Of a stretch of 64,000 bases of DNA, positions 1-64,000 are shown piece after piece. Numbering within the stretch: the first letter of the stretch is position 1; every line of letters starts with the position of its first letter. A program made the translations under genes and the position numbers. The notes under the pieces are model-generated. The model was not told the origin of the DNA. It worked only from the letters and a program-made list of their open reading frames with translations, and did no database searches. Origin of the DNA: an uncultured Prevotellaceae bacterium (GTDB taxonomy: Bacteria; Bacteroidota; Bacteroidia; Bacteroidales; UBA932); contig CAMVFZ010000008.1 of assembly GCA_947166905.1 (NCBI GenBank), positions 55,884 through 119,883 of the forward strand, written 5' to 3'.

Positions 1-2
1 CG

Positions 3-590
3 CATGGTGCATTGGGTAATGATCCGCTTCCTTCTTATATGACCTTGAACGGATCAAATATTACTACATACTTCCATCCCGGATTCTTCTCCGGTAACGG
101 GTATATCGACAAGGGTATCAGCGGTCAGAATACCACCCAGATGCGTGCTCGTTTTGAGAAAGACGTAGTCGCCCTTAATCCTAAGGTATTCGTGATTATG
201 GCTGGTACAAATGATATTGCCCAGGGCGTGTCCAATGACGATATTTTCAATAATATCGCGTACATGGCTTCCGAGGCAAAGACTCATGGAATGAAGGTGA
301 TTATCTGTTCAATTACCCCCAATAACCGCAATTACACTGGCGTGGGCTGGAAGAGCCAGTACATAGAGGCTCTCAATGAGCGTTTCCAGAATCTTTGCAC
401 CAGTGAGGGTTATGCTTATTGCGACTATTGGAGCTCATTGGTGGCACGAACAGGAGAAGCCGCAGTGTCTACTGACATCGACCATGGCCTGAAGGACGCT
501 TACAAGCTGTACGACGATCTTCATCCCGGCCCCGCTGCCTACACCGTTATGGAAGGCATCGTCAAGCCAATAATTGATTCATTACTGTAA
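3..590 (+). CDS. SGNH/GDSL hydrolase, 5'-truncated by the window edge
   Basis: Open frame continues upstream of the listed TTG start (HGALGNDPLPSY...). VIMAGTNDIA (block III-like GxND) and DLHPGPAAY (catalytic DxxH) motifs. Confidence 0.8.
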   Translation, partial: HGALGNDPLPSYMTLNGSNITTYFHPGFFSGNGYIDKGISGQNTTQMRARFEKDVVALNPKVFVIMAGTNDIAQGVSNDDIFNNIAYMASEAKTHGMKVIICSITPNNRNYTGVGWKSQYIEALNERFQNLCTSEGYAYCDYWSSLVARTGEAAVSTDIDHGLKDAYKLYDDLHPGPAAYTVMEGIVKPIIDSLL

Positions 591-617
591 AAAACAACTC
601 AACAACTCATTTAATCT

Positions 618-758
618 ATGAAAGAAGTAATGAAACAGGCGTATGCAACTCCTCTAGCAGAAGCCGTTATTGTAAGCTTGGAACGTGTCATAGCGGGCAG
701 TAACGATAATGCCCTTCAGAATCTGATGGTTAACGATTTGATTGACGATGAGATCTAA
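618..758 (+). CDS. Small 46-aa peptide, paralogous to 3522..3680; hypothetical
   Basis: MKEVMKQAYATPLAEAVIVSLERVIAGSNDNALQNLMVNDLIDDEI; sits 18 nt before the lipoprotein ATG at 777. Shares MKxAYxTPxxE...L...IAxS with the second copy. Confidence 0.6.
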   Translation: MKEVMKQAYATPLAEAVIVSLERVIAGSNDNALQNLMVNDLIDDEI

Positions 759-776
759 TTTGGGAGGAGCAGGATT

Positions 777-3476
777 ATGAAAAAGATACTTTGCATATCA
801 ATGATTCTTTCTATGGCACTTCTCGCAGGTTGCCAGAAGGAGAATGCTGTTCAAGAGGAAGGCGATTCCAAAGGAAATACTCAGATATCAGGAAATAAAG
901 TAACCATTTCTGCATCCATTCCTAAGGAAGGACTTACAAAGGTTGCTTTTCAGGAAGTTGATAATGGAGGTGGAAAGATGCGCCTTACAAAACTCTCCTG
1001 GGAGTATACTGATGTGTTGACAGTCAACGGTAATGAGTTCACGGTACAGTCAGGCTCTATCTCCGCTGACGGATCAACCGCCACTTTTGTTGGCACTGAT
1101 CCCGGTGACGGCCCTTATAACATTGTACTCAGTTCTAAGATGCCTGCTTCTATTGCACAGCAGACGCAGCCGGCCGATGGTGACGCCGGGAATCTTGGAT
1201 ACAGCATATCAATTACCGGAGCAAATGATTATAAGAATGTTCAGTTCTCCAGTGAATGGGCATCTTCTCACGGATCCGCCACGTTGGCCGTTTCTTCTGT
1301 GCTGCAGCTTCGCGCTCTGCTTCCGGATGCGGTTGCAAGTGCTGTAAAGAAAGTGATATTCAAGAGTAGCAACAACGATGCATTTGGTACAGGTGTAAAT
1401 ACAATAACTGTCACCTTAACAACTGCCGGTACTGCAGGTGATGATAAGACACTTGATGTTTACGTTGCCCTTCCCGCAGGCTTGAATGTTACCCTTTCTG
1501 ATGATATGGATCTGCTGGTTCAGTTCCAGTGTGATGAAGATAAAGAGTATGACAAGTATACTGCATACAGGCAAATTGCAAACGGAACTAATTTTATCCG
1601 CGCCGGCTATACTCAGTACCTTGGCCTTGACTGTTCACAGATAGATAGTTTTGCGAATAAATCAACTGCAAATATCGGAGGGTCTACCAATCCATATTTG
1701 ATTGGTGACCAGCATCAGATGGCGGCAATAGCCTTGTCAACTGAAAAGAAGTACTATATACTTGTAGATGATATCGACATGACCGGGGTAACATGGTCAC
1801 CGCTGAATCCCACCAGCCCCTTTAATCAGTTGATTGATCTTGATGGTAATCACAAGACCATCAGCAAGCTTTCCGGAGGTGGATTGTTCTATGTTTTTAA
1901 AGGTTCTGCAAAGGATTTAACACTGGATCAATTTACTGTAAACAATGGCGCGCAGCGAGGCGCTTTTGCTCAGTTTATCCAAGGAACAGGGAACGTTATT
2001 ACGAATGTTGATGTTAGTAACAGTACGATACAGGCTGGAAATCAGGCCATGGGTGGACTGATAGGTAAAATCAATAGCGGCAGTACAGGAACACCTACTG
2101 CAACAATCACAAATTGTGATGTTACCAATACATCCGTTACTGGAAAAGCCAGCTATGGTACAGGTGGTTTAATAGGCCTTGTGGACTCAAGTGCAGATGT
2201 TACCATCAGCAATTGCACAGTCTCAAAGGTTGGCGAAGGCTCTGCAAGTGTCAATAATAATACCAATAATACCCATAATGTTGGTGGATTGATTGGGGCC
2301 GTTTCAAGTAATTCAACCATTTCGAACTGTGCCGTTACTAGCGTAACTGTTTCCGGAAAGGGAACTGTTGGCGGATTTGTAGGCAGTATTAGCAATGGTA
2401 CTTTCACCAATTGTACGACAACGGGAACAGCAACAGGAACATCTAATGTCGGTGGATTTGCCGGCCAAATCTCAGGTGGCAGCCTGTCTGGTACTAGAAC
2501 AAATAAAAACGCTGAAAGTACATGTATCGCCAAAGGGGATGTGACCGGTTCTGGCGACAATGTGGGAGGTTTTGTCGGCAATGCTACTGGCGGATCATTC
2601 ACTTGTTGCGATGCTACGGGAAAAGTTTCATCGGGAGGAAAATATGTTGGTGGATTTGTTGGCCTTTCAACGGGAAACTTAAATTGTCAACATTGTCGTT
2701 ACTGGGGAACAGAGGTTAAGACAACGTCAAATGAAGATGCTGTATGCCTTGGTGGTTTTTGCGGTGCAATAACGGGATCTTTTACAGGTACTATTAGAAA
2801 ATGCTGGGTGTCCCAGGGAAGCTCTGGTCTTGCTGTTAATTCAACAAATAAAAAAGCTCGTGTTGGTGGATTTATTGGTCAAATAGGAGCTGCCAGCGAT
2901 GAGGGGAATACCGGTACATTTACACAATGTAGAGCACATAAAGTTACAGTAACCGGAGGAATGGATACGGGAGGTTTTGTGGGCGTTTCTTACGTTAATA
3001 TCTCCCAATCATGTACAACCGGCGGCTCTGTGACATCAAATAATACATTTGTTGGTGGATTCGCGGGGTATCAGCAGTACAAAACAATAGACTACTGTTA
3101 TTCAACAAACAATGTTACCGGAGGATCAGGGAATAATAATTATGTAGGAGGAATGTTTGGTTATGCCGAGAGTGTTACAGTTTCATATTGCTATGTCGGT
3201 GGCGTAACGCTCTCCGGTAAAGAGCGGGGAAGCTTTATAGGTTCGGCAAAGAATGGAAGTCAGGATCATTCTATCTCTTGGATAAAAATAAAATGGATAG
3301 GAAGCAACAATGGTTCCTCAACAGATTCAACATGTCATCGCTATGCAGATTCGGATGATACTAATAGTCGTACCATTTACTATTGGGCAAATGAATATGG
3401 ATGGGGGAGTACCGGTATTTGGACAATTCAGACCGGAAATAATCCGACCATGGCTGAGACTGAAACAATCATGTAG
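777..3476 (+). CDS. Surface lipoprotein: N-terminal fimbrillin-like region plus many GLUG-type repeats
   Basis: Lipobox LLAGC followed by QKEN; repeated units such as NVGGFVGNATGGSFTCCDATGKVSSGGKYVGGFVGLSTGN. Confidence 0.75.
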   Translation: MKKILCISMILSMALLAGCQKENAVQEEGDSKGNTQISGNKVTISASIPKEGLTKVAFQEVDNGGGKMRLTKLSWEYTDVLTVNGNEFTVQSGSISADGSTATFVGTDPGDGPYNIVLSSKMPASIAQQTQPADGDAGNLGYSISITGANDYKNVQFSSEWASSHGSATLAVSSVLQLRALLPDAVASAVKKVIFKSSNNDAFGTGVNTITVTLTTAGTAGDDKTLDVYVALPAGLNVTLSDDMDLLVQFQCDEDKEYDKYTAYRQIANGTNFIRAGYTQYLGLDCSQIDSFANKSTANIGGSTNPYLIGDQHQMAAIALSTEKKYYILVDDIDMTGVTWSPLNPTSPFNQLIDLDGNHKTISKLSGGGLFYVFKGSAKDLTLDQFTVNNGAQRGAFAQFIQGTGNVITNVDVSNSTIQAGNQAMGGLIGKINSGSTGTPTATITNCDVTNTSVTGKASYGTGGLIGLVDSSADVTISNCTVSKVGEGSASVNNNTNNTHNVGGLIGAVSSNSTISNCAVTSVTVSGKGTVGGFVGSISNGTFTNCTTTGTATGTSNVGGFAGQISGGSLSGTRTNKNAESTCIAKGDVTGSGDNVGGFVGNATGGSFTCCDATGKVSSGGKYVGGFVGLSTGNLNCQHCRYWGTEVKTTSNEDAVCLGGFCGAITGSFTGTIRKCWVSQGSSGLAVNSTNKKARVGGFIGQIGAASDEGNTGTFTQCRAHKVTVTGGMDTGGFVGVSYVNISQSCTTGGSVTSNNTFVGGFAGYQQYKTIDYCYSTNNVTGGSGNNNYVGGMFGYAESVTVSYCYVGGVTLSGKERGSFIGSAKNGSQDHSISWIKIKWIGSNNGSSTDSTCHRYADSDDTNSRTIYYWANEYGWGSTGIWTIQTGNNPTMAETETIM

Positions 3477-3521
3477 TTAAAGTTGAATACTCAAGAATAA
3501 CAAATAAAAAAACAACCTGCA

Positions 3522-3680
3522 ATGAAAAAGGCTTATTTAACTCCTGAGGTAGAGGAAATTAAGATTAATCTACAGCAGTGCATTGCCCAGTCAGACGTCA
3601 ATGGCGGTTTGGGCGACTTCGACAACAACGACCTGATACTGGATGAACCGATGATCGGCGTTGATGAACTTATTTTCTAA
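3522..3680 (+). CDS. Small 52-aa peptide, paralogous to 618..758; hypothetical
   Basis: MKKAYLTPEVEEIKINLQQCIAQSDVNGGLGDFDNNDLILDEPMIGVDELIF; sits 14 nt before the ATG at 3695. Confidence 0.6.
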   Translation: MKKAYLTPEVEEIKINLQQCIAQSDVNGGLGDFDNNDLILDEPMIGVDELIF

Positions 3681-3694
3681 CGGAGGATTGCATT

Positions 3695-5995
3695 ATGAAA
3701 AAGAATTCGATTTTAGCATTGGCCTTTGCTGCCACTCTTTCTCTCTTCGCATCCTGCGCAAAGGAAGATAATAATCCCGTAGAGGGACAGGGCAAGCAGA
3801 TTACAATTTCTGCCGCTTTCCCGGAGAACGCTACCAAGGTGGTATTTGTTGGCTCAAATGAAAAAGATCCTGTTTCGCTTACATGGGAGGCAGGAGACCA
3901 GATTACCGTAACTGCTACGGATAATCCTACCAATACTCAGACTTTTACTATTGCTAGTGGTGTTGGAACAAAGCAGGCAACTTTTACCGGAACAGCCTTG
4001 GCTGCCGCAGCATCCTATAAAATTACTTACGGAACAGCAGGTACATATGCCGAACAGACTCAGGCAGCAGATGGCGACGCCAGTCATGTGAAATACGTTG
4101 CTACCCTTAGCGGTGTAACCGACTATACAAATTTCACTTTCTCCAAAACATGGGCTACTGACAATGGCGCGACTTATACACCGTCTTCTGTGCTCCGTCT
4201 CAGAGCTCAGATTCCTAACAGTGATCCTAATGATTTCTTTGGAAAGATAAAAGCCGTTGTATTCAAGGCCAGCGCACCAATCTTTGCCGGCTCAAATGAG
4301 CTTAAGGTGAATATTACCAATTCTACAGATGATGCCGAACTGGACTATCTTACCATCTATGCGACTCTTCCCGGAGAGCAGGAAATAGCAGCTGGTACAA
4401 CCTTGTTGGTTGGTTTCCAGATGGACGCAGATAAGGCGTACAAGAAGTATACTGCTTATCGTGAGTTCAAAACCGATATGACCATTAAGGCCGGTCAGGT
4501 TAATACCATTGCTATTGATTGCATGAATATTTTTGCTTCTGCCGGTAAAGACGATGACGGTACTGCCGCGCATCCTTACCTCATTGCTGACCAGAACCAG
4601 ATGGATTATATTCATAGCCTGCTTTCTACCAGCACAAAGAAATACTTCAAGATGGTGGACGATGTGGATATGACAGGTGTGGCATGGACATCGCTAAATA
4701 ATGCCACTGGCTACAATAAAGAGATAGATTTCGATGGAAACAACAAAACCATATCCAATCTTTCTAGCAATTCTGGTGCTTATCCTAGTTTTGCCGGCGT
4801 TGCGTATGGTAACTATAAGAATGTTACATTCGACAAGGCTAATATTGATGGAGGTAATAACAATATCGGCGTTTTTGCCGGTTATATTGGTACTGTCGTG
4901 TCCAGCGAAAACAGGAATGCTACAGTAAGTGGAATAACCGTAAGCAATTCTACTGTTGTTGGAACCGCAACTCAAACCAACAGAAATACTGGTGGTTTCG
5001 CAGGGGTCGTAGGAGTTTCAGGTGCTACTATAACTGATTGCCATGTTACGGGGACAACGACTGTTTCTCAAAGTGGCACAACTTACTACAAGGGTTGTTG
5101 TGTTGGTGGTTTTATTGGGAATGTAAACTTGCCGGCGACTATCACTGGCTGTACTTCTCATGCTAATGTCCACAATAATCTCAGCTATTATACTGGTGGC
5201 TTTATCGGTCAAGTTGGAGCGGCTGTTAAGGTCGAAGTAAGTAATTGCGCTTTTTTGGGCGGTACAATTACAGCCGGTAGAAATTCTGTGGATAATTCGC
5301 CGGTTGGCGGTTTTATTGGCAGAGTTACATCTGGCGCTGGCTCCACCTTTACTAATTGCTATGTTGACGGCGCTCAGATTACTGCGACTAACTCTGGTCG
5401 TTGTGGTGGTTTCGTTGGTGATGGAGGAGATAAGGCAACAAAGAATACGTATACTTCTTGCTATGTAAAGAATTCAACTGTTTCCGGTGCTAAGAATTGC
5501 GGTGGTTTTGCGGGAACTCTTTATGGTGCAGCTAGTAAGTGCTATGTTGAATCCACCACTATAACGGCAAACAACGATAACAACGGTGGATTTGCTGGGT
5601 ATTTGGAGAACGGAACCGCAACTAACTGTTATGCATCTGCAACAGTAATCGGTGGCGCCCATGAGAATAATGGCGGTTTTGTTGGAAACGCAAGAAAAGG
5701 AGATAACGTGCCCGGAGAGATTACCTATTGCTATACAAATAGTACCGTTAGTGGCAGTGCTGCAAGCGTAGGTGCATTTATCGGTGGTGTTACAGCCGTT
5801 CCTAATTCTGTTACCAAGTGTATTGCTTGGAATGGCACTCAGGATTTCGTTGGCAGTGCCGGGTCGTTGGATATTACTACGGCTATTACAGGCAACTACA
5901 CCGGCACTTCCGGCACTATCAGTTCTCAGGCTACCACCCTTGGTTGGGACGATTCAGTTTGGGATCTTAGCGGATCAGTTCCAACCCTTAAATAA
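3695..5995 (+). CDS. Surface lipoprotein paralogous to 777..3476: fimbrillin-like region plus GLUG-type repeats
   Basis: Lipobox FASC followed by AKEDNN; repeated GGFxG...CxxxxTxxG units; same architecture as the preceding lipoprotein. Confidence 0.75.
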   Translation: MKKNSILALAFAATLSLFASCAKEDNNPVEGQGKQITISAAFPENATKVVFVGSNEKDPVSLTWEAGDQITVTATDNPTNTQTFTIASGVGTKQATFTGTALAAAASYKITYGTAGTYAEQTQAADGDASHVKYVATLSGVTDYTNFTFSKTWATDNGATYTPSSVLRLRAQIPNSDPNDFFGKIKAVVFKASAPIFAGSNELKVNITNSTDDAELDYLTIYATLPGEQEIAAGTTLLVGFQMDADKAYKKYTAYREFKTDMTIKAGQVNTIAIDCMNIFASAGKDDDGTAAHPYLIADQNQMDYIHSLLSTSTKKYFKMVDDVDMTGVAWTSLNNATGYNKEIDFDGNNKTISNLSSNSGAYPSFAGVAYGNYKNVTFDKANIDGGNNNIGVFAGYIGTVVSSENRNATVSGITVSNSTVVGTATQTNRNTGGFAGVVGVSGATITDCHVTGTTTVSQSGTTYYKGCCVGGFIGNVNLPATITGCTSHANVHNNLSYYTGGFIGQVGAAVKVEVSNCAFLGGTITAGRNSVDNSPVGGFIGRVTSGAGSTFTNCYVDGAQITATNSGRCGGFVGDGGDKATKNTYTSCYVKNSTVSGAKNCGGFAGTLYGAASKCYVESTTITANNDNNGGFAGYLENGTATNCYASATVIGGAHENNGGFVGNARKGDNVPGEITYCYTNSTVSGSAASVGAFIGGVTAVPNSVTKCIAWNGTQDFVGSAGSLDITTAITGNYTGTSGTISSQATTLGWDDSVWDLSGSVPTLK

Positions 5996-6086
5996 TCGCA
6001 ATCTAACCTAATTTATAAATATCTATTTGTGAGTTTTTGGGCTCTATACCTACTTTAATATAGACCCTATATAATACGGAAATCCT

Positions 6087-7184
6087 ATGAACCGCATAAT
6101 AGGCATATTAGTTAGTTTTTGTTTGGCTCTGGTTGTTGTACCCGGGAGGGCCCAACGCCAGGAGGAAGCCGGGTGTCGGTACGTATCGGCGGCGGAGTTG
6201 ACCATCACCGGAAAACTCTTCCCCGATACGCCCAACCCCTTCCATAGGGTAGACACCGTACAATTCAAAGGCTTTACGCCAGCAGAAAACATTCAGGTTC
6301 GGGAATCATCGGGCCTGGCAATTGCCTTCCGCACAAACAGCCCCTTCATTAGGCTTAATCCCCACTACGGATACATCACGCGCAGCGTGAACACTATGGG
6401 CATCGCCGTAAAAGGCTTTGACATGTATATCCGCAAAGACGGAAAATGGCTGTGGGCTGCGGCAGGAACCACTTTGGACGACGGTGACAAACCCTTCACC
6501 ATCATCCGTGACATGGACGGTCAGATGCACGAATGCCTTCTGTACCTGCCTCTCCTCAGTGAGCTCAACGGCCTGGAGATTGGCGTGGCGCAGGGGAGCG
6601 TAATAGAGGCCATGCCCAATCCTTTCAGGGGCAGGGTGGCAATCTTTGGCTCCAGCTTTACGCAGGGCATAAGCACCTCCCGCAGCGGAATGACCTACCC
6701 GGCGCAGTTTACTCGCGCCACCGGCATCCAGCTGCTAAGCCTTGGTTGCTCCGGCAATTGCAAACTACAGCCTTATTTTGCGGACGCACTAGCCGCAGCA
6801 CAGGTAGACGCCTTTATCTTTGACTCCTTCTCCAATCCAAGTCCGGAGCAGGTAAAGGAACGTCTTTTCCCCTTCATAGAGAAAATCCAGGCCGCCCATC
6901 CCGGCGTTCCCCTGATTTTCCAGAAGACCATCTACCGCGAAAAGCGCAACTTCAACCTGGGAGAAGATAAAAAGGAAGCGGCGCGTGCCCATATGGCCGA
7001 CAGCCTTATGAACATTGCCTGCAAGCGCTACAAAGACGTCTATTACATTAAAACCAATGCAACCGCGCCCTCCCGCGACACGTCGGTAGACGGCATCCAC
7101 CCGGGAGACTATGGTTATACACTCTGGGCCGAATCGGTGCAGAAGCGAATACTTAAAATTTTGAAGAAATACGGAATTAGATAA
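6087..7184 (+). CDS. Secreted SGNH/GDSL esterase with N-terminal GxDLY-like domain
   Basis: Signal peptide; FGSSFTQG nucleophile block; DGIHPGDYGYTLWA (DxxH) block; GFDMYIRKDGKWLWAAAG resembles the GxDLY domain. Confidence 0.75.
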   Translation: MNRIIGILVSFCLALVVVPGRAQRQEEAGCRYVSAAELTITGKLFPDTPNPFHRVDTVQFKGFTPAENIQVRESSGLAIAFRTNSPFIRLNPHYGYITRSVNTMGIAVKGFDMYIRKDGKWLWAAAGTTLDDGDKPFTIIRDMDGQMHECLLYLPLLSELNGLEIGVAQGSVIEAMPNPFRGRVAIFGSSFTQGISTSRSGMTYPAQFTRATGIQLLSLGCSGNCKLQPYFADALAAAQVDAFIFDSFSNPSPEQVKERLFPFIEKIQAAHPGVPLIFQKTIYREKRNFNLGEDKKEAARAHMADSLMNIACKRYKDVYYIKTNATAPSRDTSVDGIHPGDYGYTLWAESVQKRILKILKKYGIR

Positions 7185-7185
7185 T

Positions 7186-9333
7186 ATGAAGCGAACGATA
7201 AGTATAATTGCAATGCTCCTGCTCCTTTGCGGAAGCATAGTCGCCCAGCCCTCCGGACCGGGTTGGACAAACACTGTTGTGGCCGATGGTATCCGTTATT
7301 ACTCATATACAGGTGTAGAGGCCATTTCCGGCGCGCCCCAGCGCATCTTCGTGATTGACTGGGACACCACCAACCCGTCTTACGCCCTGCGTTACACATG
7401 GTCACCTAACCGTAGCGCAACATCGGACGCCTTCCGCCTGAACAACGCCGTCGTTGCCATGAATGCGGCATACGAGCCGGAGTCCGTAGTGATAAAGGAG
7501 CAGGGACACTACTATTCCTGCATGCCCCTTGACTCTGTGATGAAGACTCCGGTACCCAACTGGAAGAGCGAGGGCGCCGTTTATGTAGACGGCACCGGCC
7601 GCAACATAAAGATAGCCTTCGACGGTAAAGGCAAGTCCATTGCGGAGCAGAGGGCATATTACGCCTCAGTTCCCTGGGAGAACATATTCACCAGCTCTCC
7701 CATGCTGATCTATGACTATGAGCCGGTTGGCGCGTCATTCGTAGACAGCACCCTTACTGCAGAGCAGCTGGCTACTTACAACTACGAGGATCCCATACGC
7801 CATCAAGGCGTCCGCCATCCCCGTTGCGCAGTGGCCCTTACGGCGGACAAGCACTTTATCATGATTACTGTGGACGGCCGCAAGCCTGACATCAGCGAGG
7901 GTATGACCGCCCGCGAATTCACCCGCTTCATAGAGCGCCACTTCCATCCCCAGTACGCGCTGAACATGGACGGCGGCGGCTCAGCCACTATGTGCGTCCG
8001 CGGCCAGGGAGACACCCTTACCCACGTAGTGAACTATCCTTCCGGCAATAAGAAGAATACCCATAGGGGAGAGCGCAAGCTCTATTCACATTTTGTAATC
8101 GTTGAGGTTGCCGATGTCCCCAAGGCCCCCAAGCCCGATCGTAAGCTTGCCGCAGGCCTTGATATGGTGTACGACTTCTCTCCCAAGGCTTCTACACCTG
8201 CCCCCAAGGGCTATGAACCGGTATACATCGGCCATTATGGCCGCCACGGTTCCCGCTATGCTTATACAGCTAAAACCTATACTATTCCTCTTGAAATGCT
8301 GCGTGAAGGTGCGCAGCAGAACAACCTAACCCCCCGTGGCCAGAAGTTGCTGGCCGATCTGGAAGCCTTCTACAAGGAAGGCCAGTACAAAGTGGGAGAC
8401 CTTACCCCCCTGGGATGGGAACAGCACGCCTACATTGCCAGGACCATGGTAAAGTCTTTCCCCACAGCGTTCAAGGCCGGCAGCCGCGTGGACGCATGCT
8501 CATCGGCATCTGTACGAGCAATGATGAGTATGGCCTCCTGCTGCGTGTCCATTGCAAAAGAGGCCCCCGCTGCCGATATCTACGAGCATCAGGGCATACT
8601 GGACATCCAGGCAACCAGACCGAACACGGGTAAAAATCCTTTCCGTTACGAGGGCCCTGCCTCTTTCTTTCCCTTCCCGGAAAGCTCTGAACAATTCTTC
8701 CAGCGTAAATTCCCTGATTGGAAGAAGCCTCTTGCCAGACTGTTCAACGACCCGGAGGCAGGGCTGGGCGGCAGGAGCGTCTACGACGTCTTCTTCCACT
8801 ACTACATGTTTGTGGTGGGTATGAACAGCCTGCCGGAGCAGGATAAGATTGAAGTAAGCGACCTGCTTACCGACGACGAACTTGCAATCCTTTGGGAGAC
8901 AGACAACTACGAGCGTTTCCGCGAGTACATCGCCTACCGCACGCCCTGCTCGTCCATCGTGGACGACATTATTGCCAAGGCCGATGCGCGCCTGGCCGGC
9001 GGCGAGCGTGGGGCAGACCTTCGCTTTGGTCACGACCACGTAGTTATGTCACTGTTGATGATAATGGATATTGACAACTTCGGGTACATCCCCGCATCGG
9101 CCGACGACCTGGTGAACACCTTCAAGAGTTACCGCTCGCTGATGGCTACCAATATCCAGTTTGTATTCTACGTTCCTGTAAAGGACAAATCGGCCCCGGT
9201 GCTGGTTAAAGTCCTGCATAACGGAGAAGAATCACGCCTTGGCAATCTGACTCCCGTAAAGGGCCCCTATTATGAATGGACTGCGGTAAAGGACTACCTC
9301 CGCGCCCGTACAAACCTTTTTGTTAACCGTTAA
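7186..9333 (+). CDS. Fusion: NAGPA-like phosphodiester glycosidase (N-terminal) + histidine acid phosphatase (C-terminal)
   Basis: NMDGGGSATM is a NAGPA-family signature. IGHYGRHGSRY (RHGxR) and RFGHDHVV (HD) are histidine acid phosphatase signatures. All lie in one uninterrupted 715-codon ORF. Confidence 0.8.
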   Translation: MKRTISIIAMLLLLCGSIVAQPSGPGWTNTVVADGIRYYSYTGVEAISGAPQRIFVIDWDTTNPSYALRYTWSPNRSATSDAFRLNNAVVAMNAAYEPESVVIKEQGHYYSCMPLDSVMKTPVPNWKSEGAVYVDGTGRNIKIAFDGKGKSIAEQRAYYASVPWENIFTSSPMLIYDYEPVGASFVDSTLTAEQLATYNYEDPIRHQGVRHPRCAVALTADKHFIMITVDGRKPDISEGMTAREFTRFIERHFHPQYALNMDGGGSATMCVRGQGDTLTHVVNYPSGNKKNTHRGERKLYSHFVIVEVADVPKAPKPDRKLAAGLDMVYDFSPKASTPAPKGYEPVYIGHYGRHGSRYAYTAKTYTIPLEMLREGAQQNNLTPRGQKLLADLEAFYKEGQYKVGDLTPLGWEQHAYIARTMVKSFPTAFKAGSRVDACSSASVRAMMSMASCCVSIAKEAPAADIYEHQGILDIQATRPNTGKNPFRYEGPASFFPFPESSEQFFQRKFPDWKKPLARLFNDPEAGLGGRSVYDVFFHYYMFVVGMNSLPEQDKIEVSDLLTDDELAILWETDNYERFREYIAYRTPCSSIVDDIIAKADARLAGGERGADLRFGHDHVVMSLLMIMDIDNFGYIPASADDLVNTFKSYRSLMATNIQFVFYVPVKDKSAPVLVKVLHNGEESRLGNLTPVKGPYYEWTAVKDYLRARTNLFVNR

Positions 9334-9338
9334 AAAAA

Positions 9339-10718
9339 ATGAGTATTTTAAATTTTTTCAAGGCAGAGTACGCTCCCGTATCACCTGCTGTCCCTGCAGA
9401 CAAGGTAGACAAGACTTACAAGCGTCTAAGAATGCAGGCATTCCTTGCAGGTACCTTCGGCTATGCCCTTTATTATGTTTGCCGCCTTTCAATGGGCGTA
9501 ATGAAGCAGCCTCTTATTGACGAGGGCCTGCTTAATGCAACCCAGCTGGGTATCATCGGAGCCTGCCTTTACTGGACTTATGCAATAGCAAAACTGATTA
9601 ACGGCTTCCTTGCCGACAGCGCCAACATCAAGCGCTTCATGGCTGCAGGACTTACCGTTTCAGTTTCTATGAATCTAATAATGGGCATCCTGGGCGTGAG
9701 CGCTATGAACGGAAACATAGCCAATTCTGTGCTGTTCGTGGCGTTTGCCGTTTGCTGGGCCATTAACGGTTGGGCCCAATCTATGGGCGCTCCGCCCGCC
9801 ATTATTGCTTTGTCCCGATGGTTCCCGCTCCGCATCAGGGGAACCTTCTACGGATTCTTCAGTGCTTCGCACAACATTGGCGAGGGCCTGTCCTTCGTCT
9901 TTGTAAGCGCACTGGTTGCCGCTTCCGGTTGGAAGTGGGGCTTCTTTGGAGCTGCATTGGCCGGCTTGCTGGGAGTAATCATTATTCTCCTGTTCCTGCA
10001 CAACAGCACAGAGTGCAAGGGACTTCCCAGCATCGAAACCCTTGCCGGTGAGCCTCAGCCCAAGGACGTTCCGGCTTCTGAGAAGCGCGCAGAAACCCGC
10101 AGGCTTCAGGCCCAGGTAATCAAGAACCCCGGAGTTTGGATTCTTGCCCTGGCCAGCGCCTTCATGTACATCAGCCGCTATGCCATCAACGAATGGGGTG
10201 TTATCTTCCTTCAGGAGACCCACGGTTACAGCCTTGCAGAGGCCGGAACCATAGTGGGTATCAACCCTATCTTCGGTGTTCTTGGTACAGTTCTTTCCGG
10301 CTGGCTTTCTGACTCTCTTTTTAAAGGTGATCGCAAATATCCGGCATTCGTTGCCGGAATCCTCGAGGTACTCGCCCTGTCGCTATTCCTCTTCGGTGGC
10401 CCTCAAAAGTGGGTTGCGGTCGTTTCCATGATACTCTTCGGCATAGCAATCGGCGTGCTTATCTGCTTTGTAGGCGGACTTATGGCCATTGATCTGGTTC
10501 CTCGCAAAGCGACAGGCGCAGCCTTGGGTATTATGGGCATGGCCTCCTATGGCGCCGTTGGTTTGCAAAACGTTGTCACCGGTCTTTTGCTTGACAATAA
10601 TGTCAAAGACGGTGTGCACGATTTCACTTATGTTAGCTGGTTCTGGCTTGGCGCCGCAGTCATCGCTGTCCTTCTGCCAATGCTCAACTGGAAACGCAAA
10701 CCCCAGGAGATCGAATAG
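9339..10718 (+). CDS. MFS organophosphate:phosphate antiporter-like transporter (GlpT/UhpT family)
   Basis: About 12 hydrophobic segments; GYALYYVCRLSM and WAINGWAQSMGAPPAIIALSRWFP are typical of GlpT/UhpT members. Confidence 0.75.
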   Translation: MSILNFFKAEYAPVSPAVPADKVDKTYKRLRMQAFLAGTFGYALYYVCRLSMGVMKQPLIDEGLLNATQLGIIGACLYWTYAIAKLINGFLADSANIKRFMAAGLTVSVSMNLIMGILGVSAMNGNIANSVLFVAFAVCWAINGWAQSMGAPPAIIALSRWFPLRIRGTFYGFFSASHNIGEGLSFVFVSALVAASGWKWGFFGAALAGLLGVIIILLFLHNSTECKGLPSIETLAGEPQPKDVPASEKRAETRRLQAQVIKNPGVWILALASAFMYISRYAINEWGVIFLQETHGYSLAEAGTIVGINPIFGVLGTVLSGWLSDSLFKGDRKYPAFVAGILEVLALSLFLFGGPQKWVAVVSMILFGIAIGVLICFVGGLMAIDLVPRKATGAALGIMGMASYGAVGLQNVVTGLLLDNNVKDGVHDFTYVSWFWLGAAVIAVLLPMLNWKRKPQEIE

Positions 10719-10737
10719 ATTTCCCTATCAGTTCAGG

Positions 10738-12780
10738 CTACCGCCCGCGACAGGGCCGAGCCGCCTCTATTAATTCAAAGTCTAGGAGACGCTGTTCCAA
10801 GTTCGTTGATTTTACACGGATGCGGACGGCGTCTCCCAGTCTATAAATCTTGCGGGTACGCTTGCCGCGTATAAGATAACGCTGCTCGTCAAAGTCAAAG
10901 AAATCGCTGCGGATGCTGCGCAGGGCCACCATACCTTCTATCTTGGTAGGCTCAATCTCTACGTACATACCCCACTCGGTGAGGCCGGAGATGCGGCCCT
11001 CGAACTCCTGGTCTATCTTGTCCTGCATGAACTCCACCAGCTTGTACTTGATGCTGTCGCGCTCTGCATTGGCTGCGATAACCTCTCGCTCCGATGCGTG
11101 GGTGCACTGGCCCTCGAAGTAGTTCTTGTCGGCGCTGGAGCCACCCTCAAGGTAGCGGGCCAGCAGGCGGTGAACCATAAGGTCCGGGTAACGGCGGATA
11201 GGGGAGGTGAAGTGGGTGTAGAAGTTGAAGGCCAGTCCGTAGTGGCCGATGTTGTCCGTGCTGTATGAAGCCTTGGCCATAGAGCGCAGGGCTATCATCT
11301 CCATCGGATAGAATTCCGGCTTGTCCTTGGCCTCTTCAAGGAGCTCGTTAAGCCGATGCGCAATCTTGTTGCCGTCGGCATCCTTGAATGAAATCTTGTA
11401 GCCAAAGTGGCCGGCGAACTTGCCAAGGGAACCCAGTTTGTCCAGGTTGGGGGTGTCGTGTACACGGTAGACAAAGGTCTTGGCGTCCTGACGCTCGCGG
11501 CCGTCCATTTTGCCGGCTGTTGCCACCCATTCAGCTACGCTGCGGTTGGCCAGCAGCATGAACTCCTCAATCAGCCAGTTGGCCTCTTTGGAGATATGCT
11601 GATGCACCGCAATCGGGCGGCCGTCGGCATCGCACTCCACCTTCATCTCCGGACGCTCGAAGCTTATCGCGCCCGCCTTGAATCGCTTCTCACGGTAGAT
11701 CGAAGCCAGGCCCCAAAGGGTAAGAATAGCGTCATCAATATCGCGTTTGCCCTTGCCGTCCTCGATAATCTTCTGGGCGGTCTCGTAGTCAAACCTGTAG
11801 TCTGAATTAATGGCCGTACGGCCCAGCCAGCAGCTGACCAGCTTGCCCTTGGGCGTAATCTCGAACACCGCGCTGAAGGTAAGCTTGTCCTCTCCCGGGC
11901 GCAGCGAGCACAGCTTGTTGGACAGTTTTTCCGGAAGCATCGGCACCGTCCTGTCTACAAGATAAACGGATGTACCGCGCTCCTGGGCCTCTTTATCCAC
12001 AAGGTCTCCGGGCTTTACGTAATAGGAGACATCGGCAATGTGGACACCTACCTCGTAGTTGCCGCCGGGCAGGCGGACAAACGACAGCGCATCGTCAAAG
12101 TCCTTCGCGTCTGTAGGGTCGATGGTAAAAGTAAGCGTCTTCCTGAAGTCGCGGCGCCCTTTCATTTCTGCCGGGCCGATGACGTCGGATATAGCGTCGG
12201 CGGCGTCTGCCACCTCCTTTTCAAATTTGTAGGGCAGGCCGTACTCCGCCAGGATGGCATGCATCTCGGTGTCGTTCTGGCCCATTTCGCCAAGTATGTC
12301 AACCACATGGCCCTGGGGATACTCGCTGCCACGCGGCCAGTCGTCCACAACGGCCGCAACCTTGTACCCGCTCTTGGCCTCGGAGGCCAGAACTGCGGTA
12401 TCAAGTTCTATGTCATAGGGCATGTTCTTGCTCTGCATCAGCACCCAGGCCTTTGCGCCCATGCGGTGCAGAACGCCCACGAAGGGCTTTTTGCTACGCT
12501 CCAGAATCTCCAGTACCTCTCCTTCCATCTTGCGTCCGGGCAGGCTTTTGGTGCTCTTTGCAACTATCCTTACCAGGTCTCCGCTAAGGGCGCCGCGCGT
12601 CTTGTGAGGGTGCACGTAGATGTCTTCATCCAGCCCGTCCACCTTGACGAACAGGCTGCGATCGCGGGCCATCTGACCCACGCCAATGTATTCTGTTCCC
12701 TTGATTCTTTTGGAATTGCTCTTGCTAGAAATATTTTTACCGTTCTTTCCTTGTCTGCCGCTTTTGGCCTTTCTGCTCAT
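10738..12780 (-). CDS. rnr: Ribonuclease R
   Basis: TIDPTDAKDFDDALSF RNB active-site motif, HFTSPIRRYPDLMVHR, C-terminal S1 domain. Start placed at MSRKAKSGRQ (12780); the listed extension overlaps the divergent HAD gene. Confidence 0.85.
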   Translation of the reverse strand: MSRKAKSGRQGKNGKNISSKSNSKRIKGTEYIGVGQMARDRSLFVKVDGLDEDIYVHPHKTRGALSGDLVRIVAKSTKSLPGRKMEGEVLEILERSKKPFVGVLHRMGAKAWVLMQSKNMPYDIELDTAVLASEAKSGYKVAAVVDDWPRGSEYPQGHVVDILGEMGQNDTEMHAILAEYGLPYKFEKEVADAADAISDVIGPAEMKGRRDFRKTLTFTIDPTDAKDFDDALSFVRLPGGNYEVGVHIADVSYYVKPGDLVDKEAQERGTSVYLVDRTVPMLPEKLSNKLCSLRPGEDKLTFSAVFEITPKGKLVSCWLGRTAINSDYRFDYETAQKIIEDGKGKRDIDDAILTLWGLASIYREKRFKAGAISFERPEMKVECDADGRPIAVHQHISKEANWLIEEFMLLANRSVAEWVATAGKMDGRERQDAKTFVYRVHDTPNLDKLGSLGKFAGHFGYKISFKDADGNKIAHRLNELLEEAKDKPEFYPMEMIALRSMAKASYSTDNIGHYGLAFNFYTHFTSPIRRYPDLMVHRLLARYLEGGSSADKNYFEGQCTHASEREVIAANAERDSIKYKLVEFMQDKIDQEFEGRISGLTEWGMYVEIEPTKIEGMVALRSIRSDFFDFDEQRYLIRGKRTRKIYRLGDAVRIRVKSTNLEQRLLDFELIEAARPCRGR

Positions 12781-12838
12781 ATAATTGTATTTAAGTCCGC
12801 CCGTTAGTTCAGGCCCTGCAAAATTACGAAAAATCGAG

Positions 12839-12846
12839 TATATTTG
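12839..12846 (+). promoter_or_regulatory. Bacteroidota -7 box TATATTTG upstream of HAD gene
   Basis: Matches TAnnTTTG; 18 nt before the ATG at 12865. Confidence 0.5.
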
Positions 12847-12864
12847 CACCCTATTTTTACAGCT

Positions 12865-13557
12865 ATGTACGAAGACGTCAGGACGATTGCCTTTGATGCC
12901 GATGACACCCTGTGGGAAAACGAAACCCTGTTCAGGGAGGCGGAACGCCAGTGGGCAGAGGTTATGAAGGATTACGGCAGTTTGGAAGAACTGTCGGCCA
13001 TACTCTACAAGAGGGAGGCAGAGAACATGGAAGACCTTGGCTTCGGCGCCAAGCCATATCTCATCTCCGTTATGGAAACCTCCGTCGCCCTTGCCGGTGA
13101 CAAGCTCACCGGGCCGATGGTAGCCAAAATCATCGCCGCCGGACGTCAGATAATGCGCAACCCGGCAACTCCGCTGCCGGGAGTAAAAGAAGCCCTGCAG
13201 GCCATCAGGGACAAGAAAAAATACCGGATGGTAATGCTCACCAAAGGCGACCTTCTGGACCAGGAGCACAAAATTGCGCGCAGCGGACTGGGCTGTTTCT
13301 TCGACCGTACGGTCATCACATCCAACAAAAGCAAAAAGGAATATCTGGAACTTTGCCAGGCAGAAGGCATAACCCCGGAAAACCTTCTTATGGTTGGAAA
13401 TTCATTCAAGTCGGATATTGCTCCCGTGCTGGAGCTTGGGGGATGGGGCGCTTATGTCCCGTTTAAGGTAATTTGGGAACACGAGAAGACAGAGGAATAC
13501 GAACATCCACGCCTGCTGAAGCTGTCCGCCTTGGGAGAGTTGCTTTGCTGGCTTTAA
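12865..13557 (+). CDS. HAD-family hydrolase
   Basis: FDADDTLWENE motif I, MLTKGD motif II, GNSFKSDI motif III. ATG at 12865 preferred over the TTG at 12844. Confidence 0.8.
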   Translation: MYEDVRTIAFDADDTLWENETLFREAERQWAEVMKDYGSLEELSAILYKREAENMEDLGFGAKPYLISVMETSVALAGDKLTGPMVAKIIAAGRQIMRNPATPLPGVKEALQAIRDKKKYRMVMLTKGDLLDQEHKIARSGLGCFFDRTVITSNKSKKEYLELCQAEGITPENLLMVGNSFKSDIAPVLELGGWGAYVPFKVIWEHEKTEEYEHPRLLKLSALGELLCWL

Positions 13558-14171
13558 TAAGGAAGTTTGCCGTAAAGGCAGAAGAGAAGGGTGGCGATAG
13601 GGAGGTAATCCTTCAGGGAAGAGCGCATCGCAGAAAGCACTCTTTGGATTTCCCGTTTCACTTTTCTTGTAGAAACGCCGTACTTGTCTGCAATCTCGTC
13701 GTACGTAAGGTCTTCAAAGCGGCTGGAATAGAAAATATCCCTGGTCATCTTGGGCATGCTCTTCATAAAGTCCTCGAAGATGTGCCTTACCTCTTCTTTA
13801 AACAATATGGACATATCCTGGCCGTCCAGGACGTCAATCTCTGCCATCAGCGCCCTGTAGGCGTTGGTCTGCATCTTCTGCTCTATGCGCATCCTTGTGG
13901 CCTGGTCCCTGAGGAAGTTCAGGCTGCGGTTCTTTACAGCGGTAAGAAGATAGGCCTCCGGCGGAGAATTCAGCTGAATCTCATTGCGCTTGTCCCAAAA
14001 ACTTGCAAAACAATCGGAAACAATGTCTTCTGCGGCAGATCTGTCGTGGATATAAGAGAAGGAGATATTTACGAACGGCTCACGGAACCTTGAAAACAAG
14101 GTTGCAAACTCCTGCGCAGAAACGACAGGGGCTGTGGTTGCATCGGTAGATATGGTGTTCTGGATATCCAT
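13554..14171 (-). CDS. ECF sigma-70 factor (FecI-like)
   Basis: Region 2 FSYIHDRSAAEDIVSDCFASFW; region 4 LTYDEIADKYGVSTRKVKREIQRVL. Confidence 0.85.
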   Translation of the reverse strand: MDIQNTISTDATTAPVVSAQEFATLFSRFREPFVNISFSYIHDRSAAEDIVSDCFASFWDKRNEIQLNSPPEAYLLTAVKNRSLNFLRDQATRMRIEQKMQTNAYRALMAEIDVLDGQDMSILFKEEVRHIFEDFMKSMPKMTRDIFYSSRFEDLTYDEIADKYGVSTRKVKREIQRVLSAMRSSLKDYLPIATLLFCLYGKLPY

Positions 14172-14313
14172 AATTTCTTACGCGTACAAAGTTAGCCTTC
14201 TTTAACGAAAAACAAGGGGAAAAGAAAATTTTAAGAAAAAAATTGAAACATTTTAATAAAAGTGGGGTCCATCACCCGAAGTTGTGTGTCTATTAAATGT
14301 TAAAAACGATAAA

Positions 14314-15261
14314 ATGGATTCTTATTTACTCTTAAAATACTTTAAAGGATCGGCCTCTCCCTCAGAAAAGGAGCAGGTCTACAGTTGGCTTGCAAATGAC
14401 ACCGACGGCTCCAGGAAAGAGAGCTATCGTCAGATGCATGACATCTACAACGGAATGGCGCTTTACGGCGACGGCGGAGCCTCTTATATGAAGCGCCGCT
14501 CACTGCGCCGCCGCATCATCGCCGGAATAACCGCCATTGCCGCATCCGTAGCGATAGTATTCGGTCTTATCACCATAGAAAGAAACAGGGCAATTGATTT
14601 ACTTGCCTCTAAAACTGAAACCCTGTATGTTCCCGCCGGGGAAAGCATGAAGTTGACGCTGGACGATGGCAGCTCTATATGGTTGAATGGCGATACGGAG
14701 ATAGAGCTGCCGGCAGTATTTGGCCGCAAGGACCGTAAGATTACGGTTCACCGCGGAGAAATACTGCTGGACGTTGTCAAAGACGAAGCCCGTCCCTTCT
14801 ACGTAGAAACCTTCACATCTACCGTAAGGGTACTCGGTACCAAGTTCGAGGTGCTGGTAGACGAAGACAGGTCTTTCTGCTCCGTCATCCTGCTCAGGGG
14901 TAAGGTAGAAGCCGTAGACCACAACACCGGCGACGTAATCGGTATGGTACCGGATGACCTTCTTTGCTTTGAAGGCGGCAACGTTACCAAGTCGCGCATC
15001 AAGAACCACGATGCCATTGATTGCTGGACAGAGGGACTTATCGACATTTCCGATGAGCCGTTTGACCGTCTTATGCGCAGGTTCGAGAAAGCCTTCAACA
15101 TTAATATAATTATTGACAGGCCCACCCTTCCCGCCATCAGCTATACAAGGGGTAAGATCCGTATTTCAGACGGCATAGACCACGCACTTTCAGTGCTCCA
15201 GCTTGTGTCTGACTTTACGTACGAGAGAGACTACAACACAAACACCATTACTATTAAATAA
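14314..15261 (+). CDS. FecR-like anti-sigma factor
   Basis: N-terminal cytoplasmic region, one TM segment, FecR-like TLDDGSSIWLNGDTEIELP...GEILLDVVKDEARPFYVETFTSTVRVLGTKFEV. Confidence 0.85.
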   Translation: MDSYLLLKYFKGSASPSEKEQVYSWLANDTDGSRKESYRQMHDIYNGMALYGDGGASYMKRRSLRRRIIAGITAIAASVAIVFGLITIERNRAIDLLASKTETLYVPAGESMKLTLDDGSSIWLNGDTEIELPAVFGRKDRKITVHRGEILLDVVKDEARPFYVETFTSTVRVLGTKFEVLVDEDRSFCSVILLRGKVEAVDHNTGDVIGMVPDDLLCFEGGNVTKSRIKNHDAIDCWTEGLIDISDEPFDRLMRRFEKAFNINIIIDRPTLPAISYTRGKIRISDGIDHALSVLQLVSDFTYERDYNTNTITIK

Positions 15262-15282
15262 TTAATCCACAAAACCCTAATC

Positions 15283-18200
15283 ATGCGTAAGCTCTTAATC
15301 AGCAAAACCTGGAAACGGGCCCTGTTCGCATTGATGGTATCATTGTGTCTGGTAATCCCCGCAGGGAACGCCCAGGCCCAGGATGCCGGCAAGATCACTC
15401 TCAAGATGAGTGGTACCCTTGAGCAGGTGCTGGACGCAGTAGAGCGTCAATCCAGGTATCTGTTCTTGAACGACCAGGTAGACTTGAGCATAAAGGTAAG
15501 TGTAGACGTTCAGGGCAAACCTGTAACAGAGGTACTCGACCAGATGCTTAAAGGAACCGGAATCAAGTACAAGATTACTGAAACAAACATTATCCTTTCC
15601 AACAAGGCTCTGTCAGACGACAGAATCAAGGAAATCACAAACGGTCAGCAGCGCAAGTCCAACACTGTAAGCGGCCGTATCATGGACCAGAAAGGCGAGC
15701 CCGTCATCGGCGGTGCCGTTATGATAAAAGGAACTTCCATCGGTGGCAGCACAGACATCGATGGTAATTTCTCTTTTATCCTGCCGGAAGGCAGCGAAAG
15801 CCGCATCGTAGAGGTTTCCAGCCTTGGTTATACAACTGTTGAATTCCCTCTTTCCGGCCAGCGCATCTTCAACATCACCCTTGTAGAAGACTCAGAAGTC
15901 CTTGAGGGAACCGTTGTTACCGCCCTCGGTATCCGCAGGGCCCAGAAAGCGCTTTCCTACAATGTTCAGGAGGTTAAGAGCAGCGACATCCTCTCAAATA
16001 AAGACGCAAACTTCATCAATTCTCTTAGCGGTAAAGCCGCCGGCTTGGTAATCAACGCTTCTTCTGCCGGAGTGGGTGGTGCTACAAAAGCCGTAATGCG
16101 TGGATCCAAGTCTATCACCAAGTCTTCCAATGCACTTTACGTGATAGACGGTGTGCCGATGTCTGCCATCAACCGTGATGCAAGCACGGAGTTCGGTTCC
16201 AATGGCTACACAGACCCTATCGCCGACCTTAACCCGGAGGATATCGAGTCCATGACCGTCCTGACCGGTGCAGCCGCTGCCGCACTTTACGGACAGGAGG
16301 GCGCAAACGGTGCCATCGTCATTACAACCAAGAAAGGCGCTGCAGGCAAGACAACCCTTACCATTGCAAGCAATACAGAAATCTCTAACGTTACCTTCCT
16401 GCCCAAGTTCCAGGATACCTACGGAACAGGTGACCTCCTTTCTTCCGAGGGCTCTTCCGTTTACAGCTGGGGTAGAAAGCTCAACGACTATACATACATG
16501 GGATATGACCCCAAGAGCGATTACTTCAAGACCGGAGTAACCACAACAGAGAGCATATCCTTCTCTACCGGAACGGACAAGAACCAGACCTACCTTTCTA
16601 TGGCTGCAATCAACGCCAACGGTACCGTTCCCAACAACGCCTACAACAGGTACAACTTCTCTTTCCGCAACACTGCCTCCTTCCTGGACGACAAGCTCAC
16701 CCTTGACCTGTCCTTCCAGTATGTAAAGCAGAACGACCGCAACATGATCAACCAGGGTCTTTACAACAACCCTCTGGTTGGTGCATATCTCTTCCCCCGC
16801 GGCGACTCATGGGAGGATGTGTCCATGTACGAAAGATGGAGCAGCGACCGCGGCATTTACACCCAGTACTGGCCCGCAGGTGACGGCGGTATCGTGATGC
16901 AGAACCCTTACTGGATCAACTATCGCGACCTCCGTACCAACAAGAAAGATAGATACATGGCACAGGCCAGCCTTAGCTGGAAGGTTGCAGACTGGATTAC
17001 GGCAACCGGCCGCGTGCGTATCGACAATACGGACACCAAGTACGAAGAGCGTTACTACGCTACTACAAACAACCTCCTTACCGGCGGCTCGGACAAAGGT
17101 TACTATGGCTTGCAGGAGATTAAAGACAAGTCTACCTATGCCGATGCAATGGCCGATATCCACAAAACCATCGGCGAGCACTGGAACCTCCAGGCCAATA
17201 TCGGTGGTATCATTTCTGATTCAAGAAACGACTGGTCTTCAATTGCCGGAGGTATCGGCAACGGAACCATCGGTGTAGAGAATATTCCTAACGTGTTCAA
17301 CGTTTTTGCCATCGGCGCCGCAAGTAACGCACAGGGCGGTTATCACGACCAGACCCAGAGCGTGTTCGCAAGCGTCGAGCTCGGATACCGCAGCGCATGG
17401 TACCTTACCCTCACTGCCCGTAACGACTGGGATTCCCGTTTGTTCGGCCCCGGCAGTACCAAAAGCTCTTTCTTCTATCCGTCAGTTGGTGTTTCAGGCG
17501 TGCTTTCTCAAGCTCTGACACTTCCCAAATTCGTGGAATTCCTTAAGGTACGCGGCTCTTACGCACAGGTTGGTACTTCTTACCAGAGGTGGATCGCAAA
17601 TCCTCTCCACTCCTGGGACAGCAGCCAGCAGGCGTGGAAAACCCAGACGGCTTATCCGGTTTCCAACCTTAAGCCGGAAATGACTGCTTCTTGGGAGGCA
17701 GGTATCCAGACCCGTATAGCCGGAGGCTTCTCCGTAGACCTGTCCTGGTATCTGACCAATACCAAGAACCAGACCTTCAACCCTGGTATTTCATCCGGTT
17801 CCGGTTACTCTGACATCTACATCCAGTCAGGTAACGTACGCAACACTGGTATCGAGCTCCAGCTTGGTTACAACCACACCTGGGGCAGCTTCGGATGGAA
17901 TTCCGTTTACACTTTCTCTACCAACAGCAACAAGATCATCAGCCTTGCGGCCGATGTCACCAACCCTGTTACCGGAGAAAAGTTCAGCGTATCACAGCTT
18001 AACATGGGTGGCCTTGGAAACGCCCGCTTCATCCTTCAGGAAGGCGGTTCCCTTGGCGACATCTACTCCCGTGCAGACCTTAAGCGTGACAACAGGGGCA
18101 ACATCTATGTAACCGAGACCGGAGCCATCGCCACCGAGGCCTATTCAGACTTCTCCAAGTACATTAAGCTTGGAAGCGTACTGCCCAAGGCCAACATGGC

Positions 18201-18681
18201 ATGGAGGAACGAGTTCAAGTTCTGCGGCTTCTCTGCCTCTGCAATGATCCAGGCCCGTCTTGGCGGCATCGTATTCTCAAGGACCCAGGCCATGCTGGAC
18301 CGCTTTGGAGTATCCGAGGCAACCGCAATCGCCCGTGACAACGGCGGCGTAGTCATCAACGGTGGCGACCTTATCGATGCCAGCAAGTGGTACACAGCCA
18401 TCGGCGGCGGTGACACCGTGCCCCAGTACTACACATACGACGCAACCAACGTTCGCCTGAGCGAGGTTGCCCTGGGCTACACCTTCCCCCGCAAGATGCT
18501 CTGGAACCTCTTTGACCTTACCCTTCAGGTAACGGGCAAGAACCTTCTTATGATTTACTGCAAAGCTCCCTTCGACCCGGAAGCAACAGCAACTACCACC
18601 AACAATTACTACCAGGGAATCGACTACTTCATGATGCCCGGTATGCGCACCTACGGATTCAACGTCCGTCTTAACTTCTAA
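15283..18681 (+). CDS. SusC/RagA-type TonB-dependent transporter with N-terminal STN signalling domain
   Basis: STN-like ITLKMSGTLEQVLDAVERQS, carboxypeptidase-like repeat VSGRIMDQKGEPVIGGAVMIKGT, plug VIDGVPM...AAALYGQEGANGAIVITTKKG, complete C-terminus TYGFNVRLNF. Confidence 0.95.
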   Translation: MRKLLISKTWKRALFALMVSLCLVIPAGNAQAQDAGKITLKMSGTLEQVLDAVERQSRYLFLNDQVDLSIKVSVDVQGKPVTEVLDQMLKGTGIKYKITETNIILSNKALSDDRIKEITNGQQRKSNTVSGRIMDQKGEPVIGGAVMIKGTSIGGSTDIDGNFSFILPEGSESRIVEVSSLGYTTVEFPLSGQRIFNITLVEDSEVLEGTVVTALGIRRAQKALSYNVQEVKSSDILSNKDANFINSLSGKAAGLVINASSAGVGGATKAVMRGSKSITKSSNALYVIDGVPMSAINRDASTEFGSNGYTDPIADLNPEDIESMTVLTGAAAAALYGQEGANGAIVITTKKGAAGKTTLTIASNTEISNVTFLPKFQDTYGTGDLLSSEGSSVYSWGRKLNDYTYMGYDPKSDYFKTGVTTTESISFSTGTDKNQTYLSMAAINANGTVPNNAYNRYNFSFRNTASFLDDKLTLDLSFQYVKQNDRNMINQGLYNNPLVGAYLFPRGDSWEDVSMYERWSSDRGIYTQYWPAGDGGIVMQNPYWINYRDLRTNKKDRYMAQASLSWKVADWITATGRVRIDNTDTKYEERYYATTNNLLTGGSDKGYYGLQEIKDKSTYADAMADIHKTIGEHWNLQANIGGIISDSRNDWSSIAGGIGNGTIGVENIPNVFNVFAIGAASNAQGGYHDQTQSVFASVELGYRSAWYLTLTARNDWDSRLFGPGSTKSSFFYPSVGVSGVLSQALTLPKFVEFLKVRGSYAQVGTSYQRWIANPLHSWDSSQQAWKTQTAYPVSNLKPEMTASWEAGIQTRIAGGFSVDLSWYLTNTKNQTFNPGISSGSGYSDIYIQSGNVRNTGIELQLGYNHTWGSFGWNSVYTFSTNSNKIISLAADVTNPVTGEKFSVSQLNMGGLGNARFILQEGGSLGDIYSRADLKRDNRGNIYVTETGAIATEAYSDFSKYIKLGSVLPKANMAWRNEFKFCGFSASAMIQARLGGIVFSRTQAMLDRFGVSEATAIARDNGGVVINGGDLIDASKWYTAIGGGDTVPQYYTYDATNVRLSEVALGYTFPRKMLWNLFDLTLQVTGKNLLMIYCKAPFDPEATATTTNNYYQGIDYFMMPGMRTYGFNVRLNF

Positions 18682-18693
18682 GGAGGACTGAAT

Positions 18694-20280
18694 ATGAAAA
18701 AGATATTTGTAAAAGGTTTAGTGCTGGTTTCCGCTGCCATCGTAATGGCGTCCTGCACAAAGAACTTCGAGCAGTATAATTCCAACCCTTACGGGGTTGA
18801 CGGAGACCAGATGCTTCGTGACGGTTATGCCCTCAGGGCAGCTATGACCGGCATGGCCAGCGCCGTGATCTCTACCGATGTAAACACAACCCAGTTTACA
18901 GAGTGTCTTCTTGGCGGCCCGATGGCTGGTTATCTAGCAGATTCCAACCAGGGCTTCAGAAACACCATTTCCAACTATAATCCTACGGACAACTGGACCA
19001 ACGTCCTCCTTTCCAGCGACAGGATTATCCCTACATTCTTTGCAAACTACGGCGACATCTCCCGTCTTACCAGCAACGAGGTAATCCTCTCCATTGCCGA
19101 TATTATCAAGGTTGCCGTCCTGCACCGTGTTGCCGATACCTACGGCCCCATCCCTTATACCCAGATTGGCCAGGGTGGCAAGATCCAGGTGCCTTACGAC
19201 AGCCAGGGCGACGCCTACAAGGCAATGCTCGCTGACCTTGACAAGGCCATCGACGTGCTTACCGCCAACCGTTCCAACAACATCAACGCTTCTGCCGATG
19301 TGGTTTATCACGGTGACGTCCAGAAGTGGCTCAAGTTTGCCAACTCCCTTAAGCTCCGTCTTGCAATGCGTATTGTTTACGCCGATGCTACTACGGCCCG
19401 CAAGGCTGCAGAGGAAGTTGCTGCACACGAGGTTGGCGCCTTCTCTTCCAACGCAGACAACGCCCTCTACGACAACTTCAACGCCAACGCAAAGAATCCT
19501 TTCTATGTAGTTCAGGTAGAATACAACGGCGGCGACTCAATGGCTGCTGCCGACATCATCGCCTACATGAACGGTTACAACGATCCCCGCCGCGCCGCTT
19601 ACTTTGGCAAGAGCCAGTTCGACGGCTTTGACTTCGTAGGCCTGCGCCACGGTATCGTAATGCCCGCCAACGACGTGATGCACAAATACTCCACCATCAA
19701 CGTAAACATGGATACTCCTTACGTTTGGATGAACGCCGCAGAGGTTGCCTTCCTTAAGGCAGAGGCAGTGGCTGTATTCGGCTTCAATATGGGCGGCAGC
19801 GCCAAGGACTTCTACGAGCAGGGCATCCGCCTGTCCTTCGAGCAGTGGGGTGTTAGCGGTGCAGAGGCCTACCTTACCGATGCCACAAGCAAACCGGCCG
19901 CCTATGTAGATCCTATCGGCACAAACAGCTACAACGGTGTACTGTCCAACATGACCATCGCCTGGGACGACAATGCTACCGTCGATGCAAAGCAGGAGAA
20001 GATCATGATCCAGAAGTGGATTGCCAACTGGCTTCTTGGAAACGAGAGCTGGGCCGACATCCGCCGTACCGGATATCCCCACATCATCCCCGCAACCGCA
20101 GAGGGTAACAAGTCCAACGGCCTTGTAGATTCCAACTTCGGTGCCCGTCGAATGAAGTATCCTTCAGACGAGTACATCAACAACGGTGACAACCTCCGTA
20201 CAGCCGTAAGCACCATGCTTGGCGGCCCCGACGAGATGGCAACCCGTACATGGTTCGACTGCAATCCCAAAGTGAAATAG
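18694..20280 (+). CDS. SusD/RagB-like outer-membrane lipoprotein
   Basis: Lipobox MASC; follows SusC; RMKYPSDEYINNGDNLRTAVS...PDEMATRTWFDCNP C-terminal SusD pattern. Confidence 0.85.
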   Translation: MKKIFVKGLVLVSAAIVMASCTKNFEQYNSNPYGVDGDQMLRDGYALRAAMTGMASAVISTDVNTTQFTECLLGGPMAGYLADSNQGFRNTISNYNPTDNWTNVLLSSDRIIPTFFANYGDISRLTSNEVILSIADIIKVAVLHRVADTYGPIPYTQIGQGGKIQVPYDSQGDAYKAMLADLDKAIDVLTANRSNNINASADVVYHGDVQKWLKFANSLKLRLAMRIVYADATTARKAAEEVAAHEVGAFSSNADNALYDNFNANAKNPFYVVQVEYNGGDSMAAADIIAYMNGYNDPRRAAYFGKSQFDGFDFVGLRHGIVMPANDVMHKYSTINVNMDTPYVWMNAAEVAFLKAEAVAVFGFNMGGSAKDFYEQGIRLSFEQWGVSGAEAYLTDATSKPAAYVDPIGTNSYNGVLSNMTIAWDDNATVDAKQEKIMIQKWIANWLLGNESWADIRRTGYPHIIPATAEGNKSNGLVDSNFGARRMKYPSDEYINNGDNLRTAVSTMLGGPDEMATRTWFDCNPKVK

Positions 20281-20291
20281 GAGGAAAACAG

Positions 20292-21353
20292 ATGAAGAAC
20301 ATTTTTAAATATATAGTTATTCTCGCAGCCTGTGCGCTTGCATTCCAGGCTTGCGACAAATGGACTGACGCAGAGCCTGTAGAGGTCGTATACAAGGACC
20401 TCAAGAGCAAGAATCCTGAATTGTGGGCCAAATACATGGAGTCTATCCGCAATTACCACAATACAGACCATCAGGTTCTCATCGCCAAGTTCGACAACAA
20501 GGCCACTACGCCCGAGGGCCGCGGAGAGCATATCAACTGCCTGCCGGACAGCGTAGACTACGTTATCCTTAACAACGCCGACAAGCTTAACGACGTAATC
20601 GCAGCAGAGATGCAGGAGATTCTCTCAGAGAAGAACATCCCCACTCTTATGAACGTAAGCCTTGTGGCCATGATCAAGGAGTATAACACCATGCTGGCCG
20701 ATGAGGCCGAGTCCAAGGACCCCGAGTCAGAGGACGAGACCCTTGGTGTAGACACCCCGGAGCGCTTTGCCTCATGGATTGGAATCCGTGTGAAGACAGA
20801 ACTGGAGATTGCCGACAAGTACAACTACAGCGGCATCAACGTTATCTTCGAGGGCAAGAATCCCGCTTCTATGACCGACGCCCAGAAAGAAGAGGCTATC
20901 ACCCGTCAGCAGGCCATGTTCTCTGGCATCAACGATTGGATATCCGCCCACCAGAAGGCCCTTGTCTTCTTTGAGGGTTCTCCCAAGAACGTGCTTGTAG
21001 AGACAGCCGCTGTGACATCGGCAAAATACATCATTGTAACGGCGGAGAGTGCCAGCAACGAGTCTTCCCTCTCTTATGCCATCAACAATGTTCTTGCTGA
21101 CTTTGTCCCTTCTGACCGCTTTGTGATTGGCGTGACAGCAGTGGATATCACTGACCCCACCAACACCAACGGAAGCTTCGGCAGCAAGTCTGCCATTGTG
21201 GGAGCTGCAGAGTGGAGCGCACAGCCTACTACCAAATACGGCAAGAAGGGCGTTTGCGTCAACCATGCCCAGTTCGACTACTACGACATCACCAACGTTT
21301 ATTCCCAGATAAACAAGGCGATTTCCATTATGAATCCTTCACCTGTCAAATAA
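20292..21353 (+). CDS. GH18-like lipoprotein with degraded active site; putative surface glycan-binding protein
   Basis: Lipobox FQAC followed by DKWTDAE; GH18-like barrel, but the catalytic-motif position reads SGINVIFE. Start placed at ATG 20292. Confidence 0.65.
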   Translation: MKNIFKYIVILAACALAFQACDKWTDAEPVEVVYKDLKSKNPELWAKYMESIRNYHNTDHQVLIAKFDNKATTPEGRGEHINCLPDSVDYVILNNADKLNDVIAAEMQEILSEKNIPTLMNVSLVAMIKEYNTMLADEAESKDPESEDETLGVDTPERFASWIGIRVKTELEIADKYNYSGINVIFEGKNPASMTDAQKEEAITRQQAMFSGINDWISAHQKALVFFEGSPKNVLVETAAVTSAKYIIVTAESASNESSLSYAINNVLADFVPSDRFVIGVTAVDITDPTNTNGSFGSKSAIVGAAEWSAQPTTKYGKKGVCVNHAQFDYYDITNVYSQINKAISIMNPSPVK

Positions 21354-21365
21354 GGAGACGAGTAT

Positions 21366-22544
21366 ATGAAAATGTTTAAATTTGGTGTCATCGCCTTGCT
21401 CGCAGGCTTAGCCTTCACGGCTTGCCAGACAGAGAAGGATGCAATGGAAAAACACCATTTCACAAACAAGCTTTACATAAATTCAGACGTCAAGTCAGAG
21501 GAAATCCTGGTTAAGCCCGGCGCAAGCAGTGTTGCACGTACGCTTTCAATCGCTACTGCAATTCCTGTAAAGTCCGCCATCACCGGAACCTTCGTATATG
21601 ACGCAGCATATGTAAAAACATACGCACAGGCCTACAACCAGCCCGATGTCGAGGCTCTTCCCGAGTCTATGTGCGTAATTGAAGACCCCGACGTAACCAT
21701 TTCCGCCGGTGCCAGCAACTCTACCGTTGCATCTGTATCTTTCCCGGGCATCGATGCCCTCGACCGTAACACCGTTTACGTTTGCGCCGTTGTGCTTAAG
21801 AACATCACCGACATTAACGTAATCGCTCCCAAGACTACCGTTTATTACGTATTCAAGGGTGCTGCACTCATCAATGTTGTTTGCAACATGACAGAGAACC
21901 GCGCAGCAGCCCAGGCCTGGGCTACTCCGGACAAGTTTAACAACATGCGTCAGTTCACGGCAGAGGCTCTTGTCCGCCAGAACCAGGCCGGCCGCCTTAT
22001 TTCCACAATCATGGGTGTTGAGGGACACTTCCTTCTCCGTATCGGAGACGCAGGAGTTCCGGACAATCAGCTCCAGATTGCATCTTCAAGCAACCATACA
22101 AACTCCAACATGCAGCTTACTCTTGGCAAGTGGACACACATCGCCTGTGTATTCGATGCCGGCTATGTTACCGTTTACTTCGACGGGCGCAAAGTCCTTG
22201 ACAACGCCTACTGCGGACGTACCGCCGTTACATGGGGTGCATACGGTAGTGACAAGGGAGAAACAAGCGGACGTTATTTCTGGCTTGGCTACTCTTATGC
22301 GGGTGACCGTTATCTTGACGGCGAGATGTCAGAGGTCCGTGTTTGGGATCATTGCCTGACTCAGGCAGAAATCCAGGCCCCCAACCACTTCTACTTTGTA
22401 GATCCTGATTCCGAAGGCCTCATCGCCTACTGGAAGATGGACGACGGTGGCGGCACCATCCTTAAGGATTCAAGCCCCAATGGCAACGACCTTACCCTTG
22501 ATTCAGCCACCAAGTGGCCTAAAGTCTCCCTCCCTGAAGATTAA
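21366..22544 (+). CDS. DUF1735 + LamG/concanavalin-A-like lipoprotein
   Basis: Lipobox FTAC; DUF1735-like N-terminus; LamG-like LGKWTHIACVFDAGYVTVYFDGRKV...DGEMSEVRVWDHCLTQAEI. Confidence 0.75.
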   Translation: MKMFKFGVIALLAGLAFTACQTEKDAMEKHHFTNKLYINSDVKSEEILVKPGASSVARTLSIATAIPVKSAITGTFVYDAAYVKTYAQAYNQPDVEALPESMCVIEDPDVTISAGASNSTVASVSFPGIDALDRNTVYVCAVVLKNITDINVIAPKTTVYYVFKGAALINVVCNMTENRAAAQAWATPDKFNNMRQFTAEALVRQNQAGRLISTIMGVEGHFLLRIGDAGVPDNQLQIASSSNHTNSNMQLTLGKWTHIACVFDAGYVTVYFDGRKVLDNAYCGRTAVTWGAYGSDKGETSGRYFWLGYSYAGDRYLDGEMSEVRVWDHCLTQAEIQAPNHFYFVDPDSEGLIAYWKMDDGGGTILKDSSPNGNDLTLDSATKWPKVSLPED

Positions 22545-22562
22545 TAATAGGAGAAATCGACA

Positions 22563-23963
22563 ATGAAAAATATATTCAAATTTGCAACAATCCTTTGCAC
22601 CGGCCTTCTGTTTGGTGCATGTACGGATGACATCGTCGTCGACAATGTTGACGAGGGCGCCTATGCAAACGTAGAAAATCTTATCGTATCGCTGCGCGAC
22701 GGCAAAAGCAGCAAGATCAACAATGTAGTGGAACTCCGCAACAATGAGTATTCTACCAACGTGGCCGTTTATCTTGCCCGCACACCCCGCAAAGGCGTAG
22801 ATGTAAAGATTTCTTACGATGCTGCTTACCTTGAGGCTTACAACAACGAGCATGGAACCGACTTCCAGCTTTTCCCTGAAAGCCAGTTCACCCTTCAGAA
22901 CGAGGGCAAGGTTGTGGTTGCTCCTGACGAGACCAAGTCTTACACCCTTGGCCTTACTCTCCAGCCCTTCGACAACAAGGAAGAGGCTACCTATCTTCTC
23001 CCGCTTCGCGCCACAACCACTACCGATGGTATCAAGGTTTCAGAAGAGCACCTCATTTACCTTGTAAAGAACATGTCCTGGCAGTCTACCGTTATCCGCA
23101 AAGAGGGCGAGAAAAAGATTATCGCCTGGATAGAGGTAAACAACACCAACCCTCTGAACATGCTTCAGTTCGAGACAGAGGACGGACGCCTTATCACCGA
23201 TTACGTTGTATTGTTCGCATACAATATCAACTATAACAAGGAGACCGGTGAGGTTTACGTATTCGCCAACCCCCAGTGCCAGTACATCCTGGATCATTAT
23301 GACGAGGTTGTCAAGCCTCTTCGTGAGCGTGGAATTAAAGTTATCATCAGTATCCTTGGTAACCACGACGAGTCCGGTCTTGCACAGCTCAGCGACCTTG
23401 GCTGCCGCCAGTTCGCAAGCAAGGTGGCCGCCATTGTAAACGGTTACGGTTTTGACGGAGTTAACTATGATGACGAGTACTCCAACGCTCCGGATCTTTC
23501 CAATCCTCTGTTCGCTTCCAGGTCCACCAATCGCGGCGACCGCCTGTACTTTGAGACAAAGAAACTGCTTCCGGACAAGGAAATGGTTTCTTACCAGTTC
23601 GGAAGCGCTCTTGGAATACGTGCTGTCGACGGGATAGATCCGTCTGAGTATATGGATATCTTTAACGGTGACTATGGCAGCAGGGGCGTTCCTTACGGTA
23701 ATTCCACTAACGCAACTTGTTCTTACCAGTCTACGGAATTTGCACAGGGCAGGTATCTGCCTACCGATTCTTCTGCGGAAGCTTTTGTCAATTCCGATTA
23801 CGGATTCTGGATGGTATTCTCTCTTTGGAACACCCAGGGCCGTCAGTCAGACTGGGATGCCATGAACATCCTTTCCAACGCTATGTTCGGTTCTCCTCTC
23901 AAGAAGCCCGAATTCTACTATCCCGAGACAAAGTCTCTTGATACACTCCCTATAACCTGGTAA
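22563..23963 (+). CDS. GH18 endo-beta-N-acetylglucosaminidase (EndoH/EndoBT-like) with DUF1735-like N-terminal domain
   Basis: GFDGVNYDDEYSNAPD active-site motif; LLFGAC lipobox; DUF1735-like segment; position in the PUL. Confidence 0.8.
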   Translation: MKNIFKFATILCTGLLFGACTDDIVVDNVDEGAYANVENLIVSLRDGKSSKINNVVELRNNEYSTNVAVYLARTPRKGVDVKISYDAAYLEAYNNEHGTDFQLFPESQFTLQNEGKVVVAPDETKSYTLGLTLQPFDNKEEATYLLPLRATTTTDGIKVSEEHLIYLVKNMSWQSTVIRKEGEKKIIAWIEVNNTNPLNMLQFETEDGRLITDYVVLFAYNINYNKETGEVYVFANPQCQYILDHYDEVVKPLRERGIKVIISILGNHDESGLAQLSDLGCRQFASKVAAIVNGYGFDGVNYDDEYSNAPDLSNPLFASRSTNRGDRLYFETKKLLPDKEMVSYQFGSALGIRAVDGIDPSEYMDIFNGDYGSRGVPYGNSTNATCSYQSTEFAQGRYLPTDSSAEAFVNSDYGFWMVFSLWNTQGRQSDWDAMNILSNAMFGSPLKKPEFYYPETKSLDTLPITW

Positions 23964-23967
23964 GCGT

Positions 23968-25512
23968 ATGAAAAAGATACTTTCAATCATAGCAATTGCT
24001 GCAGCGCTTTCTCTTACAGCCTGCAGCGACAAAGACGATCCGGAAGAGGTTGTTGACTACAATGCTTCTGTAACTCTTTCCGAGTCTTCAGTAAGCGCCG
24101 GCCCCGAGGGCGGAATCTGCTCCGTAAAGGTTACTTCCAGCGGCGATTGGCGCATTTCCGGCTTCTGCGAGTGGGCTACCCCTTCTGCCGAGGTGGGCAA
24201 GAAAGACCAGGACCTTACAATAAATATTGCACCTAACGACAGTGACAAGGCCCGCGTTGCATATTTCAAGGTATTTGTCGGCCCTGCCGTTGCAAACCTC
24301 ATGGTTGTTTCCCTTCCGGCTTTCGGCCTGGAACTCCTGAGCAACGATGCAGTTTCCGTCAATGCCGATGCCAACCAGGTTAAGGTTATCCTCAAGACCA
24401 ATGTGACCGACCTCAAATGCGATTTCGGAGGCGCCGACTGGATTGTCAAGTCCGACGAGATCGAGGCACTTGGCAAGAGGGTTCTTACCTTCGACATCGC
24501 CCGCTCACGCGAGTTCAAAGCTCGCGACGGTAAGATTACCATCAGCGGAGAGGGCCTTTCAACATCGGTAGACGTAGCACAGGCGCAGCGCGACACCGCC
24601 TTTGCGGTGGAGGGCGTAAGCATCGTCAAGGGCCTCGAGGCCATGGATCTTACCCTTACCGTAAAGAGCAATGTCGACATTACCTACAGCTTGCCCTCAT
24701 GGCTTGCCAAGACTTCTGAAGAGAATACCGATATGGACGAGGAGACCGGTCTTAAGACCAAGACCATCGGCCTGCATGCCGATGCCTGCGGCGGTTCCCG
24801 CGCAACCACCCTCCAGTTCAAGCAGGGCAGCAACGTAAGGGGCAGCGTCTATATCAAGCAGCAGAATCCCAACCCTGTCTTCGCAGAGATCAAGGATTCC
24901 AATCTTGCCACCAGTCTTGAGAAAAGCGGCTGGATTCTCTTCGATCCTACAACCGGCAAGAGCGAGATTCTTGAGGCAGGTATGACCGGAACCACCCTTA
25001 CAGTGGGTACTATGAGCAACTCTTACAGCGTTAACTCAATCGCTTCTATCGAGGGGCTCGAGGCCTTCCCGGCACTTGCGACCCTTAATGTAGGCTTCTG
25101 TATGGTGGATAAGGTTGATGTCAGCAAGTATCCTGCTCTCACCACCGTTACCCTTCTTTCCCTTGGTTACCTCACAGAGGTTAATCTTGGTGACAAAGAA
25201 ATCGAGAAGCTCAGCTGCAAGACCACCGGTTACGGCTACCAGCGTACAGAGTCTGTTGTATTCAAGGGCTCAAAGGTTAAGGAAATCGACTTCAGCGGTT
25301 CTTCCACCTACATCGGCTATGGTAATGAGACTGCTCTCAAGAGCATCGACGTAACCGCTTGCCCTGCCCTTGAAAAGCTCAACACAAAGCGCGTAAGCAG
25401 TTCTTCATATTATAAGAACGAGACTTCTCTGGAGACTATCTACATGACCTCCGCTCAGGTTGAGACTGTAGCTGTTACCAAGAATGACAAAACCGAAATC
25501 GTAGTCAAATAA
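23968..25512 (+). CDS. Lipoprotein with BACON-like domain(s) and C-terminal leucine-rich-like segment
   Basis: Lipobox LTAC followed by SDKDDPEE; VTSSGDWRISGFCEWATPSAEVGKKDQDLTINIAPND is BACON-like; ALATLNVGFCMVDKVDVSKYPALTTVTLLSLGYLTEVNL is LRR-like. Confidence 0.65.
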   Translation: MKKILSIIAIAAALSLTACSDKDDPEEVVDYNASVTLSESSVSAGPEGGICSVKVTSSGDWRISGFCEWATPSAEVGKKDQDLTINIAPNDSDKARVAYFKVFVGPAVANLMVVSLPAFGLELLSNDAVSVNADANQVKVILKTNVTDLKCDFGGADWIVKSDEIEALGKRVLTFDIARSREFKARDGKITISGEGLSTSVDVAQAQRDTAFAVEGVSIVKGLEAMDLTLTVKSNVDITYSLPSWLAKTSEENTDMDEETGLKTKTIGLHADACGGSRATTLQFKQGSNVRGSVYIKQQNPNPVFAEIKDSNLATSLEKSGWILFDPTTGKSEILEAGMTGTTLTVGTMSNSYSVNSIASIEGLEAFPALATLNVGFCMVDKVDVSKYPALTTVTLLSLGYLTEVNLGDKEIEKLSCKTTGYGYQRTESVVFKGSKVKEIDFSGSSTYIGYGNETALKSIDVTACPALEKLNTKRVSSSSYYKNETSLETIYMTSAQVETVAVTKNDKTEIVVK

Positions 25513-25523
25513 TACTGACGGAA

Positions 25524-26687
25524 ATGAAGAGAATAGTTAAAATTATATCTGTGATGGCCGCCGTTATGGTTGCCTTCACGGCCTGCAAGAATGACGAGGA
25601 CATCATCGGCACAAACGACGGTGAGGGCTTCTTCATCAACCGTACAGACCTTGCTTTGAACAAGGGCGCTTCTGCTCCGCTTGTGGCTACAGTTACCCCT
25701 AAGGGCTCCGCCCAGGTTAACTGGTCTTCCGCCAACGAGGCAGTCGCTACCGTAAGCAACGAGGGTGTTGTTACCGCAGTTGGCGCAGGCGAGACGGTTA
25801 TTACCGCAAAAGCAGGCTCCAAGAGCCTTCAGTGTACTGTTTATGTGACCTCTATGGTTACGTCCGTTACACTTGACAACAACACCGCCGAGCTTTGGTA
25901 CGGCGAAGAGCTCCAGCTTACCGCTACCGCCAACCCGGATGACATCAACGTACCCATGGACACCGTATGGACCTCCAGCAACGAGTCCGTTGTCACCGTT
26001 TCCAAGAAAGGCCTTGTAAAGGCCGTCGGCGGCGGACAGGCAACCGTGGCAGTCAGCATCAACGGAGTGTCATCGGCCTGTGATTTCAATATCCGCAGGA
26101 ATGCCGATGGCGTAAAGATCACCACTTACACTTCTGAGCTGGCAGCCCACAGGGCCTTCCAGTTCGAGGCTGAACTTTACCCTGCCGATGTTACCGAGTC
26201 TCTTGACTTCGAGTGGTCTGTAGACAATACCGATTATGCTTCAATCGACGAGAACGGTCTTCTTACCGGTATTGCAGCCGGCAATGTCACTGTCACTGTC
26301 AAGGCCGGAGAGTTCTCCGATTCTGTTCCTGTGACCATCAAGCGCGAGCCTCAGACCGTAACCATCACCACTACTAGCGTCGACAACTTCACAGATGGCG
26401 ATATAACCTTCACCTTCAACGGAGGAGTCAATTGGGGTGGTTCAAGATACGGAGTCGAGTTCCATACGGGCAGCGGCGTTACCATCAGCGTTGCATCCGG
26501 ATTCAAGATTACTAAGATTACCTTCACCAACACCTATGGTTCAAGGAACTTCACTGTAGACAACGGTTCTTACAGCAGAAGCGGCTCCAACCATACCTGG
26601 GAAGCAACTGAAGATGTAAGCAGCGTAACCTTCACCAACAACAACGCAGAGATTGACGTTCTGAAGTTTACAATTACTTACGAATAA
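25524..26687 (+). CDS. Lipoprotein with Big2 (bacterial Ig-like) repeats and an unassigned C-terminal beta domain
   Basis: Lipobox FTAC followed by KNDEDI; repeated VTWSSxNxxVATVSxxGxVTAVxxGxxTVTA-type units. Confidence 0.75.
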   Translation: MKRIVKIISVMAAVMVAFTACKNDEDIIGTNDGEGFFINRTDLALNKGASAPLVATVTPKGSAQVNWSSANEAVATVSNEGVVTAVGAGETVITAKAGSKSLQCTVYVTSMVTSVTLDNNTAELWYGEELQLTATANPDDINVPMDTVWTSSNESVVTVSKKGLVKAVGGGQATVAVSINGVSSACDFNIRRNADGVKITTYTSELAAHRAFQFEAELYPADVTESLDFEWSVDNTDYASIDENGLLTGIAAGNVTVTVKAGEFSDSVPVTIKREPQTVTITTTSVDNFTDGDITFTFNGGVNWGGSRYGVEFHTGSGVTISVASGFKITKITFTNTYGSRNFTVDNGSYSRSGSNHTWEATEDVSSVTFTNNNAEIDVLKFTITYE

Positions 26688-26707
26688 GAAAAAAGGATAT
26701 TTTTGAT

Positions 26708-26715
26708 TATCTTTG
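26708..26715 (+). promoter_or_regulatory. Bacteroidota -7 box TATCTTTG upstream of gpmI
   Basis: Exact match to TAnnTTTG, 40 nt before ATG 26755. Confidence 0.5.
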
Positions 26716-26754
26716 CAGACTAATTCACTGTAAGAATAATCAGAAATATCCTAT

Positions 26755-28278
26755 ATGAACAGAAAAGTACTTCTTATGATTCTGGATGGTTGGGGCGAAG
26801 GCCGCCACGACTATTCCAATGCAATTTGGACAAAGGGAACGCCTAACATTGACGCCCTGCGCCAGAAATATCCTTACGGTCATCTCCAGGCCTGCGGCGA
26901 ATACGTAGGCCTGCCCGATGGCCAGATGGGCAACTCAGAGGTCGGCCACATGAATCTTGGGGCCGGCCGTGTTGTATACCAGGACCTGGTAAAAATCAAC
27001 ATCGCATGCCGCGAGCACAAGCTCCTCGAGAACTCAGAGATCAAGGCCGTATTCGATTACGTTAAGCAGTCCGGCAAGAAGCTCCACCTCATGGGCCTTA
27101 CCTCCCACGGTGGCGTTCACAGCTCACTTGACCACGTTTACGAGTTCCTTCGCGTTGCCGCAGAGCAGGGCCTTGACAAGGTATTCGTTCACGCCTTCAT
27201 GGATGGCCGTGACACCGATCCCCGCAGCGGAAAAGGCTTCGTAGCAGAGCTCGAGTCCAAGATGGCCGAGACTACCGGCAAGGTTGCAACTGTTTGCGGC
27301 CGCTTCTATGCAATGGACCGCGACAAACGCTGGAACCGCGTTAAAGAGGCCTACGACCTTCTGGTAGAAGGCAAGGGTACAGCGTTCACATCGGCCACCG
27401 AGGGCATCCAGGCCAGCTATGACGCCGATGTTACCGACGAGTTCATCAAGCCAATCGTAATTACCGATGCTGCCGGTGCTCCGCTTGCAAAGATAGAAGA
27501 GGGCGATGCCATCATCTTCTACAACTTCCGCAACGACCGCGCCCGCGAGCTCACCACCGTTCTCACCCAGCAGGATATGCCGGAAGAAGGTATGCATACC
27601 CTTCCGCTTTACTACTGCTGCCTTACTCCTTACGACGCTTCCTTCAAGGGTGTTCACATCCTCTTTGACAAGGAGCTTGTACAGGATACTCTTGGAGAGA
27701 CCGTTTCCAAGGCCGGCAAGCACCAGCTCCGTATTGCAGAAACAGAGAAATACGCTCACGTAACCTTCTTCTTCAACGGCGGCCGCGAGACCGTATTCGA
27801 GAACGAAGACCGCATTCTGGTTAACTCTCCGAAGGTTCCTACATACGACCTTCTTCCCCAGATGAGCGCCCCGGAGGTTGCAGAAAAGCTAATAGACCAG
27901 ATCCGCAGCGAGAAGCAGGATATGATTATCCTGAACTTTGCCAACGGCGACATGGTAGGCCACACCGGCATCTACAATTCCATCACAACCGCCGTTACCT
28001 GCATCGACAAGCTGGTAGGCCAGGTAGTGAAGGAAGCCATTGAGCACGACTACGTGGTTCTGCTCACCGCCGATCACGGCAACGCCGACTTCGCTGTTAA
28101 CGCCGATGGTACCCCCAACACCGCCCACTCTCTGAACACCGTTCAGTTTGTAGTGATCAACGCAGGTGACGCTGTAAAGACCGTCAAGGACGGCGCCCTT
28201 TGCAACGTGGCACCTACCATCCTCAAGCTGATGGGAATCCCTCAGCCCGCCGCCATGACCGCCGAGCCGCTGATTTAG
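26755..28278 (+). CDS. gpmI: 2,3-bisphosphoglycerate-independent phosphoglycerate mutase
   Basis: [47 protein letters not shown] motifs. Confidence 0.95.
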
Positions 28279-29645
28279 CCGCGGAAAAGTGATTTGACAA
28301 GGGCCGGAATATCGGCTACTTTTAAAACCTGGATTCCTTCCGGAATCTGGGTTTTTGCTATTGAAGAGTACTTCGAAATATAGATTTTGCGATAGCCGAG
28401 GCGTGATGCTTCGGCTATTCTTCTGTCGCACTGGGGCACGGGACGGACTTCGCCGCTGAGGCCTACTTCGCCGGCGAAGCATACGTCTGCCGGGAGGGCG
28501 AAGTCAAAGTTTGACGACAGCACCGCGCAAACTACTGCCAGGTCGCAGGCCGGATCGGCCACTCGCAGGCCGCCAGCCATATTCAGGAACACGTCCTTCA
28601 TGGTGAGCTTGAAGCCGGCGCGCTTTTCCAGCACCGCCAGAAGCATGTTCAGGCGGCGGGCGTCAAAGCCCGTAGCACTGCGCTGAGCTGTGCCGTAAGC
28701 CGCCGTGCTAACCAGCGCCTGCACCTCTATCAGGAAGGGCCGCAGGCCGTCCAGCATAACGGCTACAGCCGTGCCGCTGAGGCCCTGGTCATGAACCGGC
28801 ATAAGCATCTCTGACGGATTGGTAACGTCCTTGAGGCCGGTACCGGTCATCTCGAATACAGCCAGCTCAGAGGTAGAGCCGAAGCGGTTCTTGATGCTGC
28901 GCAGCAGGCGGTAGGCGCCTTTGTCGTCGCCCTCGAACTGCAGCACAACGTCTACAATGTGCTCCAGAATCTTAGGACCGGCAATGTAGCCGTCCTTTGT
29001 AATATGTCCGATAAGAATCACGGGAATTCCGGTAGACTTTGCAAAGTGAAGCAGCAGGGAAGTGACTTCCTTTATCTGAGTCACGCTGCCGGCCGATGAA
29101 TCCACGGCTTCTGAGTACATCGTCTGCACGGAATCCACCACCATCAGGCCGGGATTGATTTCCGTTGCCTGGGCAATGATATTTTCTATTAAAGTCTCGC
29201 AGTAGATAAGACAATTGGAGGCGTCGCCGCCCAGCCTTTCCGCCCTCATGCGCACCTGAGAGGCGCTTTCCTCTCCGCTCACGTACAGTGTTTTAAGGGT
29301 CGGGCAGCCGAGTGGCAGCTGCAGTGACAGGGTAGACTTGCCTATGCCGGGCTCGCCGCCCAGCAATACCAGGGAGCCTTCTACAAGGCCTCCGCCAAGC
29401 AGGCGGTCAACTTCCGGGTCTCCCAGCGAGATGCGGCGCTGCGCTGCAGAGCTAATCTCTGCAAGCGCCTGGGGCCTGTGGCCCCCCGCCCGGCTGGCGG
29501 CGCCCGCATTCTTGGCCGGCTTTCCCGTAGCCACAGTTTTTTCTACCATTGTATTCCACTCGCCGCACGCCGGGCAGCGCCCCATCCACTTGGGGCTCTC
29601 ATTCCCGCAGTTCGTGCAGAAGAATATTGTCTTGTCTTTTGCCAT
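28275..29645 (-). CDS. radA: DNA repair protein RadA
   Basis: [23 protein letters not shown] zinc finger, [15 protein letters not shown] Walker A, KNRFGS motif. Confidence 0.95.
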
Positions 29646-29648
29646 AAG

Positions 29649-30887
29649 TTATGCGTCTACCCAAAGGAAAACTTTGTCGCCGCGGTGAAGTTTGTCGGTT
29701 GAGGCTACAGAGCAGCGGTCGCCCTTGACGGCCACCGGAACGCTCTTGAAGTCCACCCTGATGTCATCGGCCTTGAAAATAACCGTACCGGTAGTGGCAC
29801 CGATCACCATAATCTCGCTGCCGGCAGGCAGGTCCGCCGCCTCTACCGCAATCTCTGCCACGGAAATCTTGTCGAACCAGTTTGTGACCTTGCCCAGGTA
29901 AACCTTCTTCTTGGTAGCCTGGCTGCCGTAAACAGAGCTCCATTCGCCCAGCGGTGCGCCCTGATAGTAGCCGTCCCAGAAACCGCGGTTGAATACCTCT
30001 GAAAGTGAAGCCTTGAGTTCCGCCGTCAGCTCCGGCGTATACTCGCCGTCGCAGACTGCATCGGCCGCGCGCCTGTAGCACTCAACCGTACGGCGCACGT
30101 ACTCTGCGCTGCGTGCGCGTCCCTCTATCTTGAACACCTTCACGCCAGCCTCTATGAACTTGTCCATAAACTCTATGGTACACAGGTCCTTAGGTGACAT
30201 TATGTACTTGTTGTCAATCTCCAGCTCCGTACCTGTCTCAAGGTCCGTCACCCTGTAGCCGCGCCTGCAAAGCTGCATGCATGCGCCCCTGTTGGCGGAA
30301 GCATTGTAATGGTGAAGGCTAAGGTAGCACTTTCCGGAAATAGCCATGCAGAATGCTCCGTGCGCAAACATCTCTATGCGCACCAGCTCTCCCGACGGCC
30401 CGCGCAGCCCCTCGGAGAGAATCTTCTCGTGAATCTCCTTCACCTGGTTCAGGTTAAGCTCGCGCGCCAGAACCACAACATCGGCAAACTGGGCGTAGAA
30501 CTTAAGGGCCTGGTAGTTGGAAATGCTAAGCTGGGTAGAAATATGCACCTCCAGCCCAATCTGGCGGCAGTAAAGGATTACCGCCATATCGGACGCAATA
30601 ATGGCATCCACGCCAGCCGCCTTGGCCGCATCCAGGGCCTCGTGAGCCGGGGTAATATCCTCCCCGTAAAGGACGATATTAAGCGTCATATACGTCTTCA
30701 CACCGGCCTCACGGCAGATGCGGACAATCTCCGGCAGATCCTCCGGAGCAAAATTATTTGCGGAATGCGAGCGCATGTTAAGCCGGCCGATGCCAAAGTA
30801 AACGCTGTTAGCACCCCCTTGTATAGCAGCCTGCAGGCACTCGAAGTTGCCTGCAGGAGCCATTATTTCAAGTTCTTTATGATTCAT
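29649..30887 (-). CDS. Peptidase U32 family protein (tRNA hydroxylation-type)
   Basis: MAPAGNFECLQAAIQGGANSVYFG; MFAHGAFCMAISGKCYLS; KIEGRARSAEYV. Confidence 0.85.
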   Translation of the reverse strand: MNHKELEIMAPAGNFECLQAAIQGGANSVYFGIGRLNMRSHSANNFAPEDLPEIVRICREAGVKTYMTLNIVLYGEDITPAHEALDAAKAAGVDAIIASDMAVILYCRQIGLEVHISTQLSISNYQALKFYAQFADVVVLARELNLNQVKEIHEKILSEGLRGPSGELVRIEMFAHGAFCMAISGKCYLSLHHYNASANRGACMQLCRRGYRVTDLETGTELEIDNKYIMSPKDLCTIEFMDKFIEAGVKVFKIEGRARSAEYVRRTVECYRRAADAVCDGEYTPELTAELKASLSEVFNRGFWDGYYQGAPLGEWSSVYGSQATKKKVYLGKVTNWFDKISVAEIAVEAADLPAGSEIMVIGATTGTVIFKADDIRVDFKSVPVAVKGDRCSVASTDKLHRGDKVFLWVDA

Positions 30888-30894
30888 CAAAACT

Positions 30895-37488
<6,594 letters not shown>

Positions 37489-37518
37489 TTTGGATTTTGC
37501 TCCAAAAATCACTAAACT

Positions 37519-37538
37519 TGTAGATTGATAAATCTACA
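37519..37538. promoter_or_regulatory. Perfect inverted repeat TGTAGATT-GATA-AATCTACA upstream of xylB; candidate operator or leader hairpin
   Basis: 8-bp arms with 4-nt spacer, ending 9 nt before ATG 37548; a TAAACTTG box (one mismatch to TAnnTTTG) overlaps its left edge. Confidence 0.5.
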
Positions 37539-37547
37539 GCTATAATT

Positions 37548-39095
37548 ATGACCGGAAAATATCTGCTCGGATACGACATCGGCAGCTCTTCTGTGAAGGC
37601 TGCGCTCGTAGACATAGAGTCTGGTAAATGTATTGCACGCGCCTTCTATCCCAAGAACGAGGCTCCGATTCTTTCTGTTAAAACCGGCTGGGCTGAGCAA
37701 GAGCCCGACATGTGGTGGGAGAACCTTAAGTTCGCCACCCGCGATGTACTGGCGCAGGCCGCCGGAGAAAAGGCCGCCACCTTCAACAGCTCCGGAGCAA
37801 AGGCGGATTATTCTTCCGTTGGCGCGCAGATTGCCGCGATTGGCGTATCCTACCAGATGCACGGTCTGGTTTGCGTAGATAAGAGCGGAATGCCTTTAAG
37901 GCCTTCCATCATCTGGTGCGACAGCCGCGCCGTTCCTTACGGAAAACGTGCCCAGGAGGCCCTTGGAGAGCAGTTCTGCCTTGAGCATCTGCTCAATTCC
38001 CCGGGCAACTTTACCGCCGCCAAACTGGCTTGGGTAAAGGAGAATGAGCCCCGCCTGTACGACCGTATCCACAAGATAATGCTTCCGGGAGATTATATCG
38101 CCAGCAAGCTTAGCGGAGAAATCTGCACTACGGTCAGTGGCCTTTCAGAGGGTATGTTCTGGGACTTCAAGGAGGGCTGCGTAAGCAAGGAACTACTGAA
38201 TTACTTCGGCTTCGACCAGTCTGTTCTGGCAGACATCCGCCCCACCTTCGCAGAGCAGGGTAGGGTATGCGCCATGGCAGCCAGAGAGCTCGGCCTCCAG
38301 GAAGGCATTCCAATTACTTACCGTGCCGGCGACCAGCCCAACAACGCGCTGTCGCTTAACGTATTCGAGCCCGGAGAGGTTGCCGCAACAGCAGGTACGT
38401 CGGGCGTAGTTTATGGCGTCAGCGGCAAGGTGGCCTATGACAGCAAGTCCCGCGTAAACACCTTCGCCCACGTTAACCACACCCCGGATAACACTCGCCT
38501 TGGCATACTGCTTTGCATCAACGGTACAGGTATACTGAACTCCTGGATGCGTCGCAACGTTGCCCCGGAAGGCGTCAGCTACGATCAGATGAACAAGATT
38601 GTAGCCGCAGTGCCCCCGGGTTGCTCAGGCGTAGGTGTTCTGCCCTTTGGCAATGGAGCGGAGCGTATGCTTGAAAACCGCGAAATCGGCTGCCGCATCT
38701 ACGGCGTAAACTTCAATCTTACAGACAAATACTACCTTATCAGGGCTGCCCAGGAAGGCATCGTGTTCTCTTTCAAGTACGGAATGGACATCATGGCCGA
38801 TATGGGCATGAAGGTGGGCACCATCCACGCAGGACATGCCAATATGTTCCTCAGCCCCATCTTCCGCCAGACCCTGGCCAACGTAACAGGTTCAACCATA
38901 GAACTCTTTGATACCGATGGCGCTGCCGGTGCAGCCCGCGGTGCAGGTATGGGCGCAGGCATCTATGCCAACCATAATGAGGCCTTCGCCTCTCTGCACA
39001 AGATGGAAACCATCGAGCCTTCGGAAAACCATGGCGGTTCTATTTCAGAGGCCTATGAACTCTGGAAGTCAGAGCTTGCAAAAGCATTGCAGTAA
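37548..39095 (+). CDS. xylB: Xylulokinase (FGGY family)
   Basis: GYDIGSSSVKAALVD; GVSYQMHGLV; GDQPNNALSLNVFEPGEVAATAGTSGVVYG; adjacent to xylA. Confidence 0.85.
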   Translation: MTGKYLLGYDIGSSSVKAALVDIESGKCIARAFYPKNEAPILSVKTGWAEQEPDMWWENLKFATRDVLAQAAGEKAATFNSSGAKADYSSVGAQIAAIGVSYQMHGLVCVDKSGMPLRPSIIWCDSRAVPYGKRAQEALGEQFCLEHLLNSPGNFTAAKLAWVKENEPRLYDRIHKIMLPGDYIASKLSGEICTTVSGLSEGMFWDFKEGCVSKELLNYFGFDQSVLADIRPTFAEQGRVCAMAARELGLQEGIPITYRAGDQPNNALSLNVFEPGEVAATAGTSGVVYGVSGKVAYDSKSRVNTFAHVNHTPDNTRLGILLCINGTGILNSWMRRNVAPEGVSYDQMNKIVAAVPPGCSGVGVLPFGNGAERMLENREIGCRIYGVNFNLTDKYYLIRAAQEGIVFSFKYGMDIMADMGMKVGTIHAGHANMFLSPIFRQTLANVTGSTIELFDTDGAAGAARGAGMGAGIYANHNEAFASLHKMETIEPSENHGGSISEAYELWKSELAKALQ

Positions 39096-39126
39096 ACAAA
39101 ACTAACTAAATAATAATCAATCTGTT

Positions 39127-40440
39127 ATGAAAGAATACTTCCCTAACATCGGCAAGATTCCCTTCGAGGGAACAGCCAGCAAAAACCCCCTTGCCTTCCA
39201 TTACTATGAGCCCGAAAGGGTTGTCCTTGGCAAGAAGATGAAGGATTGGCTCAAGTTTGCAATGGCTTGGTGGCATACTCTGGGCCAGGCAAGCTCCGAC
39301 CAGTTTGGTGGCCAGACCCGCAGCTATGCATGGGACCAGCCTGATTGCCCCATGGAGCGTGCAAAGGCCAAGGTGGATGCCGGCTTCGAGTTTATGCAGA
39401 AGCTTGGAATAGAGTACTTCTGCTTCCATGATGTAGACCTTGTAGAGGAAGGTGCTACGATAGAGGAGTACGAGGCCCGCATGAAGGAGATCACTGACTA
39501 TGTGGCCCAGAAGATGAAGGGTACCAATATCAAACTTCTGTGGGGTACCGCCAATGTCTTCGGTCACAAGCGTTATATGAACGGCGCCGCTACCAACCCC
39601 GATTTTGACGTTGTTGCACGCGCTGCCGTACAGATTAAGAATGCTATCGACGCCACCATCAAACTTGGTGGAACCAACTATGTGTTCTGGGGCGGTAGAG
39701 AGGGTTATACCAGCCTTCTGAATACCCAGATGCAGCGTGAAAAAGACCATCTTGCAAAGATGCTCACCGCTGCCCGCGACTATGCCCGCGCAAAGGGCTT
39801 CAAGGGCACTTTCCTTGTTGAGCCCAAGCCGATGGAGCCTACAAAGCATCAGTATGACGTAGATACAGAGACTGTTATCGGCTTCCTGCGCGCCAATGGC
39901 CTTGATAAGGACTTCAAGGTAAATATTGAGGTCAACCATGCCACCCTTGCCGGCCATACATTCGAGCACGAGCTTGCAGTTGCAGTGGACAACGGTATGC
40001 TGGGTAGCATCGACGCCAACCGTGGCGATGCCCAGAACGGCTGGGATACAGACCAGTTCCCGGTAGATGTATTCGACCTTACCCAGGCTATGCTGCAGAT
40101 TATCCGTAACGGCGGTCTTGGCAACGGCGGTAGTAACTTCGACGCTAAGCTGCGCCGTAATTCTACCGATCCGGAGGATATCTTCATCGCCCATATCTGC
40201 GGTATGGATGCAATGGCCCGTGGCCTGCTAAGCGCAGCTGCAATTGTAGAGGAGAGCCCGATTCCGGCGATGATCAAGGAGCGTTATGCTTCCTTCGATT
40301 CCGGCAAGGGCAAGGAGTTCGAGGATGGAAAGCTTGGCCTGGAAGACCTTGTGGCTTATGCCAAGGCTAACGGAGAGCCTAAGCAGACCTCCGGCAAGCA
40401 GGAGCTTTACGAGACGCTTTTGAATATTTACAGCAAGTAA
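39127..40440 (+). CDS. xylA: Xylose isomerase
   Basis: [63 protein letters not shown]. Confidence 0.95.
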
Positions 40441-40441
40441 G

Positions 40442-41854
40442 ATGAGCGATTATAGACAAAAAGGAAGCGTAGGATATCTTGCAGGAATCGTTCTGGTAGC
40501 GGTTCTGGGAGGCCTGCTCTTCGGATACGATACAGCCGTGATCTCCGGCGCGGAGAAGGGCCTTCAGGCCTTCTTCCAAAGCGCCACGGACTTCACCTAC
40601 ACAGACGCCTGGCACGGCTTCACCACATCCAGCGCCTTGATTGGCTGCGTGATTGGAGCCCTGCTTTCCGGCCTTCTGGCCTCAAGGCTTGGCCGTAAGA
40701 GGTCCCTCTTTGTGGCAGGTATTCTTTTCCTGCTGTCGGCCCTGGGATCTTATTGCCCGGAGTTCCTATTCTTTGAAAAAGGCGTTGCCTCAAAGAGCCT
40801 GATGCTTGCCTTCAACGGTTACCGAATACTGGGTGGCATCGGCGTTGGTTTGGCATCGGCCTTGTGTCCGATGTATATCGCAGAGGTGTCGCCGGCGTCC
40901 AAAAGAGGTACGCTGGTATCATGGAACCAGTTTGCCATTATCTTCGGTCAGCTGGTCGTATACTTTGTCAACTTCCTGATTATCCGCTCGCATATCAATG
41001 ATCCGGCGGTCGTGGAGTGGACCAATGCCATCGGCTGGAGGGTGATGTTTGTGTCAGAGGCCGTTCCGGCCGGCATCTTCGCCCTGCTGATCCTCTTTGT
41101 GCCCGAGACCCCGCGTTATCTTGTTCTTAACGGGCAGGATGAAAAGGCGCTTGCCGTTCTTTCAAATATCAACGGCTATGAGCGTGCAAAGGAGATCCTT
41201 TCAGAGATCAAGGCTACGGTAGTAGAGAAGAGGGAAAAGATCTTCACCTACGGCATTCTGGTGGTGTTCATCGGCTGCATGCTAAGCGTGTTCCAGCAGA
41301 TTATCGGTATCAACGCCGTGCTGTATTTTGCTCCCCGAATCTTTGAGTCGATGGGCGTGAGCAACAATATGCTCTTTACGGTAATCATGGGTGTAATCAA
41401 CATTACATTCACTCTGGTGGCCGTTTTCTCTGTAGAGAAGATAGGACGTAAGCCTTTGCTCATTACGGGTTCGCTTGGTATGGCCATCGGCGCGCTTGGC
41501 GTTGCCCTTAGCAATGTGGTGGATCTTGGCATTTTGCCGGTTATCTGCATTATGGTATACAGCGCCTCCTTCATGTTTAGCTGGGGCCCGATATGCTGGG
41601 TTTATATTTCAGAGATATTCCCCAATACCATCCGCAGCCAGGCTACCGCGATTGCAGTCGCCTTCCAGTGGATATTCAATTTCATTGTGTCAAGTACTTT
41701 TGTTCCGATATATACCAGAAGTCCTTTCCTTGCTTACGCGTTGTATGGCGTGATTTGCATCGGGGCGGCCATCTTTGTATGGAAGATTGTACCGGAGACC
41801 AAAGGCAAGACCTTGGAAGAGATGACGGCTCTCTGGAAAAACCGAAAGAAATAA
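40442..41854 (+). CDS. xylE: MFS sugar:H+ symporter, XylE-like
   Basis: GGLLFGYDTAVISG, RLGRKRSL, VPETPRYLV, VPETKGKTLEEM; downstream of xylBA. Confidence 0.85.
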   Translation: MSDYRQKGSVGYLAGIVLVAVLGGLLFGYDTAVISGAEKGLQAFFQSATDFTYTDAWHGFTTSSALIGCVIGALLSGLLASRLGRKRSLFVAGILFLLSALGSYCPEFLFFEKGVASKSLMLAFNGYRILGGIGVGLASALCPMYIAEVSPASKRGTLVSWNQFAIIFGQLVVYFVNFLIIRSHINDPAVVEWTNAIGWRVMFVSEAVPAGIFALLILFVPETPRYLVLNGQDEKALAVLSNINGYERAKEILSEIKATVVEKREKIFTYGILVVFIGCMLSVFQQIIGINAVLYFAPRIFESMGVSNNMLFTVIMGVINITFTLVAVFSVEKIGRKPLLITGSLGMAIGALGVALSNVVDLGILPVICIMVYSASFMFSWGPICWVYISEIFPNTIRSQATAIAVAFQWIFNFIVSSTFVPIYTRSPFLAYALYGVICIGAAIFVWKIVPETKGKTLEEMTALWKNRKK

Positions 41855-41866
41855 ATTAAATCTATA

Positions 41867-42862
41867 ATGAAGCGTTTTGCAATTTTGTCAGCTCTGGCCG
41901 TGCTTTTAAGCGCGGCTGTAGCTTATGCCCAGGAGGGCACCCGTTACGGTGTGGTAGAGTTTTCTGCCAATTACATGCGTGAGAATCCCGGCTTTGCCCA
42001 GGAAAATGGCAACCAGGCCCTTATGGGTACTGTTGTAGAGATTCTTGGAGAGGACGGTTATTGGCTTAAGATCAAGTCTCCGGAGCCTTATACCGCCTGG
42101 GTGGTGGATATGGGTGTAGTTGAGATGACCAAGGAGCAGGTCGATGCCTATATCGCCGCTCCCAAGTATCTTGTGACCGCAGAGATTTCCCATGTTTTTG
42201 CCGATCCTTCAGTGAAATCGGCCCGTGTGTGCGACCTTGTGATGGGCGACCTTCTTCGTATTGCCTTCAATGAGAAGGGCAAGGCCATCGGTAAGAAGGG
42301 CTTTGTAAAGGCTGTCCTGCCTTCCGGAAAAGAGGGCTGGGTTTGCGCTAAGGACGTTACTGACTTTACCAAGTGGGCAAATAACGTTCAGGCTACGGCA
42401 GAGAGCGTTATCAAGATTGCGATGCTTTATGTTGGCGTTCCCTACCTTTGGGGCGGCAATACTATCAAGGGTACTGACTGCAGCGGCCTTAGCCGTGGTG
42501 CCTTCTTTATGAATGGCATTCTGCTGCCGCGCAATACCAGCCAGCAGATCAAGGTAGGGGAGGAGGTAGACTTCTCCGGTGTAAAGGACGGTGATTTCTC
42601 CAACCTCCAGCTTGGAGACCTGATTCTCTTTGGCAATCCGGAGACCAAAAAGGTGTCGCACGTTTCCATCTACATCGGCGACGGACATATTATCCATTCG
42701 TCCAATGTGGTGAGGATCAATTCTTTGCGTCCTGCCGATCCGGACTATTACAGCAACGGTGTGCCCCGTATGTTGGCTGTCCGCCGCGTGCTTGGCAACG
42801 TGGACAACGGCAAGGGTATCGTTTCTATCCTCAAGAGTCCCTGGTATTTCCCGCAGAAATAA
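41867..42862 (+). CDS. NlpC/P60 (C40) cell-wall peptidase with SH3-like N-terminus
   Basis: VPYLWGGNTIKGTDCSGLS catalytic Cys; VSHVSIYIGDGHIIHSS catalytic His. Confidence 0.85.
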   Translation: MKRFAILSALAVLLSAAVAYAQEGTRYGVVEFSANYMRENPGFAQENGNQALMGTVVEILGEDGYWLKIKSPEPYTAWVVDMGVVEMTKEQVDAYIAAPKYLVTAEISHVFADPSVKSARVCDLVMGDLLRIAFNEKGKAIGKKGFVKAVLPSGKEGWVCAKDVTDFTKWANNVQATAESVIKIAMLYVGVPYLWGGNTIKGTDCSGLSRGAFFMNGILLPRNTSQQIKVGEEVDFSGVKDGDFSNLQLGDLILFGNPETKKVSHVSIYIGDGHIIHSSNVVRINSLRPADPDYYSNGVPRMLAVRRVLGNVDNGKGIVSILKSPWYFPQK

Positions 42863-42880
42863 TTTAATAGATAAAAATAT

Positions 42881-43909
42881 ATGAGCAAAAGAGTACTTGT
42901 TTCCGGAGGCGCCGGATATATTGGCAGCCACGTAACTGTAGAATTGATTCAGGCTGGCTACGAGGTCCTTGTGGCCGATGATATGTCCAATTGCGACCTT
43001 ACCTGCTTCGAGGGTGTAAAGAAGATTACTGGCCGTGAGGATATCCCCTTTGTGAAGATGTCTTTCTGCGATGAGGCTGCGACTGAGAAGCTTTTCTCTG
43101 ATTGGAAGATTGATGCTGTTATTCATTTTGCGGCTTTCAAGGCAGTGGGTGAGTCTGTTGAGGATCCGCTCAAGTATTACGGCAATAACCTTAATAGCTT
43201 CGTGAATGTAATTGGTGCTGCGCGCCGTCACGGATGCAGGAACATACTGTTCTCTTCTTCTGCTACTGTTTATGGTGAGCCTGACAAGCAGCCTGTTACT
43301 GAGCAGACTCCCAGGAAGCCTTCTACTTCTCCTTATGGTAATACTAAGCAGATTTGCGAGGATATTCTGCGCGACTGCGTTGCTGCTTATCCGGAGATTA
43401 GGGGTATCGCGCTGCGTTACTTCAATCCTATCGGTGCGCATCCGTCAGCTTTGATTGGTGAGCTGCCTCGTGGAGTTCCCAACAATCTTGTGCCTTATAT
43501 CACCCAGACTGCTGCCGGTCGTAGGGAGTGCCTGAATATCTTTGGTAACGATTATCCTACTCCGGATGGAACCTGCTTGCGTGACTTCATTGATATCGTT
43601 GACCTGGCTCGCGCTCATGTATGCGCTGTGGCTCGTATGCTTGACGATAAGATGGAGAAGGAGTACGAGATCTTCAACGTTGGTACCGGCCGTCCTCTGT
43701 CTGTTATGGAGTTGGTGAACGCCTTCCAGAAGGTTAACAACCTGAAGCTCAACTATAAGATTGTTCCCCGCCGTGCCGGCGACATCATCGCCATTTGGGC
43801 CGATCCTACCCTTGCCAACGAAAAGCTTGGCTGGAAGGCTACCCGCACCACGGAAGAAACCCTCGCCGCCGCCTGGGCCTGGGAAAAGCACCTCATGGGT
43901 AAGAACTAA
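42881..43909 (+). CDS. galE: UDP-glucose 4-epimerase
   Basis: VSGGAGYIGSHVTVELI; SSSATVYG; SPYGNTK; FNPIGAHPS; RDFIDIVDLARAHV. Confidence 0.9.
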   Translation: MSKRVLVSGGAGYIGSHVTVELIQAGYEVLVADDMSNCDLTCFEGVKKITGREDIPFVKMSFCDEAATEKLFSDWKIDAVIHFAAFKAVGESVEDPLKYYGNNLNSFVNVIGAARRHGCRNILFSSSATVYGEPDKQPVTEQTPRKPSTSPYGNTKQICEDILRDCVAAYPEIRGIALRYFNPIGAHPSALIGELPRGVPNNLVPYITQTAAGRRECLNIFGNDYPTPDGTCLRDFIDIVDLARAHVCAVARMLDDKMEKEYEIFNVGTGRPLSVMELVNAFQKVNNLKLNYKIVPRRAGDIIAIWADPTLANEKLGWKATRTTEETLAAAWAWEKHLMGKN

Positions 43910-43930
43910 CATTATTTTAGAATACTGACT

Positions 43931-44554
43931 ATGAAAAAATTCTTCGCAATTGTAATTGCGTCTTTGCTCCTTGGTGGAGTATCAATGCAGGCCCAGGGCA
44001 TCAAGTGGAGTGTTGAGGGCGGTTATCTTGGATCTAAAGTTTCCGTCAGTGTTTCCGGCGTTTCCGGAAGTGTAGATTTCAATGGTTTCTATGCCGGCGT
44101 TGGCGCTGACTTTGCTATGAAGGCCGAAAACCTTAGCATTGCTTCTGGCCTTTTCTGGGATTATAAATCAATGGATCTTGGAGTAGGTGACGTCAAGGCC
44201 AACTATATTCGTGTTCCTGTTCAGCTTAAATACACCTATCCTGCAGCAGAGGGTATTAAACTCTTTGCGTCTGCCGGTCCCAGCATCAATGTTGGTACTT
44301 TTGGCAAGGCTGATGTGAATCCGAATTATATTTACGATGACTACGATGACACTACTGATCCTTATGATGACAATGCTTTTGGTAAGGATGCCCTCAAGAG
44401 GATTCATGTTCAGCTGGGTCTTTCCGTCGGTATCGTTATTTCAGAGCAGTTCATCATTAGCCTTGGCTACGACTACGGCCTTACCAAGGGAGTGGACGTA
44501 AACCTCACCAACCGCGTCAACGCCTTCAAAGTAGGCGTCGGCTACAGCTTCTAG
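43931..44554 (+). CDS. Outer-membrane beta-barrel (PorT-like) protein
   Basis: Signal peptide; alternating beta-barrel pattern; C-terminal GVGYSF. Confidence 0.65.
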   Translation: MKKFFAIVIASLLLGGVSMQAQGIKWSVEGGYLGSKVSVSVSGVSGSVDFNGFYAGVGADFAMKAENLSIASGLFWDYKSMDLGVGDVKANYIRVPVQLKYTYPAAEGIKLFASAGPSINVGTFGKADVNPNYIYDDYDDTTDPYDDNAFGKDALKRIHVQLGLSVGIVISEQFIISLGYDYGLTKGVDVNLTNRVNAFKVGVGYSF

Positions 44555-44558
44555 CCTT

Positions 44559-44590
44559 AAAAAGCCTGACCCTCCCCGGCCAGGCTTTTT
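44559..44590 (+). terminator. Rho-independent terminator after the OM barrel gene
   Basis: AAAAAGCCTG...CAGGCTTTTT, perfect 10-bp arms followed by the T run. Confidence 0.85.
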
Positions 44591-44914
44591 CTTGCGTAGA
44601 CAGGAAGAGGGGGTACTAGACCTGCGAAAAAGAACGGGCCCAACCCGCTCGCTTGACCGTCCAACTCCTCCTTTTAGCCAGCCTGCGGCTGTCTAACGTC
44701 GTCAAACAGCGTCCGTCATGCGCCGTCGCATTGCCTGCCCGTCTAATGCAAGCATTATCCTGGCAGTCCCTGCACCTGCGCACCGCTCACTGCGCAAGGC
44801 CCCCGCACATCCCGATTCTTTTTCTAAGGCCATAGCCCCCCTTTTCCTGCTCCGCCAGCATTCTGCCTTTCCAGTGCTCCTGCCATATTTTTTGTTCGGC
44901 TTACTTTTAAAAAA

Positions 44915-45006
44915 GGGATAACGCAGAAAATCGCTCAAATATTTGCGCTATCCTTCAAAATAGAGGGGGATAAAGTAAGTTTTCTTGGTATTTTCTGCGT
45001 TATCCC
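44915..45006. repeat. 17-bp perfect inverted repeat GGGATAACGCAGAAAAT / ATTTTCTGCGTTATCCC flanking 58 nt
   Basis: Arms 44915-44931 and 44990-45006; related direct copy TTTTTTGCGTTATCCCC at about 45043-45059. Confidence 0.85.
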
Positions 45007-45011
45007 CCTCT
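44962..45011. repeat. 12-bp perfect inverted repeat AGAGGGGGATAA / TTATCCCCCTCT, nested in and competing with the 17-bp repeat
   Basis: Arms 44962-44973 and 45000-45011; the right arm overlaps the right arm of the 17-bp repeat. Confidence 0.85.
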
Positions 45012-45159
45012 GAAGACAGGGAATGTGCAAAAAACAACGTGATTTTTTGCGTTATCCCCTTCCGGCCTTAGCGTCTTGGCGTCACCCGCTGCTGGCGGCG
45101 CAAGGCATAGCCGGGCTAAGCTGCGCAAAGCTAAGCGCTTGAGTAGTAGCTAGATACGC

Positions 45160-45193
45160 AAAGTGCCTTAGGCGATATCACCTAAGGCACTTT
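45160..45193. terminator. Strong hairpin AAAGTGCCTTAGG-CGATATCA-CCTAAGGCACTTT, probable terminator of the minus-strand gene 45233..45511
   Basis: 13-bp perfect arms, 8-nt loop, A/T ends on both sides. Confidence 0.75.
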
Positions 45194-45232
45194 ATGCTTT
45201 GCGCTGATAACCAGCTGGTTAGCCTTGCGCTA

Positions 45233-45511
45233 TTATTTCTTGGATGCTACGATGGCGCTGAGCTTCTCGTAAAGGGCGTCAAGCTTTTCGCCCATCTCTT
45301 TGCGAAGACCGTTGAAGTAAACCTTCTTGTTGCCTTCTACCTTATCGGAAGCCTTATCCTTCATATCGTTGTAAAGATCAACAGCCTCTTCGATAACGGC
45401 TGCGAGCTCGTCAGTAGCCTTATCAGGATTGTAGCAAACGAAAAGAGAGCAGTCGTCGATGAACTCACCTACGAAGTACTCTACATCTTTTTTGAAAACT
45501 CTAAGATTCAT
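45233..45511 (-). CDS. Conserved-looking small hypothetical protein, 92 aa
   Basis: Complete ORF with charged helical composition, own TAnnTTTG box (TATCTTTG on the minus strand at 45565-45572) and downstream hairpin. Confidence 0.7.
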   Translation of the reverse strand: MNLRVFKKDVEYFVGEFIDDCSLFVCYNPDKATDELAAVIEEAVDLYNDMKDKASDKVEGNKKVYFNGLRKEMGEKLDALYEKLSAIVASKK

Positions 45512-45564
45512 ATCTTTAATAATTAATTGATTCAGTTCATGGGGCTTATCCCCTAATTGCGCTG

Positions 45565-45572
45565 CAAAGATA
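45565..45572 (-). promoter_or_regulatory. Bacteroidota -7 box TATCTTTG (minus strand)
   Basis: CAAAGATA on the plus strand, upstream of 45511. Confidence 0.45.
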
Positions 45573-45600
45573 GCAATTTTATTTGATTTATATAAACTCT

Positions 45601-47118
45601 CTAGTTCTGGGCGGCGATCAGGGCGACGATTTTGTCCACTATCGGCCTAAGGACATCGTAGCCCGCAAGGCAGTTGTTTACTATTACGGAGAAGAAAATG
45701 GTGTCCTCCGATTTGCCGCTGGAAGGCATAACGTAGCCGCTGTAGCTAAGTACGCCGCCGATTGAGCCGCTCTTGTAGCGGATCCTGGCCTTGAGCGCCT
45801 CCGGCTCCTTGGCAAGGCGGTATTCGTACATTCCGTGACCCGGCCAGCCGATGGTCCTGTAGTAGGCGTCATAATTCTTTGAACCCTTCATAGCCCTGAG
45901 GAAGTTGCAGAAGAACTCAGGCGTAAGGTAATCCTCACGGCTAAGGCCGCTTCCGTCGCGAATCTGAACCTCGCTGGTGCTTACTCCAAGCTTGGCCAGG
46001 GCATTGTATTCTGCCTTGCGACAAGCGTAATAATCGGCAGAACCAACATTCTTGCGGCCTATCATTCGATACAGCGTCTCTGCATAGTAATTGTCACTGC
46101 GCCAGTTGGTTACGCGGGCAATCTGCTCTACGGTAGGGGAGAAGGTGCTGCCAATATAGGTAAGCTCTTCTGCAGCCACTGCCGGGTAAAGGCCCTTGCC
46201 ATACTGAGGCACATTGCGAACCTGTCCGTCAGCACCGATGTCACCTGCACCACCGGTAACCTCTATGCCACCTTCCTCAAGGCACTCCTTAAGATACCAA
46301 GCACAGGTAAGCTCCGGGAACAAGTTGCTGCAACTCTCGGTCTTGGGTTTGCGGTCCACCGCAAAAGTACCGCGCATCACGGCGATGGGAGCGAACTCGG
46401 TCACGTAAAGATACAGCTCGTCGCCCGTACCTTTTTCGCCCGTGCAGCACTCCTTATAGAAGTTCATCCAAGGGGCCTGGGGATACTTCACAGTCATAGT
46501 GATAGGCTCCCCGGGAGCCGCGCCGGCAGCAACGTCGATATCCTGGCTGTTCCTGAAGAAGGACAGGCCGTGTCCGCCAGTGCCGTAATAGGTACCCATG
46601 TCCTCGTACTGCCAGCTGTCGGGCATATAGGCGCCGTCAAAATATCGGCCGTCACCGATTACCATACCGCGAATCTCGCGGATGCCGGCATCAATAACGA
46701 ACTTCTTCCATTTGGCAAGGAGAACATCCGTAGGGTCTGCGATAGAATCTTCGCTGGCGGTGGTAGGGTCGCCGCCACCCACTATGTAAAGGTCTCCGTA
46801 CAGCACTCCGTCACGCACATAGCCGCTGTGTCCAATCTTGGTCTCGAAGCGGAAGTCCGGGCCCAACTCGTTGATTGCCAGACCGGTTGATATCAACTTG
46901 TTGTTAGAGGCGGGCATCAGACGCTTGAACGGGTTGACGGCAGCCACGGTGTCTCCGTTGGCCTTGACCGCAAGCACTCCAAGGTGCGAACCCTTGAAGA
47001 CCTTTCCGTTAGAAATGTTGTCCAAATACTTCTGAGCCTCGTTCCTGGGCTTTCTTTGCGCCCATGCCGGAGCCGATACTACCAAAATTGCCAGAGCAAT
47101 AGTAAGGAATCTTTTCAT
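45601..47118 (-). CDS. dacB: D-alanyl-D-alanine carboxypeptidase/endopeptidase (PBP4, S13)
   Basis: MPASNNKL (SxxK), SDNYYAE (SxN), RYKSGSIGG (KSG). Confidence 0.9.
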   Translation of the reverse strand: MKRFLTIALAILVVSAPAWAQRKPRNEAQKYLDNISNGKVFKGSHLGVLAVKANGDTVAAVNPFKRLMPASNNKLISTGLAINELGPDFRFETKIGHSGYVRDGVLYGDLYIVGGGDPTTASEDSIADPTDVLLAKWKKFVIDAGIREIRGMVIGDGRYFDGAYMPDSWQYEDMGTYYGTGGHGLSFFRNSQDIDVAAGAAPGEPITMTVKYPQAPWMNFYKECCTGEKGTGDELYLYVTEFAPIAVMRGTFAVDRKPKTESCSNLFPELTCAWYLKECLEEGGIEVTGGAGDIGADGQVRNVPQYGKGLYPAVAAEELTYIGSTFSPTVEQIARVTNWRSDNYYAETLYRMIGRKNVGSADYYACRKAEYNALAKLGVSTSEVQIRDGSGLSREDYLTPEFFCNFLRAMKGSKNYDAYYRTIGWPGHGMYEYRLAKEPEALKARIRYKSGSIGGVLSYSGYVMPSSGKSEDTIFFSVIVNNCLAGYDVLRPIVDKIVALIAAQN

Positions 47119-47134
47119 ATTGATTTTTAATTAT

Positions 47135-49468
47135 TTACAAGGTAAGCGTACCCGTCAGCCTTATATCTTCCGATGATGCCCCGATGCCGATAACAAAGTC
47201 TCCCGGCTCTACAACAGCCTTCATCTCTTTGTCGTATACCTGGAAGGCATCGGCCCCCAGTTCAAAGCTTATGCGACTGCTTTTGCCCTTGGGAATATAA
47301 ATCCTGTTGAAGGCGCGCAGCTGCTTGCGCGGGCGTACGGTCGATGACTTGACGTCGGTGATATATAACTGGACAACCTCTTCTCCGTCGTAATCACCTG
47401 TATTGGCGATGGTTACGGAAACCGTGGCGCTGGCATCGCCGATGCGGACGATCTCCAGGTCGGAGTACTCGAAGCTGGTATAGCTCAGGCCGTAGCCAAA
47501 CTCATACAGGCCCTTGGCGGACATTTCTACGTAGTCGTGGCCAAAGGGGAACTTCTTGTTATAGTATACCGGAAGCTGGCCAACATTGCGGGGCACCGTG
47601 ACTGGCAGTCGGCCGGCAGGGTTGTAGTCGCCAAAGAGGACATCGGCAAGGGCGTTGCCTCCTTCCTGGCCGGGATACCAAAGGGTAAGAAGAGCGTCGG
47701 CATTCTCTTTCTGCCAGTTCTTGTCCAGCGGACGGCCCTCTATGTGAACAATCACAAGGGGCTTGCCGGTGGCCTTGAGTACCTTCAGCAGCGTGTTCTG
47801 CTGCCCAAGAAGGTCAAGCGAAGCGCGGTCGAAGCCTTCACCGGCCTCCATATCGCTTACCGTGCCTTCGTCTACCACGGCGGCGCCGGTATCAATGTAT
47901 TTGGTCTTGAAGTCGCGGGCGCTGGATCCGCCTACAACGGCAATTACAACATCGGCCCGCATGGCGGCGTTAACCGCCTGGGGAATGCCAGAGGCGGAGT
48001 TGTCGCGCACTGCGCAACCCTTAGCATAGATTACATTGCCATCGCCGATCTTTGCCTTGATGCCGTCCAGCATAGTTACCACGTTGCTGCGCTCCTGAGG
48101 GGCGGTGTAGTCTCCCAGCTGGTTGTACATATTGTCGGCATTGGGGCCGATGACGGCTACTTTGATATTCTTGCCAAGCGGCAGTATGCCGTTATTTTCA
48201 AGCAGAGTAACGCTCTCCAGGGCGGCCTTGTGGGCAACTTCTATATTCTCCGGGGTGCGCACCTGGATGCCGTCTTCCGGCACGTAAGGGTTGTCAAAGA
48301 GGCCAAGGTCAAACTTTATTGTAAGTACGCGTCCGGCTGCAAGGTCAAGGTCTTTCTCTGAAATCTTGCCCTCGTCCAGGCTCTTTTTCAGGCGGCTGAA
48401 GCAGTTGGCTCCAAGGTCTACGTCAACACCGGCCTTAAGGGCCATTTCTCCGGCCTCCTGCAGGTCTGCTGCGATACGATGGTCGTTTGCCAGGCCATCC
48501 ACGCTCTGAAGGTCACTAACCACAAAGCCGTCAAAGCCCCACTGCCCGCGCAGCAGGTCCGTCAGCAGCTCGCGGTTACCCGTGGTGGGCTCTCCGTCGA
48601 TGGCATTGTAGGAAGTCATTACAGAAAGAGCTCCGGCGTCGATGGCAGCCTTGAAGGTTGGCAGGAAGTTCTCATAAAGGTCTCTCTTGCCAACGAAGGA
48701 CGGGTTGCCGTTATGGCCGCCTTCCGGGATGCCGTAAGCTATGAAATGCTTGAGCGTAGAAATTACGCCTTTGTCGTAACCATTTGATTTTGGGCTGGTT
48801 CCGTGCATCATTCCGGCCGCCATAGTGCTGGTAAGATACACATCCTCTCCGTAGGTTTCTTCTACGCGGGACCAGCGGGGCTCGCGGGCCAGGTCAATCA
48901 CCGGGCCATAGGAAATGTGGCCACCCTGCGCGCGAAGCTCGGATGCAATTACGCGGCCAACCTCTGTCATCAGCTCCGGGTCCCATGTAGATGCCAGGCC
49001 GATGCTGGTAGGGAAGACTGTCGTCCCGATGGCCATGTGGCCGTGCGGGGCTTCTTCTGCCAGAATGATGGGAATACCCAGCCTGCTGTGCTCTATGCTG
49101 TATTTCTGGAGTTTATTGTAAGTCTTTGCTGCCAGAGTGGGGTTGAGGCCGTTTTCCAGCGTCTTGCGGGTCCAGGGATCCGCTCTGAAAACCGCCCAGA
49201 GCATACCACCTCCAAGGCTGTCTACGAAGTTGCGGTACAGCGGGGTGATATCTACGGAATCCTCAGAGAATTTCTCGTACATCGGCCAGCCAAGCGGGCA
49301 GATTAGCTGTCCTATCTTTTCTTCCGGGGTCATCCGTGCCAGAAGGTCCTTTACGCGTGCGTCGGTGGGCAGGTTGGCGTCTTTGTATGCAGGCGTCTTT
49401 TCACCGCCACAGGCAGCCAGAATGGCCACGATTGACAAACCCAGCAGCAGTCTTATTGTATTTTTCAT
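47135..49468 (-). CDS. GH3 beta-glucosidase/beta-xylosidase-like (BglX-type)
   Basis: FDGFVVSDLQSV nucleophile region; LARMTPEEKIGQL; C-terminal fibronectin-III-like domain. Confidence 0.85.
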   Translation of the reverse strand: MKNTIRLLLGLSIVAILAACGGEKTPAYKDANLPTDARVKDLLARMTPEEKIGQLICPLGWPMYEKFSEDSVDITPLYRNFVDSLGGGMLWAVFRADPWTRKTLENGLNPTLAAKTYNKLQKYSIEHSRLGIPIILAEEAPHGHMAIGTTVFPTSIGLASTWDPELMTEVGRVIASELRAQGGHISYGPVIDLAREPRWSRVEETYGEDVYLTSTMAAGMMHGTSPKSNGYDKGVISTLKHFIAYGIPEGGHNGNPSFVGKRDLYENFLPTFKAAIDAGALSVMTSYNAIDGEPTTGNRELLTDLLRGQWGFDGFVVSDLQSVDGLANDHRIAADLQEAGEMALKAGVDVDLGANCFSRLKKSLDEGKISEKDLDLAAGRVLTIKFDLGLFDNPYVPEDGIQVRTPENIEVAHKAALESVTLLENNGILPLGKNIKVAVIGPNADNMYNQLGDYTAPQERSNVVTMLDGIKAKIGDGNVIYAKGCAVRDNSASGIPQAVNAAMRADVVIAVVGGSSARDFKTKYIDTGAAVVDEGTVSDMEAGEGFDRASLDLLGQQNTLLKVLKATGKPLVIVHIEGRPLDKNWQKENADALLTLWYPGQEGGNALADVLFGDYNPAGRLPVTVPRNVGQLPVYYNKKFPFGHDYVEMSAKGLYEFGYGLSYTSFEYSDLEIVRIGDASATVSVTIANTGDYDGEEVVQLYITDVKSSTVRPRKQLRAFNRIYIPKGKSSRISFELGADAFQVYDKEMKAVVEPGDFVIGIGASSEDIRLTGTLTL

Positions 49469-49556
49469 ATTAGTTTATGTTCGGCCCGATAAAGATACGA
49501 AAAAACTCGTCAATCCGGAAAAGATTGCCGATATTAGCGGAAAAGTTTGACGGATT

Positions 49557-50549
49557 ATGGAATTCCCGGATGGAAAGAGATATAACTCCTTTGCGGGGTA
49601 TTACAGGGGGCGGTACGGCGAGCGTCTTCAGAAGCTTGTCGTAGATGCCGGCTTCACCTGTCCCAACAGGGATGGAACGGTGGGGCGCGGCGGTTGCACC
49701 TACTGTGATAACGCGGCCTTCCACCCCGGGTACAGCTCACCCTCAATGCCAATACTGCAACAGTTGGATGAGGGCATTACCTTCCATAAGGTGCGCTATC
49801 GTAACGCCGGGCATTACCTGGCCTATTTCCAGTCATTTTCAAATACTTACGCTCCTTTGCCGGTGCTAAGGGAGCGCTATTTCAAGGCCCTGGAGCATCC
49901 GGAAGTCGCAGGCATAGTAATCGGCACCCGTCCGGATTGCGCAGATGACGATAAGTTGGATTTCCTGGCCGATATCACTGGCGGCCGCGCCCTGCCCGGC
50001 TGGCATAGGGATCTTGCCTCTGGCCGCATAAATGCGCCAATAGTAATGCTGGAATACGGCATTGAATCCTGCTATGACGCTACGCTCGAGCGCATAAACC
50101 GCGGGCACGACTTCCAGTGCGCCCGCCTTGCCGTAGAGGCTGCGGCAGCAAGGGGGCTGGACGTAGGCGCCCATTTTATACTGGGCCTTCCGGGAGAAAC
50201 CCGGCAGATGCTTCTGGACCAGTGCTCAATTATAAACGAGCTGCCTCTTACCAGCGTAAAGTTCCATCAGCTTCAATATGTAAAAGGAACCCGGATGGAG
50301 GCCGAGCACGACGCCCATCCGGAGGATTTTCTGGATTTGAATCTATCTGATTATCTGGACTTTGCGATAGATATTCTGGAACGTCTACGACCCGGCCTGT
50401 ACATAGAAAGGATTGCAGGGGAGGTTCCGCCCCGCTTTGTCAAGGAAGCCCGCTGGGGCCTCATCCGCAACTTTGAAGTGTTGCGGATGCTGGATGCCCG
50501 TCTGGAGGAAAGGGATACCTGTCAGGGTAGGTACTATTCCGGTTTGTAA
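49557..50549 (+). CDS. Radical SAM protein, TIGR01212/YhcC-like
   Basis: CPNRDGTVGRGGCTYCDNAAFHP; GTRPDCADDDKLDFLA; GAHFILGLPGET. Confidence 0.85.
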   Translation: MEFPDGKRYNSFAGYYRGRYGERLQKLVVDAGFTCPNRDGTVGRGGCTYCDNAAFHPGYSSPSMPILQQLDEGITFHKVRYRNAGHYLAYFQSFSNTYAPLPVLRERYFKALEHPEVAGIVIGTRPDCADDDKLDFLADITGGRALPGWHRDLASGRINAPIVMLEYGIESCYDATLERINRGHDFQCARLAVEAAAARGLDVGAHFILGLPGETRQMLLDQCSIINELPLTSVKFHQLQYVKGTRMEAEHDAHPEDFLDLNLSDYLDFAIDILERLRPGLYIERIAGEVPPRFVKEARWGLIRNFEVLRMLDARLEERDTCQGRYYSGL

Positions 50550-51787
50550 GACTGAGCTTTGAACTCTTCCCAGTTGTAATAAGGCCAGGATGCAGTAGCC
50601 ATCGGCAGTTTGGCCTCGCGACCGTTCAACAATACCTTGAACAGGGTAGGCTTGCCATCACAGCGATAGAATACAAAGTGGATGTTGGCTCCCATCGGCA
50701 CGTCCCAAATAGGGCACCATGCGGGAATCTCGTCCGCATTGTCAATATCGTGGCCGAAACCGTTTACACCAAGGGTCATGAACAGGGGCAGGATGGTGTA
50801 GTCGTGGCCAAAACGGAGGTCTGCGCCAACCTCGCCGGAGGCGATGCGCTCATCGGCCTTGCTGATAATATCCTTGAGGATAGGGTAGTAGCCAAGATGG
50901 GTCTCCCAGGCATACCAGTGGAACTGGAAGTTGTCTATCTTAAGCAGGGCGACGCGCTCTTCCGGGGTGAAAATGTCCGTGAAATCCAGGTCAGTATCAA
51001 GGCTGGGCATGCCGGCTGCAAAGAAGTAAAGGTATGATACCAGATCCCACTGCTCTTTCTCGGGAACAACCTGGTCGATGTCTTTGAAAACGCGGCCCAT
51101 GATGGTCTTGTAGTCGATGGTGCGCTCTATGTACTGCTCCCAGGTCTCTTTGTAAGAGGCGGGGGTTTTCTTGAAGTTTTTATTCCTGAAAGGATTGCTG
51201 CTGTCAAGAGGCAGTATGGCGGGAAGGAAGTACTTTCCAAAATTCTCAAAGATGTCCAGCCCCGGATTGCAGCCCTTGAGCCCAAGGCAGAATGAAGACA
51301 TCGTCATTACGCAGCGGGTAGAAGTAGAGGTCCATGCGCGTACGTGGGCGCCGTCCGGGAATATCTCCGGGAAGTTGGCGTACATGCGCTCTGCAAGCTC
51401 TTTCTGCTGCTGCCAGCCCTTGCGGGACAGGTCTCCTACGCGGTAGCGTACAGAAGGGTAAAGCTGGTCGAAGCGCTCTTTATAGCTCTTGCCCTGCTCT
51501 GTAAGGTTGCCTTCTTCTGCGGCCTTGACAAGCAACTTGTGAATCTTGTCGTAGATGTCGCTTTGCCAGGCGTAACGTGCGCCGTGGCGGCCATAGTGGC
51601 TAAGGTAGAAGGCCTCGTAGCCTTCCGGTGCGGGGGTGAGCTGAACCGGGCCGGTGGGGCAGAGGAAATCGGTGCCGTCCAGATACTCGGGATGCTCTTT
51701 TATTTCCTTAAGAAAATCCACCTGTGCGCTTGCCAACAGGGATGTCAGCAACAATAGAATGGTGGCAAAAAGATGTCTTGTTCTCAT
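50534..51787 (-). CDS. Secreted histidine acid phosphatase, paralogous to the C-terminal half of 7186..9333
   Basis: LSHYGRHGARY; RVGDLSRKGWQQQ; ADLRFGHDYTI. Confidence 0.8.
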   Translation of the reverse strand: MRTRHLFATILLLLTSLLASAQVDFLKEIKEHPEYLDGTDFLCPTGPVQLTPAPEGYEAFYLSHYGRHGARYAWQSDIYDKIHKLLVKAAEEGNLTEQGKSYKERFDQLYPSVRYRVGDLSRKGWQQQKELAERMYANFPEIFPDGAHVRAWTSTSTRCVMTMSSFCLGLKGCNPGLDIFENFGKYFLPAILPLDSSNPFRNKNFKKTPASYKETWEQYIERTIDYKTIMGRVFKDIDQVVPEKEQWDLVSYLYFFAAGMPSLDTDLDFTDIFTPEERVALLKIDNFQFHWYAWETHLGYYPILKDIISKADERIASGEVGADLRFGHDYTILPLFMTLGVNGFGHDIDNADEIPAWCPIWDVPMGANIHFVFYRCDGKPTLFKVLLNGREAKLPMATASWPYYNWEEFKAQSYKPE

Positions 51788-51789
51788 GG

Positions 51790-52953
51790 TTATTTCTTCT
51801 TTTGATTTTTCTCTCTGTATTCACTGGGTGAGCAGCCAAAAATCTGCTTGAAGCGGCGTGAAATGCTCTTGGTGTCGCTCTCTCCAAGGGAAAGTGCAAT
51901 GCCTATTACCTGCTCGTCCGTATCGACAAGAAGCTCTGCGAAGCGTTTGATCCTAAGGTCGGATATATGCTGATAGAGCGTATGGCCGGTCACTTCCTTG
52001 AAGCGGCGTTCCAGAAGGCGGCGCGACAGCGCAACCTCTCCCATCACATCCTTTACGGATATCTTCTTGGTATAGTTCTGGTGGATGAACTGCACGGCCT
52101 TCTGGATCTGGGTGTCGTTAGTCGCATAAGCGGCGGTAGAAAGGCGTCCCACTATCTTTACAGGATGCAGCACTACGTCTTCCGGCGGCAGATCCGGGGT
52201 CATTACCCTTTTCTCTATCATCTGGGCAAGGCGGTATCCACCGTCCTCGATATCGATCTGGATACTGGACAGGGGAGTCACAACCAGGCTGCAAAGGGTC
52301 TCGTCGTTATCCACACCTATCACAGAGACATCGGTAGGTACCTTGATGCCCTTGATGTTGCATGCGGCCAGAAGATGCGAGCCCTGGTTGTCGTCGCAGG
52401 CCATTATGCCTATCGGCTTGGGAATGGCATGGAGCCATGCGTCCAATTGGTTCTTTTCATAAAACCACAGCTGGTCAATGTTCTGCATGGTGTAGGAGAA
52501 CAGGGAATCTCCATAGCCGGCGGCCTCTATCTCACGGCGGAAGCCCTCGAAGCGCTCGTCCGACCAGCATACGTCCTTGAACCCGAAGAAGCCAAAGTTC
52601 TTGAATCCTCTTTCCAGGTAAAACCTTGCTGCCATGCGTCCCTGGGCGTAGTAGTCTCCGGTAATGTTGGGGATGCAGGAGAAGCGCTTTTTATAGTCCT
52701 GCGCAAAGGCCACGATGCCGTTTTTGGCAAATAGGCTTACGTCTTCGTTTTCGTCGAACTGACCTATTACCGCATCGCCGCCGTTATCCTTTATCAGCTT
52801 GACAACGCCCTCTATACCAAGCATTTTCTTGTACTCGGGCGGCATTCGCATGATATCCCACGGCTTGGTGTTGCGGGAGTAGCTGACGATTCCCTTAAGC
52901 AGTCTGTGCGGGAATGACTCTGTGAAGTCTGATATTATCAGAAGCTTAATCAT
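51790..52953 (-). CDS. XylR-like transcriptional regulator (periplasmic-binding-type sensor + AraC HTH)
   Basis: LacI/PBP-like core (GIMACDDNQGSHLLAACNIKGIKVPTDVSVIGVDND) and AraC C-terminus (ALSRRLLERRFKEVTGHTLYQHISDLRIKRF...SRRFKQIFGCSPSEYR). Confidence 0.85.
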   Translation of the reverse strand: MIKLLIISDFTESFPHRLLKGIVSYSRNTKPWDIMRMPPEYKKMLGIEGVVKLIKDNGGDAVIGQFDENEDVSLFAKNGIVAFAQDYKKRFSCIPNITGDYYAQGRMAARFYLERGFKNFGFFGFKDVCWSDERFEGFRREIEAAGYGDSLFSYTMQNIDQLWFYEKNQLDAWLHAIPKPIGIMACDDNQGSHLLAACNIKGIKVPTDVSVIGVDNDETLCSLVVTPLSSIQIDIEDGGYRLAQMIEKRVMTPDLPPEDVVLHPVKIVGRLSTAAYATNDTQIQKAVQFIHQNYTKKISVKDVMGEVALSRRLLERRFKEVTGHTLYQHISDLRIKRFAELLVDTDEQVIGIALSLGESDTKSISRRFKQIFGCSPSEYREKNQKKK

Positions 52954-52954
52954 A

Positions 52955-54967
52955 TTAGTTTTTGTGATATGTGATTCCGATTGAGTCGTAGTAAGGGTAT
53001 TCGTGTTCTACGACTATGCTGAAGAACTTGTCGAAGTCTGCCAGGAAGGCCTCTTCGTCGTCCTTGCCCCAGGCGGGAACAGCGTTCCATGCACGCTCGA
53101 ACTGGCCCACTGCCTTTGGGAAGATGTAGTAACTTACGTGGTCGAAATTACGTATTGTTTCAGACCATAACTGGCCCTGCGTGCCGATGATGTTGGGCCG
53201 TCCGGCCTGGGTAAGCTCTGTCTTGCACTTGATTGCGTAGGGCAGGAAAGAGAAGGAGGTTTTCTCGCTAACAAAACCTGACCATGAGTGGCCGCGCTCC
53301 AGCTTGCTGTCGTTATAAGCCATGTCAAAGTAGTTGTGGGAAGCGTTTGAAAGCACCACCTGGATGCCGTCGTTGGCCATGGTGTAGGCCTGATCTACGC
53401 GGCCTCTGGAAACAGCCCAGAGGTAAATTGTGAATACGTTCCTCTTGAGTTTCTCGTAGGTTTCCGGCTGCAGGTGCTGCGCAACTTCCTGCCAGCCTGC
53501 GATCTTTACACCCTTGCTTTCTGCAATGTCAAGTACGTTGCTTATGAAGTAGTCCTTGAGCAGATCCGTCTTTTCCCAGCCGTTCTGCGCCATCAGTGCC
53601 TGGCAGGCAGGGGAGCCCACCCATGCGCCCTCCGGGACCTCGTCGCCGCCCACGTGGATGGCATCCAGCGGCACGCCTGCCTCTTCGTAGAGGGCGATTA
53701 TGCCGTCGAAGACGGTATCGATGAACTTGTATGTAGAGGGCAGCGCCACGTTGATGGCATTATCCGTATAGTCCTGTACCGATGTATACTTGGATGTGTC
53801 TGCGGCCTCTGAAAGCAGGCAGCTGACGTCTCCGGTGCGCTGTGCGCGTACTTCCATGGACTTGATTGCGGCCCTGGAATGTCCGGGAGTGTCGAACTCC
53901 GGAATCACGTGAATCTGGCGTGCGGCGGCGTAACGCAGGATTTCTACATAATCTGCGTGTGAATAGTAGCCGTTGCCGGAAGATGTGGCGTCATTCCTGT
54001 CCGGGGTGGTGCAGTAGGTAACCTGCAGAGCCTCTGGCTCAGAGAACGTTCCGTCTTCTGCCAGTACCGGGATGCTGCGGAAGGCACCGTAGCTTGTAAG
54101 CTCCGGCAGGGCGTCGATTTCTACTCGCCAGCCCTCGTCGTCGCCAAGGTGAAGATGCAGGTAATTAACCTTGTAATGTGCCAGCAAGTCTATGAGCTTG
54201 AGAAGGTTGTCCTTGGTTGTAAAGTTGCGGCTGACATCCAGCATAAAGCCTCTGTAAGGCATATCCGGCCAGTCGGTTACAACTGCGTTGGGTACGGGTT
54301 TACCCGCAGCGTTGCGGCGGATGTTGTCCAGTGTGACCGATGCGTAGTATGCTCCGGCCTCATCGGCGGCCTCAATGGTTATTCCGCCGTCGATGGTAAT
54401 CCTGTACCAGCCGGGAACCTGGCCTTCAGTCATCATGACCTCGCCGTTCGCAAGAGCGGTGATATCTGTTTCTCCATCAGCCATTTCAACGGACTTTAGA
54501 CGGGGAATAATGTCGTATACACCAACCTCTACGGCCGTATATTCGAAGGAATGTTTCTCTTCTGCGGGTAGGAATACGTATTTTGCGTCAAGAGGCTCTG
54601 CTTTCTGTCCTTTTTTCTGCAGGTAGAAGCCTTCCGGAGCGCGGCACTGGTTTACCAGAGGTTTGGCCTGATAGCGCAGGCGGATCGTATCCTTGCCCTC
54701 CGCCATGGGAACTACGCGGTACATTGTGCCGCTAAGATGCTGAATATCAGCCATAGCGCCCTCTTCCATGATGACGGGAGTGCGGAACTGGTTGAACCAG
54801 ATTGTCCATTCCGTACCTGCCGGAGGGTTCACAATTTCCATCATGTGGGTGGCCTTTCCGGTCTCAGGGTCCTTCGGACCCTCGGTCCAAATCACTTTGC
54901 ACGGGGATGAACACGCTACGCACATCGCGCACGTAAATAATAGGTATAAACTGTGCATCGCCTTCAT
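52955..54967 (-). CDS. GH20 beta-N-acetylhexosaminidase lipoprotein
   Basis: HVGGDEVPEGAW catalytic D-E; PYRGFMLDVSRNFTTKDNLLKLIDLLAHYKVNYLHLHLGDDEGWRVEI. Start placed at ATG 54967. Confidence 0.9.
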   Translation of the reverse strand: MKAMHSLYLLFTCAMCVACSSPCKVIWTEGPKDPETGKATHMMEIVNPPAGTEWTIWFNQFRTPVIMEEGAMADIQHLSGTMYRVVPMAEGKDTIRLRYQAKPLVNQCRAPEGFYLQKKGQKAEPLDAKYVFLPAEEKHSFEYTAVEVGVYDIIPRLKSVEMADGETDITALANGEVMMTEGQVPGWYRITIDGGITIEAADEAGAYYASVTLDNIRRNAAGKPVPNAVVTDWPDMPYRGFMLDVSRNFTTKDNLLKLIDLLAHYKVNYLHLHLGDDEGWRVEIDALPELTSYGAFRSIPVLAEDGTFSEPEALQVTYCTTPDRNDATSSGNGYYSHADYVEILRYAAARQIHVIPEFDTPGHSRAAIKSMEVRAQRTGDVSCLLSEAADTSKYTSVQDYTDNAINVALPSTYKFIDTVFDGIIALYEEAGVPLDAIHVGGDEVPEGAWVGSPACQALMAQNGWEKTDLLKDYFISNVLDIAESKGVKIAGWQEVAQHLQPETYEKLKRNVFTIYLWAVSRGRVDQAYTMANDGIQVVLSNASHNYFDMAYNDSKLERGHSWSGFVSEKTSFSFLPYAIKCKTELTQAGRPNIIGTQGQLWSETIRNFDHVSYYIFPKAVGQFERAWNAVPAWGKDDEEAFLADFDKFFSIVVEHEYPYYDSIGITYHKN

Positions 54968-55031
54968 TATCAACGTATTTTAATTGTTTCCACAAATATG
55001 GCATAAAAAATTAAAACGTTAAATAAAAATA

Positions 55032-55060
55032 CGCAAATTGTTACACTAATTGCGCAAATT
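55032..55060. promoter_or_regulatory. Candidate operator copy A, CGCAAATTGTTACACTAATTGCGCAAATT
   Basis: Divergent intergenic region; resembles 59649..59679; AATTAAAACG also present in both regions (55009-55018 and 59693-59702). Confidence 0.45.
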
Positions 55061-55086
55061 TGCGCGTGTTAAACGTTTCTTATTGA

Positions 55087-55094
55087 TATTTTTG
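55087..55094 (+). promoter_or_regulatory. Bacteroidota -7 box TATTTTTG upstream of ROK kinase
   Basis: Matches TAnnTTTG, 19 nt before ATG 55114. Confidence 0.5.
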
Positions 55095-55113
55095 CGAAAA
55101 AATACACACAAAT

Positions 55114-55941
55114 ATGACTATAGGAATCGACATCGGAGGTACCAATCTGAGCTTTGGACAGGTTCAGGATGGTCGGCTGAAAACTATGTTTTCAGTGCCT
55201 TCTTTTGCATCTGATGCCACTCAGGAGCAAACCATGGAATACCTTGTATCCAACATACGGCGCATCTTCACAAAAGATACCGAAAAGATTGGCATCGGTG
55301 TTCCGTCGGTGGTGGACGTGAAAAAAGGCATCGTCTATGATACCCAGAACATTCCTTCCTGGAAGGAGGTTCATCTGAAAGAGTATCTTGAGGATGTTTT
55401 CAAGGTCCCGGTGGCCATTAACAATGATGCCAACTGCTACGCGATGGGCGTTTACGCCAAGTATCCTGCAGAGGATAAGCCGGAATCCCTGGTAGTGGTT
55501 ACCCTTGGAACAGGTGTCGGTACGGGTATCGTCATTGACGGCAAGCTTTACAGCGGCGCAAATTGCGGCGCCGGTGAGGTTGGCTGCCTGCCGTACAGGG
55601 ACTCTATCCTTGAGGACTACTGCAGCAAGAAGTTCTTCACTGGCTTGGGTACGGACGGCAAGACCATTTCTGCCAAGGCCAAGGAAGGGGACCCGGACGC
55701 CCTCCTCGTTTACGACGAGTTCGGAAAGCACATGGGCTTCCTCATCTGTTCCGTCCTTTATGCCTACGACCCCAGCCACATCGCCCTTGGCGGCGGTGTC
55801 GCCAACGGTTATAAATACTTCTGCCAGTCGATGGAGGCCTTCGTGAAGGAGCACTTCCCGTACACCAAGACCATCGAGAAACTTAAGGTGAACATTTATA
55901 CAGATAATGACATTCCAGTAATAGGCGCATCATTAATCTAG
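55114..55941 (+). CDS. ROK-family sugar/amino-sugar kinase
   Basis: IGIDIGGTNLSFG; VAINNDANCYA; VVTLGTGVGTGIVIDGKLYSGANCGAGEVG. Confidence 0.85.
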   Translation: MTIGIDIGGTNLSFGQVQDGRLKTMFSVPSFASDATQEQTMEYLVSNIRRIFTKDTEKIGIGVPSVVDVKKGIVYDTQNIPSWKEVHLKEYLEDVFKVPVAINNDANCYAMGVYAKYPAEDKPESLVVVTLGTGVGTGIVIDGKLYSGANCGAGEVGCLPYRDSILEDYCSKKFFTGLGTDGKTISAKAKEGDPDALLVYDEFGKHMGFLICSVLYAYDPSHIALGGGVANGYKYFCQSMEAFVKEHFPYTKTIEKLKVNIYTDNDIPVIGASLI

Positions 55942-55950
55942 AAAGCAGAT

Positions 55951-58455
55951 ATGAAAAGGTTATTCATACTTTTATTGGCTGTTTTAAGCGTTCATTGCCA
56001 GAGTCAGGCACAGAAGGTTGCCTGCGGAGACCAGATGGTCCTTGGAGATAACTGGCAGCTCAGCCGCATCGGCGGAAAGGAAAAATGCACTACCGACGTT
56101 CCTGCCACCGTGGCTGGCGCCCTCAATAAGGCCGGCTTCTTTGGCGAGTCCATTCTTGAAGGGAAGAAGTATGCCGATGTTGACAAGTCCATCTTTGACG
56201 ATGCATGGGCATGGGAGAAAACCTTCTCTATTCGCCCGGAGGCCGGAAAATATTATGAACTGGTATTCGACGGCATCGGCTATTATGCCGATATCTTCCT
56301 CAATGGCAAACAGATTGCCAGTGCCGATACCACCGCCGGCGTATTCATCCGCCGCGCATACGATGTGACATCACTTCTTAAGAAGAAAAATAAACTCGAA
56401 GTCCGCACCCGCAGGGCGCAGAAAGGCGACCTTAACATCGGCTTTGTAGACTGGAACCCCCGTCCTCTGGACGAGACCATGGGCATTGTCCGCCCCGTAA
56501 CCCTGCATACCACCGGCTCCGTGGCCGTAGGTGACGTTTACGTGGTTCCGGAACTTGACACTGAGACCTTCAGTTCAGCAGATATAAAAGTGAGAGTGCA
56601 TTTGAGGAATATGGAAAGTAGGTTGGTTAATGTTAGTTTAGTTGTAGACCTCCAGGGCCTTGGAACGGCATCAGTACCCGTAACCTTGGCCCCTGGAGAG
56701 TCTAAAAACGTCCAGCTTACTCCTAAGGAGACACCTCTTCTTCACATTGTCAATCCGCGCGTATGGTGGAGCCACGACCTTGGTACACCGGAGCTCTATA
56801 ACCTTACCGCTACCGCTCAGGTCGACGGCAAGGTATCCGACAAGAAAGACGTAACCTTTGGCGTTCGCAAGATTGAAAGCCGCCTGATAGGGGACCACTA
56901 CCGCCAGTTTACCCTCAATGGCAAGGACATCCTTATCAAGGGCGCCGGCTGGACGGACGATATCTTCCTGCAGGACACTCCTGAGTCCATCGCCCGCCAG
57001 GTTGAGTATGTAAAGGATATGAACATGAACCTTATCAGGTTCGAGAATATTTGGGGAAAAGACGATTATATCTATGATCTCTGCGACCGCGAGGGTGTGC
57101 TCGCCCTGGTTGGCTTCAGCTGCCAGTGGGAGTGGGAAGACTACTGCGGCCTTCCTGAGGTCAAGGGCTTTGGCTGCATCAACACTACTGAGACGGAGGA
57201 CCTTGCAGTCAAGTACTTCCATGACCAGGTTGTTCGCCTCCATAACCATCCGGCCGTTATTGCATGGATGACCGGTAGCGACCGTATCCCCAACCCGCGC
57301 CTGGAACCCAGGTATCTTGCAATCTTTGAAGAAGAGGACTATCGTCCTTACGTTAACTCTGCAAAGAGCCAGAAGAGCGAGGTCAGCGGCTGGTCAGGCT
57401 CCAAGATGGAAGGACCTTATGAGTACGTAGCTCCGGACTACTGGTACCTCGATACCAAGAACGGCGGAGCCTTCGGCTTCAACACAGAGACCGGTATCGG
57501 CACCAACCTGCCCCAGCTGGAATCCCTTAAAAGATTTATCCCGGAAGACAAGCTCTGGCCTTTGTCAGATGTTTGGAATTACCACTGTACCGCTTCATCT
57601 TCCGTAATGAATAACACTAAAGTACTGGAGGAAACCATTAATGGCCAGTACGGGCCGGCCAAGGACCTGGAGGACTTTGTACGCAAGGCACATGCCGTAG
57701 ATTATGACGGTACCCGCGCCATGTTCGAGTCCTTCCGTGTCCGCGTGCCCGTAGCTACCGGTATCGTTCAGTGGATGCTGAACTCTGCATGGCCTTCACT
57801 TTACTGGCAGCTCTACGACTGGTACGGCGTTCCTACAGCCGCCTACTATGGCACCAAGAAGGGTTGCGAGCCCCTGCAGCTGCTCTTCGACTACAAAGAC
57901 CGCAAGGTTTACGCAGTCAACGAGTCCGCCGCCGATGCCAAGCTGGTTGCCAACGTAAAGGTTTACGACGCCCAGTCCAAACTCATCGGCCAGGAGACCG
58001 GCAATGTTGCAATCAGCTACCGTCAGGTACTCCCGGTATTCGACCTTGCCAAGTATGACGGCGCTCCCCACTTTGTCGCCCTTGAGCTTACCAGGGAGGA
58101 CGGATCGGCCGTTGCAGACAACTTCTACTGCATCCCTGCAGAGGGCAATGAGTACGTTTGGAAGAAGTCCAACTGGTTCATTACCCCCATCAGCAAGCAT
58201 GCAAGCGTGGCTTTTGCCTTTGAGCAGCCTTCCGCAGACGTAGAGATGACGGTCGAGGGCAACAAGGTCACCCTTACCAACAAGTCCGATGTAATCTCTT
58301 ACATGAATATCCTCAAGGCCAAGGATGCCGACGGCAACCTTATTGTGCCTGCCCTCTGGAGCGACAACTTCTTCCCTCTGCTCCCCGGCCAGACCAAGAC
58401 CGTTACCTGCAAGACAGACGCAGCCGATGTAAAATTTGAACTTTCAAAGAATTAA
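55951..58455 (+). CDS. GH2 family enzyme, exo-beta-D-glucosaminidase/beta-mannosidase-like
   Basis: GH2 N-terminal sandwich and barrel; AWMTGSDRIPNP at the acid/base position; FGFNTETGIG at the nucleophile position. Confidence 0.7.
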   Translation: MKRLFILLLAVLSVHCQSQAQKVACGDQMVLGDNWQLSRIGGKEKCTTDVPATVAGALNKAGFFGESILEGKKYADVDKSIFDDAWAWEKTFSIRPEAGKYYELVFDGIGYYADIFLNGKQIASADTTAGVFIRRAYDVTSLLKKKNKLEVRTRRAQKGDLNIGFVDWNPRPLDETMGIVRPVTLHTTGSVAVGDVYVVPELDTETFSSADIKVRVHLRNMESRLVNVSLVVDLQGLGTASVPVTLAPGESKNVQLTPKETPLLHIVNPRVWWSHDLGTPELYNLTATAQVDGKVSDKKDVTFGVRKIESRLIGDHYRQFTLNGKDILIKGAGWTDDIFLQDTPESIARQVEYVKDMNMNLIRFENIWGKDDYIYDLCDREGVLALVGFSCQWEWEDYCGLPEVKGFGCINTTETEDLAVKYFHDQVVRLHNHPAVIAWMTGSDRIPNPRLEPRYLAIFEEEDYRPYVNSAKSQKSEVSGWSGSKMEGPYEYVAPDYWYLDTKNGGAFGFNTETGIGTNLPQLESLKRFIPEDKLWPLSDVWNYHCTASSSVMNNTKVLEETINGQYGPAKDLEDFVRKAHAVDYDGTRAMFESFRVRVPVATGIVQWMLNSAWPSLYWQLYDWYGVPTAAYYGTKKGCEPLQLLFDYKDRKVYAVNESAADAKLVANVKVYDAQSKLIGQETGNVAISYRQVLPVFDLAKYDGAPHFVALELTREDGSAVADNFYCIPAEGNEYVWKKSNWFITPISKHASVAFAFEQPSADVEMTVEGNKVTLTNKSDVISYMNILKAKDADGNLIVPALWSDNFFPLLPGQTKTVTCKTDAADVKFELSKN

Positions 58456-58458
58456 CAA

Positions 58459-59628
58459 ATGAGAAAACTAATCATTTCATTGTTGGCCATTGGCCAGGCG
58501 GTCTGCATGCTGGCACAGCAGGTGGATCAGGGCCGCGATTTGTCCAAATACGCGGACGACAAATTTGAGAAAGACGACAAATACAAGGTTGATACTCCTT
58601 ACCAGACAGTATCTGTCGCCCAGGTTCCCGCAGGAGAGATTAAGAATGTAATCTTCCTGATTGGCGACGGTATGGGCGTAGAGCAGGTAAGTTGCGGCTG
58701 GGTGCTTAACGGCGGTCATCTTAATCTTGACAACTTCAAGGTTGCAGGCTATTCCCGCACCTATGCAGTAGATAAACTTATCACCGATTCCAGTGCAGGC
58801 GGCACCGGTCTTGCCTGCGGAAAGAAGACCAATTACGGTTACATCGGCATTGATGCCGACAAAAATCCTATGAAGAGCCTCCTTCATCTGGCACAGGAAA
58901 AGGGCATGAAGACTGGTGTTGCAGTTACCTGCCGCATCAACGACGCCACTCCGGCAGACTTCGTTTGCCATTCCCCGGACAGGCACGAAGAGGCTAATAT
59001 CGCCGCCCAGTTCGTTGGCAGCGGCGTAGACTTCATCACTGGTGGCGGCCGCCAGTTCTGGGAGAACCGCGAGGACGGCCGTGACCTTATCAAGGAAATG
59101 AAGGGCCTTGGCTATACCTTCGTAGAGGATCTTGAAGGTCTCAAGAAGGTAAAAAATGGTCCGGTACTCGGCCTCTTCGCCCCGCTGGACATGGATCCTG
59201 TCCTTGATCGTGGCCCCGTTCTGGAAGAGTGCGCAAAGAAGGCTATCGAGGTTCTTGACAACGAGAAAGGCTTTTTCCTGATGATAGAGGGTTCCCAGAT
59301 AGATGACTGGGCACATCGTCACAAGGTAGGCCACATGGCAGAGGAACTCTTTGAGTTCGACCGCATCATCGGCGAAGTCCTCAAATTCGCAGAGAAAGAC
59401 GGTCATACTTTGGTAGTCGTTACCGCAGATCACGCAACCGGTGGACTTACCCTTATCAAGGGTAGCCTGGAGGAAAGAGAGGTAAAAGTACACTTCTCTA
59501 CCAAGGGCCATAACGGTATCGTAGTTCCTGTATTTGCCTATGGTCCTCACTGCGAGGAGTTTATGGGCGTACACGAAAATGCGGAGGTATCGCAGATTAT
59601 CGCCAAGCTCATGGGCGTTCAGTTTTAA
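58459..59628 (+). CDS. Alkaline phosphatase (PhoA family)
   Basis: VIFLIGDGMG; ITDSSAGGTGLACG nucleophile region; MIEGSQIDDWAHRH; VVTADHATGG. Confidence 0.85.
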   Translation: MRKLIISLLAIGQAVCMLAQQVDQGRDLSKYADDKFEKDDKYKVDTPYQTVSVAQVPAGEIKNVIFLIGDGMGVEQVSCGWVLNGGHLNLDNFKVAGYSRTYAVDKLITDSSAGGTGLACGKKTNYGYIGIDADKNPMKSLLHLAQEKGMKTGVAVTCRINDATPADFVCHSPDRHEEANIAAQFVGSGVDFITGGGRQFWENREDGRDLIKEMKGLGYTFVEDLEGLKKVKNGPVLGLFAPLDMDPVLDRGPVLEECAKKAIEVLDNEKGFFLMIEGSQIDDWAHRHKVGHMAEELFEFDRIIGEVLKFAEKDGHTLVVVTADHATGGLTLIKGSLEEREVKVHFSTKGHNGIVVPVFAYGPHCEEFMGVHENAEVSQIIAKLMGVQF

Positions 59629-59648
59629 TTAAACCGTTTTCAAGTTTG

Positions 59649-59679
59649 CGCAAATTGTGAACTCAAATACGCATTAATT
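59649..59679. promoter_or_regulatory. Candidate operator copy B, CGCAAATTGTGAACTCAAATACGCATTAATT
   Basis: Resembles copy A at 55032; lies upstream of the GH18-SusC pair. Confidence 0.4.
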
Positions 59680-59703
59680 ACCGGTCCCAAAGAATTAAAA
59701 CGA

Positions 59704-59711
59704 TACATTTG
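59704..59711 (+). promoter_or_regulatory. Bacteroidota -7 box TACATTTG upstream of GH18
   Basis: Matches TAnnTTTG. Confidence 0.45.
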
Positions 59712-59762
59712 CGAAACTGAACACATAAAAAGAGTTTTTGACAATAAAACTAATCTACACAT

Positions 59763-60998
59763 ATGTTTAGAAAACTAATAGCAATCTGGTCGGCCTGTCT
59801 CCTTTTGGCGATGGGCTTTACGGCTTGCAACAAAGGGGATACCTTCACTCTCCCTGCCCCCAAGCCTGTAAATGAAGAAATACCGGATGATGACGACACC
59901 GGCGGCGGTAGCGGCGGTGGTGGCGGTTCAACAGACACTGGTACTCTTTGTTCGGATATCGGCCAGACCCCGATTATCCTGGCCTATTACACGGAGAATT
60001 CGAGCGATCTCCCTGATGTGACCCTCCTTACCCACATCAACTACGCTCACGGCCGTTTCAAAAACCCTACTACGGGTGACGGCGGTATTGTAATCTCCGG
60101 CACAAGCCTTATGAAAAAGGTCCTTGCACTGAAGGATGTTAACCCCAGGCTCAAAGTCTTGCTTATGATCGGCGGTTGGGGTATCAAGGCCGATGGTTTC
60201 TCCATGATGGCCCGTGACGCCGACAAGCGCACCGAGTTCTGCACATCGGTAAAGAGTCTCCTTGACGAATACGGCCTTGACGGCGTAGATATCGACTGGG
60301 AGTATCCTACCTATTCCGCAGAGGGAACAGGTGCATCGGCAGCGGATAAGGGCAACTTCAACCTTGTCCTCAAAGAGCTCCGCGAGACCCTTGGAAACTC
60401 CAAGATTATCTCCTTCGCATCTTCTTCAAGCGCCAAGTACGTAGACTGGCCCACAGCCATCCAGTACATCGACTATGTAAACGTGATGACCTATGATATG
60501 GGCGCAGCTCCCAACGGTCACAACTCTCCTTTGTACAGATCTGCCAAATTCAACCATCGCAGCTGCGACGAGAGTATCCAGGCCCACCTGGATGCCGGAA
60601 TTCCGCTGAACAGGATGAATCTTGGCGTGCCTTTCTATGGCAAGTCAGAGAAGAATCCGGCAGAGGGCACCAAGGTTTACGAGTACGAGGTGAACTACAA
60701 CGAGATGTATGACATTCTTCACAACAATTGGTACAAGAAGAGAAGCCTGGACGTTACCGGTAAGAACAACCGCGTCTGGGACGATGTAGCCAAGGTTCCG
60801 TTCCTGACGGACAACCTGGGCCGCAACCTTCTTTCTTACGACGACCCCGAGTCCGTTACTTGGAAGGGCAAGTACGTTGTAGAAAAGAAGCTTCTTGGAG
60901 CAATGTTCTGGGAGTATCGCCATGACGACAGCAACCAGTCCCTGCTCAAGGCTCTGGTAAGCGCCGTTTACGGCAAGTCAACAGTGATGGATGAATAA
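59763..60998 (+). CDS. GH18 glycosidase (chitinase/ENGase-like) lipoprotein with Gly-rich linker
   Basis: LDGVDIDWEYP intact catalytic motif; lipobox FTAC; DDDDTGGGSGGGGGSTDTG linker. Confidence 0.85.
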   Translation: MFRKLIAIWSACLLLAMGFTACNKGDTFTLPAPKPVNEEIPDDDDTGGGSGGGGGSTDTGTLCSDIGQTPIILAYYTENSSDLPDVTLLTHINYAHGRFKNPTTGDGGIVISGTSLMKKVLALKDVNPRLKVLLMIGGWGIKADGFSMMARDADKRTEFCTSVKSLLDEYGLDGVDIDWEYPTYSAEGTGASAADKGNFNLVLKELRETLGNSKIISFASSSSAKYVDWPTAIQYIDYVNVMTYDMGAAPNGHNSPLYRSAKFNHRSCDESIQAHLDAGIPLNRMNLGVPFYGKSEKNPAEGTKVYEYEVNYNEMYDILHNNWYKKRSLDVTGKNNRVWDDVAKVPFLTDNLGRNLLSYDDPESVTWKGKYVVEKKLLGAMFWEYRHDDSNQSLLKALVSAVYGKSTVMDE

Positions 60999-61021
60999 TT
61001 TAAACAAATAACTAACACTCT

Positions 61022-63982
61022 ATGAAACACAAAACAGTCCAATTGACAAGACTGGTTGTTGTAGGTTTCCTTCTCATGGGCATGTGCTCGGCTCTGTTTG
61101 GACAGAACCGGGGCATCGCCATTAAAGGAGCCATCGTAGACACCGAGGGTATTCCTGTCATCGGTGCCAGCGTTCTCGTTAAGGGTACGACAACCGGTGT
61201 GGCTGCCGATATGGATGGTAAGTTTGAACTTACTGTTCCCGGAGAGTCCACAATCCTGGAGGTGTCCGCAATCGGTTACGTCGCCCAGGAAGTCAAGGTC
61301 GGCAAGCAAAAGGTTTTGAACATCGTCCTCAGGGAAGATTCAGAATCAATTGAAGCGACCGTAGTCGTGGCGTATGGTACCCAGACCAAAGCAACGGTCA
61401 CCGGTGCCCTTACTTCCATAGACTCCAAAGCACTGGTCAAGGCTCCTGTAGCAGACGTTACCAACGTGCTCGCAGGACAGATGCCGGGTGTAACCACCGT
61501 ACAGCTCAGTGGTCAGCCTGGTGAAGACTACGCAGAAATCTACATTCGTGGTGTCAGCTCGCTCAGCGACGGTGCATCTACCCCTCTCATCCTTGTAGAC
61601 GGTGTAGAGCGCTCCCTGAATACAGTAGACCCTAACGAAATTGAGAGCCTGTCCATCCTTAAGGATGCTGCTTCTACGGCTGTGTTCGGTGTGCGTGGTG
61701 CAAACGGTGTTATCATCGTTACCACCAAGCGCGGTGATGCCGGCAAACCAAAGATTTCCCTCACATCCATCACAGGTGTACAGGTTCCGCTGTCCTTCAT
61801 CAAGCAGGCAAGCAGTTACGAGTACTCCAAGTACTACAACGTATTCCAGTGGAACGACGACAACCCCGACCCGGGTGCTTACTTTACCAAAGAGGCTATC
61901 GAGGCTTACCGCACAGGATCTGATCCTCTCATGTTCCCTAACCAGAACTGGACAGACCTGATGTTCCGCAAGTCCTTCCTTCAGACCAAGAACAACATCA
62001 ACATTTCCGGAGGTTCAGAGAACGTACGCTACTTCGTTTCCCTCGGTTACATGTATCAGAATGGTTTGCTCAAGCAGATGCCCGGTCTGAATTACGACAA
62101 CAACTACTCCTACGACCGTTATAACTACCGTGCCAACTTGGACTTCAAACTTACCGGTACAACCGATATGAAGTTCAACATCAGCGGTGTGATAGGCGAT
62201 ACCCGTGAGCCTATTTACAATGCCAGCAACATCTGGATGCGTACCATGCTGTGGTCACAAGCATTCTCCAGCCCTGGTATCGTAAACGGTTTCCCTATCA
62301 CCCAGGTATCAGAGAACGCAGTTCCTGACGGTCTTACCCGTTGGAACGGTTTCGAGTATTGGTACGGCTACGGATATCAGGAGAAATACAAGACTTCACT
62401 CAGTACCGATATGACCATCACCCAGCGCCTTGACTTCATCACCGAAGGCCTTAGCGTCAGCTTGAAGGGTAGCTACGGTACCGATATGTATATTACCAAG
62501 AAGCACAAGGGTAGCGGTGCAATGAAGCAGACCGTAGAGTACAAGTCCTGGAAGGACGGCTCCGGCCTTGACATGACCGACCCTGACTTTGACAAGACCT
62601 ACCTCTTCGTTATCTCCGGTAGCAACTATCCGCTCTCTTATGACGAGTCTACCGATAACGACAAGGACTGGTACCTTGAGGCCCGCCTCGACTACAAGCG
62701 CAAGTTCGCCGGCAAGCACTCCGTTTCCGGTCTGTTGCTTTACAACCAGTCCCGCAACTACTATCCTGACTCATACGACTGGCTGCCCCGTGGCTATGTC
62801 GGTTGGGTAGGCCGTGCAACTTATGCTTATGCCGACAAGTACATGGTTGACGTAAGTGCAGGTTACAACGGATCAGAGAACTTCGCCCCCGGCAAGAACC
62901 GTTACGGTTTCTTCCCTTCAATCTCCCTCGGTTGGGTAGCATCAGAAGAGAAGTTCATCAAGAAGCTCGGCTGGATCGACTTCCTCAAACTCCGTGCATC
63001 CATCGGTAAGGTTGGTAACGACCTTGGTACTTCATCCCGATTTATGTACATGGAGGGTATCTGGACAGAGGCCGGTTCTTATCCCTTCGGCGTAAACAGC
63101 TCATCCAGTGTTCCTCGTTACTCCCTTGGTACTCCCGGTAACCCTGGCGTCACATGGGAAACCTCTACAAAGGGCAACGTCGGTTTGGATTTGGAAATGT
63201 TCAGGAGCCGTCTGCGCATGACCGTTGATTTGTTCAAGGAGCATCGTACTGGTATCCTCATTTCTCCTAACACCCTTCCTTCAATCATTGCTACCAGCCT
63301 CCCGAACATGAACTTGGGTAAGGTAGACAACAAGGGTTATGAGATTGAGATCGGCTGGCGTGACAACATCGGCGCTTTCCGCTATGATATCAACGCCAAC
63401 GTAACCTTCGCCCGCAACAAGATTATCTACATGGACGAGGTTGAGCCTAACTACGAGTATCAGCGCCGCACCGGTGGTTCTACCGGACGTTACAGCCTGT
63501 TCCAGTTCGAGCGTCTGTATCAGTACGACGACTTCTACACCGACGAGAACGGCGTATACCGCGTAAAACCCAGCCTGCCTCAGCCTAACGGTACAGTTAA
63601 GCCTGGTGACGCAATGTACAAAGACCTTAACGGCGATGGTATCATCGACGACGAGGACCAGATGATCGACGGTTATCCTAACAGACCTGAATATCTGTTC
63701 GGTTCCAACTGGAAATTCGGATACAAGGGCTTCAGCCTCAACCTTAACTGGATTGCAGCTACCAATGTATGCCGTGTTTACAACGAGGACTACCGAGTTC
63801 CTTTCACCAACACCGGTCACCGTGGTCTCTTGAAGATGTTCGCAGAGAAGTGCTGGCTGCCTGAGGGGTGCGAGTGGACTGAGCCCCGCACCGACGGTAC
63901 CCTGCCTCGTATGACCAAGACCAACTACAAGTGGAATGCAAAAGAGGGACACTTGCAAATTTCCGTGTCTGATATGATGTAA
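61022..63982 (+). CDS. SusC/RagA-type TonB-dependent transporter, apparently truncated at the C-terminus
   Basis: Carboxypeptidase-like N-terminal domain, LVDGVERSLNTVDPNEIESLSILKDAASTAVFGVRGANGVIIVTTKRG plug; ends KWNAKEGHLQISVSDMM without the final SusC strands. Confidence 0.85.
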   Translation: MKHKTVQLTRLVVVGFLLMGMCSALFGQNRGIAIKGAIVDTEGIPVIGASVLVKGTTTGVAADMDGKFELTVPGESTILEVSAIGYVAQEVKVGKQKVLNIVLREDSESIEATVVVAYGTQTKATVTGALTSIDSKALVKAPVADVTNVLAGQMPGVTTVQLSGQPGEDYAEIYIRGVSSLSDGASTPLILVDGVERSLNTVDPNEIESLSILKDAASTAVFGVRGANGVIIVTTKRGDAGKPKISLTSITGVQVPLSFIKQASSYEYSKYYNVFQWNDDNPDPGAYFTKEAIEAYRTGSDPLMFPNQNWTDLMFRKSFLQTKNNINISGGSENVRYFVSLGYMYQNGLLKQMPGLNYDNNYSYDRYNYRANLDFKLTGTTDMKFNISGVIGDTREPIYNASNIWMRTMLWSQAFSSPGIVNGFPITQVSENAVPDGLTRWNGFEYWYGYGYQEKYKTSLSTDMTITQRLDFITEGLSVSLKGSYGTDMYITKKHKGSGAMKQTVEYKSWKDGSGLDMTDPDFDKTYLFVISGSNYPLSYDESTDNDKDWYLEARLDYKRKFAGKHSVSGLLLYNQSRNYYPDSYDWLPRGYVGWVGRATYAYADKYMVDVSAGYNGSENFAPGKNRYGFFPSISLGWVASEEKFIKKLGWIDFLKLRASIGKVGNDLGTSSRFMYMEGIWTEAGSYPFGVNSSSSVPRYSLGTPGNPGVTWETSTKGNVGLDLEMFRSRLRMTVDLFKEHRTGILISPNTLPSIIATSLPNMNLGKVDNKGYEIEIGWRDNIGAFRYDINANVTFARNKIIYMDEVEPNYEYQRRTGGSTGRYSLFQFERLYQYDDFYTDENGVYRVKPSLPQPNGTVKPGDAMYKDLNGDGIIDDEDQMIDGYPNRPEYLFGSNWKFGYKGFSLNLNWIAATNVCRVYNEDYRVPFTNTGHRGLLKMFAEKCWLPEGCEWTEPRTDGTLPRMTKTNYKWNAKEGHLQISVSDMM

Positions 63983-64000
63983 ATGTTTGACTATAGAGGT

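Follow-up and report, generated by a model that had tools for sequence, protein, structure and literature searches.

Recurrent fusion of a predicted NAGPA-type phosphodiester glycosidase with a predicted histidine acid phosphatase in PUL-like loci of rumen-type Bacteroidales

Why should a bacterium join a phosphodiester glycosidase and an acid phosphatase in a single polypeptide? The question is raised by a 715-aa protein encoded in a stretch of 64,000 nt, here called the window, from an uncultured Prevotellaceae bacterium (Bacteroidales; UBA932; GCA_947166905.1, CAMVFZ010000008.1:55,884-119,883, forward). The protein is predicted to be secreted and consists of a signal peptide, a NAGPA domain (PF09992), a short linker and a branch-2 histidine acid phosphatase (HAP) domain. 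Its reading frame starts with ATG and has no internal stop codon. A preliminary description had claimed that one ORF carries the NAGPA motif followed by the HAP motifs, and all of them, NMDGGGSATM, RHGSR and HD, do lie in this single frame. The features of the gene and its surroundings are the following.

1..590, + strand: 3′ end of a 1233-aa GLUG lipoprotein gene with a C-terminal SGNH/GDSL hydrolase domain, beginning upstream of the window (L036:12773-16474)
777..3476, + strand: GLUG-repeat surface lipoprotein, 899 aa (Pfam Glug, E 4.8e-12)
3695..5995, + strand: GLUG-repeat surface lipoprotein, 766 aa (Pfam Glug; lipobox-like start LFASC)
6087..7184, + strand: secreted SGNH/GDSL esterase with a GxDLY N-terminal domain (PF14606, PF14607, PF13472), 1 bp before the fusion gene
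7186..9333, + strand: NAGPA-HAP fusion protein, 715 aa, signal peptide without lipobox
7240..8106, + strand: NAGPA (phosphodiester glycosidase) domain, aa 19-307 (HMM boundaries; PF09992; fold match to 3ohg and 6pku)
7963..7992, + strand: NMDGGGSATM motif, aa 260-269 (DGGGS in 57 of 57 fusions)
8134..9324, + strand: histidine acid phosphatase domain, aa 317-713 (HMM boundaries; 7r5y and BtMinpp matches)
8242..8256, + strand: RHGSR catalytic motif, aa 353-357 (RHG in 56 of 57 fusions)
9031..9036, + strand: HD proton-donor motif, aa 616-617 (HD in 57 of 57 fusions)
9339..10718, + strand: MFS transporter of the organophosphate:phosphate antiporter (OPA; GlpT/UhpT/PgtP) family (TIGR00881, E 2e-63; glpT, E 9e-60), 5 bp after the fusion gene
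L179:15292-18537, same direction as the fusion unit: SusC (38% to the SusC of L091)
from L179:18537, same strand as SusC and the fusion unit: SusD

Although the draft window genome comprises 29 contigs, an artefact of misassembly, frameshift or gene calling is extremely improbable. Many other contigs carry the same architecture, with 56-79% identity, and the reversed domain order occurs elsewhere, which excludes the frameshift or misassembly that the preliminary description had named as a refutation of the directly seen fusion. When a genome collection was scanned with NAGPA domains, 78 loci were obtained. Their titles name Bacteroidales, Bacteroidia or Rikenellaceae throughout, and the predominant sources are rumen, reticulum, omasum, abomasum and horse gut. 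A search for domains in this set, extended by loci of related genomes, detected 25 NAGPA-HAP (N-H) and 40 HAP-NAGPA (H-N) ORFs. After removal of duplicate contigs and partial ORFs, 23 N-H and 34 H-N proteins remained, i.e. 57 full-length fusions spread over different contigs of Bacteroidales MAGs, with rumen predominating. The domain search proposed earlier has been answered by 22 full-length N-H and 34 reversed proteins on contigs other than that of the window. In one locus (L055), both orders are present as adjacent genes. Of 300 sampled genomes of the window genus, 14 had a one-frame match along the NAGPA-HAP query; by our reading of the match table, HAP and then NAGPA were matched within a single frame of about 700-800 aa in many more. 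Among 294 Bacteroidales genomes, fusions were confined to this genus, and genomes outside it showed only solo HAPs at E below 1e-20. A plasmid- or virus-borne element was rejected as the carrier, as neither a plasmid record covering 80% of the fusion protein nor a matching viral contig was found. A reversed fusion is also encoded at a second locus of the window genome (L037:7276-9369, − strand, contig C3), behind SusC, SusD, GLUG and NAGPA genes; its NAGPA domain belongs to a divergent subtype.

The N-terminal half of the window protein matches the Pfam NAGPA model with 75.5 bits (cut-off 25; E 7.7e-21). In a fold search, this part was aligned with 3ohg (BACOVA_00430 from Bacteroides ovatus) and with 6pku, the guinea pig NAGPA or mannose-6-phosphate uncovering enzyme (UCE), at target TM-scores of 0.70 and 0.69, respectively (Foldseek probability 1.00 in both cases). 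The core residues, namely the Arg of RTAV, DGR/DGQ and NxDGGGS, align with vertebrate NAGPA and are near-invariant across the fusions. The relationship to the solved structures thus comprises the Pfam domain, the DGGGS core and the predicted fold, whereas identity in the fold alignments is only about 13-16%. As a secreted bacterial protein joined to a phosphatase, the window enzyme also differs from these known enzymes. The UCE reaction leaves a phosphomonoester (PMC12024695), and such a product falls into the substrate class of HAPs. UDP-GlcNAc has served as a surrogate substrate of UCE (PMC12024695). Bacterial members of the NAGPA family may, however, act on other substrates.

The C-terminal half matches PDB entry 7r5y, a Prevotella MINPP, at E 2.3e-37 and BtMinpp (4fdt) at E about 1e-23 (aa 318-708), and its predicted fold reaches target-normalised TM-scores of 0.77-0.80 with MINPP structures. 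The isolated domain scores only 20.7 bits against Pfam His_Phos_2 (PF00328; cut-off 23.6; E 3.1e-4), so that the phosphatase is missed if Pfam is used alone; the clade I H-N relative in L098 exceeds the cut-off with 36.5 bits. The study of BtMinpp (PMC3969271) assigns the role of nucleophile to His in RHGxRxP; as proton donor, it names Asp in HD for phytases and Glu in HAE for MINPPs. The HAE tripeptide and a PMAAN motif characterise the MINPP subfamily (PMC9432691; for HAE also PMC3969271). The fusions share with the MINPP or branch-2 histidine phosphatases the fold and the RHGxR nucleophile motif. The PMAAN position gives a mixed picture: most members have a PMAAN-like motif, in the form PMAAN in 17, PMGAN in 14 and PMATN in 7, and the others have further variants or no such motif; the window protein has LMATN. 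They differ from BtMinpp and 7r5y in the NAGPA partner and in the heptapeptide, which lacks the final Pro (RHGSRYA in the window protein; RHGSRYA, RHGSRYL, RHGSRFA or RHGARYC in the family). Moreover, they carry HD instead of HAE, which is found in none of the 57. The only fusion without RHG is N-terminally truncated. As HD and never HAE is present, the fusions combine a proton donor of the phytase/acid-phosphatase type with a MINPP-like scaffold. About ten His_Phos_2 matches are present in the 2.1 Mb window genome, among them a solo secreted HAP within the window (50534-51787, − strand).

The two halves have probably met more than once. In quick trees with SH-aLRT support only, the fused HAP domains fall in three places: clade I is made up solely of H-N proteins and sits among solo HAPs from other families, clade II comprises L037 and L055, and clade III contains both orders. 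Grouping of clades I and III against the solo HAPs was rejected (p-AU 1.9e-5), as was a single clade of all H-N proteins (p 1.3e-5). In the NAGPA tree, monophyly of N-H was rejected (p 0.012) and that of H-N was not (p 0.118). As the HAP trees reject one fused lineage, NAGPA was probably joined to HAPs repeatedly and in both orders, and at least three HAP lineages seem to have been recruited as partners. The simplest reading would be repeated joining, at least one change of order and some splits, as in L067 and L069, where NAGPA and HAP are separate genes. One fusion with later swapping of the HAP part would give similar trees. Either history, repeated joining or HAP replacement, would speak for the two activities belonging together.

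An AlphaFold2 model of the window protein, built from 22 homologues (mean pLDDT 79, pTM 0.62), contains one part matching MINPP structures and another matching 3ohg and other NAGPA structures, and the same two folds are seen when a relative with reversed domain order is modelled (pLDDT 84). The mutual placement of the domains is of low confidence in the models (pTM 0.62) and thus lends no support to substrate channelling.

The genomic context resembles a polysaccharide utilization locus. A unit on one strand extends from the start of SusC (C8:39291) to the end of the OPA gene (window position 10718; C8:39291-66601) in the order SusC, SusD, GLUG, GLUG, NAGPA, GLUG-NAGPA, GLUG-SGNH, GLUG, GLUG, SGNH, NAGPA-HAP, OPA. 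Like SusCD PULs of Bacteroidota, it has SusC and SusD together with surface lipoproteins, secreted enzymes and an inner-membrane importer, all encoded in the same direction. In contrast to those PULs, its enzymatic core is made up of phosphodiester glycosidases, esterases and phosphatases rather than of classical glycoside hydrolases, and the importer is of the organophosphate type. This transporter matches GlpT (1pw4) at E 6e-47 without reaching NCBIfam equivalog cut-offs, and its Arg/Arg/His residues align with the conserved phosphate-binding positions of GlpT. The arrangement SusC-SusD-GLUG-GLUG-NAGPA-SGNH followed by the fusion recurs, for instance in L118, and most complete loci have a relative of the 777..3476 GLUG protein beside the fusion or beside a NAGPA. 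In L069, SusC, SusD, GLUG, GLUG, NAGPA, SGNH, NAGPA, OPA, HAP and GH20 stand in one row as separate genes. Other neighbours of fusions are Exo_endo_phos (EEP) lipoproteins, GDPD and GH20; a PDB sequence search with the EEP neighbour gave no match. Several fusions, e.g. in L041, L068, L075 and L107, lie outside a recognisable SusCD/GLUG context. Upstream of the window and on the same strand, L036:9420-12551 and L036:12773-16474 encode GLUG surface lipoproteins with C-terminal NAGPA or SGNH hydrolase domains, which are additional fusions from the same parts. Genes for DUF6377 proteins, candidate regulators, are divergent from SusC (L179:13418-15076 and L182:4080-5732) and occur near SusC at several similar loci.

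A lipobox, scored by a simple rule, is missing from 23 of 23 N-H and 32 of 34 H-N fusions and is present in the SGNH and SusD proteins and in almost every EEP or GLUG protein. Solo NAGPAs are called lipoproteins in 28 of 50 cases, and many of the remaining 22 have a Cys near the expected place. By this rule, the fusions would be soluble secreted proteins, and the GLUG, SGNH, EEP and SusD proteins together with those 28 solo NAGPAs would be lipoproteins. Fusions devoid of a lipobox among lipoprotein partners would fit trimming at the surface, import by SusCD and finishing in the periplasm.

Fusion, motifs, signal types, gene order and recurrence are read from the sequence, and from them we infer both activities, their coupling, compartment, step order and substrate. 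The fusion is probably a periplasmic two-step enzyme of a PUL-type locus for phosphodiester-linked glycans. GLUG proteins, lipoprotein NAGPAs and SGNH esterases would bind and trim the substrate at the cell surface, and SusCD would carry phosphodiester-linked glycan fragments into the periplasm. There, the NAGPA domain would hydrolyse the glycosyl C1-O-P bond to a free sugar and a phosphomonoester, which the HAP domain would dephosphorylate, His354 forming a phosphohistidine intermediate and Asp617 donating the proton. Released sugar or glycerol phosphate might be taken up by the adjoining GlpT/UhpT-family antiporter. On a repeating glycosyl-1-phosphate polymer, both steps would alternate and consume the chain from its end, which would account for frequent fusion in either order. 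The domain calls of the preliminary description and its idea that the diester and then the monoester is cleaved find support in the operon context, in the conserved catalytic motifs and in the fact that several HAP lineages have recurrently been fused, in both orders; none of the substrates named there (lysosomal N-glycan, fungal phosphomannan, teichoic-type polymers) is established.

Some observations count against this two-step reading. An organophosphate importer next to a phosphatase that destroys organophosphates is partly redundant, and several fusions lie outside the SusCD/GLUG context. Co-expression and co-secretion rather than consecutive action could also explain why the two domains are fused. 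A different role would follow if the HAP half were, like a phytase, an inositol polyphosphate phosphatase, so that the fusion simply bundled two phosphate-scavenging activities with different substrates. Its nearest solved structures, Prevotella MINPP 7r5y (inositol hexakis ligand) and BtMinpp, agree with such a role, Arg183 of BtMinpp (for its role see PMC3969271) is aligned to Arg478 of the window protein, and 7r5y itself has GHD in this alignment. Nevertheless, we regard it as unlikely, since the MINPP-marking HAE is replaced throughout, the phosphatase is tied to NAGPA and SusCD/GLUG glycan machinery, and three HAP lineages are joined to one partner family. Phytase as a simple label for the HAP half appears inappropriate by the HAE test.

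For the two-step enzyme, two groups of substrates deserve consideration. With mannose-phosphodiester N-glycans or phosphomannan (GlcNAc-P-Man, Man-P-Man) of fungi, protists or host lysosomal-type glycoproteins, NAGPA would yield Man-6-P glycans and HAP mannose. In the window genome, two GH92 genes, phosphomannose isomerase (ManA) and GH130 lie upstream of the locus, and an ECF-linked N-glycan PUL with SusCD and GH18 (BT1044-like) follows downstream. In the sister genome G531 these modules also flank the locus, with their positions swapped. The window genome contains six GH92 matches. Yet window species and sister represent one lineage and thus one observation, and the window genome has no GH76 above cut-off. 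The flanks of about 12-20 kb (mostly both sides) in 14 of 15 other genomes are devoid of GH92, GH130, ManA and the GH18 PUL; the remaining one has a GH92 14 kb away. With six GH92 in 2.1 Mb, about one chance match is expected among these 15 genomes. Mannose-phosphate substrates seem rather unlikely. Mannosidases are absent from the family-wide fusion neighbours, and mannose/N-glycan genes next to the locus are confined to the window species and its sister. An N-glycan supercluster as a family-wide feature was rejected, being absent from the 15 other genomes with wider flanks except for that lone GH92. Gram-positive teichoic-type or other glycosyl-1-phosphate polymers are a possible, still doubtful target. 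SGNH esterases as recurrent neighbours would suit ester substituents, a GDPD-family glycerophosphodiesterase adjoins the fusion in L040, L066 and L121, GH20 is present in L056, L069 and L118, a GlpT-like transporter is at the locus, and most fusions come from the rumen, presumably rich in Gram-positive bacteria. On the other hand, a minority of the loci have GDPD or GH20, host-glycan loci commonly contain SGNH and GH20 as well, and a direct tie to any defined polymer is lacking. The N-glycan-type PUL of the window (13554-26687) comprises an ECF sigma factor, a putative anti-sigma factor and SusCD/GH18 (BT1044-like) genes; in G531 it lies on the opposite side of the phosphodiester locus at 67-93% identity.

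NAGPA domains fused to other phospho- or cell-surface enzyme domains are known from other bacteria, namely in ShfP-family and TelC/lipocone proteins (PMC11488536, PMC12419801). The window protein resembles these in having such a partner; in the available parts of these reports, the partners are calcineurin-like or TelC domains and no HAP partner is described. In the open-access literature searched, we found neither a NAGPA-HAP fusion nor a NAGPA-centred PUL described, nor any catabolic locus for sugar-phosphate-sugar bonds in Bacteroidota. Novelty would lie in the recurrent architecture and the locus type, the enzyme families themselves being known. Tentatively, the loci might represent an undescribed class of utilisation locus by which rumen-type Bacteroidales degrade phosphodiester-linked glycans; their fused exo-depolymerase would have been invented repeatedly and would alternate both activities along a glycosyl-1-phosphate chain. 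Recurrent fusion in both orders makes consecutive action a strong and testable prediction. If it holds true, gut Bacteroidales own a dedicated route for eating sugar-phosphate-sugar linkages, and the fused enzymes would be one-pot reagents that uncover and then remove phosphate on GlcNAc-P-Man glycans, or tools for degrading glycosyl-1-phosphate polymers. A calcineurin-like/GDPD composite protein is also encoded in the window genome, its gene directly adjoining a GH92 gene (L181:7013-8821 and 4993-7059).
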